Source: Romanomermis culicivorax
Taxonomy: Eukaryota > Nematoda > Enoplea > Mermithida > Mermithidae
Direction: 5' to 3'
Assembly (NCBI GenBank): GCA_963922205.1
Contig: CAWUHX010000231.1
Location: 496,001-560,000 of the forward strand
DNA length: 64,000 bases
Shown: positions 1 to 64,000 of the stretch, one piece after another
How positions within the stretch are numbered: position 1 is the stretch's first letter
Layout: each line of letters starts with the position of its first letter
Position numbers and translations under genes: made by a program
Notes under the pieces: model-generated
Databases searched by the model: none
Told to the model about the DNA's origin: nothing
Seen by the model: only the letters and a program-made list of their open reading frames with translations

Positions 1-111
1 AGACTCATTCACTATTGTTTCATCGTCGTCTTCATCAGAAGTAATATCTTCTAAAATTTCCATAGGCATGTCGTCTTCGTCCGAAGTAATATCCTCATAA
101 ATAGGTTTCAT
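1..111 (-). CDS. 5' end of a minus-strand Maverick gene, product unknown (partial)
   Basis: The first 37 codons of a minus-strand gene start at ATG 109-111 and run off the left edge. The visible part is very acidic and repeats the motif EDITSDEDD twice. It is divergent from the plus-strand virus-like genes. In Mavericks/Polintons the protein-primed DNA polymerase B is often transcribed toward the opposite end from the capsid genes, so this could be its N-terminus or a small acidic early protein. Nothing in these 37 residues identifies the product. The start choice rests only on this being the first in-frame ATG after AT-rich non-coding DNA. Confidence 0.45.
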   Translation of the reverse strand, partial: MKPIYEDITSDEDDMPMEILEDITSDEDDDETIVNES

Positions 112-921
112 TATAAAAATTATCTAAACTAGAAAATATAAAAACTATAAACTAGAAAAATAGAAAACAACCTATTCACCAAAAACTTATACAGTAATAA
201 TAATAATAGAAAATTTTTATAAATCAGCAAAAACTATTAATTTTATGGTAGAGATTTAATTATTGTTTACGATGTTAATGTAGTACTTTTCTTTTTTATG
301 ATGGGAAAGCTTTAAAGACCTCTATAACTCATGAACACGTGCCCATATCATTTCTTTAGCTTATTTTATTAGCATATAACCAGTTAAAACCAGTTGAAAA
401 CCTGTTTTACTGTACAACCCTAGTATTTTTGTTTTGATTCTTGAAGCTATAAAATAACTGTAATAGCTGCTTATAACCCTGTTGCACCATCTTTTCTTTT
501 TATGTGGAAAAGCTTTAAAGACCCTTATAACTCATGCGCACGTGGCTATATTGCTTCTATAGCTTTGACCTTGATAATTACTATAACACATAAAACACAT
601 ATATTTTTCTAGCTTTGATCTCAAAGGTTACCGTACCACATAAACACATTTTATTTTATTTTTGTAGAACATAGCTCCTCCTCTCATATACTCCTCAGAA
701 TAGTAGAATACTGTAGGATATATGTCTTGAATATTTATTATGCTTATAACTCCTCCTCGTACAGCTATAAGCTATATATCTTGGCTATTTTATTATAACT
801 ATAACCTCCTTTACTCAAAAATTTTGAACACTTTATACATTTATCTGTTTTGTTGCTACAAAAACTACTCGCTTCTCTCTCTCTCTCTCTCTCTTTAATA
901 TTTCTTCAAGAATTTTCAAAA
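112..921. promoter_or_regulatory. divergent intergenic/promoter region of the Maverick
   Basis: This 0.8-kb AT-rich gap separates a minus-strand gene (start at 111) from the plus-strand gene starting at 922. It holds a diverged direct repeat at about 291-350 and 496-556, sharing the core GCTTTAAAGACC, then TATAACTCATG and a CACGTG E-box-like hexamer. A second looser repeat (about 559-608 and 611-660) shares AGCTTTGA and CACATAAA-CACAT. CTCCTCC motifs near 667 and 747 are followed by TATA-like stretches, and a (CT)n run sits at about 877-893. The position between divergent genes suggests a shared regulatory region. Function is inferred. Confidence 0.5.
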
Positions 922-2132
922 ATGGAACACCAGTTTATGTTAGACGAAAACATGGCATTATTTGTAGTGGTTGAAGGTAGATACGTGTCAATCTATTTTC
1001 GTAACGTCGACCCTAAAACAAAAGAGGCGTACGGTCGAGGGTTCAAGCTCATTTTACCACAATACGGTATACTAGGTCGCAATGTCAATATTATTGAAAA
1101 GACATTTTCACATGGAGGTCGATGCGGCATCAACCTTGGTTATAAAATGCTGGTCGAGAGCGACGGGGTTACAGTACGATTTAACAATCTGTTTAATGGA
1201 ACGACATGGTGCTTATCTAAAGAAGTGAGTTGATATATGAATTCTTTCTTTCTTTTAAAATATAATGTTTTATTCTTTAGCAATTTTGGCGCTGGACCAA
1301 TATGATACATGAGATAGCTCCAGCTATTTCAAACGAGTACAACGCTTTAGCAGCAAATCTCCAGCTAGCGATAAAACGCAAAACAAACGAAAACGACGAC
1401 GTAGCTGGAAAAAATGGTTCTACCCCGAAAATCGTTAAAGAAGAAGAAGTCGGTGCAGATAAGAAAATTATAAAAGAAGAAGAAGAAGGGATTCATGCTA
1501 CAAAATTCGCCGGAGAACAAAGCAATGCTCGTGAAGATCAAAAGGAAGCTAGCGTTCAAACGTCGTTTATTAATGATCTCTTCATCAATTGTTTCAATGA
1601 TCCAGACTACGATTCAACGTCGGATACCAATTCGTTGGACGCCGAAACCAGACGTATTTGTGAGTTACGTGTTCCGGGTTTAGATATTCCATGGTTTTTT
1701 GATGAGCAAGTAGTAAAAGGTGAAAAATTATTTATAATTATATGTGCTGAGTTAGTTATACAAGACATCTTTAATGGGTGTATTTTTGATTGTTATTGCG
1801 CGAAAGAGGTAGGAATTGTTGAGGATCATCAGTGTCCAGCTCGTAATTCCATATATAATATCGCAATTACACCAACAGTTAATCGTTTATATGAAAAGAT
1901 GGGACTTATCATTGACTGTTTTGAATATGTTATAGGCGAGGTTCAAGGTTATTACAGTCTTCGCGCTTTTAAACAGATGATTGACATATTTAGATGTATA
2001 CCACTTACAAGTACTGGCCGTAAAATTCTTAAGGATACTGTAGCTTGTTTTATTGATGAAGGTTATCATTATGATTTTGATGATGATGTTGTTATCAAAA
2101 CACTACGCGATTTTATTAACAGTAAATTGTAA
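922..2132 (+). CDS. uncharacterised Maverick protein, two exons (384 aa)
   Basis: Exons are 922..1224 and 1281..2132, joined in phase 0 across a 56-bp GTGAGT...TTTAG intron, giving 384 aa. The ATG at 922 is chosen because upstream in-frame codons are a CT microsatellite. Exon 1 (about 100 aa) is a beta-rich globular domain with an aromatic pattern (VSIYFRNVDP, FKLILPQYG) loosely resembling PC4-like ssDNA-binding proteins; that resemblance is weak. Next comes an acidic Lys/Glu-rich linker (about residues 125-190). A C-terminal domain follows with a Cys/His cluster (C-x3-C-x-C-x8-H-x2-C around CIFDCYC and DHQC), possibly zinc-binding. It is the first plus-strand gene of the element. I do not recognise the family. 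Confidence 0.75.
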
Positions 2133-2452
2133 AAGTTTTGCTTACATTCATTCATTCATTCATTACAGCTTGTATGTTTTAATTAGCTATATTTTGATTG
2201 CTTATGTAATTGCTTACGTATTTGCTTGTTATATATATATATAATTTCATACATACATACATTGCGCGTATATTTTTGCATACAGTAATGCTATTCTATT
2301 TTATATAATCAGCTATCTTTATGTTTTACATGTGCACTGCTTTATATTGTAATTTTGATAATTATGTAACATTTTGTTTTAAATAATAAAAATCATTTTA
2401 AAAATTGTTCAAGTAAAAAGGTGGTTGGTTTTTGTTGTTGTCGAAAAAAGAG
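2133..2452. other. intergenic spacer
   Basis: This is AT-rich DNA between the first gene and the ATPase gene. It contains a short CATT microsatellite near 2146, a TA run near 2231, AATAAA-like polyadenylation signals near 2383, and a GGTGGTTGG motif near 2420, which is discussed in the findings as a possible initiator. No coding signal was seen. Confidence 0.5.
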
Positions 2453-3109
2453 ATGTCAAATGATGATGATGAAAAGTTTTATATATGGAAACATCCATTT
2501 AACTGTATAGTTTCTGCTCCAACAAAATCAGGAAAAACACAATTTGTTAAAAAACTTGTAATTTTTGCTAAAGAAATGCTTCACCCTGCTCCTGTGAAAA
2601 TTTATTGGTGTTATTCGGAATGGCAAGAAGCTTACGATGAATTAGTTCAGAAATGTTCTTATGTAGAATTTATTCAAGGTTCGCCTGATTTGAATGAACT
2701 TCAGAAAAGTAAAGATACACCTAAATTATTAATTATGGATGATATGATGCAAGAGATGAAGAATGATCAAAGTTTAACTCAACTTTTTACTAAAGGATCG
2801 CATCATTGGAATATATCAATTATACATATAGTTCAGAATGCCTTTTTTGATGGAATGCGTACGAGTAGGATAAACGCTCAATATTTAATTCTTTTAAAAA
2901 ATCCAAGCGATAGATTACAAGTCCGCACACTGGCTCGACAGATTTTTCCAACTACCTCAAATTATTTCATAGAATCGTATGAGGATGCTACTAGTAAACC
3001 ATACGGTTATTTATTAATAGATCTTACACAGACATGTCCTGAAAAATATCGACTTAGATCTAATATATTCCCCGACAATGATCATATGATTTTGTATACA
3101 CCTAAATGA
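2453..3109 (+). CDS. FtsK/HerA-type (A32-like) DNA packaging ATPase
   Basis: A 218-aa P-loop ATPase. Walker A is SAPTKSGKT at residues 21-29 and Walker B is LLIMDD near 92-97. Size and motifs fit the poxvirus A32-like/FtsK-HerA packaging ATPases encoded by Mavericks/Polintons, which pump element DNA into preformed capsids using ATP. The ATG at 2453 is preferred; an in-frame TTG lies seven codons upstream, but no ATG does. Flanked by the two-exon gene upstream and a small membrane protein downstream, it forms the left part of the virion-morphogenesis cluster with the capsid proteins and protease. The frame is intact, so nothing suggests decay. Confidence 0.88.
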   Translation: MSNDDDEKFYIWKHPFNCIVSAPTKSGKTQFVKKLVIFAKEMLHPAPVKIYWCYSEWQEAYDELVQKCSYVEFIQGSPDLNELQKSKDTPKLLIMDDMMQEMKNDQSLTQLFTKGSHHWNISIIHIVQNAFFDGMRTSRINAQYLILLKNPSDRLQVRTLARQIFPTTSNYFIESYEDATSKPYGYLLIDLTQTCPEKYRLRSNIFPDNDHMILYTPK

Positions 3110-3167
3110 TTCATCATTTTTACAAAAAACTTTATACAGGTTAGTCGGATTCTATTATTTTAGCGAT

Positions 3168-3641
3168 ATGATATACAGTAAACACATTTTTTTAAATACT
3201 CTCGCTGTGATCCTTTTCATAGCTGTTTTTATTGTATGGGTACAATACCCTTTTCAATTTTATGAAAATGAAGAAGAACCTGTAAATGTTACAGATTTTA
3301 CGATACCAAACACAAAAAATGTTACAGATTTTACGATACCAAACACAAAAAATGTTACAGATCAGAAATTATTATTATTATTACGGGAAAATTATAAATT
3401 ACATATAATACCCTTACTACGTTATATAGAAAAAATTTTACATTGTCCTCAGAATGACGGACAATTTATGCAATTACGAGCGTGTTTCAAAATATATATT
3501 TTCAATCCTGTCGTATTTTCTTGTTGTAGTCGAAACAGTAAATTTCAAAACTTGTACATCAATGGAAGTAGATTACGATATATTGATACGATAGCTTTAT
3601 TACATAATCAGAAAAAAATATTATACCCTTCATCAGTCTAG
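3168..3641 (+). CDS. small single-pass membrane protein with internal 11-aa duplication
   Basis: A 157-aa protein with an N-terminal hydrophobic segment (about residues 8-27, signal anchor or signal peptide). It has a perfect tandem duplication of VTDFTIPNTKN at residues 41-51 and 52-62, encoded by two 33-bp repeats at 3285-3350 plus a 12-bp partial third copy. The repeat contains potential N-glycosylation sites (NVT). The C-terminal half is Cys-containing (FSCCS) and weakly hydrophobic. I do not recognise a family. Its place between the ATPase and other morphogenesis genes suggests a virion membrane-associated or accessory protein, which is inference only. Confidence 0.6.
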   Translation: MIYSKHIFLNTLAVILFIAVFIVWVQYPFQFYENEEEPVNVTDFTIPNTKNVTDFTIPNTKNVTDQKLLLLLRENYKLHIIPLLRYIEKILHCPQNDGQFMQLRACFKIYIFNPVVFSCCSRNSKFQNLYINGSRLRYIDTIALLHNQKKILYPSSV

Positions 3642-3701
3642 TCGAGAATTTTGAAGAGGTTGGTCGTTTTTCTATAATTCGTTTGTTTTGTGACAATTAC
3701 A

Positions 3702-4164
3702 ATGTCCGCCGCATTTGAAGTTTTTGTCAGAATGGTGCAAAATAAAGTAAAAGGTAAAAATTTATATCTCTTCTTTAACTATTTATTAAACTATAGTATT
3801 TTTTATTTAAGGTAAAATACTAAACAACAAACAGAAATGCGAAATAGCTGATTTGTTTTGGACTCGTTTCTCACCCGAAGCCAAGATTTTTTACAAAGAC
3901 ATAGCTAAGGCGTGCAACCATTTACGGCGTGAAGTTGGTTTACCTATGGGGCGTAAAAAAGTTACACAATTTTGGTGTTTTGCTAGACTATTACTGACGG
4001 AGTTGGATATGGTCGAAACTCGCGCTATTTTTGTAGAAGATCTTTTTTTAAAACTAGATACAGCTCATAAACTATTTTTTATGAATATGAATAACTTGTG
4101 TGCTTTTTCTAGACGCGAAGAGTTGAATATCGTCATACAAAATGAAGCTTCATTACTATCTTAA
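3702..4164 (+). CDS. HMG-box-like small protein, two exons (134 aa)
   Basis: Exons are 3702..3753 and 3812..4164, joined in phase 1 across a 58-bp GTAAAA...TTAAG intron. The 134-aa product begins with an HMG-box-like pattern (residues about 3-55). It has an aromatic/basic first helix (FEVFVRMVQNKVKGK), then EIADLFWTRFSPEAKIFYKDIAKA, which fits the box consensus of a Trp in helix 2 and a conserved Lys/Tyr stretch in helix 3. Such proteins bend DNA, so a role in genome condensation or regulation is plausible. The C-terminal part is helical and unrecognised. The splice restores a continuous reading frame, which supports the model. HMG assignment is by pattern only. Confidence 0.6.
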
Positions 4165-4246
4165 TGTAATACAATAAATATTTCAATGTTTACTCATCAT
4201 TTGGTCATTATTGTAAAATTTTTTTGTACTGTACGGTCTGTTTTGT

Positions 4247-4600
4247 ATGGCTTCTAGATTAAAGAAATATATTCACGAGCTCAATGTGTTAAAAAATTCA
4301 AATCGTGTTCAAAGACGTGCTCTTCTTCAACATTCTTCCCCCGATTTGATCTGTTGTATATGTGAAATTTGTTTGAACATTTTGAACGGTAATATTCCTA
4401 TCAATTCAAACTTAAAAAAGAAATTGGCCAAACATAAATTATTGCTCAGAGGTTTAGCTACTAGACACGAAAAAAACAAGAAAAAAGATTTACATAATAA
4501 ACGTGTAAGAATTGTTCAAAGTGGTGGAGCATTTTTACCTCTAGTACTACCCGTTTTATTATCTACATTAGCAAGTTTTGTTACAGAGAAATTATTATAG
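4247..4600 (+). CDS. small basic Maverick protein with C-terminal GG-x-F hydrophobic tail
   Basis: A 117-aa protein: basic helical N-terminus, two close Cys pairs (LICCICEIC), a Lys/Arg-rich middle, then a QSGGAF site followed by a hydrophobic C-terminal segment (about residues 93-113). This architecture is recurrent in small ORFs placed beside the integrase in Mavericks and in related virus-like elements. The GG-containing junction resembles a cleavage site for adenain-like proteases, and the hydrophobic tail could be a membrane-active or virion peptide released by the protease encoded at 6560-7051. Function is inferred. The stop codon is at 4598-4600, and the next gene starts one base later. 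Confidence 0.65.
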   Translation: MASRLKKYIHELNVLKNSNRVQRRALLQHSSPDLICCICEICLNILNGNIPINSNLKKKLAKHKLLLRGLATRHEKNKKKDLHNKRVRIVQSGGAFLPLVLPVLLSTLASFVTEKLL

Positions 4601-4601
4601 A

Positions 4602-5459
4602 ATGAAATTTGCTAATAAATTTGCTCTTATACCTCAGGAGGTTCTGAATAAACTGAATAACTCTCAGGTTTCTTCTTCTTCGACGACGACGAGTTCAAAT
4701 GAAAAGACAGGTATAGCTAAGCAAGTTGACATGTATCGTAACGAGCTAGAGCGCATTTTGAAAGATAATACGTTAACACCTGAAGAACAATACAAAATGT
4801 ACTCGCAACTATTTTCACAATATTTAACTTTTGAACATGAAAAGGCTCAACCTACTACAGTGATTTTAAAACAAAAAGTTATTGATAACGAAGAAGATGA
4901 GAAGGATAGTGACGATTTGAAACAAAAAGAAAAAAATTGGTTGAACGACGAAAAGTTACTTAGCGGTATTCCTAAACAGTTTAAACGCTCGGCATCCTTA
5001 TTATTGGAGCATGTGCGACGTAACCCTAGTATAAATGTTAATAAGCAAGGTGAAGTATTAATTGATGGAAAATTAATTGAAGGGTCACATATTATTGATT
5101 TATTACATGATTTGTCTCGTAAACGTTCAAAAATTACGCAAACGCTTGGAGTAGATGAGTTTGTTAATGCTTTGAAAAAATATAATGTACCATTAGAGGC
5201 TATAGGAAACCCATTACGTAAAATGTTATTCACTTTACCTCGGAAACTCTCCTACCATACACCTCCGGAAGAATCAGATGATCATGCAGTTAGTAGTGTC
5301 AAGCGGTTGAATAAACCACTTGTGAAAGGTGTTGATTTATTTTCAAGTGGTGCCGAGGAAGATATCAAAGACGATTCATTCTTTAATAAAGGAAACTCGA
5401 CAGAAAAGAAGATACGGCGCAAAGCTAGAGCACTGAGACGGTATACTCCTTTGTACTAG
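4602..5459 (+). CDS. conserved Maverick protein upstream of the integrase (285 aa)
   Basis: The start is taken at ATG 4602, directly after the preceding stop, because the longer open frame upstream has no ATG. The product is highly charged, with low-complexity Ser/Thr (SSSSTTTSS) near residue 28 and an acidic patch near 104-112. A middle module contains IDGKLIEGSHIIDLLHDL, a pattern I associate with integrase-adjacent proteins of Mavericks and similar elements. The C-terminus is basic (KKIRRKARALRRYTPLY). It may be a DNA-binding core or scaffold protein. No enzymatic motif is visible. It sits in a tightly packed gene run with 1- to 4-base spacers on each side. Confidence 0.65.
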   Translation: MKFANKFALIPQEVLNKLNNSQVSSSSTTTSSNEKTGIAKQVDMYRNELERILKDNTLTPEEQYKMYSQLFSQYLTFEHEKAQPTTVILKQKVIDNEEDEKDSDDLKQKEKNWLNDEKLLSGIPKQFKRSASLLLEHVRRNPSINVNKQGEVLIDGKLIEGSHIIDLLHDLSRKRSKITQTLGVDEFVNALKKYNVPLEAIGNPLRKMLFTLPRKLSYHTPPEESDDHAVSSVKRLNKPLVKGVDLFSSGAEEDIKDDSFFNKGNSTEKKIRRKARALRRYTPLY

Positions 5460-5463
5460 AGCG

Positions 5464-6573
5464 ATGAACACCTTACTTTCGAAATTATACAAAAATTTAC
5501 ACGGAAATCCCTCAGCTTTTTCTAGTATTGAAAAATTATATGCTGAAGCTAGAAAGCACCGTAAAACAATTACACGTAAAAATGTTAAAGATTGGCTTTC
5601 AAAACAAGATAGTTATACTCTACATAAACAAGTCAACAAAAAATTTTCACGTAATCGTATTTATGTTACAGCTATGGATCAACAATGGGAAATTGATTTG
5701 GCAGATATGTCTTCTTTAGCAGATTTTAACGATGGGTACAAATTTATGCTTACATGTATAGATGTATTAAGTAAATACGCATGGGTTGAACCCTTAAAAT
5801 CAAAACACTCAAAGAATGTTTGCGATGCTTTTCAAAATATTTTAAAAAGAGGTCGAATCCCTTGGAGAGTGCGCAGCGATAAAGGAAAAGAATTTGTCAA
5901 CAAAGATTTCCAAAAATTATTGAAAACTAACGATATACATTTTTTTACTTCTCAAAACGAAGACATTAAATGTTCAATAGTGGAACGGTTTAATAGAACT
6001 TTAAAAACTAAATTATTTAAATATTTTACAGAGTTTACCACTTATAAATGGATTGATATTTTACCCGCAGTTGTTTCCAACTACAATCACTCTGTTCATA
6101 GATCTATTAAGGAAAAACCTATTAATGTAGATTATTCTAACGAAAAAATTATATGGCAAAGACTCTACCCTGAAAGATTATACACTAGAAAGCCTAAGAT
6201 TGATATAGGAGATTACGTGCGAATTAGTAAACATAGAGGTGTATTTGACAAAGGTTATTTACCTCAATGGAGTGAAGAAGTTTTCAAAGTAAAACATGTT
6301 GTGAAGACCCGAAATCATATACTTTATACAATTCAAGATCTGGAAGGCGAAGATATAGAAGGACGTTTTTATGAAAAAGAACTACAGAAAATCGATTTTA
6401 ATCCTAATATCAAAGAATACAAAATTGAAAAGGTTTTGAAGACTAAACAATTACCAGATGGTCAGAATAGAGTACTTGTGAAGTGGTGGGGTTATCCTGA
6501 AAAATTCAACAGTTGGATTTTAGAAAAGGATATACAAAACGACGACGACGACGATTACGATGAACAACTTTGA
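5464..6573 (+). CDS. retroviral-type DDE integrase with C-terminal chromodomain
   Basis: A 369-aa integrase. The rve core has the expected acidic triad: D78 in WEIDLADM, D139 in [10 protein letters not shown] and E174 in [10 protein letters not shown] (D-x34-E). A chromodomain follows at about residues 318-357 ([25 protein letters not shown]) with aromatic-cage-like positions; this domain can direct insertion to methylated histone tails. The C-terminus is poly-Asp. Mavericks/Polintons use this enzyme to insert the linear dsDNA element, producing a short target duplication. The stop overlaps the start of the protease gene by 14 bp. All catalytic residues are present and the frame is intact. 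Confidence 0.93.
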
Positions 6574-7051
6574 ATTGACATATTATGCTCAACAAGATGA
6601 GCTATTATCACAAAATTTTTTAGGAGTTTTTGCTTGCGATACTCTACCGAAGATAGTTAAAAGACCCGCGGCTTTAATTGCAAACACCGATACATCTTTT
6701 CAAAAAGGAAGTCATTGGATAGCTATGTATTTTGATAATGCTAACTCTGTATATTATTTTGATTCTTATGGCTTACCACCAGTTATTCCTGCTTTTATAA
6801 ATTATATTAACAAAAATGCTTTAATAATATATACAAATAAGAAACATTTACAAAATTTTAATAGTAGGGTTTGTGGTATATATACTTTATATTTTTTGTA
6901 TTATAAAGTGCGACATGTTCCTATGTATAAAATGTTTAAAAGTTTCAGTAACACAAATTTTGTTTATAATGATAGATTGATTTGTAAGTTTTTTCATTGT
7001 AAATTTTCTGTAAAAGGTCACTTGCGAAATAAATTATGTACACGTTTGTAA
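6560..7051 (+). CDS. adenain-like (C5/Ulp1-like) cysteine protease
   Basis: A 163-aa protein whose start overlaps the integrase 3' end by 14 bp. Catalytic residues by pattern: H52 in GSHWIAMY, D68 in YYFDSYG, an oxyanion Gln near 98, and C105 in [14 protein letters not shown]. The order and spacing match adenovirus-type maturation proteases found in Mavericks, which cleave capsid and core precursors. The length is typical of the compact versions. The element also encodes a candidate substrate with a GG-containing site (4247-4600). All key residues are present, so an active enzyme is plausible. Confidence 0.88.
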
Positions 7052-7104
7052 AAAGTTAACTCCTTCTATATGTATTTATATATATATAAATTTTACTTCA
7101 CTTT

Positions 7105-7181
7105 GATAGCTCCGCCTCCTTTATATTTTTGTATAATTTTATTGGTTATTTTAGTAGCTCCGCCTTTTTATAAATTTATAA
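7105..7181 (+). promoter_or_regulatory. tandem CTCCGCC/TATA promoter-like motifs
   Basis: Two copies of TAGCTCCGCCT stand at about 7107-7117 and 7155-7165. Each is followed by a T/A-rich TATA-like stretch (TTTATATTT; TTTATAAATTTATA). They sit 40-110 bp upstream of the ATG at 7222. Related CTCCTCC-plus-TATA motifs occur upstream of the first plus-strand gene. This looks like a repeated core promoter block for the right-hand structural genes. It is sequence-pattern evidence only. Confidence 0.45.
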
Positions 7182-7221
7182 CTGAGTGTTTAGTTGTTAA
7201 ATAAAAATTTTTTATTTTGAA

Positions 7222-7533
7222 ATGGATAGTAGTAATAGTACGCATTCAGAAACGTCTCGCATTAGCGTTTGGGAGTTTTTTGGAAAACGTCTACCTCGAA
7301 ACGAAGTGGTTTTCTTCAGTCAGGTCATACTAATATACATTGTAGTCATTACAGCTATAATAAATTTATCTCTCTACAATAATAATACACAATTGTGGGT
7401 TGGTCTTTTGTGCGCTTGTATAGGATATTTATTACCTAGCCCCGTACCGACCGTATTACAGTCATCTAATTCATTGAAGACTGTACCTATAGCAACAGCA
7501 AACAACAACATTATAAATAATGACAACCTTTGA
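7222..7533 (+). CDS. two-TM Maverick membrane protein
   Basis: A 103-aa protein with a short polar Ser/Asn-rich N-terminus, then VWEFFGKRLPRNEVVFFSQ and two hydrophobic segments (about residues 33-52 and 60-76) joined by a short Asn-rich loop, and a polar tail. The FFGKRLPRNE...FFSQ block followed by a two-helix hairpin is a pattern I recall from small proteins encoded beside capsid genes in animal Mavericks. A virion membrane or entry/assembly role is possible but unproven. The stop overlaps the start of the penton-like gene by 14 bp, implying co-transcription. Confidence 0.7.
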   Translation: MDSSNSTHSETSRISVWEFFGKRLPRNEVVFFSQVILIYIVVITAIINLSLYNNNTQLWVGLLCACIGYLLPSPVPTVLQSSNSLKTVPIATANNNIINNDNL

Positions 7534-8437
7534 AGATCAATTTTATATCACATTACCTAGTAATAGCAAAAATGGAAACAAACCCTCTGATTTTTCAGCC
7601 CATCTACCTTACCGTTTAAAACTAGATGGCAACTGGGAGGTAGGACTAAGTGAAATAATATACCCCTATAGTTGGGCTACATTTACCAATCATGGTGGAG
7701 ATAATGTAATAACGCTAACTACGGATGGTGTTGGAAATAAGGTCAAAAAAATTAAAGTAATTGTTTTTGAAAAACATTACTTTACCATATCTGAATTAAT
7801 TGAAGAGTTGAATGCAAAAGTTGGAGCAGCTATTGCCGGAACTAACATGGAAATCATGTTTTCATACGATGAACATAGTAGAGGATTAGTTAATTTGAAA
7901 ATAAAAAGTGGTACAATCTTACGTAAAATCGAAATAAGCAAACGATTAATGGAGCTTCTCGGATTTGGCGCTACCAATACTGAGGCCTATGCAACTGCTG
8001 ATGATTTTTTAAATAGAGCTGTGAATATTAACTTATATACAGTTGGAGAGAAACCTCCAAAAAATTCTAACACACATATTCCACCATCCAAAGCTGTTTT
8101 TCTTGCCGAGCCTGGAACTAATCATTTATACATGTTAGGTATTCAACCACCAAATTTGAATGATTTACAGAATTTTTATGTTTACTGTAATATTATTGAA
8201 AATCAGATTGTTGGAAATACTTTAGCGCCGCTTTTACGTATAGTAAATGTTCAGGGAAAATACAAAGATAATGTGAGTCGTTTATATGAAACACCTCACT
8301 ATATACCAATTCAATTGAAAGAAATTACAGTACTCGAGATTAATATAAAAAACAGTATGAATGAGCTTATACCCTTTCAGTTTGGGAATGTTATAGTTAA
8401 ATTACATTTTCGGCGACGTACTCCTTTATTCCTATAA
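7520..8437 (+). CDS. minor capsid (penton-like) protein
   Basis: A 305-aa protein starting with FYITLPSNSK, then DFSAHLPYRLKLDGNWEVGLSEIIYPYSW. This is the characteristic N-terminus of the Maverick/Polinton minor capsid protein, a single jelly-roll vertex protein analogous to adenovirus penton base. The body is beta-rich with few charged runs, and the C-terminus ends in VIVKLHFRRRTPLFL. It is followed by the basic core protein and the major capsid protein, the usual order for the element. The frame is intact. The start at 7520 overlaps the upstream gene, which supports it. Confidence 0.85.
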   Translation: MTTFEDQFYITLPSNSKNGNKPSDFSAHLPYRLKLDGNWEVGLSEIIYPYSWATFTNHGGDNVITLTTDGVGNKVKKIKVIVFEKHYFTISELIEELNAKVGAAIAGTNMEIMFSYDEHSRGLVNLKIKSGTILRKIEISKRLMELLGFGATNTEAYATADDFLNRAVNINLYTVGEKPPKNSNTHIPPSKAVFLAEPGTNHLYMLGIQPPNLNDLQNFYVYCNIIENQIVGNTLAPLLRIVNVQGKYKDNVSRLYETPHYIPIQLKEITVLEINIKNSMNELIPFQFGNVIVKLHFRRRTPLFL

Positions 8438-8567
8438 GCATAGTATCAAATTTTTATTTACTCATTCATTTGCAATTGGACACGTTGTCGTCAGGTTGAA
8501 TTTTCGCAAACGCTCTTAATTAATTAATTCATTTATTTGTTGTTCTTTTTGATTTTCAAAGCAAAAT

Positions 8568-9104
8568 ATGCATACCGTATTTATTCCTGAAACCGTTGAT
8601 TACTGGATCAAAATTTATCAACATAGTATTCAAGATAATCAATTTCAATTAGGTGGTAGTTTAGAAGGTTTTCGAGCAGCATACCCGTATTATTATAGAC
8701 ATCAAGGAGCTGGAGTTGGTAATTTTTTTAAGAGTTTGTGGCGTCTAGCTATGCCTTTGTTAAAATCTGCAGGAAAGCATGCACTTGCTGCAGGTTCCAA
8801 AATTGCAGGTGATGTTGTAGAAGGTCGTTCTTTTAAAGAAAGTGTTGCTGAGCATGGACGAAACGCAGCTGGTAACTTATTACACGAAACGGGCGAGCGC
8901 ATTCATAAAGGAAAAGGTTTAGGGAAGCGTAAACATATAAATTCTACGATACATATAAAAAGCAATAAAAAGTTAAATGATGGTCAGCGTCAACAACATC
9001 AACATCAAAAACAACATAAACGTAAACACCTGAAACGACGTTCCTCATTCTTAAAAAAGACTCCACGTAGAGTAGTCGGTTTCAAGGATATCTATTCAAA
9101 ATGA
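8568..9104 (+). CDS. basic core-like/minor capsid protein upstream of MCP
   Basis: A 178-aa protein. A Gly-rich amphipathic stretch (about residues 46-100: GAGVGNFFKSLWRLAMPLLKS, then repeated Ala/Gly helices and EGRSFKESVAEHG) is followed by a very basic His/Lys/Arg/Gln-rich tail. The GxGxxxFF...LLKS...GKxA...FKES layout is the hallmark of a small protein encoded immediately before the major capsid gene in Mavericks and some insect virus-like elements. It may be a nucleoprotein or internal capsid protein. Its TGA overlaps the capsid ATG (ATGA), a tight coupling consistent with one transcript. Confidence 0.7.
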   Translation: MHTVFIPETVDYWIKIYQHSIQDNQFQLGGSLEGFRAAYPYYYRHQGAGVGNFFKSLWRLAMPLLKSAGKHALAAGSKIAGDVVEGRSFKESVAEHGRNAAGNLLHETGERIHKGKGLGKRKHINSTIHIKSNKKLNDGQRQQHQHQKQHKRKHLKRRSSFLKKTPRRVVGFKDIYSK

Positions 9105-10498
9105 GTAAATTTATTGATGCTGCGTCGTCTCCTAGTAGTAAAACGGAGTTAGATTTATTTACCGTACCTCCAACGCAAGTTGCTATTCGTAGAAGTTTTT
9201 GGTCTGAAATTCAGTTACAAAATCCTTGTACTAATGAAGGACCTTACGAGTTTGTTATTTCACCTGATTCATATATGTTGGACTTATCAAAAAATTTTAT
9301 ATATTTTACTATTCGAATTACGAAAGCTAATGGCGCTGCTTGCGTTTTAACAGCAGACGCCAACAATAACCTTACTGGAAATGTTGTAGCACCAATTAAT
9401 TTGATCGGCAAAACATTCTTTAAACAGATCAAGATGTACTTAAATGGAAAATTAATATCTGACAGGTAAGTTTTATAATTAAATGTATGTTTACCTTTTT
9501 TAATTTTATCATTTTAACATTTCAGTGGGGATAGATACGCTTACAGATCTTATTTGGAAACGGAATTGAACTATGGTCGTGATGCTAAGTCGACACATGT
9601 TGCAGCTGCTGGTTATGCTTTTGAAAATGGCGATGTTCTCGATATAAAGAAAAACAAGGGTGCTTTGGAAAGAGTTCAGATGTTCAAAAACAGTACAGTT
9701 GTTGAATTAATGGCTCCTATACACGCCGATCTATTTATGCAAGAACGTTTTCTATTGAATCAATGTACTTTGAAAATTGATTTATACAGACATAGAGATG
9801 ATTTTTGTTTGCAAAAATTTATAGCTACTGACAACGAAGCTTATAAAATCGAGGTTAAAAGCATGTCTCTATTTATTAAAAAAGTTGAAGTTGCGGATAA
9901 TATCAATCTAGCTATTGAATCCATGTTACAAAATACAGCTGCAAAATACCCTATTCGTCGATGTCATGTTACAAGTCTATACATAACAACTAGTCGTCGC
10001 TCAGCTCCTCTGAACTCATTGTTCACAGGTCCTTTACCTCGTCGTCTCGTTGTGGCGCTCGTTGATGGTTCGGCTGCTAGGGGTGATTATAATCAAAGCC
10101 CCTTCAATTTTAAGCATTTCGGATTAAACGAGATTAAAATAACAAGTGGTACTACAACCTTACCTACAACACCATATATGCTAAATTTTAAAGAAAACAA
10201 ATATTTGCGCACTTTTGTACAATTATTTGAGGGTGTAGGAATCGGTACAGATAACAAGGGTAATGAAATTACCCGAAATTCTTTTACAACGCATAACACG
10301 GTTTTTGTTTTTGATTTGACTCCTTGCGGTATGGATGGTAATTTTTGGGAACTCGTACGTGAAGGAACCACTAGTTTACAGATGAATTTTGGAGAGGATA
10401 TACCAGATGGCGGTATTGAAGCACTTATATACGCAGAATTTGACTCTCTCGTAATGATTGATAAAAATCGTGAAACCTTTACAGATTATAGTATTTAA
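9101..10498 (+). CDS. major capsid protein, two exons (445 aa)
   Basis: Exons are 9101..9465 and 9526..10498, joined in phase 2 across a 60-bp GTAAGT...TTTCAG intron, giving 445 aa. The N-terminus contains TVPPTQVAIRRSFWSEIQL and the segment YEFVISPDSYMLDLSKNFIYFTIRI. The middle contains APIHADLFMQERFLLN and the C-terminus GTTSLQMNFGEDIPDGGIEALIYAEFDSLVMID. These are family features of the Maverick/Polinton double jelly-roll major capsid protein. The intron interrupts the segment KLISD/SGDRYAYRSY, which reads continuously only when spliced. The length is within the family range. Its intactness suggests recent activity or selection. Confidence 0.9.
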
Positions 10499-11433
10499 AT
10501 ACGTTATATTTATATGTACATTTCATCTCATTTTTTTATAATAATAAAAAATCACTTATAGTTGTTGTTTATACACTCCTTCTCTTTAGCTATTGTTTAG
10601 AAATATTCTTTTAATTTATTCCTAATTATAAATGAGCTTCCTTTTATTACTCCTTCTTTCCTTTATTTTCTCCTTTAATTCTACAGTACTATGTAATTAT
10701 CTTGTACGTTCTTTTTTACCCTAAGACCTGTTTGTGCATATTCTCTACATATCGTTTACTCGTACATCTCTAAATATCTGACTACAGTAAACCCTTTTTT
10801 ATATTCCCGAAGTTGACACATACACACACACACACACACACATTCATAGTAGAACTCTAAAGAAATTACCTTTACTATTAAACGCAATAAATAAAAAATT
10901 TTATTAATTTTAATTCAATTTAATTTATTCGAAACAAAATATATACAAAATTTAAAACAAAATAAAATAAATTATACATATATACAAAATTTAAAACAAA
11001 ACAAAACAAAATAAAATATACATATATACACCCTCCTTCGCCGCCGCCACCGCCGTCGCACCCCCACGCTAAACGTTTCACGCGTATCCACTAAAAATTT
11101 TACAAATTTTAATAACTATTTTAGTTAAACAAAAATTTTTACTCTAATATATCATTTAACTGTTAAGTAATAGGTACAAGATCTATCAATAACCTTTATT
11201 TTATCGTAAAATTTTATCATATAAATCGTGTAAATAATTGAAAACTTCTAGAATATTCTAGAAATGTTCTTTGTTAAGTTTTAGACAACTCAGCTATATA
11301 CCATACATTAATATACATAAATTAGAAATCTGTAGCATGTTGCAGTTGTACTAAAAGCTTATAATAATTTTACTCTCATTAAATATAAAATTTATATGTC
11401 TACTACATGTTTTAACTATAACATCTGAACTTA
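10499..11433. other. AT-rich spacer after the capsid gene, possible Maverick end region
   Basis: There is no convincing gene here. The stretch holds AATAAA signals just after the capsid stop, pyrimidine-rich CTCC motifs, an (AC)n microsatellite at about 10826-10843, an approximate repeat of ATATACAAAATTTAAAACAAA (about 10940 and 10980), and an abrupt GC-rich patch (about 11032-11080, GCCGCCGCC-like). The right end of the Maverick may lie here or further right. The terminal inverted repeat cannot be verified because the left terminus is outside the window. Confidence 0.4.
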
Positions 11434-11859
11434 CTAGAAACGCGGCAGCGCTAATTTTACCCTCTCCTCGACGTAGCGACCGTCGGCGTTTTCCCATTCA
11501 GCCCTCGCACCTGGGGGGAGGATATTCCACAGGTGCGAGGCTAGCTGGCCGTCGACCAGCGAAGGGTTTTCAAACATCCGGCGTAGACGTTTCATGAAAC
11601 CCCAAAAGGGTTTCTGTCTAGCCGGATATTCAACCCCTCGCTGGCTTTTCCACCAGCTCTTGAAGTCCGTCGAGGCCTCCTCCCAGAAGACGGACGCCCA
11701 CGCGTCAATGTCGGCCGTCGTTAAAAACGGCTCTAAATTAATAATAATGAAATAGTATACATATGAATTTTTAATTCAAAATATTTGTAAAATCAGTGTA
11801 CCGTAAGCCTCGTAGGCGGCTCTCAACGTCGAAATAAACGTAACGAAAACGGCTTCCAT
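11434..11859 (-). CDS. orphan two-exon GC-rich small gene (118 aa)
   Basis: On the minus strand, exon 1 is 11859..11802 (58 nt) and exon 2 is 11732..11434 (299 nt, stop TAG). They are joined in phase 1 over a 69-bp GTACAC...TTTAG intron, and the spliced frame is continuous. The 118-aa product is Trp- and Arg-rich, with WASVFWEEA, FKSWWKSQRG, PFWGFMKRLRRMF and LWNILPPGARAEWEN, and looks helical. No signal peptide or known family was recognised. Coding exons are clearly GC-richer than the AT-rich flanks and the intron. It is transcribed opposite to the capsid genes and could be Maverick cargo or a neighbour's gene. Confidence 0.65.
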
Positions 11860-12008
11860 TGTTAGTCTCGGGTGTCGCGCGCAAGTACAAAAATAAGAAT
11901 GGTTCTTCTTCTTCTATTTTTTCTATTTATACCTCTTTACCCTCATTAAACCTTTTCCGGTTTTTTCTGCTTTTTTGGTTGAATCTTTTCGGTTTTTCTT
12001 TGAAGGTT

Positions 12009-12145
12009 CTATCAAAATAACAATAATCACCACCTTAATTGTTTTGGTATTGCGTCTCTTTAAAGGTTTTAGGCTCTAGGTTATTCTAGAAAACTATCAA
12101 AATAATAATAATCACCACCTTAATTGTTTTGGTAAAGCGTCTCTT
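12009..12145. repeat. 52-bp direct repeat pair
   Basis: Two near-identical 52-bp copies at 12009-12060 and 12094-12145 share CTATCAAAATAA, ATAATCACCACCTTAATTG and GCGTCTCTT, with three or four mismatches. They lie upstream of the orphan minus-strand gene and may be regulatory or a remnant of local duplication. Confidence 0.75.
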
Positions 12146-12349
12146 GCTACCGTGTTTTATAGAACCTTTGACCTTTTCTAGCATTTCTAATTGGTTTTAT
12201 GATCTAAATGGCTTCAGCTGTCTAACCTTTCTATGTTTGCTCCGGGAAACACTCTGTATACAAAACCACATCTACCTACATAAATCATCCAATATAATGT
12301 ATTAATTTCCGATACGTAGAATAACGTTCATGTATTGATGATTTAGTTC

Positions 12350-12382
<33 letters not shown>

Positions 12383-12444
12383 CAAATATTTTTTGAGGTA
12401 TCAATTACTTTTTACATTTAGAATATTTTGCATCTCAACTATTC

Positions 12445-13345
12445 ACTTTTCTACATGCGCTTTACGCCCCACTCTTTTGGGTCATTTTTCTATAAAGAAT
12501 TTGATCATTTACGATTTTATAAGTATAAACCCGTAGGAATAATGTTTCAAGTTTTATAGACTCTTAGAGTTTTTGTATGTGGAATTGAGCATTCTGATCT
12601 AAAAGACCGTTCTAATTTGGACGATCGTTCAGTATGCAGGGCTTCCACTTCACTTCTCTGTGAACCTGCAGACGGTGCACCTCTTATTTTGGAGCCCGAG
12701 GGCACGATTTTTGAAGGACTTCCTCCGTGGGCGGAGGGGGTCAATTTTATAAATGAATTCTTTCTTTTATGTTTTCCATTTCTTGTTCACGTTATTATTT
12801 TTTGTATTTAGACTATAATATTTTAGTGATAAACAAAAATAAAATAGTGTTTCAAAAGTTTTATAATAAAATAAAATGTTGCATTGAATTAAAAATTTTT
12901 GATACGTAAAGATTTTTTTAACTTGTCAAATTTTCCGCACGCTTTTTACGACCTTCTTGTTTGGTCATCTTTCTATGAAAGACCTTTTTTGTCTACATGC
13001 TTTTTACGGCCAGCTCGCTCTGGTCATTTTTATAAAAGACCTTCTTGGTCATTTTTGGCAGAACATCAAAATTTTTACGCATGCACCCGTAAAGATAATG
13101 TTTCATCGCGTAATGACCCTCCCGAGAATTTACCCATTAAACAGACCATTACTGACCAGATTGACCGTTCTGACATTTGTTGACTTGAACGATCGTTCAG
13201 AAAATGGGACCTCCGAAATATTTTTACACCTGCAGGTGGCACCCTTTTGACAAAGGGGGTCCGGGGTGCAAATTTTTGTGGGCTTCCTCTTCCCAGAGGG
13301 GAAGCCATTTTTACACACAATCTCTTTTTATTTCTTTTCCATTTT
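12445..13345. repeat. diverged tandem duplication with GC-rich hairpins
   Basis: Two diverged copies (about 12445-12800 and 12935-13345) share in order: TACATGC-TTTACG plus TGGTCATTTTTCTAT; ACCCGTA-GATAATGTTTCA; the near-palindrome GAACGATCGTTCAG; a CCTGCAG-GGTGGCACC-type block; a GC-rich hairpin (CTTCCTCCGTGGGCGGAGG in copy 1, GCTTCCTCTTCCCAGAGG in copy 2); and a TTTTCCATTTTTTGTTCA tail. The second copy has its first block twice. Open frames here are short and not protein-like. It could be an unknown non-coding repeat or part of the long terminal region of the neighbouring element. Confidence 0.6.
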
Positions 13346-13483
13346 TTGTTCATTTTAGTTTTCCTTTTTATGTTCATCAATGATTTTCCTTTTCCACGCA
13401 CAGTAACACATTTATTACCATAATCGAAAAATTACCGTAATTCTACAATTACGGTAACTCTAGAACATGCATTTTTAACCTTG

Positions 13484-13685
13484 CGACCTATAAATCGACG
13501 TATATGTTTTCTGTACGACCTATAAATCGACGAAGAAATTAACCGTATATGTTTACTGTACGACCTGTAAATCCGACAAAAGCAAAACGTGTATGTTTAC
13601 TGTACGACCTATAAATCGAAAAAAAGTGACAAATTATAGGTCGTACACAAAAGATAGGAGTATCCTTAAGCGTACGACCTATACG
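13484..13685. repeat. short-motif cluster GTACGACCTATAAATCGA
   Basis: Five direct copies of the motif start near 13484, 13513, 13557, 13602 and 13671. One inverted copy (TATAGGTCGTAC) lies at about 13636-13646. The motif alternates with GTATATGTTTACT. The cluster ends just outside the stop codon of the minus-strand Gag-Env gene, so it lies in that gene's 3' flank. Adjacent direct and inverted copies could form stem-loops or bind a protein. Confidence 0.8.
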
Positions 13686-13696
13686 GGCCGGCCTTA

Positions 13697-16600
13697 CTAC
13701 TCGTATGCATGTTCGTTTGTGGCATGATGCTTTGAAGAGGGGAAATATTTTCGAAGAGCGAGAAACGAATAAAAGACGCCTGCAATAACTACAGTAATAA
13801 CGGCTAGATTAATAATGATTTGCAGGGGTCCTTTGAGTAAATTGTTTAATCCATCTGTGAGACTTTGGGTGGTACCGGTTATTACATGTTCTATGCCTTG
13901 ACCGGCGCCAGAGAGTGTATTTCCGAGTGCTTGGCCAGTGCCTGAGATCATGTTGTAAACTGTATCGGAATTGAGGGACATTTGGGCGGTATAATTGACG
14001 AGTTTTTTGACAGTGTTTTCGAGTGTGTGAGTTTTGTAAATGTATTGTTTCAAAAAGAGTAAGTTGGTTGAAATAGTTGCAAGTTGATCATGAAAAATGG
14101 CGGGTGTATTAAAATGGAAAAGGGAAAAATTTTGGTTCCAGACAATTTCTAAGGGTAAGTTTGTAACATGTGGGGATCCTGTTTCACTGACCCATGTATT
14201 ATTCTGTTTGTAAAGGGCTACATGCATGTGATGGCAGTCAACGGTTTGCGAAAAAGGGGTCAAATCGTTGCCTCCTGGATTTGAAAACATGAGTTCAGTT
14301 CCTACGAGAATGGGCAAAAGTTTGTAGCATGTTTGGTTGATTTTATGGTTGTAAAAGATTTTAGATGCATTTACTTGCTTGCAGGGCCAGACTGTGAGGG
14401 CTTCTCCTGTAAATTCTGCTATGATGTCGGTTCGCTGTAGGAATGCACGCGCTCCAAGGGTTGCATCAAGACGTAAAATTTGCCATACGAGATCAAGGTG
14501 ACGCTGTGCCTGTCTGCATAATTCATTCCATACATTTTTGAAATTTTGAATTTCGAATTCCTGTATTTTGTCTGCTAGGTAGTTTAGTTTTGCATTGATG
14601 GGTTCAAAATCATCAAAATCGTATAGTGTAGTATGAGTTTCGTTGGTTTTTGGGGTTAAAAATGCGTTACGATGTGGTGTGCTTTTGTCTAATTTTACGA
14701 TAATGCCTTGTTCGGTTAGAATGCTGTCTTGGATTTCTGGGCAATTGGGGTTCGAAAAAACTGTATTTTTAACAGAGAATGCACCTTGTAGCTCTTCTAT
14801 GATCATGTGTGTTTGCGTGAGTTTGATGGGATGTGTGTTTTTGTATTCGAAGGGGCATAAGTTTTCAAATGCTGTTTCATTCCAGATAATAGATCCGTCG
14901 GCTGTGACACAATGACCTGATGTCGGTTTGCATGACCCTAGGTCGCCTAATGTACCTGTCATAGATTTTCCATTCCAAGATGCTATTTGTCCTATTTCTA
15001 TGATGACGTTAGTGACTGAGGTACAATGGTCTGTACAACACCATGTGTATTCTACGCTTAAGGAGTTATTTGTTGACCAAAATCCTGGTTGGGTTTCGTA
15101 CAATTTTTGACCGTTGTGTTCTTTGTCTATAACGATTGCCTTACAAACATGTGGGGTTAGATTTTGCATTTCGGTTTGGTCGAAGACAATACCTTTTGAT
15201 CCAAAAAATCCTGTATTAGTACAAATTTTGCGTTTGCGAACACTGCATTTGTATGCGTCTGTAATGTGGGGCTTAGTGGAGGGGATATAGATTTTTCCAA
15301 ATGTTTGTACGGGTTTGTCTACTGTGGAAGGGGGCATGCATGATACAAGTTTTGGTATGCTGACTGAGTGACCGCTCAATGAAGTTCCACACATCTGAAA
15401 TTGGGCACTACACGATGTGGGGATTATTATACAAAGAAAAATACAAAACATCGGCCAATAGAATGTTTTAGTGGAGGCGGCGGGGCACTGTATGTTTCCG
15501 TTGTGGCCGGTTTGGTGTTGGGGCTTTTGGTGTTGTCGTTTTGCGATTTTGCGCTGGGGGGGTGGCCGGTTTGAAATCTGAACGTTCTGTAAAAGTTTGG
15601 AATTTGAGTTATGGGATGGGGTTTGGACTTGCTTACTTGCGGGGGTCGGTAGCAATGTTTGGCGGGGGCGGAATTGGTAGGGTTCGGGGGTCAGGCCATG
15701 GAGAAGGGATAACAAGTTGCGGCCTGTTTTCGACGGGGTTTCGGGGGCGGTGGGCGGCGTTGTGTCCTGCTTTCGGGGGATCTTGTAGCCTACGGGGATG
15801 GTGGGCGGCGATTTTTCGATTTTTTCGGCTTCAGGCGTGGGGGGTGGTGACATGGCGCACCAATCGGGTACGTCCAGATCAAGGACGTATTCGTCACTGC
15901 GGCGGTGGGTGTTGGGCATGATAGTTCCTAAAGAAGTCTGAGGGCCGTTAGTTATGGCGGGTAATTTTGAGTAAAATGCGGGGTCGTCAATGTCCATGAG
16001 GGGTTGGGGTTGCCTGTACTCAATGCAATTTTGAATATTACGACTCTGCTGATTTGGACAATACCTGCTTGTATGACCTCTCTGCTTGCATATAAAACAT
16101 TGAAAATTGGAGTAGGGTTTTGAAGGGCAGTTATCTGATCTATGTCCTGTTTGGGAGCAGTGGATGCATGGGCTTTTACAATCACGTGTACTGTGATTAT
16201 TACGGAAACAGATTGCACATGATTTTCGGGTGCCTACTGATTTACAGTTACGAGCTACGTGTCCGATTTGTCCACACTGGAAGCATGTGGGTTGCCTAGG
16301 GGTGGTATTGTTCCTGTAAGCATTATTCCTGCTGAAAGTATTGTTACTGAAATTGTTGTAGCTACTCTGTTGCGGGGGTTGAGGTTTTTGTTTGATCTGC
16401 AACTGTAAATCTTTTACTTGTTGTTCTAACTGATGCAAAAGGTCCTGTTGGTCTGTATTTTTGGTTAGGGAAAAGATGGGTTCGGGTTTTGGGGGTATAA
16501 ATGGAAGGGTGTTAGATTTCAGCTCATTTCTAAGGATTTGTTGTTCAATGTAAGCTGCTTCGTCTGACATTTCTTTTAGAGTTGCGAACCTTCTATACTT

Positions 16601-17212
16601 AATTGCTTCCCTGATTTCGTTTTGCATGCCTTCTACAAAGAGGGGTTTTATGATCATTTCTCGTGCGTCTGTGTTAAAGTTAGGGTAGGCGAGGGTTGCG
16701 AGATGTTCTAGATCAAATAAGAATTCCGTTACTGTTTCTGAACGCTTTTGTTTTCTTTCGCGTAAGAATTGTTGATGTAGCTCATTATCTCTATTGTTTG
16801 GGAAAAATGTCTGTAATGCGACTTTATACTGCTCGTATGTGTGGGGAGGGTTTTCGGAATTGGCTAAACTTTTGAATTTAGCTAACGCGGCTCCTCCTAA
16901 ATGAATTTCTAAACATGCCAACTTTAACTGTACGTCTGTATCTTTCATGCCTTGGAGTGCCATGAATTGTTCTAATCTTTTGTTCCATTCACCAAAATGT
17001 TGGGTCACGCCGCCCGTGAATACTGTAGGTTTCGCGTAGAAATTGTTTGCCATGTTATTACGAATGTTTGCTGTTCTTAGATCGTCTATTAGGGTAGGGT
17101 TTACTGTATTCTGATTCAATTGTGTGCGTAGGGTACGAAAATGTTCTGAAAACAAATCATTTATCTGCTCTCTAACGATTTCTCCTAGATGATCTTGCGT
17201 TTGGTGGGTCAT
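13697..17212 (-). CDS. Gag-Env fusion of an endogenous retroelement, pol absent
   Basis: One uninterrupted minus-strand frame of 1171 aa. Residues about 60-230 look like a retrotransposon Gag capsid domain (VTQHFGEWNKRLEQF; RERKQKRSETVTEFL). Four CCHC zinc knuckles lie at 310-323, 332-345, 349-362 and 372-385. A Pro-rich linker (about 405-580) follows, then a hydrophobic segment at 585-600 acting as an internal signal, a Cys-rich ectodomain starting at FQMCGTSLSG, and a C-terminal membrane anchor at about 1131-1152 with a short basic tail. Protease, RT and integrase are missing. The glycoprotein family is not certain; a class III fusogen-like relation is only a guess. No flanking LTR pair was found by eye. 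Confidence 0.82.
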   Translation of the reverse strand: MTHQTQDHLGEIVREQINDLFSEHFRTLRTQLNQNTVNPTLIDDLRTANIRNNMANNFYAKPTVFTGGVTQHFGEWNKRLEQFMALQGMKDTDVQLKLACLEIHLGGAALAKFKSLANSENPPHTYEQYKVALQTFFPNNRDNELHQQFLRERKQKRSETVTEFLFDLEHLATLAYPNFNTDAREMIIKPLFVEGMQNEIREAIKYRRFATLKEMSDEAAYIEQQILRNELKSNTLPFIPPKPEPIFSLTKNTDQQDLLHQLEQQVKDLQLQIKQKPQPPQQSSYNNFSNNTFSRNNAYRNNTTPRQPTCFQCGQIGHVARNCKSVGTRKSCAICFRNNHSTRDCKSPCIHCSQTGHRSDNCPSKPYSNFQCFICKQRGHTSRYCPNQQSRNIQNCIEYRQPQPLMDIDDPAFYSKLPAITNGPQTSLGTIMPNTHRRSDEYVLDLDVPDWCAMSPPPTPEAEKIEKSPPTIPVGYKIPRKQDTTPPTAPETPSKTGRNLLSLLHGLTPEPYQFRPRQTLLPTPASKQVQTPSHNSNSKLLQNVQISNRPPPQRKIAKRQHQKPQHQTGHNGNIQCPAASTKTFYWPMFCIFLCIIIPTSCSAQFQMCGTSLSGHSVSIPKLVSCMPPSTVDKPVQTFGKIYIPSTKPHITDAYKCSVRKRKICTNTGFFGSKGIVFDQTEMQNLTPHVCKAIVIDKEHNGQKLYETQPGFWSTNNSLSVEYTWCCTDHCTSVTNVIIEIGQIASWNGKSMTGTLGDLGSCKPTSGHCVTADGSIIWNETAFENLCPFEYKNTHPIKLTQTHMIIEELQGAFSVKNTVFSNPNCPEIQDSILTEQGIIVKLDKSTPHRNAFLTPKTNETHTTLYDFDDFEPINAKLNYLADKIQEFEIQNFKNVWNELCRQAQRHLDLVWQILRLDATLGARAFLQRTDIIAEFTGEALTVWPCKQVNASKIFYNHKINQTCYKLLPILVGTELMFSNPGGNDLTPFSQTVDCHHMHVALYKQNNTWVSETGSPHVTNLPLEIVWNQNFSLFHFNTPAIFHDQLATISTNLLFLKQYIYKTHTLENTVKKLVNYTAQMSLNSDTVYNMISGTGQALGNTLSGAGQGIEHVITGTTQSLTDGLNNLLKGPLQIIINLAVITVVIAGVFYSFLALRKYFPSSKHHATNEHAYE

Positions 17213-17623
17213 TCTTGGTTTACGATGGGATTTCTGCTTAAATGCTTCAATTTTTGCTTCACGCTGTATTCGTTTAAATGTATCGCTTAATGCTTCGTTG
17301 GAGGGGGTTTCCAGTTTGCTTAATACGAATACTGTCTTACTGTAGGAAATGATTACTACTGTATTATCTAATGCTTCTAAATGCCCGGATAAGAGTACAC
17401 CTAACTGGGGGCAGGGAGTTCCACTGGTTAACGTAACGGTACGGTCACCAAAATATGTAACGACCAGATTTCTGTGAGGTACTTTACTTGGACCAATCGG
17501 TCGATACGGCGGGGCAAATACGGGGCAGGGCGAACGGTTACAACAAACAACGGGTAATTCGACGGTCGCTTGAACGTCGACAAATAAAACGCGCTTCGAA
17601 TAAAAACGGATGGGGGCCTCGGT
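17213..17623 (-). other. open, protein-like upstream extension of the Gag-Env frame
   Basis: The Gag-Env reading frame stays open for 137 codons upstream of its first ATG, back to a TAA at 17624-17626 (plus coordinates). The encoded stretch looks like real protein, for example NLVVTYFGDRTVTLTSG and NTVVIISYSKTVFVLS, and ends in a basic helix leading into the Gag start. There is no in-frame ATG, so translation would need an upstream exon, frameshifting or a non-AUG start. A different minus-strand frame (17820..17428) starts with ATG (MAEEDGQKLD) and overlaps this region one base out of register. It is a candidate leader, not proven. Confidence 0.5.
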
Positions 17624-19006
17624 TTAAATGCTTTCGAATAGTCGGCCGCTTGCAAATGTATAAAGACGGGGCGAACGCGGATCAAAAAATAAAACGATAC
17701 CAGAATAAGAACCAGAATATAATGATCAAAATCACGCTTTGCTTCTTCTTTTATACGGCGATTTTGGCCACTCCCTGGACGCTGCGGGAGGTCGAGCTTC
17801 TGTCCATCTTCTTCCGCCAATCGTCGTTTCCGGCTACGCTTTTTATGCTTTCTTAGTTACGCCTCTCTAACGCTTTTCTGGTACCGTATGCTTTCTGTGC
17901 TTCACTTGCTTTCTACGGTGGGCTTGGCCACACCTCTGTGCTTCTGTGCATGCTTCCTGTATCGGTTTCTCTGTATACACATGTTTTATGGGGCCGCCGC
18001 TACTGTTACACTTGAGACTACTGTACGGCGGGGCTTCTACATATTTTACTGTGTGCAGGTGTTGTTTACGATTTTTACTGGGGATTACGGTAGCTGTGGA
18101 ATGTGTAGTTTAGTGTAGATTCTAGGGGAACAGCTGCCGTTTGTGCAAATTAATTAGGGCATCTTAATTGGGCTACCGGGGTGTGAACGGATCAAAATAA
18201 AGTACTTCACGTAATTTTGTAGGAATGTTTGGGTGTGAATCCCAGACATCCTTGAGACATAAAATGTGAAAAATAAAATAATATCTAATAAATGTCTATT
18301 ACATACAGTATGCTACATATTTACAGTACTGCTTTAGCAGGTACGTTACAACTGAATGTTTGTGAGCCTACTAAACTAACCCTTAAAATTTTTTGAGTCA
18401 AAAATCCTACAGTAAAACGTTTGTGTAAACGAGTTCGAGGGCAGACTAATTTTTTGTCATGTTTCCATTTACAAGCATTTCATAAAAAACAAACTATATG
18501 TTAATGCGTTAAGAAAGTGTGGAACAACACCTCGAATAGCAAGTTTAAATCGCGATCACAGAATAGAACTTGATTAGAATCATGTGCAGTCCGGCGATGT
18601 TGTTACTGTTCTTTTTCAGATTATTTGTTGTGATTGTAAAAATTTAGCCTTATCCTCGAAATTTGCTTTTGTCCTTATTTTCAAATTTAAATTATCAGGC
18701 AAACCTTGCATCACATAGGTAAATTTGTGTGCATATTTGTAATTAATTTTCAACTTACAAGCAAAACATAGTATGTCAAATTTTCACAAAATTTCACATC
18801 ATAGTACTTTACGCTTTGGCAGATCAAAACTTTTTTATTCAGAAACTGGAAAGCAGATCAAGGACTTTTAATGTACGTCGAGGTCATTGAATAGAATTTT
18901 TTCTAACTAAAAAACCAGTGAAGTCACTGCTTGATGACTTTGTTCTAAAAAAATACATTATACTTTAAAAACTGTCTATAACCATTTTTATCGGAAAGTA
19001 CTGCTA
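17624..19006. other. spacer between retroelement and host gene
   Basis: The left part (to about 18.2 kb) has the higher GC and GC-skewed character of the Gag-Env element and probably contains its promoter or leader. The right part returns to AT-rich host-like DNA with a MITE-like end (TTACAAGCATTTCATAAAAAACAAACTATA near 18470-18500). No direct match to the 13.4-13.7 kb flank, which would mark an LTR pair, was found. Confidence 0.4.
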
Positions 19007-22000
19007 ATGATTTCTAAGTTGACTTTTTCATCACTCATTATTCTGGGCAGCATTTGCATCTTATCAAATTATGCTGCTAGATGGAATAGAGACAGCAGTT
19101 TTTCATCATCGGAGGAAGATGATGACGAAAAGACTTCTGAAAAGTGGATAGGCCATACGCATAAGACGTACAAGAACAGTCGACGCACAGGAAGAAGACC
19201 TAACGGACAAAGTAAGCTTGTTTTCAATTTTTCTGACACTTTAATAAAATATTGTTTAGCGTTGATAGTTGCATGTTTCAATGTACTGTATGAACTTTGC
19301 AGATGAGCACAAGCCGATTTTGCAGAATCTATCACTTTATGACATCCTGATCATTGCTGACAAGTCAGTATCAAATGCAATTCTTTACATGCGCCTATTT
19401 TTAGACAACTCGAAATGTAGTGTGGATACGAGAACGATGGTCTGTTTTTTGAAACTTTTCTAAATCATGAGTGTGGAGAGCGAAACCTGCTTCATTTTTT
19501 GAAATTTTCTGATAAAATGAATTTATGACATGGGACCAAAAATGTGTGAATATACTCAACTAACCTTTGACAATTTTTTTTAATTAAAAGATTCTGTATC
19601 GATTCATCTTTGTTTTAACGGTTTTTTCGATTGTGTCGTTTTTTGTCATTTTTCAATTTAGAAGCGTTTTATAAAAAAATAATATTATTACATAATTGAA
19701 CTTTGGTTTTCTACTAAAAAATTTCAGGTCGCAACGAGGATGGCTCTGTTCAGTGGAAACCGTGGGAGGAGTCCGAATGTTTATGGATCGATCAGATGAG
19801 AAATATACCTGATTCTTGTGGTTTGGATCAGACGGTCAGAAAAATGCCGCATCCGCTGGCTCATGTGAGTTTGTTGAAAAGAAAAAAGTTTTTTTTTCTA
19901 AAGTTTGGTTATATAATGTGCAATCATGTATTGTACTAACCAGCCTGAAATATAAGAATGTTTGAAGGTAGCATAAAGCAGGCCAACAATGTTTTGTGTT
20001 TTTGTGCTCTTTAAAAATTTTTTTGAATCCATCTATATTTAACGACTCATTGTCAAAACTGATAATTACCGGTAATTGTTACCAATGATCTGCTTGCAGT
20101 ATTACGCGTCAAAAGTATTGGAAACCTTCGAAACTATTCAAAGAATTTACAAGAAACGTGGGTTGACTAATCAAGGTTGCGGTCATTGCAGTCGTAAAAT
20201 CGCCTGTCGCCAACGCCTTCATTCGAAAAATTATTTCTTGTAAGTTGTCACGAGTAAACTTATACTGATATTTTTAGCCACGGGTTTTTTCAAAATCTGA
20301 TCCGAGTCATTATACTAAAAAAAATCTTGTAAGCATTGCTTTGCGTCACCATGATCAGCCACAAAGCATATTCTAGTAGAAGTGAAGTCAAATTTTGTAC
20401 ACCTTGAATGCTGAGAAATATTGAACATTTTTTAGGTACATGCTTCTGAATATATCTCGAGAAGATATATCCATTGTATCTATGAAGTGGAAGTATTTCC
20501 AGTGTCTAAAATAGGGCATCTAAAACCACATGCTTAGCCATAAAATGTCCTGATCAACCTCGTAAGACATTGAAACATTTTACTTACCGTTTTTTTCACA
20601 TTTTCTCTCTGGTTCTTCAAAAAATCTTCTTTTCAGCCTTCTGGATGACGTCAAATCTGCTTACAGACTGTTTTTCTCTCAATGCCCCTGGAAAATGAAA
20701 ACGAGAAGCAAATTTTGTATTTTTATAATTTCCTGCTAGAGCTGCAAGTATGAGTGAACTAACTCAATCAATCTAATTTTAGTGTAAAAGAGATCTACAG
20801 TAAAAGTCAGTAACCATTTTAAATTGGCAAGCATAAAAAACAAAACTGCAGTTGCCAATGTGTGGTATAAAAACGGATGATGCTTGAGAGTTGTTTCAGA
20901 GGAATCCAAATACTATCATTTCATGAAGGCTTATTGAGCCATAGCAGTGTTGGTCCAGTCACTGATTCAGCTCGCATGAGATTAGTGATTATTGACTCAT
21001 TCTAAAGCTTCCCATTTTAGCATCCTTTTGATGTCGATTTTTTTGGATAACTTTTTCTTTTCACAGCCCAGCAGAATTGTCTTTTGTTAACGACGATTGC
21101 GACAATGGCGACCCATGCCGCATATCGGCTATAAATGGCACGTGTCCAGCGCCGATGAACCAAAAATATTCCGCCCTCTATAATTTGTTTTCCTCGGTCA
21201 AACGTAAGTGGACCTGTAGGTTTTGAATCTATACATCGACTGGGATTTTTTTTTTGTTAAGCTCCATCCAGAAAGTATCTGCCTATGCCCGGATACAAAT
21301 ATTTCACAGAACTTTGAAGTATATCTTTTTGTCTCAAAGCGCATCAATTACACATCAATCGGTGAATTCAATTGAGACTATCCAAAAGCATGATCTAGAA
21401 TAGCGTATCTGCATTTTCGACGGTTAGGAGTCGTCTGAGTGCGATTGAAATTTATTTCATCATACTCCGATTTACAGTGCTGCATAGAAGGTATTATTCT
21501 TCAAATAGTCATTTAGTTATCGTAGCTTCTTGTGCCGAAATTTCACACAGCATTTACAGTAAGTCCAGTCAGTCCAGTATAGTAACAGTAATTAAGAGTA
21601 ACACTGAACAATTATTAAAATGGTGTCGATTTTTCGCTGATCTATGATGTTCGATCAGTTATACATGCAAGGTGATCCGAAAAAAGGCGACCGCTGCTGA
21701 CTTTCATAACTTTGGAACGGATGAAGCTCTTATAATGCGAATTGCTGCATTAGAATGCCCTGTTTGTTTTTGTTACAAGGCCCAAATTTTATGCTCCTAG
21801 CGTTTATGGTTACTGTACAAACATAAATTCAGTAAAAAAATTCCTTTGTCAAAAAGTAAAAGTCGTGAAATCAAAGTAAAGGTTGTCCTATTGTGAAAAA
21901 AGTTTTGTGAAGCTTTTTACGCAATAATACTTTAAAAATCACCCAGATTTGTAAGTTACGCGTAATTTAAAGTCAGAAACTTGTTGTTTCAATATGGGCA

Positions 22001-25000
22001 AAATTCACCGATCAAGAGCTTTTGTTTTGAAATTGGAAAAAAGCAAAATTAAAACAAAATCAATTCTGTCATTGACCAGATCAAAAAACGATTAAAATTA
22101 TTGGTGAAACAGAAAGTAGGACACACAAAAATGGCTCTCTTGTAGTTTCCAAATTTTTAAAATAAATATTTATCAGCAAGAAAATCGACGCTTCGTATTT
22201 TTGATTCTATTCAGTCAATATTCGAGCAATCTAGCTGAAACTATGCAGTTTTTTGCCTTATTTTTGTCTATCGACGGCAAGAAATCGCACTAAAAAAGCT
22301 TCGCCCGTTTGAAAGTTATGAAAGTCAGTACCGGTCGCCTTTTTTTGGCTCATCTTGTATAATAATATGAATAAATTTTAAATTACAGTCATCTAAACGT
22401 TTTCGGGCTTTTTGCTAAGGATCTGCACGGGATTCTGTCTGCGGCAAAATCATCACGTGACACGCCGGGCCTGAGCTGTCTGGCATCTAAAAGTCCGTTG
22501 GGAGTCTCCATTTCCTATCAATGCGTTAAACTTTATGTTCAACTGTTCAAATTTGTATTGATGAAATGAATTTTTGAATGTATTTCCGAAGTGTTCTGAT
22601 GTTTTCTTTGCGTGAATTCATTCTGCCGAACCACACATTCCTCTGAATCAAAATTCGGAAATTAGTAAACGATAGTCAAATAAACGTTCAATACTGCTTC
22701 GATGTGAACATTTGGGCAGTTTTTCAGCTTCTGGCTTGCTAGTCAGTTGCACTTGTGGCTGTAGGCAAGTTTGTCGTATGATTGTTTTTACATCACTACG
22801 CGGTCATATCAATGATTTTCTGATCTGCGCTTGAAGCATTAGAAAATAAATTTATTATAGTTAGGTTTAACGAAAACAAAAATTTCTGCCATTATAGTAG
22901 TTTGTTGTTGAAAATTGTGTAATCAATAAGATTTTGGCACACGTAAAATCGAAGAGGGTTGAACAGATTGAATAAAATCATTTCAGTAGACTAATATACA
23001 TTACGCCAGAAATATGGTGAACTAACGATTCAAAGGTATGCGGATCCTGCACCTCTAAGTAATGTAAGCCTGACACAAACAATATTTCAGTAGTGTTCTT
23101 GTTCATACTCTCAGCAAGTTCACGTTTTGAGAAATTACTCATCAGCTGAAAGTAGAAGTAACTGCTTTTCCTTACAGAATAAGCACTTACTACAGTTGCA
23201 GTTTGAGTAAAGTTTTAGAAGAACAATTTGAATTCTAGAAAACAAAACAATTCCTTAAAAAGCTAGTGCTATCAAATCACACCATAGGATTCGTTTCCGC
23301 AGTAAACCAAAGATTGACTTTTGGCGTGACTCATTTCGACGAGTCATTGTACTTACTGACAGAATAGGCTTTTACAGGTCAAAAAAATTTTTCTTAATAA
23401 TGCTGAAAGGAAAAGCTTCATATTATTTTCCTGATTCTTCATCAACGCCTCTCATTCTTTCAAATCAATGCAGCGATTTTTCCACATTAGCTTTTTAACG
23501 GAATTTTCTAGAAAGATTGCTCAGGCTTAAATTATACTCCATTCATTTTGAAATAGTCCATGCAGCGAGGTCGCAGCCAAACTTTTATTCAGAATTATGG
23601 AAGGCTTGTTGACTCTATTCAATAAATGTTTGCTTCATGATACAGGGTGTTTGATGATCATACTTTTCAATCTCTAGTAAGGCTGCGTTTGCCTAAACTC
23701 CACCCGCTGCATGGATCATTTCAAAATTAATGGAGCATAGTTGTTATTTTACTAAAATTAGTTGTATAAAAATTCTAAATAGAATATCTACTGTTCATGT
23801 AATACAGAACTTTGTTGGTCAAGTGCTATTTTCTCTGATCTCCCGGTATGTTAGTGTTTAAGGATCTGTGAATTGCAGGGTAAAAATATACTTTTTCTCA
23901 TCTTCCTTAAGACGTTGATGACGAAAACATTGACGATAACAATGACAATAGTGATGAAGATAGAAGCGGTCGCATTTTGGACGACGACCCTTATTCTAGA
24001 TCACCGCCGTTGAAAGGGTAACAAAAAAACAATTTTGGAATATTCTATCGAAATGCAGTTTCTGTGATTTTTTCCAAGCTCGCAGTTTTTAATCAAGCCC
24101 CGACGAAAACTGAACTTTTTCGTCCTACGACTTGGTGGCCATTCTTAATAGTTAATTCAATTTTGATTTTAAATATCTGATTGATTTATCATTCTTGTAT
24201 TCTTCGATAAGAGAACGTAAAGTATATTTTTTATCAAACCCTTCTGACATAAAAAAATAGTCAAAATTAGTACAACGACCGGAATCGATCACATAAAGCT
24301 CAATTCAGAAGTGCAGTCACCGATTGTCGGCAACAAAAATCCTAGGATTTTTTCACTTCTGAATTAGGCTTTCTGCAAACTGCCTATTTATTCTATTCAT
24401 TCCTTATAATCGCCGACTGTCGCCGATTGTCGGCGACAAAAATCCTAGGATTTTTAACTTCTGAATAGTGCTTAATGCTTTTACTAAAGAATTTTGGACT
24501 CGAAAAAGTCTTAAAGGTTACGTGAGTATGACTAAAGATTCCATTCCTATAAGACATTTATGTTTAGAAAAAAAATAGTAATAGCATTAAATAGTGCTTG
24601 CTCTCCAGTCTTTTTATTGAGGAAAATTTCAAGAAAAAAATTGACTATTGTTTCCATGTTTTACTATCCTTTTGTGATAAGGTTGATGGACTCAGGTATT
24701 TCCTACAATCAGATTTTCTCCAATGTTCTATGAATTTTTGCGTTTTTATCGGTAATTCAGTCAGAAAATTCAGATGGAAGGATTTCCTCGCCTGAATGAT
24801 AACTGTTCTCGTTAGTGAACAAAATTCATCGAACAGAATTCGTCGAAATTCCTTATGACTGAACATCTGGGTTATCTCATTAGCCTTGCTCGATGGGGAT
24901 GACGTTTATTTTTCTAAATAGGAAGGTTGGTCAAACTGGAAAGTCGAAGCGTTACAGTTACGATATTCCTTTATGGCGTTGCATCAAGTGAAAATCACAA

Positions 25001-25170
25001 CGTCTCAATTTATTAGAGTTAATTCATCCACCTACTTTTTTTCCAGGGATCCAGCTGCCGATGATAAATGCCTTTGTTGCTGTGGAGACTACTACCCTGA
25101 AGCTTCCAGCGGCGAATGTGTGCCGGTCAACAATGGGAACGTTTATCCTCCGATAGACATTGAATATTAA
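19007..25170 (+). CDS. secreted Cys-rich protein of unknown family, six exons (282 aa)
   Basis: Exons are 19007..19211, 19728..19864, 20100..20239, 21067..21203, 23912..24017 and 25047..25170. All have GT-AG borders and one continuous frame. Residues 1-23 form a signal peptide (LTFSSLIILGSICILSNYA). Then come an acidic Ser stretch, a basic KNSRRTGRRPNGQ segment that could be cleaved, and a Cys-containing middle (DSCGLDQTVRKMPHP; GCGHCSRKIACRQR; NDDCDNGDPCRIS). A poly-Asp/Asn linker encoded by exon 5 and a Cys-rich C-terminus (KCLCCCGDYYPEASSGECVPV) complete it. I do not recognise a family; a cytokine-like or extracellular-matrix peptide role is guesswork. Intron 4 is 2.7 kb and repeat-laden. 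Confidence 0.72.
21659..22362. mobile_element. 704-bp inverted-repeat element (MITE-like) in an intron
   Basis: Terminal inverted repeats of about 50 bp: the left end contains AAAAAAGGCGACCGCTGCTG and GACTTTCATAACTT, and the right end carries its complement (AAGTTATGAAAGTC, GGTCGCCTTTTTTT), differing by a few mismatches and a small indel. The interior is non-coding. It lies inside intron 4 of the secreted-protein gene. Target duplication is unclear because TA-rich sequence surrounds both ends. Confidence 0.75.
22363..23911. other. rest of the 2.7-kb intron 4
   Basis: AT-rich intronic DNA between the inverted-repeat element and exon 5 of the secreted-protein gene. I see no coding exon that fits the reading frame and no strong repeat beyond scattered TACAGTA motifs. 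Confidence 0.4.
24296..24475. repeat. paired 45-bp repeats with small inverted ends
   Basis: Two copies of CCGATTGTCGGC(A/G)ACAAAAATCCTAGGATTTTT followed by ACTTCTGAAT lie at about 24319 and 24431. ATTCAGAAGTG stands to the left of the first copy, making it a nearly closed hairpin with CACTTCTGAAT. It lies in the intron before the last exon of the secreted-protein gene. Confidence 0.65.
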
Positions 25171-27035
25171 CTTAAATTTATGTATAGTTTCCAGTAACGG
25201 TGCATAAACAAATGTACAAAGTTCACTCCGGAATTTTAGGAACAATGTCTCATTAGAAGAGACTTAGAATCTGAACCAGACCATAACCTATGAAAACGCA
25301 CGACATTTCTCCCCGATTCATGTAATTCAAAAATATTTAAAAAGCAAAGATAACATTTTCTGGTTCACCTCATTGGCGTTATGATTGCACCGGATATCGC
25401 TGTTCGCAAATAAGTCTGACTTTTGAGATTCCGATCGATTTTTTAAGGTCCTAAATATATGTACGATTTTTTACCAAGACCCACGACTAACTACAACCAA
25501 AAATACCTTGTTCATCAAACCCCCGAAGTTTTTGATTTGAATGAAGAAAACGCCTTCAGATCTTTGATGTAAGCAGGAGAAAAATAATCTATAATGTTTT
25601 TGGACGAGACCCGGAACTCAAAAGGATGATTTAGCAGAGAAAAACAATTTATATTCTCTCTAGTTGACTGTAGCTGTTAGGAGGACAACTTGAGAAAAAT
25701 ACTGACATAAGATGCAGTTCTTCTATGTGCTCACAGACTTCTGCGGTTTATACTGCATTCCGAGGTTCATTTAGAAATATATGAAATTAGTTTCCGCTTT
25801 TGTACCTCAATTTACGTAGCTGGTTTTCATTTTGAATTTCTCATTGAATCTTGAAAATCTAGATGTCCAAAGATTTATCTGAGCGAGAGAGCAAAAGAAA
25901 TCATTTATGAAACTAGAAAATTGGTTTCATTACGTTCTTATTGACAAGGCCAACAATCAAAAGGCGGGGAAAAGCATGATGCTATTCTATGGTTTTGACT
26001 CATTGTCATGGAAAATTTCAAGCGATGTTGCTTCTACAAAATTTGAAATAGCATTCCAAATCTATCCTACTTTCCTGCCTGTTGGTACTGCATCTATTAT
26101 ACTTTCAGTTATCGCTACAGCATTTCACTGGAAGTATTGACCCAGAATACTACCGTTAAAAGTACCTACAGTGAACAGGAACACTTTCAATGCTCTCGAC
26201 GAAGTTATTTTTCCATAAATTTGTTCCATTTATTTCTTCTCGCATTGCTTTTGTTGTGATCTTCTCATCAATCTTTCAAAAGAGTGAGGCGGAGAACGCA
26301 ATATCCACTTTCTAGAAAGTTCTCAGCTTCGTTTTTCTGCCTCGTTTTTTGCAAATCGCTAATAACCAGCCGACTGTCACCCATGTCCCTGAAGCGCGTG
26401 AGAATTAGAATTTCTTTGTTTATATAATATGATCATTTTTGCCTTTTATTTTTTATGCCATTTCATTCTTGTTGACTTTTCTCAGCTAAAAAGATCCGTC
26501 TTTTCCGCTCTCATTTATGACAGCAGATGTTCATCCGATTCGTTTTTCAGCGCCTTATAAATTCGCTCGTCTCTCTTCCCCAAACAGTATTAGCTCTGTC
26601 TGGGTCAAATTGTTGGATAAATTGAACATTCAAAATCGATTTTAGCTTTTAGAATAATTTTGAAAATTTTGGAACTCGAATTTTTCCTGTTTGAACGACT
26701 TGAAATCGTTTTGTTTTATCAAATCGAAGTGGAAAAGTAAGGCAGTTGATCCTCGGATCACCTTACGAGGGTACGTTTTTTAGTGAAAATTCTGAAACTC
26801 ATTTTATAGTGCATTCGATAGCTTAAAGTGAGCTTAATAATGTTACAGTAGTTATTATTCCCCACTAGACGTTATATACACTAAATTCCCATGAATGTTC
26901 TTGATAATAACAAGTCCGCCAATACCTGATTTCGACCAAGTGTAACAAATGAAAATTGATTCAGTCGAAAAGTCTTTCTGCAAACTGTAGTATGAAATAT
27001 TGTTATCATCGTCACACCTAAAATATTCTTCGAGA
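25171..27035. other. intergenic DNA before the LTR retrotransposon
   Basis: 1.9 kb of AT-rich sequence. Small open frames (for example near 25907-26140) lack splice context, domain features or conserved motifs. Nothing further could be supported. The last bases GAGA (27032-27035) are the left copy of the retrotransposon's target duplication. Confidence 0.4.
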
Positions 27036-27675
27036 TGTGGGAGCGCCACCAATCAATCAATAATGATTGCCGTTGAGCAACCTACAGTAAACGGCGATGC
27101 CTTCACCGTCGCGCTTATGTCAGGCAAACCTACGTTATCCAATCCTACTGTAGACATCGTGCCAAGATTCTTCGCTTTACGTTACCTAACTTTTTTATTT
27201 TTATACGACTATGCTTACTAAGATTATGATCTAACATTATGTGAAACTATGACGTCAATACTTAGTTTTTATGTCTTTTTTTATGTCTTTTTCTTTATAT
27301 ATATATGTCGGTTTTGTATGTAAAAATCACTTCGATATTTCCCTAATAAATTTAGCTTACCTGCTTTCTTCTCTGCTCTTTGACTCTTTGATATCGTCGT
27401 AGGGTCGCTGGTTAAACGTCGTTCGTTCCGTCCGGCTTTGCGACCATTGGAAGCTGGAAGAAACATAATTTCGTTATGAGACTAAGATTTTCCTTTTAAA
27501 ATTACCTTGGCGTTTTCCTAATCATCGCCATTGCCATCCATCCTTTGACGTTTTCATTGACGTTTCTAAAGAAAATAGAATAACTCAAAAACGTTTAGTA
27601 TTTAGTCCGATCTGCAGGTTATTCAGCTACAGTAACCTGTATTTACCATTGACCTAAAAATTGACAAACCTTACA
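27036..27675 (+). repeat. 5' LTR (640 bp)
   Basis: Starts TGTGGGAGCG and ends CTTACA. It matches the right LTR throughout, with small indels (6 bp near 27060, the TATGTCTTTTT/TA-run region near 27270-27310, and 7-8 bp near 27380) and scattered substitutions. Confidence 0.93.
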
Positions 27676-27677
27676 AG

Positions 27678-27694
27678 TGGCGATTCGTGGCAGG
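27678..27694 (+). other. candidate primer-binding site
   Basis: Two bases after the 5' LTR comes TGGCGATTCGTGGCAGG. The TGG start complements a tRNA CCA end, at the standard position for minus-strand priming. The tRNA species was not identified; the implied discriminator base is G. Confidence 0.6.
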
Positions 27695-27993
27695 ACGTCG
27701 GCTACAATTTTCGGATTCGATTTGACGTTGGAGAAGTTTGAAAATAAAGAAGAAATAAAGAAGCACGAAGGCCAACGATTTTTGACAACTTACTTAACAT
27801 TTTCAGAACTCGACGTTGACGTTTTTTTCGAACTTGATGATTTTTTCTTGAAGAACGGCTGGAGAAGAAAATTTAGAAGAAGATTTACGAATTTTGGCAA
27901 ATCAAGAAGATCATGCAAGAAAATCGTTTTCGGCTTAGGAATAATGCGAGAGATTTTTAGATTCAATCGAACGGTCCCCAAGAGTCCAACAGG

Positions 27994-30051
27994 ATGGGAG
28001 GTCGCCCAAACTGCGCGCTAAATACCAACTTTAACCACGGCCGCCTGTCAGGAAAGTCCTCAGATGGTACCGTTTCTTGTTTTAGATGTGGTAGAAGTGG
28101 GCATTATTCTTCTACTTGCCCCATGCTCGAACAAAATCAAGATTCCAGATTTTCGAGTTCCCTGCGTAGCACATGGCGTGGTGGACCGCCCCGAGTGCAA
28201 ATGCCAGCCCGAGGCATTTCGAACCCTAGGAGTCCAGGAGATGCCCTTTCTGGAACCCGAGGAGTCAATAGTCAGCTTTGTCTTGCCGAGGCTAATGGGC
28301 CCAACGTGTCAGTATTTAATCCTGACACCATCGCAGAACAGTCCGATCCCTGGAATTGCGATGATTTCGATCTGTTGATAGAAAATTCCAATGTGAGGCC
28401 TCAGGCACATGTTTTTATGGCCCGATATAATGAAGAATTTTATTTTGGAACCGGACACTCCACATTGGTGAGTAGTGGGACAGGATCTGAAGAAATTAGC
28501 GATAATCCCACTACTGCCTCCCATGGGTATACTGGCAATTATTTAGAAAATGAAGCCCCAGAACATTTAGAAAATGGTTATTTAGAAAATGGTTCAGATG
28601 AACCCTCTGATTTTGATGAAACTTCTGATTTCGACTATTATGAAGATAGACGGCGCCATCAGCGATTTGAAAATTCTGGGCAGGTCAAATCAGCTAATTT
28701 TTTCATGAATACGGCTCAGACTGGAGGTTTTAATTCCGACCGTCCCTCTGGAAGCCGCCCCGTGGGTGTAGTTTATCCTCGAATTTTGAATGGGCCCGCT
28801 GCAGCTAGTATTTGTAATTTATGTAATATTTCGAATTGTATGCATATGCAAGGATTTGGAAGCCAGTCACGACGAGGAGTGATCGCTAGACAAGGACCCT
28901 GGGAATTTACGACAGAAGGATGGATCAATGAGTCAGCAATGTGGATCGTTTGGAGGCCTGAAGTCACCTCCCCAGAAGATCCCACGCGACATCAGTCAAC
29001 TCAAACTGACTCAAGAATGGATCCAAGAAGGCTAGAACATTTACAATTTCAATTTAGAGCAGAAGCAGTTCAAAGAAGCAGAAATCGTAACAGAAGAAGA
29101 ATTCCTCAAAACAATTTTCAACGAATTTTTAGAAATTTAGTCTCACTTACTTCTTCCTATTTTTTGTTCGCCGCTATATTATTGCTTTCTTTTCTCGTCG
29201 GCTATTCGTTCCGCGACCCTTTCTTCCAATGTGGCGTTTCGCGAGGCAGTCGTGCCTTGATGGTCCCGAAAACGATGCGATATCGACCTCCGCCACTGAT
29301 TATAGCTGAAAAACGTGAAATAAAATTGCGCATTTGGTCCACCAAGGGACAGTCGAATCAAATTATAGCCATTCGATGCATTTTACGAAACCGAACCGTT
29401 TATACGAACACAGGAGTTCTATTTCAAAAAACAGAAAATGGAAAAAAACCTATCGTTTATGCTAGTAGAAGTTTAATGAAAGTGGAAAGAAACTATGTAA
29501 TCAGGGAACAGGAAGCTTTGGCCATAGTCTGGGCAGTAAAATATTTTCGTCATCATTTGTATCAGCAGCACGTCACCGTTTTTACGAATCATTCAGTCCT
29601 ACAAAGTATCTTTTCAAAACCAAACCCTTCCAGTCATATAGCTAGATGGAGACTAGCATTGCAAGAATTTCAAGAACTCAACATTAAACATCGCGCCGGA
29701 AAAGTCAACAAAAATGCAGACGCTCTTTCAAGAAATCCAGTATGTGGAGAAAACGGCAAGAAAGGCGTAAAATTTCATATAAACGCGATTACACGCTCAC
29801 AAACTTGTAAAAACAGGCCAAAAGACTCAATCTCCATTATAGTAGCAGCACGTTCCAAAAAAACATCGACTATAGCAAGAACTAGTCTAGATGAAACTCA
29901 AACTACACGCTCAAAAATGTCTGATAACTTATTTTCAACTCAAGAAGACGCAAATTTTGAAGAATTTCCTAGTATAGAAAGAACTACTTTCAAAAAAATT
30001 CGAGCTATAGTTACAGAAAGGGAAGAAAAGAGTTCAACGCGAGCGATATAA
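27994..30051 (+). pseudogene. chimeric gag knuckle / Env-like N-terminus / RNase H frame
   Basis: A 685-codon open frame. One CCHC knuckle lies at residues 29-42 (CFRCGRSGHYSSTC), followed by an acidic low-complexity region. A hydrophobic segment at about 389-403 leads into a block at 410-474 beginning FFQCGVSRGS and ending TNTG. This block aligns with the Env start of the 13.7-kb Gag-Env gene. It passes directly into a Ty3/gypsy RNase H domain (about 476-582: KKPIVYASRSL, EALAIVWAVKYFRHHL, AGKVNKNADALSRNP). The first RNase H acidic residue is missing and the later TDH position reads TNH, so RNase H is probably dead. Capsid, protease and RT are absent. A gag remnant may lie at 27677-28021 in another frame. 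Confidence 0.8.
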
Positions 30052-31310
30052 ACAACTTTCGCAAAGCACAAAGAAGTGACCAATTTTGTAGTCAACTGCT
30101 AGCTTATTTACAGTTTGATTACCTGCCTAAAGATCTTAAGCAAGCTGAGAAAATTGTTTTACTAGTATCTCAATTTACGATAAAAGACGAAATTTTATAT
30201 TTTTTGGGCGATGCAGACGTAAACGAATTGAAATTAGAAGTTCCAGTTTCGAAAAAAGAAGAAATTTTAGAAGCCTGTCATGATGACGTTTTTTCCGGAC
30301 ACTTTGGTTTTACGAAAACATTAGCAAAAATTCGCTTACGCTACCATTGGTCTACAGTATACCGCGACGTATGAGAACACTGCTTAAAATGTATCAGTTG
30401 CAGTATGAGAAAAACATCTACAAAAAGAAATCACGCTGCTCTTATGCCTATACTAGTTACAGGTCCATTTGACAGAGTGGCTATAGATATTTTAGGTCCT
30501 TTGCCTATGAGCGAAAATGGAAATAAATACGTCATTGTGTTCAGCAAATACTTAACGAAGTATGTGACGGCAGTAGCTCTACCAGAAACTACGACAGGAA
30601 AAGTTGCAGAAATAGTGCTACATTTTGGTGCGCCATTAACATTACTTTCAGATAGAGGAAAAAATTTCTTATCTGATCTAATGTTACGCCTTAGTGAAAA
30701 ATGTGCAACAAGAGAAACAAACACAAGTCCCTACCATCCACAAACAAACGGACTAGTGGAGAAATTCAATAAAACTTTGGCTACTATTATCTCAATGTAC
30801 ATCAATAAAAAACATAACGATTGGGATTCCTATTTGCCCTACCCGTGTTTTGCATACAACACGGCCACACAAAAGTCAACAAAGTACTCACCATTTCTTC
30901 TTCTTTTTGGCCGCCGCCCAAATTTTCCGATCGACGTCACTCTTCATTTTTCGCTGGCTTTCTATCGAATCAACATTGACTTCGGCGACGACGTCCAACG
31001 ACTTTCGTCCAACACCTGGCAATCTGCCAAAGAAAATATAAAAATTGCACAACATGCTCAGATGATTGCATACGATAAAAAAGAACATGGAGAAGAACTC
31101 ACAGTAGGAGAAGGAATTTTTAAGTATAGTCCCGTGGTGAAGCCCAAACACTCACCTAAATCTACTTTTCCATGGATAGGACTCTACGTCATTATTAAAA
31201 AGAAGCATTCGATGAACTTATTGCGATTAAAAGAAAATTCGAGCCACCCGCACGAAAAGATACATTCCGATGTATTAAAGAAGAAAAAGATGGACGAACT
31301 TTGTCCATGA
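30052..31310 (+). pseudogene. pol C-terminus: HHCC zinc finger and DDE integrase, broken
   Basis: The frame picks up one base out of register from the preceding ORF. It contains the H-H-C-C integrase zinc finger (CHDDVFSGHFGFTKTLAKIR ... HCLKCISC) interrupted by TGA at 30372-30374. The integrase core follows: AIDILGPLP, LLSDRGKNF and HPQTNGLVEKFN supply the D, D and E, though the segment between the first and second Asp is shorter than usual, suggesting a small in-frame deletion. The C-terminal part runs to the stop at 31308-31310. The frameshift, stop and shortened core argue that the enzyme is not functional. It is typical of Ty3/gypsy pol otherwise. Confidence 0.85.
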
Positions 31311-31611
31311 CGAAAGCTTTGATCGTATCATCGGAACAGCCTCCAGAACATTCATTTGCATGATTCGTCCATGTGAAAAAAAAGAAAAAAAAGAAAAAAT
31401 GCGAAAATGCTTGTATAAAATGTGTAATATTTTCCTGCATAAGTCATTAAGAAGGCTTATTTTTACTCCTTCCCTTAACGTGCGCTCCGCTATTTAATTA
31501 TTTTTATATCTATTCGGTTAAATATTTTTTATATATATTCTCTTCTTGGTAAATTGTTATTTTATGTACTCATTTTTACTCTGTTCTTAACTCATTTTTA
31601 CATCTAAAGAC

Positions 31612-33285
31612 ATGGCTTTCACGAAGATCACGACCACGATAGCAGCTGATCAATGGCGTCTTTGTCAAATTTCGCCGCCCTTGATCAAACACGAGGCCAT
31701 CGTTGCATTTGGTCAAGAACTCGGGCGATTGCCGTTAAATGGTCGATACGTCGTATGTACGACGGTAGAAGAAAGTCAACCAATGTGTGACTTTTTGGCC
31801 AACGACCCGCGTCACCCTGGCGTTTATGGGCTCGACGCCGAATTCATGAACTATCACATGGATTGGGTCGATTGGGACAAGAAGGAGGCCGGCCCGCTAG
31901 CGAATTTGGCCAAGAAGAAACTCGATATCGCTTTACACGGCCAGCGATATTCCAAAGGGCCTTTCGCCGTCGTCATCCAAATCTGCCACGCCGACGGACA
32001 TACAATTGTGTTCGACCTCTTGGAGATGGGAGTCGTTCCCATTTCCTTGATCAACCTCCTTAAAAACGCCCGCGGAATTATCGGTTTTGCGGCCAACTGC
32101 GATTTGACCGCCATGGCCAACGTCGACATACGATTCGCGGACATCAAAATTCGGGCTGATACCAATCAGATACATCTGTTTCTGAAAAGTAATCGCAGCC
32201 TCGATTATATCCGGGATATGAACCCCGAATTATACAAACGTTTAATCGATAGGACGGCTGATTTCTATCTCGCTGGGAATAGTTTGGGGGCGATAGTTCA
32301 ACATCTATTTGGTGTTCACCTTGACAAAGGATTTCAAGGTCAGGGATTGGCGTGGGCCAAACGTCCCTTACCTTCCAACACCCTAGAATACATCGCCTTG
32401 GATGCCATCACCCACTTCGACGCCTACTATAGCTTGAACGAATTTTACACTCTTTTCAACAAAGTTAAAACTCTGACGTCGAGAGAACGAATAATGATGT
32501 CGAAACGAGCCGCAAAAAACGAGCCGTTATCGCTCGCAATTTTTGATTTTCCCCTACGTGAAGTAAAAATAAGATCTATGATTTTAGATAGGTTAGGCAA
32601 AGAACCCTTGCCACGAAATTCGACCAGGGAGAGTTCGATTGAAGACGAAGAAGAAGGAGAGAAATCTGAAGAAGAGACAGAAATTTCAGGAAACGATCTA
32701 TTTGTTTCCCTGAAATCAGAAGAACGAAAAGAAAAAGTTTTCTATACCATAAAAATAGTCCTAAAAGAAGCTATTAAATGCACCCTTAGCTTGATGAATA
32801 AGAAGGATAAACAAAGCGGTATAAAAATTCCACCTAATCTTTTACAGGAAAAACAGGTACCGACGTCTTCGAACGAGTCGACTAAGAGAACTAGGGAGGA
32901 AAAACTGTCGGCCAAATCGTCGAAACCTCAACCGAAAAAGCCGAAAGTGGAAGCCGTTTTAAACCCGACGCAGGCCAAGAACATTTGCGCGGTCGAAGAA
33001 AATCAAAGATTCGTTGAAATTGCGTTCGAAACGACGAACATTTTCAAACCGAAGCCGCCGCCGCCCGACTGTCATTTTTCGGCATTCAATTATTTTCGCC
33101 GCCGCTTCGTCACACCAATTGCCAACCGCGAAGCAATCGATCTCCGGGCCCAGGCAGAACGAGAGGCTTATTGCCACTTGGACGATAATTTGGCTGCCTT
33201 CATCGTTTGTTTCATGCCGCCTTACCATACTGAAATGCCGCCCGCTGCCAAAGAATTTGCCGAACATCGCAGCGTTCATCTATGA
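31612..33285 (+). CDS. DEDDy 3'-5' exonuclease (RNase D/WRN/MUT-7-like) carried by the LTR element
   Basis: A 557-aa intronless ORF between integrase and 3' LTR. Residues about 55-285 form a DEDDy exonuclease domain. Exo I is GLDAEF (D75, E77), Exo II GFAANCDLTAM (D164) and Exo III YIALDAITHFDAYY (Y260, D264), with the preceding SLGAIVQHLFGVHLDKG helix typical of RNase D/WRN/EXD/MUT-7 relatives. All four metal-binding acids are present. Then come an acidic linker (about 343-358), a Lys-rich NLS-like region (about 424-446) and a conserved-looking C-terminal segment. The same frame continues 44 codons past the TGA (33283-33285) to 33420 in protein-like sequence. The likely activity is hydrolytic 3'-5' trimming of RNA or DNA; its purpose is unknown. 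Confidence 0.85.
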   Translation: MAFTKITTTIAADQWRLCQISPPLIKHEAIVAFGQELGRLPLNGRYVVCTTVEESQPMCDFLANDPRHPGVYGLDAEFMNYHMDWVDWDKKEAGPLANLAKKKLDIALHGQRYSKGPFAVVIQICHADGHTIVFDLLEMGVVPISLINLLKNARGIIGFAANCDLTAMANVDIRFADIKIRADTNQIHLFLKSNRSLDYIRDMNPELYKRLIDRTADFYLAGNSLGAIVQHLFGVHLDKGFQGQGLAWAKRPLPSNTLEYIALDAITHFDAYYSLNEFYTLFNKVKTLTSRERIMMSKRAAKNEPLSLAIFDFPLREVKIRSMILDRLGKEPLPRNSTRESSIEDEEEGEKSEEETEISGNDLFVSLKSEERKEKVFYTIKIVLKEAIKCTLSLMNKKDKQSGIKIPPNLLQEKQVPTSSNESTKRTREEKLSAKSSKPQPKKPKVEAVLNPTQAKNICAVEENQRFVEIAFETTNIFKPKPPPPDCHFSAFNYFRRRFVTPIANREAIDLRAQAEREAYCHLDDNLAAFIVCFMPPYHTEMPPAAKEFAEHRSVHL

Positions 33286-33994
33286 AATCAATTACGACGG
33301 GACCCCCCGCTACTACCTGAACAAATCGAAGCCCTAGTGGCCAAATTTTGTAATATTCTTACCGAATATTATACGAGCCGCATCGTTCGACCCGCCACCG
33401 ACCGTCAACTTCGTCCATAAATCGTCGTCTTCAAATTTTTGTTGTCGTCAATAATTTTTCGTCGTTACTTTGTCCAATATTTTTCGTCGAATTCGTCCTT
33501 AACTCATCGTCGTAATCATTTCATCCTCGAATAATTTATCGTTGCCGTTTTGGTCTCCGTTTATCGTCCAATTATCTTCACATTCGTCGCCTATCCCGTC
33601 AAAATTTTGTCGATTTTTCGTTCAATATTCGTATTGTGTATATATATGAAAAAAAAGAAAAACCACTGAAAAACCCATCTTAATCTTTTAGTTATTCACA
33701 AATTTGTAAAATTTAAATTCATGTGAAATGGGAACATTATAAAATGGAACAGGAAGAATCATAAAGAAAAACCAGAACGTAAAGTTGGAGAAAATGGAAG
33801 ACACAAAATAAAAAGAGCGAAGAAAATTATAATGAAGAAAATCTGAGGATTGGAGAAAACGAAAGGAGAAAATTTTTATTTACCGTCATAAAAACACTTA
33901 CCCGAACAATCCGCCATCGTTTCCATCGCTGATTCGTCGTCCAAATCTTGTAAAACATAGGCTGGGGACAGCCTTTTCGCCAGCGCCGGAAGAA
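33286..33994 (+). other. non-coding 3' region of the LTR element
   Basis: After the 44-codon open continuation (to 33420) the sequence is rich in TCGTC-type motifs (33360-33620), then A/G-rich (33650-33880). No ORF of note. This is probably the 3' untranslated region of the exonuclease transcript plus the region where a polypurine tract would lie. Confidence 0.5.
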
Positions 33995-34616
33995 TGTGGG
34001 AGCGCCACCAATCAATCAATTGCCATTGAGCAACCTACAGTAAACGGCGATGCCTCCACCATCGCGCTTATGTCAGGCAAACCTACGTTATCCAATCCTA
34101 CTGTAGACATCGTGCCAAGATTCTTCGCTTTACGTCACCTAACTTTTTTATTTTTATACGACTACGCTTACTAAGATTATGATCTAACATTATGTGAAAC
34201 TATGACGTCAATACTTAGTTTTTATGTCTTTTTCTTTATATATATATATATATATGTCCGTTTTGTATGTAAAAATCACTTCGATATTTCCCTAATAAAT
34301 TTAGCTTACCTGCTTTCTTCTCTGCTCTTTGATATCATCGTAGGGTCGCTGGTTAAACGTCGTTCATTCCGTCTGGCTTTGCGACCATTGGAAGCTGGAA
34401 GAAACATAATTTCATTACGAGACTAAGATTTTCCTTTTAAAATTACGTTGGCGTTTTCCTAATCATCGCTGTTGCCGTCCATTCTTTGACGTTTTCGTTG
34501 ACGTTTCTAAAGAAAATAGAATAACTCAAAAACGTTTAGTATTTAGTCCGATCTGCAGGTTATTCAGCTACAGTAACCTGTATTTACCTTTGACCTAAAA
34601 ATTGACAAACCTTACA
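33995..34616 (+). repeat. 3' LTR (622 bp)
   Basis: Second LTR copy with TGTGGGAGCG start and CTTACA end, followed by GAGA. It has a longer TATATA run (about 34238-34255) than the 5' LTR and lacks a few short insertions present there. Confidence 0.93.
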
Positions 34617-35282
34617 GAGAAATATAAGGTTGAATCACAGCAAAATTCGAGGAACTAAATTTATATCAGGATGAGGTCGGCTCATAAGTGTCTGAAGCAG
34701 TTTTTATATCTATACTCTGTCAAATGATTTTCCGCGTGTTTATATCATATTGTAGGCTACTTTTGTGCAAATTTTAATGTAAATAAGGCCACTAAGAAAA
34801 ACGACATTAATGTAACATTACTTATATAGTTTCGAGCTATTGGATTCACTATAAGTTGTCTGACATTGGAAACGCTCCCTGAATAGGGATCATCTATAAT
34901 ATTAAAATTCAAGTGTCCGTTTGTGTGTATAGTACAACACTATAAGTATATAGCATGTTACAAGATATACCTTTTTAGAAGAAAGTGAGTGACTCAGAAC
35001 TATATATTGCAATGTATAAACATGCTGTACATAAAATATGCCTACAGTATGACACAATATGTTATAAAAAAGCTTAATGTTGTCGTTGTGTGGGTCAGTA
35101 GGTTTATTCTCTACTGGCGGCCCACACGTACAATGAAGTGAATGAGGTATCGGTTATGCTGGCCGATTTGCATAATTGATTCGTAAACAATACGACGATA
35201 AACAAAGACGAAATGAATAGTTGACCAAAGGCCCAACTATTTATACAGGAAAAACGACGCACGTGCGCGCGCAAACACATCA
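34617..35282. other. intergenic DNA right of the LTR element
   Basis: AT-rich DNA. A segment at about 34660-34870 has diverged similarity to about 38340-38460 (ATTGTAAATA-GGCC, AGTGTAACATTACT), suggesting an interspersed repeat. No gene recognised. Confidence 0.4.
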
Positions 35283-36425
35283 GTTATAACATAGCCCTAT
35301 GTTATAACATGGTCCTACGTTATAACATACAAAAAATTTTTTTTCGACATGTTATAACGTATTGACCTGTTTTAACATTGTCCTATGCTATAACATCGTC
35401 CTATGTTATAACATAAATTTATTTTTTCATTTTCCGACATGTTATAATATGGTTTTATGTTAGAACATAAGCCTAACTTATAGCATACAGAAAGTTTTTT
35501 TTTTATTCTTCGACATAATGACATGTTATAACATAGTTCCGTATTATAACATAGGCCTATGTTATAAGATCCTATTCTTTTCATTTTTCGACATGTTATA
35601 GCATACTGACATGTTATAACATACTGAAATGTTATAACATACAAATTTTTTTTATTTGTCGACATTATGACATGTTATAACATAGTTCCGTGTTATAAAA
35701 TTGGCCGATGTTATAAGATACAATTTTTTTATTTTTCGACACGTTATAGCATACTGACATGTTATAACATACTCCTATATTATAACATGGTCCTATGTTA
35801 TAACATACAAAATTCTTTTTTATTTTTGGATATGTCATAACATATTGACATGTTATAACATAGTCCCATGTTATAACATGGGCCTATGTTATGATATACA
35901 CAATTTTTTTTCATTTTTCGGCATGTCGTTTCACATAACATGTCCAATGATATAACATGTTTGCAAATCATAACATATACCACATGAAGGATGTGCATTT
36001 TATAAGATACCCCATGTTATGACATGTCACAAGGCACAAATTATAGCTGCCTGTTAAAAGAAATACCTTTTGAACTTAGTGTCATATACAGCAATGTATA
36101 AACATGCTGTACATTAAATATACCTACAGTATCACACTGTATGTTATAACATGACCCTGTGTTATAACAATGACCTAAGTCATAGCATAAAAAAGATTTT
36201 TTTGAAAAAATTTTCTATATCGAAGCCACATAGTCTTATGCTATAGCAAAACCTTATGTTATAACATAAAAAATTTTTTGCAAGAAACTTATATGTGTTG
36301 TAACACTAGATATGTTATAATGTAGGTTATGCTATAACATAGGATATGTTATATCATGGGATATGTTATAACATGAGATATATTTTAGCGGGGGATATGT
36401 TATAACACGGGATACGTTATAATAT
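35283..36425. repeat. array of the palindrome ATGTTATAACAT
   Basis: About 1.1 kb packed with perfect or one-off copies of the 12-bp palindrome ATGTTATAACAT, usually flanked as CCTATGTTATAACATA or GACATGTTATAACATA. Between about 35340 and 35930 a higher-order unit of roughly 70-90 bp recurs: T-rich tract, CGACATGTTATAACATA, CTGACATGTTATAACAT, CCTATGTTATAACAT. Copies become looser after 36000. It is non-coding in all frames. Confidence 0.88.
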
Positions 36426-36465
36426 ATGTATATATTTAAATGCGAACATCGCGAACTCCATTATC

Positions 36466-36714
36466 TATAGTCTGTTTTTCTTGAAATGCTTCCAAATAAC
36501 GAAAGTGGAAAGCAAGTAGTAATACAGATTTTCGCGATTTTCTGATAAACGATATGTCGTATAGGACTGGAAATTTGTAAGCATACTGACCTCATCTTTA
36601 ACAATTTTTCAAGGGATGAATTTAACGTTAAGAGCTTTACATAGACCCTTTTGACGACAGTACTGATTTGTGTCATTTTTGCATTTGGAAGCATTTTTTG
36701 AAAAACAGGCTATA
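36466..36714. mobile_element. MITE, TATAGTCTGTTTTTC family, copy 1
   Basis: A 249-bp element with about 31-bp terminal inverted repeats: left TATAGTCTGTTTTTCTTGAA, right end the complement of TATAGCCTGTTTTTCAAAAA followed on both sides by ATGCTTCCAAA. It is non-coding. Confidence 0.8.
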
Positions 36715-36839
36715 GTTATTGTAATTTTTGTGGATCATCGTTTTCATATTTAGTTCAAAAAGAGATGAACAGTCAAAGTAACGCCACCATAGGTGCAATG
36801 GTCGATGTGAATTTCTAATATGAAAATTTATGGCCGATT

Positions 36840-37817
36840 TTGCCATTTTATGTTATATCTTTAATTTTGTACACCACGTCGCACATCCTTTATTCATCGG
36901 CTTTGTTAGCATTTAAATACGATTTCAAACATTTATTCGTCAATCATTCCATGATTTATATTTTCTTCATTTGCATATTCGACTGGATCTTCACTGGTCA
37001 ATTCGCCATCTCCCTTTTGTACAAAATAATCTGTTGGATGTTTTTTCCTTATCAATTGATTCAAAGTGTGTGGTCTTGCTATCTCGTACATGTGTTCTAT
37101 AACATAAATGCTACAGTATGCGGAGCATTATTTTCGATCATGTCCTTGGATCGGGTATTGTCTATGTTTCGACCGTTCTACTACATAACCATAACGAACA
37201 CTCTGCCGACTTGTATATCGTTTATCCTGATGGTAACAATCACTTTCTACATAGTCGTTCATTCCTCATTGCTACAAAGCAAGAATAATCATTGGTTGGT
37301 CGCCGTAAACTGCAGCACTTGCATCATATCCATGCCTAACCTGTTCAAAGACTTGCTGCTGTTCATGCCCTTCGCTTTTCGTCTACTGAACCTGACTATC
37401 AATGCTTCTTGGTATTTCTATTCCCGGATGTGCATGAAAAAAACCATGATTACCGGCGCCGAAGGTCAACAGTTCACAAACGCGCAGAAAAAGTACGGCG
37501 ACGTTATGTTCATTTTCATTGCTCTGGACGTCTGTTTGGGCTTACCGTACGATGCACTGGCCTTTATTGCCAGTAAATATGGCGGTCGAACAAGGTTGAT
37601 CTTCATTGCTTTAACCGTGACGTTGAAGGCCGCTGTGAAACTGGCCGACGTTGTGGTGTTGGTGACGAAGAATCGTCGAATTTCTCAAAGTATCCAAAGC
37701 GTTTTAGGGTCGAAAGCAGAACCAAAAGGAGGAATCTTCAAAATGACCAATAAAGCTATTCATTTCAATAGAGCGGCCATTCAAAACAATGCGTTTGCTG
37801 CGGATCAATGTGTGTGA
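36840..37817 (+). CDS. 7TM GPCR, nematode chemoreceptor-like
   Basis: A 325-codon open frame with seven hydrophobic segments: about 3-24, 36-62, 77-108, 125-147, 160-190, 213-240 and 248-275. A degenerate DRY-type motif (SLDRVLSMFRPFYY) follows TM3. The tail is basic and Ser/Asn-containing. The pattern fits nematode-expanded peptide/chemoreceptor-like 7TM families; I cannot name the subfamily. The 5' end is uncertain: the frame opens with no ATG (first in-frame ATG is near residue 38, inside TM2), and two nearby ATGs at 36820 and 36830 are out of frame. Either an upstream exon is spliced near CTTTGTTAG (about 36908), or the copy is damaged. Confidence 0.75.
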   Translation: MPFYVISLILYTTSHILYSSALLAFKYDFKHLFVNHSMIYIFFICIFDWIFTGQFAISLLYKIICWMFFPYQLIQSVWSCYLVHVFYNINATVCGALFSIMSLDRVLSMFRPFYYITITNTLPTCISFILMVTITFYIVVHSSLLQSKNNHWLVAVNCSTCIISMPNLFKDLLLFMPFAFRLLNLTINASWYFYSRMCMKKTMITGAEGQQFTNAQKKYGDVMFIFIALDVCLGLPYDALAFIASKYGGRTRLIFIALTVTLKAAVKLADVVVLVTKNRRISQSIQSVLGSKAEPKGGIFKMTNKAIHFNRAAIQNNAFAADQCV

Positions 37818-39282
37818 CTTTTTGATTTAGTGTGTAGGCACGTTGAATCTGTGATATTGTGCTGTAATTGGTCGTATGAAATGTTGAAAAATTGAGGCCT
37901 ATCCTTATTTCAATATTCGGCGTTGCTGCAGATGCCCTATTTATTGCACATCCCCCACTTTCGGGGAAGGTTCTTCAAGTGTAAACTCTGAAATCATACG
38001 TGTTACAGTGCGTCCGATAACCCGCAGCAACCTGAGAAATGTTACATGGACAAATAATGCCAATAAGCCCCTTTTACACTCTTCGTGCCTAATCACAGGA
38101 ACTATAGAAGATATGAACTACTAGAAAATCACATTCAATTAAGTTCGCATGACAAAAGAAAAGTAACTCAAACGAAGTTCATCTGATCTCGTACGATTTG
38201 TGATTTGTGAGCAAAGATCAAAAGTGTATATTTCATAAGGTATTAGAGATGAACGCTACTTCTAATAGACATTTTTTTAGTGCTCACAATCATCTGTGCG
38301 ACGCATTTCTAGGCATCTTTTAATCTCTTTTCGTTGCTGATATCGTGTGTAGCCAGACCTAACATTATCGACTACATTTATGCAAATTATATTGTAAATA
38401 TGGCCTACAGGCAGAAAAGATTAGTGTAACATTACTCACGTGCCGAAGGCTACAAAATGAACCATAACATGTAAATATTTGGAATTTACACCTAAAAACC
38501 TCACATCGTTAGTGCATGACCGCGGCGTAGTGCACGTCCACTACCATGGTTACTTCGGCTACTCATACTCAAAAAAAGCGAAAAAATCTTACCAATTATT
38601 TCAAAAGGATTTTCTGTCCAAAAACAAAAGATTAGAGGCAAAATGGGACACGAGTTCTTGTGCCTTTATGGAACAGTTCAGGGTACTTGAAGACGTAGTG
38701 CTGATGCAACATTTTTTATAACCGCATGCTTTTCATTTTTTAACTAAATTCGTCACTCACTTCTTACGGTGTATGCGTCGTGCGGCGCCACCATATCTGT
38801 ACAGTAGCCAAAACCTGCTGAGAGTGCAGACCATAAGTGGATGAGTAGGTCTTTTCTGCTGTACCATCGCAAGTCATGCGGTCTCACTTTAGTGGCCACA
38901 CATCTTCCAGGGTAGCTTGTTTTCTACTAATTTTGATCCTTTTTCAGTTTTTGATTTTGATCAATAACCAGTTTGATTATTGAAAATTCTATACTTTATT
39001 TGAAAATTGAATGCCTTTTGATGAATCCAGCAATAATTCTACACGGGGTCAAATCCTCCAAACTCTCCCGAGAACGTGCATTACAACAAGGATACGAAAA
39101 TATTCATCATTTTCTTTCAAAACGGTCAGAAATTAAATATGACTGCAAGCTCGAGGGTTTCACAATTGAGATGACAAATTGCGACTTGTTTTCACAAATT
39201 TTCAGATAAAACTTTATGATATAGAATTTCTAAAGTATTACATCAACAAAAACCGAAACTATACGTATTGATAATCCCAAAT
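37818..39282. other. intergenic DNA between GPCR loci
   Basis: No supported gene. A segment at about 38230-38345 is a diverged copy of about 51975-52085 (TATTAGAGATGAACGC-like start, ATCTTTTAA-CTC-GTTGATA-like end). Another at 38350-38460 resembles 34700-34830. These mark an old interspersed repeat family. Confidence 0.4.
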
Positions 39283-39889
39283 TCACTTCTCGTCGATCCT
39301 CCTAGGATCACTCCTATGACTGCCCGTCGTGTTGTTCATCGAAGTGATTGAGTTGGCCGAGAAACAACACGGCCAAAATTTGACCAAAATTTTGTCGAAT
39401 TCTTTCCTATATTCGTCGCTTCGGCTGTAATAGACGTAAAAATCGCAGACGGATGTGAAATTTGCCAAAATACCCGAATAACTTTCGATGTAGAAAATCG
39501 TGGCTTCGTCCTGAGACAAAGTGTTGACCAAAAAGACAACCAATTGAGTGAACAAACCGCTGCTCACGTAGACGGCCACGATCAAAATGAAAGTGTTTAA
39601 TAGGCGCACGTTTCGTCTGATGACGTTTTGGCGCCTCAGTTCGTCGATGGAAGCCGCGTGGATCGAACTCAGGCGGCTGTGGCGCCATACTTGAACGTAC
39701 GTTAAAGGGTAGACTGCAGTGACCAAACCGAAAATGACCCAATTCGTGCGATTCCATAAACTTTTGGCCAAACCATTCAAGGCCGTACCTGTAAAACGCA
39801 TGCAGCAGATTAAGACCTCGCCGAAATGCTCTAAGAACCAGACGAGCATAGGTTGGAAAAGTGCGATACCCGAGACGGTCCAACATAGC
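39283..39889 (-). CDS. C-terminal exon of a 7TM GPCR (partial model)
   Basis: A minus-strand terminal exon with acceptor TTTGCAG just before 39889 and a stop at 39283, about 202 codons. It contains a TM4-like segment (WTVSGIALFQPMLVWFLE), an extracellular loop with Cys-Cys, TM5 (WVIFGLVTAVYPLTYVQVW), TM6 (LLNTFILIVAVYVSSGLFT) and TM7 with FYVYYSRSDEYRKEF, where an NPxxY-like site would be. Upstream exons should lie to the right but were not identified. It does not join in frame to the exon ending at 42105 (phase mismatch, and both carry TM4), so it is probably a separate gene or a decayed one. Confidence 0.6.
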
Positions 39890-40830
39890 CTGCAAACCCG
39901 GGCCATTCAAGAAGTTAAAGCATCAAATGTACAAATCGAAGCGGATCAGACCCAGTTACCATACAAGATACCATTGTTTAATTCTAGGTGGATTAATTTG
40001 TTCTGACATAGTATGTAAATGATTTTAAACTGTGCGCAAAACATATTCCCTTCTATCATACTCTGAACTAAAATTTATGAAAAAACAAGAACTAAGGAAT
40101 CATCGCAGAAAATGAAAATAGACTACTTCCAATGCCGATCTTACTCGTCCTCAATTCAAAATTTTTTACCTACGCTATGAGTTCAATTTAAGATTGAGAT
40201 CATGAAGGTTATTCTTTCGACGAACTGTTACTATAGTGGTTTATAGGAGATATATTCTACATAATACAGAATTCTACATTTAATTTCGTATCCCACAGAA
40301 TTTACTTTGATTCTCAATGTGGAGCCAGTCAATCATTTATTTCTCACCATAACTAATTGAAGAATATAAGTCGAAATCATCTTTTTTCAACCAAGCAGAT
40401 GCTGACAAATTGAATTTCGACTTACCGTGTTGTTGTAGTGCCATCTAAAAGTAACTTGACAAGAGAAGTCAGTTGATCTTTCACTTGGAGGAAAAATCAG
40501 TCTAAAAAATCAAATCATAAAACATTTGAACTATATTTTGGAATATCGAAAGTAAGCTGAACGATCAGGGAGGATAGCTAATGCAGGTTAAAACTCAAAT
40601 ATGGACATAGTTAACCGTCATCAGCTGTCAAGATAACTTTTTGACTCGTTCGAAACTAATAAAGTGATATAAAGCTTATTTTTTGCCAATATTAGTCTTG
40701 GCTGGTTTTATATGTATCCTGAAGTACACCTAGAACTTGGATATCGTCGCCATCAGGGTTTTGAGAAAGTGAAGTTCAAACAAGCTTGAATGTTTAATTT
40801 CTCAAAAATCAAATTGCTTTTTTGTTTCAG

Positions 40831-40972
40831 CTAGAATTTTTTTGCCATACAGAATCATCCAAATTTGCTGTATATGGCATCTTTATCATACTTACATTGG
40901 ATATCACAGGCTCATTGTTCCTTATCATCATACTGAATTGGACGGATGATTTGTCAATTTTTCTGAGCTCCG
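40831..40972 (+). CDS. isolated candidate exon, membrane protein
   Basis: A 142-nt stretch with a good acceptor (TTTGTTTCAG) and donor (CCG|GTAACA) and one clean frame encoding a hydrophobic segment (FAVYGIFIILTLDITG then SLFLIIILNW). No matching neighbouring exons were found. It could be part of a small multi-TM gene or a chance open frame. Confidence 0.3.
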
Positions 40973-41014
40973 GTAACATAATAAAACATAAATATTCATG
41001 ATTTTTTGAAACTC

Positions 41015-41385
41015 TCAGTGAATATTTGAAAAAATGGAATTCTTTAGGATCAGTCGTTGAACGTGTAGATCATCTTCATCATCATGAATTTGACCTTCCT
41101 TGGAAGCTGACTTTAAATGTGTTTGGTTGGCGGTTTCTGATTTTTCTGAAAAACATTCACTGGTTAAAAAATCCCTAATTGGACCACCACCAAATACTCT
41201 CTGCTTGGCCCTATCTATTGGAAAATTTCCAAGTATTGCAGCGTTGCAGCTAAAACTGAAACTAAAATGCAAAACCAAGTAAATGCTACAGCGGCAGTGA
41301 ACACGGAGAAAAACATCGATAAAACCATGAGCATGGTAAGATTAACTGCATGAAACATCATGAAGATCAAACAGATATAGACGTT
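41015..41385 (-). other. possible broken membrane-protein exons
   Basis: On the minus strand one frame gives a long hydrophobic stretch (about 41222-41370: LTMLMVLSMFFSVFTAAVAF, then WFCILVSVLA). A second frame, one base off, continues as a polar acidic tail to a stop at 41015. The pattern resembles the last TM and tail of a multi-pass protein interrupted by a frameshift. The evidence is weak. Confidence 0.25.
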
Positions 41386-42104
41386 TTATCAAGAGTTATC
41401 TAGCAAGCAGAAGGTGCTACATACAATGCATGTGAGTTTTACCTGGAAAAAGGTGCCTTGCCATATATGGTAACTTCCATATCAAGTAAAATGGAAGTTC
41501 CTTGAAGTACCACTTTTTTCCGCAGAAAAATGTTCATTTATGCATATGTAGAATCTGTATATCTCGTTCAATATTGGCTCTTACATGTATCACTTGTTTG
41601 ACAATGTATTAAATCTCACACACAAGAAATGTAGCACTTGCTATCTCGACTCCTTCAAAATGGTACGTAATACCCTCTTCCCCGGTAACAATGATATCAA
41701 CAATGTGCACATGTATGCTTGATGTGAGTTTTAGGATGAGTGAATTGTTCAGTTAGAACGTCTTGGCATGGAGTAACTTTTCATTTTCACTCGAAGACAT
41801 GATACCTGATTAAAATCTACATTTTATTAGTTCTGCTAAAAGCACTTCGATCAGTATAAAAATTCGATTCTCTAGAAAAGAAGCGCTATCTATTCACAAT
41901 AATTCAAATTATATCGTATTTTTGAGCAGAAAAGCACTTCTATGAATTAAACCTCCACATAACATGATTATCTTAACTGGAGAGACAATAGGCCCTCAAG
42001 CTCTGCCCGTCTCTTCAGCCCAAGCTCGACCCGCTTATGGTCCGGGTCAGGGGTAGCTGAATCGAACAGTGGGCCCGTCATGCACGACCGTATTTCTGAC
42101 ATAC

Positions 42105-42594
42105 CGATGGAACAACTGGGTACCAGACTGTAGTCCGTATAGAAATAGGCCACGACCAAATTCAAGATTCCCAAAATCCACGCCGCCGAAACCATGACGT
42201 AGGCGTAGGCGCCGGGAAATTTTTTTTGCGGGTAAGAGAAGCTCAGGAAACGATCGATGCCCATCGACAAAATCAAACTATTGCCGGTCGTATAGGTCAA
42301 AAGGGCGGGCGTCATCCAATAGAAACAATGAACGTTGGCCATTCGGACGCTTTTGAATTGGACCAAAACTCCGCGACCTATAGACGAAATATTGAATATT
42401 AAATGGTTGACGGCCAAATGACCGATCACGTGACCGAAAGTTTGATTCATGGAGCCAAGGCGGCGTTTGACGAACAAGATTAAAATCAGACTATTGCCGA
42501 ATATACCGAAAATGTTGACCATTATGACCCCAGCGCCGTAGGGCCAAATATAAGGGATAAAAGTCGCCGTCGAATTAGACACCGTCGAGTTCAT
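42105..42594 (-). CDS. N-terminal exon of a 7TM GPCR (partial model)
   Basis: ATG at 42592-42594 on the minus strand. 163 codons end at a strong donor (ATCG|GTATGT). N-terminal NST/NSTAT glycosylation-like sites are followed by TM1 (GVIMVNIFGIFGNSLILILF), TM2 (GHVIGHLAVNHLIFNI), TM3 with MGIDRFLSFSYP (degenerate DRY) and TM4 (YVMVSAAWILGILNLVVAYF), then an ECL2 Cys (PSCSIG). GNSLILIL in TM1 is a classic rhodopsin-like signature. It resembles SRSX-type nematode receptors; assignment is tentative. Downstream exons encoding TM5-7 were not found with matching phase. Open sequence after the donor (to 41968) is probably intron. Confidence 0.62.
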
Positions 42595-45500
42595 GATAAA
42601 TATGCTACTCTCACTGAAAGTACCCTAAATTATACATGAGCGTGGGGAGTTGAGGAGTTAGAGCCCCATTCTGAAAGTGTTCGAACTCGCCCGGGTACTG
42701 ATTTTACAAGGCGGAACGAATTTTTTGTGTTTGAAACGCAACAAATTGAGCATCAACACGTACATGTCGTTCGGAACATCAATTCAAAAACATGATTCAA
42801 AATAGTGAATCTTCATTTTTGAGTGAACTAAGGGTGGTCGAAGTTTAATTAAAATTGGCTCGAATTTCCCAGATTTTCTTCATTTATGCACTCAATTTGT
42901 CACATTTCCCCTGTAACCAGAAAATTTTCACTAGGGAATGTATAACAAAACATATCAATGGTTCATGCTCACGGTGATTTGGTCACGTCAGTCATTGGCC
43001 AGTTATGGGCGCTAGGAAACCACCCAGATGTTCTTTCAACATTGATGATTATATCGAGGTCTATTTTCACCAAAAGGAGTGTCAGCAGTAAGGAAAATTT
43101 GGGAACGTCAACTGAATTTTTGTCAAACTTCAACCTACTAATAACTCCGTAAAAAATAAAGACATGCATTTTTGAATCATGTTTTTGAATAGGTCGTAAC
43201 CAGAACTATCTATTAAGTTTTGAAGCGAAAAAATTATTTTACTGCCTTGAAAAGTCACTATTTAGGTGAAGCCAAACACCTGTCTGAATGAGAGGTCAAA
43301 ATCTTTTTTCCACATCATACCGATATTATGGTCAACCGCAGTTTTGAACCATTCACCTACCTCGATTAGGGCTCTCGGTGGTGCAACTACCTTGAATGTA
43401 CAGGAGGCACCTGACTGGGAACCATACTTTTCTACTGCACCGGACATGTCGAATTTGAGCATTCAGAAAAACTTTGATGCATGGAAATTTTCGTGTTTTC
43501 GATGTTCGTGACATATGCAGACCATACAATTTCAGTCCAAGGATTTTTTCTCAAGTTGTGGAAATTGAGACTTAATTACTTCGTCTGAATTTCGAGTACA
43601 ATTTTAATTTGATTCATCGTAACTAAAAATTTTAATGAATTCAACCTCAAAATTGTGTCATGAATTCAACCTCAAACGTAGAGAATTTCGATATAAGCCA
43701 AATTCCGACCACCAATCGGATTTGCGTATTTGGGCTTGTGGAATTATACCCAGGTTTGAGCAAAGCATGAGCAATGTTACATTTAATCTTTTCGATAAAA
43801 TGATTGGAATAAAAACTTTTCAAGATCGGATGTGTGAAATTAAAGTCAGATCAACACGGATCAAGTCAGTATTTCACTCATTAAATTGTTCAGCATCCAA
43901 ATTTTGAGGCTACCGGCATATCTGAAATCGGGGTTTGATATAAACAGTGTTATCAGTGTTACAAATATTTGTCTCTTACTGATTCTGGAATACCTTTTTA
44001 ACGTTTTACTATAATACTGAAAAATTTTAATTTAATTCCCTTTCTGATTAGGATTTGTATTTTGGTGATTTTTAAGTATAACAGTTGCTTTCAATCTTTT
44101 TGAATACAGTTTTTTCCGAGTCATGGTGTCAGTCTTTTTCTGGATTAGAGTTTTGGTGTCCTCTGAAATCTGTACGGTTACTGTACAACGAAGAATTGAG
44201 AAAATTCCCAAGAAAATGAGAAAATTCGGAAGAAAATCTAATGAAACACCAATGCGCCATATGAATTGCTCATGCAATTATTTTGAAATGTGTCTACCAT
44301 CATATCAATATGATCCAAACGTTCATAAGGATCCTCATTGTGACATTGTCAGACATGTAACCTGAATCATTTGATAGGAAACGAGTCCCCTTCGATTGGT
44401 ATGACCTTCTGGAATGTTGAACATTGAATTGCTTCCGCCGATACCTGGATAATTATTTCTCATTATGCATATATTATTATTCCAATTAATTAACGACATG
44501 TTTAGCTTAAAATTAGCGCGTGGGTCAAAGAAAATTCCTATTAATTAGCATATAAAGGTCAACAAAGTAAATTACACTGCAGAGCGTTTCTCAATATCTC
44601 ATTAATTTTATATAATGCCAGTGGTGTTGTTCAGAGAATGTAATTTCATGAAAATCGTGTATGAATTCAAAAAACGATATTGATTCAAAGCACAATGGAA
44701 GAATGGACAATTCCAAAAAGCATTTATACATACATTTTAATGAACTTGCTGCTAATTAATTAGTGCGTTGATTACATCCGAACGTGACTTGCGTTAGAAT
44801 GAAATGCAGATGCTTCATGTCTCCTTCTCCCTGTTAAATATTACGAATAAATTGACCACACTGACTTTTTGTATTTCGACCAATCAAATACTGAATGCAA
44901 AATACATACACCGTTTTTCCTGAGACACTTCTAAATAATGAAGTGGAAAATTCACAGTTTTACTATTTCCTACTAAACCACATATTAAATAAGACTGTAT
45001 ACTTATGACCGTACGCAACTGATCTTAAAAATGTGATCTTGCTGTAAAAGTTTTGTAAAAATGATTTTGACTACATCACTGATTTTATCATTATTCAATT
45101 CAGAAGCATTCAAACAGACCAAAAATATACATTTATAAGCGATAATGCTTGTGTCGAATAAACATTTCACCAGAGCATGATGAGAGAATCAGTTATGCCG
45201 TGTAAATATAAGAATCTTGAACGACATACAGTAGGGTCTGGTACCAGCCCAGAACCACGTTATCGCTTCGTGATCATTCGGATGATTATTCTGAGGAAAT
45301 TATGAAATCCTTTTTGCCTGATTATGAGTGACCAGTAGTCGCTCAAATAATTTCTTGTCAGTAGTCGCTCTTGATGACCTAATATTAATACTATTCAAAT
45401 TTGTGTGGAGGATCAGATTTGCCGTGCTTCCTTCGATTTTCCTGTAAACAATGTTTATAATTTAATTTTAATGCCTTTAAATGGTAGTAGCCAAAGTATA

Positions 45501-47975
45501 GATTTTTTTATATTGTGCTCAGCATCCAACAGAGGGCTAAAACATTGACGAAGAAAAGATGGCATTAGATGAATAATCTTGATCATTGGATGAAACATCT
45601 AAAATTGAGTTCTGTATATTATGTCCATTCATGTAGCGCACGATTAGAACCATAATTAAATACTAAAACTGTCATAAAATATAGTATGAATTTCAAATAG
45701 CTAATAGAAATCGATCAATTTTGCAATAGAGAAACGCAAGCAGAGATAATGGCTAAATCACGAAAAATGAAAAATATATTTTTTAAGAAAGATCAAAATA
45801 AAGATGACAATAAAGCATCAAATTTCCGTCAGATGTTTGAAAATATGTCTAGAGAATTTATGCTTACGGCAACTTAGCCTTCGCAAACTGTAATAAGCGC
45901 ATTGGAAGCTGTGGGTTGATAATTTCCGAATGATTCTACAATGAGAATTATATTATGAAGATGGGATGATGCTTCGAGAATCATCGTTTACTGTATAGTT
46001 TAATTAAAATATCTGAGGACGTAAAATCATTTCAAATAAAGAGTAAATTATTTAGAAAAAACTGATACACATCAATGAAGGTGCCTAAAAATGGAATAAA
46101 CAAACAAACGGAAATTGATAAAACGCGAATTCGTTATGAATAATGAACAGAAGCAACAGACATAAAGAAAATGGCAATAGAACTGCAACATCTGGTCCAT
46201 GAGTATCTTTGAATTTGATTGATCTTGTTGTTCTCTCTTTCTCGCAACTCTGACATACATACAACAACAACTGTTTTCTTGTTTGAATTTATCTTACTGC
46301 ATCTGCATTTAATGTTAATTGACTTCTGCCCCAGATCACTTCCTTTTTTGCAATTTATTTTCTGTCATTCTTATTTTTATGCTTTCTCACGAATTTCATT
46401 GTTTCAATTCATTAATCACTCGTCTTTTAATTAATTCTCTATTATTTGCGCAAGTATCTATATCATACAACAGGCTGCTAATAGAAACCATTACGCTAAT
46501 GACTGCCCAATTTGCAATTTCAAATCTTGTTGAAAAGTATATGCGTCGGAAAACATTCAAAAAAATCAATGATTGCCAAAGTTTTTTACGTAAAAAAGCG
46601 CTCATTTCAAGTTTGAGCTCAGTCTCCACCGCAGAAATTAGTCGTTCACTGAAATTAAAATTATGTTCATACGGCACACATTTTCTATTGTTCCCTAAAC
46701 GTCTAATTTCCGAATTTTTTAAACTTTGAAGACTTGATGTATTTGATGAAAGTCAAAAATTTTGCCAGTGCACGACGTCAGATTTTCCATTTTTCATAGC
46801 ATCTTTGCAAGTTTTGGTGATAGGCAACTAAATTACTCTCCTATGAGCAGCGCAGGTTTGCTTTTTACTCAAAGTTTTCATTCTGTCATGTAGAAAAAAA
46901 ATTCCACAAAAGTGACTTTGTACAGGCAAAATCGTCAATTTGGATTGCATACTATCAGGGAACCTAGGTGAAACTTTTTCTGATCACATGAGACATATTG
47001 AGCTACTAGGAACAATTTTATTCAGATGCTAACTATAGTCTCTATTTTATAAAAAGTTCTAAAATGAAAAATGACACAAAAAGCAGTCACGTAAAAGACT
47101 GTCTATAAACAAGATTTTAGCGCTAAATTTTTTACTAAAGAATTTCAGGAGTTAATTAAATGGTAGCTGATGCGTAAATCTATGTGAATCAGTCGATACG
47201 CAGAGAAAAATAATATCGTTTTGATAAAAATACAGTAAAATTCAGCCAAATAATGAAGATTTCACGAAATTTTGAAAAATCTAGTGAGAAAACTTGCCGG
47301 GTTTTTGTTTTGGAGAAACAGAATCTTTTCATAACGGTTACTGATTGAGAAGTAAGCTGTAGATTTGAGTAGTAAGTTTTTTGGACTACGCAAAATTGCG
47401 TAGATTTTTGAATTTAGTAGAGCCCATTTTACTTTGAAATGACTGATGCATTGACAACAAAAAAAAGTAGGTTCAATTTGACGCGTAATATTCATGTGAT
47501 AAAAGCTTTATACTGTAGAAAAAACGCCTAATTTTTTACGACAACGGGGAGGCCAGAATCATGGAAAAAACATCATGCTCATCCACTTGATAGAATTGTG
47601 TCGACACCAGATTATCGAAGGAAATTACCAGTTGTTCTGTTTGTCGCTCATGGACAAGAAATTGATTACAGTAATAAACTTACTAGTTTTTTCATATTGA
47701 ACTTGCTTTCATGGGATCGCCGCGTCTGTCATTTTAGAATATTAATTGTTTCCATAGAGAAACTTGGCGTTGGGGATCTTTTGGGCGAAAAGTGAATGTC
47801 TGATATTTCGTCACTTTTATCAAACCACAATTTTCGAGAATGAGAAAGCAAGACTGTCTAAAACGTCTATTATTGTATGTTCAGTTTATTGTTCTTCTGG
47901 TGGGAAAAAATTCAGATATCATCACAAATTTTCAGAGTAATAATTCTAGATTTCACGACGTTGAAATCAAAGCGC
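42595..47975. other. 5.4-kb intergenic region without recognised genes
   Basis: AT-rich DNA with only short, non-conserved open frames on both strands. Seen here: a short duplication (GAATTCAACCTCAAA twice, 43637-43674), a degenerate MITE-like segment at about 44905-45130 (GTTTTTCCTGAGACACTTCTAAATAATG at one end), and TTAATTAA-rich stretches near 44490-44770. No RNA gene was recognised. Confidence 0.4.
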
Positions 47976-50900
47976 TCACGTTCGAGCGGCGGCGGCTCGT
48001 TGAACGTCGCGGTAGCGTTGGAGGACGAAAAATCCACCTTTAGCCGCGCCGCTCCTGGGCGGGCAAGCGCAGTATTGACCGTCCAAGCCTGGTTCACCTT
48101 TTTTGCCGGGAGGTCCTTCGGGTCCGGGACCGCCCGTTTTACCAGGAGTTCCGGCTTGTCCCTGAAAAAAAGGTGAATAGGTAATAAAAAGTCGGCCTTC
48201 TTCCAGAAGTAAGTCCGCTTACGGCAGCTCCATCGGCGCCGGGCTTGCCAGCACCGCCCGATCCTTTACCGGGCGCGCCTTTTTGTCCGGCGTCGCCGGC
48301 TTTGCCGGGCAGGCCTTTTGGTCCTTTGGGTCCTTTGCCGCCGGCAGCGTCGGGGCCCGGTAGTCCTTTGGGTCCTTTCTTACCGTCAAGGCCGGCCGGG
48401 CCGGCGGGGCCCGGCGGTCCGGGCGGTCCTTTGCCGCCGATGGGGGATGGTGGTCCGGGCGGGCCGGGCGGGCCTTTAATTCCGGCCGGGCCAGGGCCGC
48501 CGTCGGGGCCTAAAAGTTTACCATTTGAAGAAGATTGATTCGCAATGACTTGAATATCCTGACGGAAGAAGGATTCAAGGTGTTAAAGATTCAAGGTGTT
48601 ATAGTCTAAATCAGCTTACATTTGTCATTTTTGCTCATGTGTCTTGTTTAAACATATTTCCATAATTATTGCATACAGTTTAAACGACTGTGTCGCACCT
48701 TGGCGCCCGTCTTACGTTGGCGCCTTGTTTCACTTTTGCGCCCTAGCTATGTCTCACTTGGGCGCCTACTATGTGTGTTTTTATCTATGAAAATTTTACG
48801 AGCAGTTTTAAATTTTACATTTTGAGGCTATAAAAAATCTATACTTTCCTTAAAAAATTTATGAACTTTGCTGCAATCGATACTTTTTAGTAAACTGCTG
48901 TTTTTTGTGCTAATTATCTTTATATTAATTTAAATCATAAAATCAACAGTGGGTGGTGTGACAACACTATGAAAATCTTACATTAGGGAGAAGACGTGGA
49001 CAGCAAAAAATCATTTTGTTGATTGTTTCCTTTATTTTCTGTATTCTTCTCTGTTTACCTTTCATTCTTCCCACTGTTTCAGTTTCTTCCTTTCTATTCT
49101 GATCGTTTTGAGTCACACAATCTATGTCCTATTGCTTTTCTATTTTATTTTCACATTTAGTTGTTTCTGTTTGTTTCTCCATTTTTATTTCCATACATTT
49201 CTTATCAGTTTCATTTTATTCACCGTTTCCCTTATTGTCTCATATTCGTATTTCAGTTCTCATTTCGTTTTCCATTTATATGTCCTTATATTCTTTTTTC
49301 TCTTCCCGACCTCTATTCTTTTCTTTTTCTAATTTTGTTTTGTTTTGTTTTATCTTTTGATTTTCTTTTACTCGCTCATTTTCCACGCTGTTGATTTTCT
49401 CCAATCTAGCTGTTTCATGTTTCTGTTCCTTGTTTCCACTTCCTCCTTATTTTAATTTCCATTTTTTCTTTTTTTTTGCATTCCAGTTTCTGTTTTGTAC
49501 TTTTTTATATATGTATGTAGTTTCTTTCTTTCTTTGCCTTCCTTCCTCTTTTCTCTTTTTTTCAAAAACTAGGACGTTTGGAGCCTGATCTTTCGCGTTA
49601 CTCAAATACTTCTCTCATGGTCTGCTAATTTCTGAGCCACTTTCAATTTGTTCCTAATCTTTATGTTATATTACGAGCTATAGCAGAAACGCAACTCCTA
49701 CCGATCAATGATTTTGAAAATTTGGTAACCGCTTTTTACATAAATAAATGATCAGCATGAATGCTGAAAAACATACTTATAGTCTGTTTTTCATAAAATG
49801 CTTTCAAATAATGAATCTGGAAAATGAGTATTATTTTATATTTTCAGAATTTTATGCCAAGCCGTGCGTCATGTAGAACTAAAATTTTGTGACCACACAA
49901 GAAGCAGTTAGAAATTTTTTGAGCGAAAAAAATGTACAATAACAGCTTCATGTACAGGATTTTCAAGTTGCCCAATATTTGTGTCACTTTTCATTTTAGT
50001 AGCATTTCATAAAAAGCTGATTATAGACTGGGCGCCGAAGTGAGACGGGCACCAAAGCAAGATGGACGCCAAATTAAGACATCCAAGAAAAGTCATTTCT
50101 GAACAATGGTCGCAAAAGCAAGACGGGCATCAAAGTAATACGGGCGCCAAGTTAAGACAACAGTCTCACTTTGGCGCCTATAACATTATCGGCCAAGATT
50201 AGACGGACGCCGAAGTAAGACTGAACCATTTAAACTTCATTTATATCCGATTTCGAAATATGAACTATAGCTTGTTTTTCTTGAAATGCATCTAAATAAT
50301 GCAACTGGAAAGCAAGCATTATGTCGCATAGGACTGGAAATTCACGAGCCTTCTCAACTATCCCATGCAATGTTTTGAGTAACAAATTCTAACTTTATTT
50401 AAATAACTTTGAGGGCGGTGTTTATTTTCTTCCATTTTTCAATTTACAAGCATTTTATGAAAGACAGATTATAGACGACAGTATTTTTACTTAAAGTTTT
50501 CAATAAACTTCTTATAAAAAGCAGACTATAGATCCATATGCGAAAAAGGGGATTTGTTACAATTATTTATAATATGTAATCTGTCAAACACCTGAAATTT
50601 CAGTGTTTTCCTATGTGAGTGAGCAATACTTGCAACAGTGTACTATTCCCAACCACCTGTTGAATGTTTGCTCTGCAATCCGTTGTGTTCTACTGATTGC
50701 TGACATCAGGTATAAATGAATTTTCCACTTTTACACATTATGAAAATTTTAATGTAAACCAGACTCGATAAGCACATATAATTAGTGCAATAGCATTAGG
50801 AGCTATGAGCTTTCCAATGCATTATAAGATTTCAAGGTTATCTGGGGAGCTATTGCTGAATTATACCATAAAAGATTTTCATAGAAAATATAAAGACTTT

Positions 50901-53015
50901 ATTTGAAAATCATTCAAGAAAGAGTAAGGTTTTTATTCCTGCTACCGATAGTATGACTTTAGTCCTGCCAATCCTATGTTTTTCCATTTGTTCTTGATGC
51001 GAATGCCTTTTTTCTGAGATAACTTTCTACAGATATAGTAATAAGCGGTAAGATGTTTTTTGACTTTTCGAGTCAGGCTAAAAGTTTTCCATCTCAGATT
51101 ACATGACGTTGTGATTGACAAAAGAAACTCTGCAGAGTGCAAAATTAAATCAAGTCGACAATGTCAGTTGGAAGTTGGAAGATCTTCAATTTGATGCTAG
51201 ATATGGAAGCTGATTTCCAGAAAATCGATATTTCACAGATGGTGTATACTACTTTCAGTAGAATTATCAAACAATTTGGAATTTCACTCACCTGCAGGAC
51301 CGGGTTGCGGACCCGGAGGTGGAGCCACAGTGCCACCATTTGTTGAACGTGACGCATAATCGACGCCAGGTTTTCCAGGAGAGCCGGCGTCTCCTGGCAT
51401 GCCGTCTACAGAAACAGAGAAATAAATCACCTTTCACAATAATAAATTTCATTTTTTATAACCTGATCCAGCATCTCCCGGCGGACCAGGCGGGCCGGCT
51501 GGGCACTTGTTGTTAGCGCGACATACTGAAAAAGTACACTTGAATGAGAATTTAGAAAAAAAACTCGACAGAATAAATGTTTTCATGAGTAATGCGAATG
51601 AAAGCTTGCATACCGCATTGCTTGCCAGATTGCCTCTTTTGCCTAAAGATTCCGGCTATGCTGGGGCCGGTCGCAAACGATGCTCGCGGCGCGTCGGAAC
51701 GGATTTCGAGCATGATTTTCCATAAGGAATCGGCTTGGTCCTGAAATTTTAAAAAACGATGATTCATTCAGAAGATGCTTTTTTCAGGAAATCTTTTTTG
51801 TTAAGTTTCTTTCAGGTCCGAATTCGGATCTTATTTTCAATGTCTGAATATTGTTATTTGTGGCTCCATAAATCCGATGCATCTTTTTCTTGAAGCATGA
51901 AGAATACTGCTGCACAAGCTGATGTCAAACTTGTATGAAATATTCTGGTAATGACCTAGAGCCATGTATTTCATATTTGATAGGGTATCAGAGATGAACG
52001 CCTCCTTTAGTGGACATTATTGCAATTCTTACGATTATCTATCTTCTGCATGTTTCAGTATCTTTTAACCTTTACTCGTTGATAAGACACTTAAGCTCCA
52101 GCTGAGCTGCAGCTTAAGCTGTAGCGTAACTTTATATGCTATACCATTGCCGTTAAGCTGCAGCTCAGCTGTAGCTTAACTCTTGCACACAAAACATATC
52201 GAGAAAGTTAGGCTACAGCTTAAGCTGCAGCTCAGCTGAAGCTTAAGTCTCTTTGATGGAACCGGCCCCAGGTATAAGCGAATTCCCACTGTAGACCATA
52301 TCTATGCAATTTTCGATAGCTTTTGACGCCAAATTTTCCAAAAGGATTTTCCAAAAAAAGAATACAACAATGTACCGTACTAAGATGACGTTTTTCGTAC
52401 TAACTAATATTCCCACGTGCCGTACTTGCACTGTATTTTCAAGGATGTGGACAGCAATGGTAAGTTTGCTTGCATTTTACATCAGAAAACATGAGATTGT
52501 CGTTCTGTAGTAATCAGACAGACGATGCAGAAAGTAAGATAAGTTCAAAAAGATGATTATTCATCCACCTGTCGGTGATTTTCGAAAAATTTTAGAGCTC
52601 ATGAGACAACAGTATTGTGACGGTTTATGACTTATCTAATGTACGAGTACCAACATTTCAGAACTTTCAAAAGAACCCCCACCGTCAGCAAAATTTTCGA
52701 TAGAAAAAAGTTCCAATAGAAAATGTTAATTTATGTTCGAAGCAATCCGAATCTTATATCTCAAGATTTCACAGACTTTGGCTTATGCATTGCAAGCTTG
52801 TTCCTCATCCTATAAAATTTGCTTTTCTTATTCTAGAGTTCGCCACTTTATCAATTTTAGCTTACTTTAAATTCACTGACGTCGTTCATGATCGTTTGCT
52901 GAAAATCGGTCATGTCCATGTACATGGTTGGCACTACGATCATGCAAATGGCCAACACCAAGCTGCTAAACCCGATGGCGCCGTAGGCCGCGTATGAACC
53001 ATAATTCGTCCCCAT
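47976..53015 (-). CDS. nematode cuticle collagen, six exons (308 aa)
   Basis: Minus-strand exons are 53015..52866, 51740..51614, 51525..51463, 51405..51292, 48509..48223 and 48161..47976, with GT-AG borders and a continuous frame. Residues 1-50 carry the nematode collagen N-terminal module with a TM/signal-anchor segment ([19 protein letters not shown]). A subtilisin-like cleavage site RQKR lies at 83-86. Cys residues at 92, 94 and 100 precede the first Gly-X-Y block. Interrupted Gly-X-Y repeats follow, including a long block in exon 5, then YCACPPRSG and a short tail. Such collagens trimerise, are processed, crosslinked through Cys and Tyr, and form the cuticle. Intron 4 (2.8 kb) and intron 1 (1.1 kb) hold repeats. 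Confidence 0.93.
48691..48773. repeat. GTCTTACGTTGGCGCC-type repeats, left cluster
   Basis: Four degenerate units of the form GTCT(C/T)AC-TTGGCGCC lie in collagen intron 4. They are the reverse complement of the units at 50031-50224. Confidence 0.65.
49010..49575. repeat. pyrimidine-rich low-complexity tract
   Basis: About 560 bp of plus-strand C/T-rich sequence (TTTCTGTTTGTTTCTCC-like units) with few purines, inside collagen intron 4. Hydrophobic-looking plus-strand open frames here are artefacts of the composition. The transcribed minus strand is purine-rich. Confidence 0.75.
49778..50025. mobile_element. MITE, TATAGTCTGTTTTTC family, copy 2
   Basis: A 248-bp element in collagen intron 4: left end TATAGTCTGTTTTTCATAAA, right end GCATTTCATAAAAAGCTGATTATA, the inverse of the left with mismatches. 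Confidence 0.72.
50031..50224. repeat. GGCGCCGAAGTGAGACGGGC-type repeats, right cluster
   Basis: About eight degenerate units of GGCGCC-AAGT-AGAC(G)GGC, with one internal inverted unit (GTCTCACTTTGGCGCC). They are immediately next to MITE copy 2 and in opposite orientation to the cluster at 48691-48773. Confidence 0.7.
50266..50473. mobile_element. MITE, TATAGTCTGTTTTTC family, copy 3
   Basis: A 208-bp element: left end TATAGCTTGTTTTTCTTGAA with ATGCATCTAAATAATG, right end CAAGCATTTTATGAAAGACAGATTATA. Its internal GTCGCATAGGACTGGAAATT matches GTCGTATAGGACTGGAAATT in copy 1, confirming one family. Confidence 0.78.
52091..52249. repeat. nested AGCTGCAGCTTAAGCTG palindromes
   Basis: Three blocks of interleaved inverted repeats built from CAGCT/AGCTG and CTTAAG (near 52091-52130, 52153-52182 and 52208-52249), lying in collagen intron 1. 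Each block can fold on itself or with the others. Confidence 0.75.
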
Positions 53016-55897
53016 GTAGTTTGTCTTTATTCGTCTAAATTGAATATATAAATTTAGACGTTATTCAATCAGTATTTATAGCACATGTCAGGAAAAAAGC
53101 GAAAAATTAAGTCAACTACACAATTTTTCGAAACAAATGAGCCATAATTTGCGTAAATTTTATTGGCAAAAATGTTTCGTATAGGAAAAAAGTGAACTTT
53201 TCCAGAAGTACGATCAACCGGCGGTTTTAAACATAGTTTCATTTTATTTCTCGTGAAGAAATCGTTCAAGAGTGCAGATATTTGTGCCGACCACTATATG
53301 TACTGATTATTAGACTGTGATTTCGGCGAAACTTGCGGAACAATTAATTTTGAAAATAGAGAAAAAGAAGTAAATTGAATAACCCACTAAATTTTTTTGT
53401 GAAACAAGTATTCACTGTGGAGAAAAACGGGTTTTCCAGAGAAAAATAAGTCAATTTCTAGAAAATGTGGGATGGAGAGCAAGGAATATTGGGAAAGTTT
53501 TCGGAAAAGTGAATATCATGTGAAAATCTGGGACGTGCTGAACAGGACTGTCACTTTTATAAGTTTCTAGAAATGAGAATGCATGATGAAGAATGTGTCT
53601 ACAGAGCATTGAGATTAAAATTCTCTAACCCATCAACTGTATTTTGGAGAAGTGACACATAGAACTTCAAAACTCTAAATAAGTAAAAACTCAATTCCAT
53701 GTTAGTTTTTGATTTTGTAGGTCTTTAATTTGCGTTTCGCAGTATAACTTTTTCAAAACTTCCGAAACACATAAATTTTGCCAGTTTCGCAAAAAATAAC
53801 ATCTTTCATAAGACTTATGAGGAACACTATGAAAACTATGGACCCATCAGACTCTAATGAATGAACCTCGACTAATCGGAGAAGCACATCAACGAGGAAA
53901 GATTGCTGAATAACATGAATGACCCTAGAAGCCAATGACTGAAATTATTAGTAATTTTCACTGTAGGCCTTGCTTACACTAAAATTTGCATACATGTGGG
54001 GAACAATTCAGACTTTCGATATGTCATCCACATGACTACAATAATGCACCGACCTCCAATAGTTCCTGCATCTAACAAGAACTATTTGTGAGAAGAGAGA
54101 TTTTAGGAAATTTAGAAGATGATGATGAAATCATTCTTCACTTTTGGTTATATATTGGTATTTTATGCTGGCGCTCGCGAATAAACTTTATCCCGGCTTT
54201 AGTTTTAATATTAGGATAATTACTTTAGTGGTCCGTCCACATTCTTAACCTATTGTTGTTATATTTTTTTCATATTTACTCGTGCATAGAAGGAGCGCAC
54301 GAAGGGCTTTAGGCCCTGGCGTAGTCTCTTGCAGACGTCAAGTAGAAGATAGACCAGCTTGGGACTCTTATACGTCGTTCCTTCCAGTGGGTATCAATTT
54401 TCCTCTGAGAGTCTATGAGGTCCGCTCTGTGAGGGACCGTTAGTAGTATGTATTTGTTGTTGTTGGCTGGTCTGGGCGAGAACTGTTGCACCATATTCGA
54501 GGCCTAGCCAAGGATAAGTTCTAACTAGTCCACGAATATTCAACCATCTTGCTGTATTGCTCAGGAAAGACCATAGGGTTTATTGCCCATTGAGCGATCC
54601 CAAGTGAGCAAATTCTTAAATGAGTTATTATTTGTGGATATTCAAAATAACAATTTGTAATATTGTTTCGTGATCGAAAAAGAGAAAAAATTGGTGACAC
54701 GAAAAAACAAAATGAAAGAAAGCAGAAACAGAAGATGAAAACGTAAAAACACACATAAACAAAAACATAAGCAACAAAAACAGAAAACGAAAGAACAGAG
54801 AAAAATATTAGATAAAGAAGCAAAATTTGAAGAAAGTGTTATAACGTTCTCAATTGCACATTTGAGAATTGCCTGATCAGGAATTCGCTTACTTGAGAAT
54901 GTGCTCATTTGGGAATCATTCATACAAGAATACTCCTAAGTTAATACACAAAACGCTGTAGGCTATCTAACAATACAATGCTAAATTACCATTGAATAAT
55001 TTCCCAGTAGGTTGTGAAAGTGTCTTTTGTAGGTTGTATGGAAAGAAAAGTTGGAAAATGGGAAAAATAAGCACAATAAGCATGCATCGTCAGATTTAGC
55101 ACCCGATTAAAATGTTTTATTCAATTAAACAAATATGCATTGCAATACATTCATTTCATAAAGTTTGTAACAAAAATAAGTATACAGCCGAGGTATATAT
55201 GCTACTGACATCAACAATTTTTGAAACAGGTGATAAATAAGTTGTAACATTTCCTATCATTTCTGAACCACAAATTTTACGATCTGAAGCAGTCGTGCGA
55301 CACCTGGATTCTACATATAGTATACTTACACGAGACAATGTAATGAATATTCTACTATATATAGTGTGTTTTTCTTGAAATTCTTTAAAAAATTGAAAAT
55401 TGAAAATAAGTAGTGTTTTACATTTTTACGACTCTCTGCTAAATTTAACGTATGATTTGGAATTTGTGAGTACACTCAATTAAATTTTAGCAATTTTTCG
55501 AGTGAAATAATCTTATTGTAGATTTTCTCAACTTCCCAGGAACTGTCAAAAATGAAAAATAAAAAAAAGTCAAACATGAAATAAGACCGGTTCTATACGA
55601 AATTTTCTAGTACATCTAATGCAGGAAACTGCGTATGAAGGGCTACAATAAACCGGAGGTTATTGATAAAAATTTCGAGAATGTTTTTCAGTCAAATATT
55701 TCTTTTACAATTGCGTTAAGTAAGGAAAGTTATTCGGGAAGAAACCCGAAAAATCAAAATTTAAATATAAAATACCTTCGGTTGCTAGATTTTTCGAAAC
55801 ACCCCGATTCGTGCGGATCATGATCGGACTTTTTGTAATGATGTCAGCCTCTGTAAACAACTCACAATATCTACATGACATATATCGTCGCGAATTT
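53016..55897. other. intergenic DNA between collagen and protocadherin genes
   Basis: Mostly AT-rich and uninformative. At 54300-54590 GC content rises and the minus strand has two short protein-like frames (VQQFSPRPANNNKYILLTV...; LGIAQWAINPMVFPEQYSK...) separated by stops, possibly a decayed coding remnant of an element I cannot name. An A-rich tract lies at about 54665-54830, and a degenerate MITE-like end (TATAGTGTGTTTTTCTTGAAATTC) at about 55358. Confidence 0.4.
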
Positions 55898-58800
55898 TCA
55901 CAACTCAGTAGACTCCAAATAAGATAGCATGATATTTTGTTCCCTTTGCTTTTGAGCGATTTGGAATGATTTCGAAGACGACGATGACGACGACGCCGTT
56001 TCGCCGCCAACTTCGCGAAATTTCGATCTCGAAAATCGATCGTCGTTACATTCGACCGTGGTCACGTGGTTATTAAAATCGCAGTCGGCTACAGTACGCT
56101 TGGGCGATTGGGACGACAAACGACGATCGCCGGCGATCGATTTTGTAGATTTTTGATCTCGATAATAATGATGATGTTGTTGATCATTTTCCGTTTGATA
56201 GAAATAGGGCGCCGATTCCGGTTTTGGGGCGACTATCCGGGGCAAAAGTCGACCATTACTCAAAACTGTGCTCACGATTTTGCCGCTGCCGTTAGTCGAA
56301 GAATTGGCAGAGCCGGTTAGACCGGCCGCCAGCGGTTTGGACGATTCGCAACTGGTCAAATCGTTTTCGTCCAAAGAATTTTTGTCCGCGTCGTAGCCGT
56401 AGTTTTCTTTGCCATTTTGGTATTGGGCCCGCCATATTGGATTCGAACTGTAAGAGAAAGAGAAAGTTTTGAATTACAGTACATTTTTGCCCTGGATTTT
56501 CATATCAAGTATTACCGAGCAAGAACTGTTATCAATTTTATTGGCTGGAAAAAATTGTCGATTTTTTAATTTTTTCTGGCGAATTTCAGGTTTAGTCTTA
56601 GTCTTGGGCATTTTCTCGACCAATCAGATCGATGATATACGTTTTTTTTTATCAATGAAATTGATGATAGAATTTTTCTCGACCAATCATATAGCTGGCA
56701 GTTCTCGCCTGCACTGCTTTGTGGTCTTTATAGACATGTACATGACGGTTGCAAAAAAGTTGCCATGTCCGAAAGTGCTACATTTCAATAGCCAGAGAAG
56801 AGCTGAGGTTCCGGTTTTGGAATTCGATATTATATACCGAAATTTCAAAAAATTTTCCAAATTTGTCAACTGCGCGGAACTGCTATATGATATCATTGAA
56901 TTTGGCGATTTCTCGTAACCTATTTTCTACATTCCACAAAAACCAATGAATCTGAATGAAAATATTTTTGAAGAGTTATAGTGTATATAAATGAGAAAAT
57001 TCCTTAATTTCAAAGGTCTGACACGGCTAAAATTTCGTAACAGCTTTCCAATCAAAGAACTTCTGAAAATCCCGAACTGTACCAGCACTTTTGTAGGAAT
57101 TCGAGATTTCCTAAATCCATTGAATTTTCATTAGTTAAAGCAATCTAACAACGAAATTCGGTTAACAACAGCCCTCTACTGCCGATTACCACCATATTTT
57201 CAAGCACTGAAAAAAATTTACTACTGTAGCTATGTATATGAAATTTTGAAAGTACAAAAAACAGAACCTGTGATGCAAACCTTGAAACTATAGTTTGATC
57301 GACAGCGATACTACAGCAAGACTTTTAGGGACCACTTCTTCGCTACTGTAAACCATTAGACTTGTTTTTTACGGTAAACACTTCTATAGTTTGTTTTTTA
57401 TTAAATGCTTCTAAATTGAAAAAACTCAAAAATCAATTATGTTGTCAAAATCGCGTAGACAAAGCTTTCACAGTAAGATTTTTCATTCAAAAAATTTTTA
57501 AAGGTTAATTGCATAAGCTCGCAAATTTTTAGTCTTACATGACGAATGGTTTAGCAGAAATTTATAAAAATATAAAACGGTATTTGCTTTCCACTGTTAT
57601 ACTTTGGAAGCATTTCGAAAAAAACAAACTATAGGTGTCAATTTCGATAATATTTCGAAAATGATGTAATCACGACTAACGTCATTATCCTCGTTTTACT
57701 GTAAAAATGCATTAAAAGGTAAAAATTCAACCAAAGGAGAGGTGAAGCCTTTGCGTCTTAGTCTATTTTTCTTTGTTTTTGATATCACGCGCGAAATTTA
57801 TGTCTTCAATAGAATTTTCAGTTCTTGGGAGCTTCCATAATTTCAATCATGATATGCTATAGGTGATTGAAAAATTCGATTTAAGATTTCTGAATGAATT
57901 TTTATTTAAATTCGACTTTATTCTTCTGAATATTGTCATAAATATGTATGAAAAAATCCGCTGAAGACCTATTGATTGTCAAACATGAAAAAAAATTCTG
58001 ATAGAGTAATTTTGACATTGATTTAAAAGTTCATATCTATTTTCTGTACTGAAATATGACAATTTTACGGAAGCCGCTTTAGGCCATGATGTTACAAATC
58101 CTGACATGAGACAAATCGTATACTAGAACAAGTGTGCTGATTCTAAATATTTTTGAAATTTTATTTCCAAAAATCAAAAAGCTTCATCGAACTATGATTA
58201 AGTTCAATTATTAAACTCTCCCTTGAGCATTTTTTATTACTATTTCATCTTATTTGAGCTTTTCCCGCATATTTTTGAGTTTTTTAATATTCGTGGAACA
58301 AAACATGAAAGCCTGAAAAGACTACAGTACCCCTAAAAAGCTTCTTCAAAATTCTACCTCGAATGCTTATTCGTCCCCGGAAGACTGAAATTGGGAACGG
58401 GCATGCCCGATTGATCTATGATAAAACAAAAATTTACATATCATCCGAATCCAAATCTAGTACACTTTTTACTGTAGGATTTTGTCGTAGCGGCTTTCAA
58501 TCTTCGTTTGTAATTTTTAGTTTGTAAGCACCAACAAATGGCTACAAAAATTAAAGTGATAGTCAAGCACGTCGAAACGGCTAATAACCCGTATTGGCCG
58601 ATGGAAATTTCTTCGCCGGCTATGATCAAAAATTGGTTGGAATTTCGATTGGCATACCGTAATCTATGATTGACCAACAAATCTTGTTTGGCACGTTTTT
58701 GTTCGGGAGATATGGGAACGTCCATGCGTCTAAAACACAACAAAAGATGAGTGGATGGGTGAACCTCGTCCAGAATAGAATTATTCAGCGGATAACTGGG

Positions 58801-61800
58801 CGTAAATCGACAAGCCTCATTAAGATCTATCCAAAAGCATAACTTAGAATTCTATCTTTCTATTTTTGATTGAATTATGAACTGTTAAAGTTTGGTAAAC
58901 ATCAGTTTAACCGCCAAAGATCATGTGTCCTAAACCATATCTAGGAAGGCAAATATCAAAAATTTGTTTTTAATTTTGTTCTGTGATTAGATTCACTTGA
59001 ACTTTGAAAATTCCACTTAAATCTGCTGCGAGAGGTTATGCAGAATTTATCCCATCCAGACTGACTCCTGATTCCGCTGGACATGCCTCAGAATGTGTTT
59101 TCCTACCGTAGCTCAATCTCCATGCAAAACTCGACAAAAATCCTGAATATATATTTTGCAATAGTCACTACCCGCATTTGTTACAAGCTTTAGAAAAAAT
59201 ATCTTACTGTAGTGCTTCTTCGACGGCCATGATGCTCAAATTTTTGTTGACGAAATGTACAAAAGCTTTACTTTGGTAAGACTTTTTCATGGAAAACGGA
59301 GCGTAGTGGGCTTGAACATCGTCGATTGTGGCGTTCGATTCAGTGATTGTGGATAAAAGACTGATAAATAAGATTGTATATTAAAATTTGAGTGGGAAAT
59401 CGGAGTCGGAATCAAAAGCCTAAAATTTGAGAGTTGAAAATTTTTGTCTTATTTAGTATTTCTAACAACAAAATAAGCCTTCCTGCAGATTGAAAAATGG
59501 GACACAAAAAGCGAAATTAATAAACAAAAAATCAAAAAGAACAAACAATAGTAAAAGTAAAATAAATTGGAGAAAAATATGGAAAACCAAAAAATTCTGC
59601 ACTCAAAACATTGAGTGAATTCTAATAAATATTCAATCTAGATCAGACAGCCTATGACACACTGATTCCGATTGTTACTCTACCTGTGTGTTGTAAAGAT
59701 ATCCAAAAGGTGCTTTTCAAGTTTACATAGCAAGCCAAAATTTATGTAAATTTGCTGGAAGTTCACTATTTATGCTAGGAACCAATATCAAAAAGTCAGA
59801 ACTGTTAAACCGGAGCCTCAATTCAAGGAAAAGCTTGACAAATCGCGTTCATGCAAAGTTTACTGTAAGTAATGCTGACAGTTCGAAAGGATTACTGTAA
59901 TTTCATTCAGATTGTTATGATTTATCAAAAGTACGTGATTTAAGAATTCACACTTCAAGGCCTCTGCTCGAAATCACATTAGGATTTTTTCGGTCTTACT
60001 TGATTATTTCTTGAGAATTTTCCCACAAAACATTGGCTTCGGCATCGAACGCGAGTTCAATCTGTTGTTCGTAACTCAGGATATTGATCTGACGAGAAAA
60101 AGATGAAAATTTCGAAAAACCAAAATAGATAGGGCAATTTTAATCAATATGAATTTGAAAACAATCGAATAATGTTTTATAAGTTGCACTTACAATAACT
60201 TTAGCTCGAGCAACCCTGTCGCCGCTATCTTTGACCACTACCGGAAATTCTAAATATCCCCTGAACGGCCGGCCAAACGGCGCCGCCGTCGTTATATCGC
60301 CCGCCACTGGATCGACGTGGAAGGCCGTTTTTTCTCGAAAATCGCCAGCCGTCGGCCGATTTACGACGTCCTCACGATGATCATTATCCTTGGGATTTTT
60401 ATCTTCGTAAATATTGTGACGTATGTCGCCGTCCAAAAAATAACGCAATTTTTCGTGGTCGACCAGGTCTACGTCGATAGCCTAAATTTTTTGAGAAAAA
60501 TTTTTACACATTCATGGTTTCAAAATGAGAAAAACAAAAAATAAATAAAACAGTAATATAACAAAAAAACACCAAAAGCATAAAAATTAAAGATAAAAAA
60601 ACAAAGGAAACAAAACACAAAAGTAGCACTAGAGTAACAACTATAAAATGCGAAAAATAAAATTAATAAACAACAAAAACATAAAAGCAGCAAAGCAATA
60701 ACAAAAATACAAAAAACAATTTAACAGAAACAACTCAAAAGAAACAGCTTTGATATACAACAAAAACAAAAGTCCACAGATAACAAGAACAAGAAAGAAA
60801 AACAACATAAACAAGCAAGAAAGACAACATACTGAAATAAAAAGAAAAAATAACGATAACATCAGCAAACAACCAAGATAAAAAAGCTCTAAAATTGAAA
60901 ACATGAAATAAAAAAACAAAAATAAAAGACAGCAGAAACATAAAATATAAATATAGAAAACACAAAAATAAAAAAGCATGAGCTTGAAACAAAAACGACA
61001 TTAACAAAGGACAAAAATACAAAGCTGTTAAACAAAAAAGTATATAATAACAAACGACAAACGCAAAAACTACAAAAACAAAAACAAAAGCAGGAAAAGG
61101 GAACAGCATTAACAAACAAAAAGCAGCAAAAACAAGAAACTTGAGTTTAGAAACAAAAAGACAGAGACAAAACCCAAAGATAAATAACAGAAACAGAAAA
61201 ACTATAAAAACAAAAACAAGGACACGATAAACAAAGAAGAAAAATTAAGACTGTGAAGATAAAAGTAAAAAGCAAAAAAACAGCAATAGCAAAACAACTA
61301 AAAACAAACACTAGAAATGTTTGTTTCCCCTAGTGAAAATATTTTTGTTGTAAACGCTTCTCAGCTTTCATAAAAAAATAGCAGTACAATTTTTTGGTGC
61401 CATGTTTTCATCAATAGCTATGCGGATCAATCGATCGGAAAAATTTAATTAATTTTTGATAGGTATATCTGTCTGTAGAAATGTTTTTCAACTTTTGCTC
61501 AACAAAATATCTAGAAATTTGATCAATCCACTTCTCAAAAGATCAGACTATATCAAAATTTTCTTCGAATTTCAAAAGTGAAAAACGGCGTAAATGACCT
61601 TGTTAGAGAACAAAAATATAAAATTTCAATGCCATCTTGCACAAAATTAAGGGAAAATGCGCATCGTACAAGTAAATTTTTAATGAAATTTTTTCAACGA
61701 AAAATTATTTTGGCGAAAAAAAGCGTTCCAAATTTGGAATTTCCAAAATTAAGTATTATTTTATGGTATTTTGGTGTACTACGACCAAAATTTCTTACTA

Positions 61801-62891
61801 ATTTTCAACAAATATTGGGAAATATCAACTTACTCGTATTTTTGCGACTCTGCTACCTATTTTCGTATCGTATTGAACGCCTCCTATGAAAATGGGCTGG
61901 ATGAACATCGGATCGTTGTCATTTTCATCGACGACATTTATTTTCAGGGTCAAATAAGCTGGATCAGTGAAATTTCCATCTGAAAGAAGAAAAAATGGAA
62001 TGAGCACGGTCCATATAGAAACTGTTTGCATATCTTGCTGACGTTTGTTCTTGATAAAAATAGACCACTGTTACTTGAATCAACTTCATTGCCCGGCAGA
62101 CCGTCAGATACGCGGTGATTTCCGCAAATTTTATTTTGATCGCAATCAGTGGCTTTGATCGTGATCACATATTGATCAGCTTTTTCTCGATCGATATCGG
62201 ACGAAGTAACAAGCTGGGGTGTTTCGAGAGCATTATCTCGTACATTGGACAATCGAAACAGTTCGTTACCCAGATCATCTCGAAGAAAAAAAAATTTGAT
62301 CAGGTTGACATTGATGATCTGTTTCATTGATCAAGTGGAAGAGTAGCATTCACATGATATATTTGAAGTTGATAAAAGATAAGCTTACTTTCATGTCCTT
62401 ATGTTGAAATTTCATGCGCTTTGCTATAGTAAGCACTGAGCTGTACTTATTTACAGTAAACCACGGCTTGTGCATTTATCACATGAAATATCAAGTGATG
62501 AAAAATGTGCGACGAACGTTATCTTTGTTTTTTTATTCTATGATTATCATTTTTTTAATTTGTATTTTTTGTTCATTCATTCCTTCATTGTATTGTTAAC
62601 TTGCGGGTCAGAAAATGAAGCCTCAAAAATCAAAGAAATCAGTGATTCCACGTTGAACCGGTAAGTCGGTTTCAAATAAAAATAAAATTCTGGCATAAAG
62701 AGCTTATATTTGACTCTTTTTTGTGAAAAATTTTCCGCCAGCCTGCATTCGTACTGTAAAAAGTTACCGTAAATTTCGTAACAAATCTTTTTGTGTTCGG
62801 CCGTGCCGTCTTTATCCGTAGCAGCAGGAATATGGCCAACGATTGTTCCGACGGGCGAATTTTCCTGGATCTCCAAGATTTTTGTCGAAAC
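55898..62891 (-). CDS. protocadherin (PCDH15/Cad99C-like), C-terminal nine exons
   Basis: Minus-strand exons are 62891..62768, 62278..62075, 61979..61834, 60481..60194, 60088..60000, 59360..59208, 58729..58473, 58415..58358 and 56447..55898. All are GT-AG and in one frame, giving 622 aa in the window. Residues 1-133 form a cadherin repeat (IQENSPVGTIVG, DIDREKADQYVITIKATD, VVDENDNDP). A second, membrane-proximal repeat spans about 134-254 (AIDVDLVDHEKLRYFLDG). A membrane-adjacent domain runs to about 375, a TM segment lies near 381-403 (LAVSTCLTITLIFVAICW), and a 220-aa cytoplasmic tail includes SNPIWRAQY, polyserine and basic stretches. Layout fits Cad99C/PCDH15-type cadherins acting in calcium-dependent adhesion. 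Upstream repeats are missing, so the 5' end is partial. Confidence 0.88.
57385..57633. mobile_element. MITE, TATAGTCTGTTTTTC family, copy 4
   Basis: A 249-bp element in a protocadherin intron: left TATAGTTTGTTTTTTATTAAATGCTTCTAAA, right end the complement (TTTGGAAGCATTTCG...AAACAAACTATA). Confidence 0.78.
60520..61310. repeat. A-rich AACAAAAAC-type low-complexity tract
   Basis: About 790 bp built from degenerate A(A/C)AAAA, ACAAAAGC and AAATAAA units with very few T on the plus strand, inside the protocadherin intron 61833-60482. The transcribed strand is T-rich. Minus-strand open frames over it (F/C/L-rich) are compositional artefacts. Confidence 0.8.
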
Positions 62892-64000
62892 CTAAAACGT
62901 ACCAAATGTATGAGAACAAAAAACTATATAGTACATCCGGAGAAATTTGCATATTCACTCCTAAAAAGGTTTTAGACTATTCAACACCTATACAGATTTT
63001 TATAGATCGTCTGATGTCAAAGAAGTCCAGAATTCAACATTTTTTACATTTGAAGACTTTCCCGAATGACCAGAGGCCTCTTACGTCATCTGGGTGACAT
63101 TTTTGCACAGCGAGGGACCAGCGATGACTTGGTACTCGTGTGACTACTAATGACTTCGAGGATCATTTGCATTATATTCTTGAACGTTTTTGACCAAATT
63201 ATTCATAGACAATTTTATTATTCATATTGATATATTTGCAATTTTCCAATTTTTCTCTCGTTAATATATACATTCGTCGACCAGGATAGCTTCAGAGTTG
63301 TCATTGATGATGAGTGGATTGCCACAATTAAGCTCATAGTATCAAATTTATTTTTCAGTTTCTCTAGTTCTCAAGACTGTTCAACTCGAAGAAATAAATA
63401 ATAATGCTTCTGCTTCTCGAGGTCAGCATAGAATCGAAAAACCCTCTTGATATGATCTTGTTGTCGGATCAGCTGCTAAATGTGGGGAAATGTTGTCAAG
63501 TTGTGAGAAGTCTGCCGGTAGGTATGTTTCAGTTGACCGAAATCCAAACAGTGAAAACCATCATTTTTCCAAAACTGAGACCGTGAAACTGAAAATTGGA
63601 AAACGGGATTTTGAATAGTATTTTCCGTTTTTTACTGTTATTTTAGACATTTTATTATTGATAGTATATTTCAGAAAATGAAACTTTATATGACAAATTA
63701 TTGTATCTTCAGTCAAAATTCTAAGCACTTTTTGTTTAAAAACTCCGTGTTTTTTCTTCTGTAATTGCCTTTAGACTGACTTACTCGAAAATACTCTTAT
63801 GTGGCTGAATAAGTGTTTTCAGGCTCACAGTGGCGAGGTTCAACACACATGAATACATTTCACCAATCAATATTTATCTTCTTGATAGAACTTTCCCTGA
63901 TTACGTGTTCTCTCAAGCATTGTTTGACCCAAATTTGGCTGAAAAATATCGAGATTCAAGAACTTTTAAAAGCTGAAGGGGTTTGAGAAGAAACAAAATT
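62892..64000. other. right edge, upstream part of the protocadherin locus
   Basis: No further cadherin exon was recognised on the minus strand, although a canonical donor follows an open stretch near 63087 (GATGAC|GTAAGA on the minus strand) without cadherin-like content. The gene's earlier exons probably lie beyond 64000. Confidence 0.4.

What the first reader, a model, noticed from the sequence alone, without database searches (positions are those of the whole stretch)
31612..33285. An LTR retrotransposon carrying an intact DEDDy 3'-5' exonuclease in the env position
Seen: a 557-codon intronless ORF between integrase and the 3' LTR, with D75-x-E77, D164 and Y260-x3-D264 of the RNase D/WRN/MUT-7 exonuclease fold, an NLS-like Lys-rich region and its own C-terminal segment. 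Known: LTR elements encode RNase H but not, to my knowledge, a separate RNase D/WRN-type exonuclease; in C. elegans the DEDDy exonuclease MUT-7 acts in small-RNA silencing of transposons. Inference: the element captured a host exonuclease, which might trim small RNAs or element RNA, counter silencing, or process reverse-transcription ends. The ORF stayed open over 1.67 kb while pol in the same copy broke.
Basis: partly seen in the sequence, partly recalled or inferred. Interest (0 to 1): 0.92.

Follow-up and report, generated by a model that had tools for sequence, protein, structure and literature searches.

The report
Exonuclease kept by crippled nematode retroelements
In what appears to be a mosquito-parasitic worm, a family of virus-like jumping genes carries its own RNA/DNA-trimming enzyme, and a recent set of stripped-down copies that lack reverse transcriptase keeps this enzyme almost unchanged, which suggests that it matters for how those copies spread.

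Summary
Window 27036-34616 is an LTR element (GAGA target duplication) with a 557-codon ORF, DEDDy residues intact, between integrase and 3' LTR. It is no one-off: the window's assembly (359,112,060 bases; inferred Romanomermis culicivorax) gave 83 match rows; of 30 loci read, 30 have integrase upstream and 29 the LTR downstream. New here: (1) 22 of 29 other loci, and the window, are RT-less; the one long form read has Env between gag and protease, and RT. (2) In ten RT-less copies the exonuclease domain has dN/dS 0.044 (0.025-0.070), integrase 0.70 (0.48-1.15); in the five of these ten whose LTR pairs were read the LTRs differ by at most 0.7%, so constraint acted while RT-less copies multiplied. 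(3) Of 44 close RT copies, 34 have no exonuclease match downstream (lower-bound searches); in the two inspected the domain is missing between remnants. Best reading: a helper-dependent element keeping a DEDDy exonuclease that acts on its own RNA or cDNA. Substrate and activity are untested; recombination could mimic part of the signal; both structure models were unusable.

The parts
27032..27035 (.). 5' target-site duplication GAGA
   Evidence: read directly; matches 34617-34620
27036..27675 (+). 5' LTR (TG...CA)
   Evidence: 598 of 640 columns identical to the 3' LTR; 21 substitutions in 620 aligned bases
27678..27695 (+). primer-binding-site-like stretch, 2 bases after the LTR
   Evidence: the same stretch follows the 5' LTR in L043 and L040, one base differs in L036, altered in L032, absent in L034 (five copies looked at); the tRNA was not identified
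27961..30051 (+). ORF1 of the RT-less form: CCHC knuckle, linker, hydrophobic segment with Env N-terminal remnant, partial RNase H
   Evidence: Pfam zf-CCHC 0.00073 (just below its cut-off) and RT_RNaseH 8.2e-27; 26% identity over 103 columns to the Gag-Env ORF at 13700-17623, E=2e-6
29400..29440 (+). approximate junction of the shared deletion (rest of Env, protease, RT and start of RNase H missing)
   Evidence: RNase H starts at profile position 19 in the window and L032 but 2 in L043; junction at RNase H residue 43/44 in 19 of 29 other loci; no RT motif found between the LTRs
29973..30371 (+). integrase zinc-binding region, shifted out of frame from ORF1
   Evidence: Pfam Integrase_H2C2 3.2e-13; frame segments
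30405..31310 (+). integrase core ORF
   Evidence: Pfam rve 8.9e-5, below its cut-off; D28, D83, E119 present
31567..31611 (+). T-rich tract ending in AG just before the ORF3 ATG; possible splice acceptor for a subgenomic mRNA (inferred)
   Evidence: kept in 29 of 30 copies read, not L011
31612..32520 (+). DEDDy 3'-5' exonuclease domain (D75, E77, D164, Y260, D264)
   Evidence: Pfam PF01612 3.8e-8; profile match to WRN exonuclease 1.8e-5; dN/dS 0.044 in ten group-B RT-less copies, 0.158 in eleven group-A RT-less copies
32521..32847 (+). A-rich acidic linker with low GC3
   Evidence: GC3 0.30 against 0.56 and 0.55 on either side; dN/dS 0.25-0.27
32848..33285 (+). C-terminal segment of unknown fold, cut by TGA at 33283-33285
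   Evidence: no Pfam match in the ORF beyond PF01612; dN/dS 0.21-0.24; relatives continue
33286..33417 (+). former end of ORF3 after the stop
   Evidence: same frame continues 44 codons and resembles the end of P0001
33995..34616 (+). 3' LTR
   Evidence: LTR hit in 29 of 30 loci
34617..34620 (.). 3' target-site duplication GAGA

Best explanation
The ORF is ORF3 of a Ty3/gypsy-type, Env-bearing LTR retroelement family of (inferred) R. culicivorax and encodes a DEDDy 3'-5' exonuclease plus a C-terminal segment. The window copy belongs to RT-less derivatives that arose by a deletion from the Env region into RNase H. SHOWN: anatomy, multi-copy association, intact catalytic residues in most copies read, strong purifying selection on the exonuclease domain within young RT-less copies, and remnants in place of the exonuclease in two copies with long RT-containing open frames. 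INFERRED: the RT-less elements move with RT, protease and Env supplied in trans by such relatives; ORF3 is translated from a spliced subgenomic mRNA; and because it stays constrained in copies that cannot move alone, the exonuclease acts preferentially in cis, on the RNA, RNP or cDNA of the element that encodes it, for example trimming 3' ends of its RNA or nascent cDNA, or degrading small RNAs bound to its transcripts. Which substrate it uses is open.
For: Integrase upstream in 30 of 30 and LTR downstream in 29 of 30 loci. Of the 29 other loci: junction into RNase H residue 43/44 in 19, a similar one in L013, ORF1 without an RNase H hit in L006 and L021, RT in 3, a piece of RT in 1, no hit in 3. 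Long form L043 has Monjiviricetes_fusion 5.6e-20, RVT_1 2.8e-33, RNase H and integrase, then the exonuclease. dN/dS in ten B copies with the junction seen: exonuclease 1-303 0.044 (0.025-0.070), integrase 0.701 (0.475-1.145); eleven A copies without RT: 0.158 (0.123-0.202), integrase 0.496 in ten of them. Four B copies with ORF1 open: exonuclease 0.02, ORF1 0.55. Changes private to one of eleven B copies: exonuclease 44 synonymous and 16 nonsynonymous, integrase 22 and 60, Fisher p 3.8e-8. LTR pairs of the five of those ten B copies read on both sides: 0/616, 4/599, 1/627, 2/628, 3/627; TSDs match in 8 of 12 pairs tested. Five catalytic residues in 26 of 30 copies, B 12 of 13. B stands apart from the RT-containing loci in the integrase, exonuclease and LTR trees. 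In the two exo-less RT copies inspected the exonuclease domain is missing while parts of its C-terminal segment and the 3' spacer remain.
Against: Synonymous distance in the exonuclease (0.18 in B) exceeds that of the integrase (0.06), and third positions exceed the non-coding parts. GC-rich third positions and CpG transitions explain part (41 of 93 variable third positions in CpG context), but older exonuclease alleles exchanged by recombination are not excluded. The B node has support 0.93 in the exonuclease and LTR trees but only 0.085 in the integrase tree, and RT-containing loci nest among RT-less ones. The B integrase keeps D, D and E in 12 of 12 copies with no private stop, and ORF1 is open in 4 of 5 of the young B copies read, so ORF1 is not simply dead. 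Loci were ranked by similarity to the window's exonuclease, which favours intact ones. Only two exo-less RT copies were inspected, their LTRs were not dated and their mobility is not shown. In group A, exonuclease frames do decay. No expression or enzyme data. Both structure models are unusable.
Confidence: 0.55

Rival explanations
1. Recombination rival: the exonuclease is selected only in RT-containing elements and is copied into the RT-less ones by template switching, so its low dN/dS says nothing about a need in the RT-less form.
For: Synonymous distances in the exonuclease are larger than divergence of neighbouring regions; exonuclease copies with RT exist (L010, L011, L015; 10 of 44 RT copies of at least 90% identity have an exonuclease match downstream, my reading). 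The RT-containing loci sit among RT-less ones in the trees, so some exchange is likely.
Against: The B group stands apart from the RT-containing loci in integrase, exonuclease and LTR trees alike; changes private to single B copies still show dN/dS 0.11; synonymous differences are spread evenly over codons 1-300; the two RT copies with long frames that were inspected lack the domain.
Confidence: 0.2
2. Counter-silencing: the exonuclease trims or destroys small RNAs or their templates and so protects the element from RNA-based silencing.
For: DEDDy enzymes act in small-RNA pathways; MUT-7 in C. elegans is the known case (mentioned in PMC5408684, passages read). The nearest solved structures by profile include mut-7 homologues.
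Against: WRN scores better than the mut-7 homologues; no targeting partner, localisation or small-RNA data; a freely diffusing suppressor would not by itself explain constraint in each RT-less copy.
Confidence: 0.2
3. End-processing: the exonuclease trims the 3' ends of reverse-transcription products or of the genomic RNA before integration.
For: Proposed for bdelloid DEDDy ORF3 (RNA 3' ends) and for the DEDDy domain of some Dada DNA transposons (cleaved DNA 3' ends) by their authors (passages). Cis-acting by nature if packaged with the RNA.
Against: Two close RT-containing copies with long open frames lack the domain, so the basic cycle may run without it.
Confidence: 0.25
4. Host use: the worm benefits from the exonuclease, for instance against viruses or other transposons, and host selection keeps it.
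For: Strong constraint.
Against: Constraint is spread over many young, separately inserted copies rather than one fixed locus; many group-A copies carry stops.
Confidence: 0.07
5. One-off insertion of a host gene into a dead element.
For: None found.
Against: 29 further loci with the same integrase-ORF3 order, 28 of them with the LTR.
Confidence: 0.01

Closest known systems
DEDDy ORF3 of bdelloid rotifer LTR retrotransposons (Juno1, Juno2, Vesta2, Vesta5; also Athena/Terminon elements), PMC5408684
   Same: DEDDy exonuclease as ORF3 of an LTR retroelement; no clear cellular parent
   Different: Another phylum; here the catalytic set reads DEDD (there DEED, passage); here the exonuclease is under strong purifying selection in an RT-less form, whereas the bdelloid paper calls intragenomic ORF3 variation mostly neutral (judged from env-like and GDSL clones, section 3.6 read); sequence relationship not tested
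TelKA2n, non-autonomous bdelloid family that keeps an env-like ORF (PMC5408684)
   Different: Keeps an env-like ORF, not an exonuclease; the section read reports mostly neutral variation
Dada DNA transposons with a DEDDy exonuclease domain (PMC3706591, passages)
   Same: Mobile element carrying a DEDDy exonuclease with all four acidic residues
   Different: DNA transposon; domain inside the transposase
Anakin (Pao elements with a chuvirus-type glycoprotein) of mosquitoes, PMC7642597 (passages)
   Same: LTR element with a glycoprotein from a related virus group (kinship of the two glycoproteins not tested here)
   Different: BEL-Pao; no exonuclease mentioned in the passages read; here Env lies between gag and protease
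WRN exonuclease / MUT-7 family
   Same: DEDDy family by profile
   Different: The Pfam match starts at residue 112, 35 residues after motif I, so an insertion there is likely (inferred); extra linker and C-terminal segment; no orthology shown

Membership tests
Ty3/gypsy LTR retrotransposon | LTRs with TG...CA ends and short target duplication | tested here: met
   TSDs match in 8 of 12 other pairs
Ty3/gypsy LTR retrotransposon | order protease-RT-RNase H-integrase | tested here: met
   long form L043 (its protease matches are weak and below the Pfam cut-offs); the window copy lacks protease and RT
Ty3/gypsy LTR retrotransposon | RT phylogenetic position | not tested
   only the Pfam RVT_1 match
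DEDDy exonuclease (PF01612) | profile match above curated cut-off | tested here: met
   33.8 against 23.6 bits; 15 of 16 members of A6 match at E up to 0.1
DEDDy exonuclease (PF01612) | D-x-E, D and Y-x3-D catalytic residues | tested here: met
   window and 25 of 29 other loci
DEDDy exonuclease (PF01612) | RNase H-like exonuclease fold | tested here: inconclusive
   models with mean pLDDT 40.0 and 39.4; no fold search was run on them
DEDDy exonuclease (PF01612) | 3'-5' exonuclease activity | not testable with these tools
   no wet work
Bdelloid DEDDy ORF3 group | ORF after integrase, before 3' LTR | tested here: met
Bdelloid DEDDy ORF3 group | groups with bdelloid DEDDy ORFs in a tree | not tested
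   no bdelloid sequence among the 28 hits; no tree made
Envelope-type ORF3 (env position) | Env encoded downstream of pol | tested here: not met
   Env-like ORF lies between gag and protease in L043, the one long form read whole
MUT-7 / WRN orthologue | best match and tree position with MUT-7 or WRN | tested here: inconclusive
   WRN 1.8e-5, mut-7 homologue 0.0031; the best stretch covers residues 222-276 only; no tree

The most novel reading that the evidence does not exclude
A retroelement whose functions have split over two complementary genomes in one host: one lineage keeps gag-Env-protease-RT-integrase in one long open frame and has lost the exonuclease, the other has lost Env, protease and RT and is selected to keep the exonuclease, so that each may profit from the other, or the RT-less one uses the exonuclease to compete with its helper. 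(That the long frames include Env was not checked.)
Probability: 0.25. Interest if true: 0.85.

Novelty: new variant of a known kind. Interest (0 to 1): 0.62.

Why it matters
Extra ORFs of LTR elements are usually treated as env remnants or neutral cargo. Here a DEDDy exonuclease is the most strongly constrained part measured in elements that have lost reverse transcriptase, in a group with near-identical LTR pairs. That makes an open question testable: what an exonuclease does for a retroelement, and whether it acts in cis. It also offers a possible helper and parasite pair of retroelements in one genome.

Tried and rejected
One-off host gene: rejected. First report of a DEDDy ORF in LTR elements: rejected by PMC5408684. 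Protein-only test of selection from UniRef gene models: weak, catalytic columns hardly stand out, replaced by codon analysis. Neutral simulation of frame survival: only indicative, since gene models are chosen for open frames. Structure prediction: two jobs, both below use, so no fold search was run. IMG/VR scan with the ORF: no relative confirmed. LTR pair for the Gag-Env ORF at 13.7-17.6 kb: none found in 10,000-20,500. Terminal inverted repeats of 40 or more bases in 1-27000: only one pair, at 21665-22360. A first guess that the RT-less integrase is dead was softened. A zinc-finger comparison failed because the search string was not found, and an LTR-start comparison gave no result for most copies for the same reason. 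The Env search of the whole genome and a second exonuclease search with a B-type query did not complete. Absence from print rests on the listings only; no statement outside that library. Papers: PMC5408684 abstract, passages and section 3.6; PMC3706591, PMC6431247, PMC5718144, PMC7642597 and PMC10879605 passages; all others listings only.

Full report
What is in the window. An LTR element occupies 27036-34616. Its LTRs start TG and end CA, align with 21 substitutions and 4 indels over 620 aligned bases (K2P 0.035), and are flanked by GAGA on both sides. Between integrase (30405-31310) and the 3' LTR lies an ORF of 557 codons; the longest open run in 500 shuffles of that stretch was 183 codons. 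Pfam finds DNA_pol_A_exo1 at 3.8e-8, 33.8 bits against a cut-off of 23.6. A profile of the family matches the Werner exonuclease best among solved structures (1.8e-5), then mut-7 homologues (0.0031) and Rrp6 (0.033); the best-scoring WRN stretch covers residues 222-276. Two AlphaFold jobs gave mean pLDDT 40.0 and 39.4, so the fold is not shown.

Where it comes from. All 28 proteins found at E<=10, among 5373 candidates scored from the large protein collection, are Romanomermis culicivorax gene models. The window's assembly has 359,112,060 bases in 595 contigs, and a published long-read assembly of R. culicivorax is given as 359 Mb (PMC10879605, passages).

It is a family, not an accident. The whole-genome search gave 83 match rows, a lower bound because 78 of 503 candidates were scored. 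I read 30 loci, the best-scoring ones, the window's own included. The integrase is upstream on the same strand in 30 of 30 and the LTR downstream in 29 of 30 (not found in L002; partial in L009 and L013). I sorted them into a group A with the window (16) and a group B (13), with L026 in neither. Codon analysis used 30 exonuclease sequences and 27 of 30 integrase sequences, those with one hit longer than 800 bases; the region distances left out L002, L013 and L026.

RT-less derivatives. Upstream stretches were read for all 29 other loci, 12 as 9.9-kb pieces, 16 as 1.4-kb pieces and one from L031. Nineteen show one and the same junction, from the Env N-terminal region into RNase H residue 43/44; L013 has a similar one; L006 and L021 give ORF1 hits but no RNase H hit; L010, L011 and L015 contain RT; L005 a piece of RT; L009, L016 and L027 gave no hit (the L006 to L021 statement also rests). 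The window shows the same truncated RNase H and no RT motif. The long form L043 (upstream of L010) has, in order, a region like ORF1, a Monjiviricetes-type fusion glycoprotein (5.6e-20), a weak protease match, RT (2.8e-33), RNase H, integrase and then the exonuclease. In this copy, the only long form read whole, Env lies between gag and protease, and the exonuclease does not stand in for it. The same Env type, fused to Gag in one open frame without pol, is found at window 13700-17623.

Selection. In ten B copies whose junction was seen, dN/dS is 0.044 (bootstrap 0.025-0.070) for residues 1-303, 0.248 for 304-412, 0.244 for the C-terminal segment and 0.701 (0.475-1.145) for integrase. In eleven A copies without RT (the window, L002, L003, L004, L006, L007, L008, L012, L013, L014, L021) it is 0.158, 0.274, 0.212 and, in ten of them, 0.496 for integrase. 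L016, L017 and L027 of B and the RT-bearing or unclear A copies were left out of these two sets. In four B copies with ORF1 open, ORF1 has 0.55 and the exonuclease domain 0.02. Changes private to one of eleven B copies are 44 synonymous and 16 nonsynonymous in the domain, 22 and 60 in integrase (Fisher p 3.8e-8). Five of the ten B copies had both LTRs read; these pairs differ by 0, 4, 1, 2 and 3 bases in about 600, so little time has passed since insertion and the constraint acted while the RT-less lineage was replicating. L017, an older copy on the B side, differs by 19 in 594; the A pairs and L010 by 1.6-3.2%, the window by 3.4%. This contrast is the core of the finding.

Points against a simple story. 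Synonymous divergence in the exonuclease is about three times that of integrase in B, and third positions are above the non-coding parts. Third positions are GC-rich, 77 of 93 variable ones are pure transitions and 41 of 93 lie in CpG context, which explains part of it. Trees of integrase, exonuclease and LTR all put B apart from the RT-containing loci; L027 falls with B in two of three; the B node is well supported for exonuclease and LTR (0.93) but not for integrase (0.085), and RT-containing loci nest among RT-less ones, so some recombination is likely. The integrase triad letters are kept in 12 of 12 B copies, and ORF1 is open in 4 of the 5 young B copies read. Loci were ranked by exonuclease similarity, so the share of intact frames (11 of 13 B with first stop at codon 602-604) is biased upward; in group A many frames carry stops.

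The exo-less relatives. An RT search gave 147 matches. Of the 44 at 90% identity or more, 10 have an exonuclease match within about 3 kb downstream on the same strand do not (my reading of the lists; one search scored 78 of 503 candidates, all 119 of its first look). Seven of the 34 have stop-free frames of more than 2,300 codons around RT. In the two inspected (C100, C134) the place of ORF3 holds an N-terminal scrap, C-terminal remnants and the 3' spacer, and the exonuclease domain is missing. So the lineage with the long pol frames appears to have lost the exonuclease, while the RT-less one keeps it. The primer-binding stretch is the same in the window, L040 and L043 and differs by one base in L036, as one would expect for shared machinery; it is altered in L032 and absent in L034. 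Whether the exo-less copies are the helpers is inferred.

How it may work. I take it that the RT-less element borrows RT, protease and Env and expresses ORF3 itself, perhaps from a spliced mRNA (a T-rich tract ending in AG precedes the ATG in 29 of 30 copies; PMC5408684 states that ORF3s of LTR elements typically are separate units expressed from spliced messages, passage). Constraint in copies that cannot move alone suggests action in cis. End trimming of RNA or cDNA and removal of silencing small RNAs are both possible; nothing here decides.

Known and new. DEDDy ORF3s in LTR elements have been known since 2017 in bdelloid rotifers, where the authors left open whether they bring an advantage and called intragenomic ORF3 variation mostly neutral, judged from env-like and GDSL clones. 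New are the host phylum, the intact DEDD set, the strong selection, its persistence in an RT-less form and the exo-less relatives. Within the held library the listings of ten searches showed no report of this in nematodes.

Noticed in passing
window 13700-17623 (-): One open frame of 1308 codons joins a Gag (CCHC knuckles, gag match just below cut-off) to a Monjiviricetes-type viral fusion glycoprotein (Pfam 2e-18), without pol and without a detectable LTR pair.
   Followed up: partly
L043:3597-4775: Env-like glycoprotein between gag and protease in a Ty3/gypsy-type element; close RT copies have stop-free frames up to 2665 codons, so gag, Env and pol may form one polyprotein. The genome-wide Env search did not complete.
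   Followed up: partly
window 2432-10498 (+): Maverick/Polinton-like genes: A32-like ATPase, integrase with chromodomain, adenain-like protease.
   Followed up: no
G000:C394, C130, C1:2071669, C207, C407, C1:200628, C576, C4:1269874, C453: PF01612 matches that are not in the exonuclease list: host genes or further exonuclease ORFs.
   Followed up: no
G000:C158:182264-194830: Three exonuclease fragments exactly 5778 bases apart, with equal scores: a tandem array.
   Followed up: no
protein P0002 (R. culicivorax UniRef): Gene model fusing an RNase_T (TREX-like) domain to parts of the exonuclease ORF; model artefact or chimera.
   Followed up: no
window 35283-36282: Diverged repeats around GTTATAACATA, 16 copies of a 61-base unit.
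   Followed up: no
window 32563-32847: In-frame stretch starting GT and ending in TTTTACAG with low GC3, possibly a facultative intron; several R. culicivorax gene models resume just after this acceptor.
   Followed up: partly
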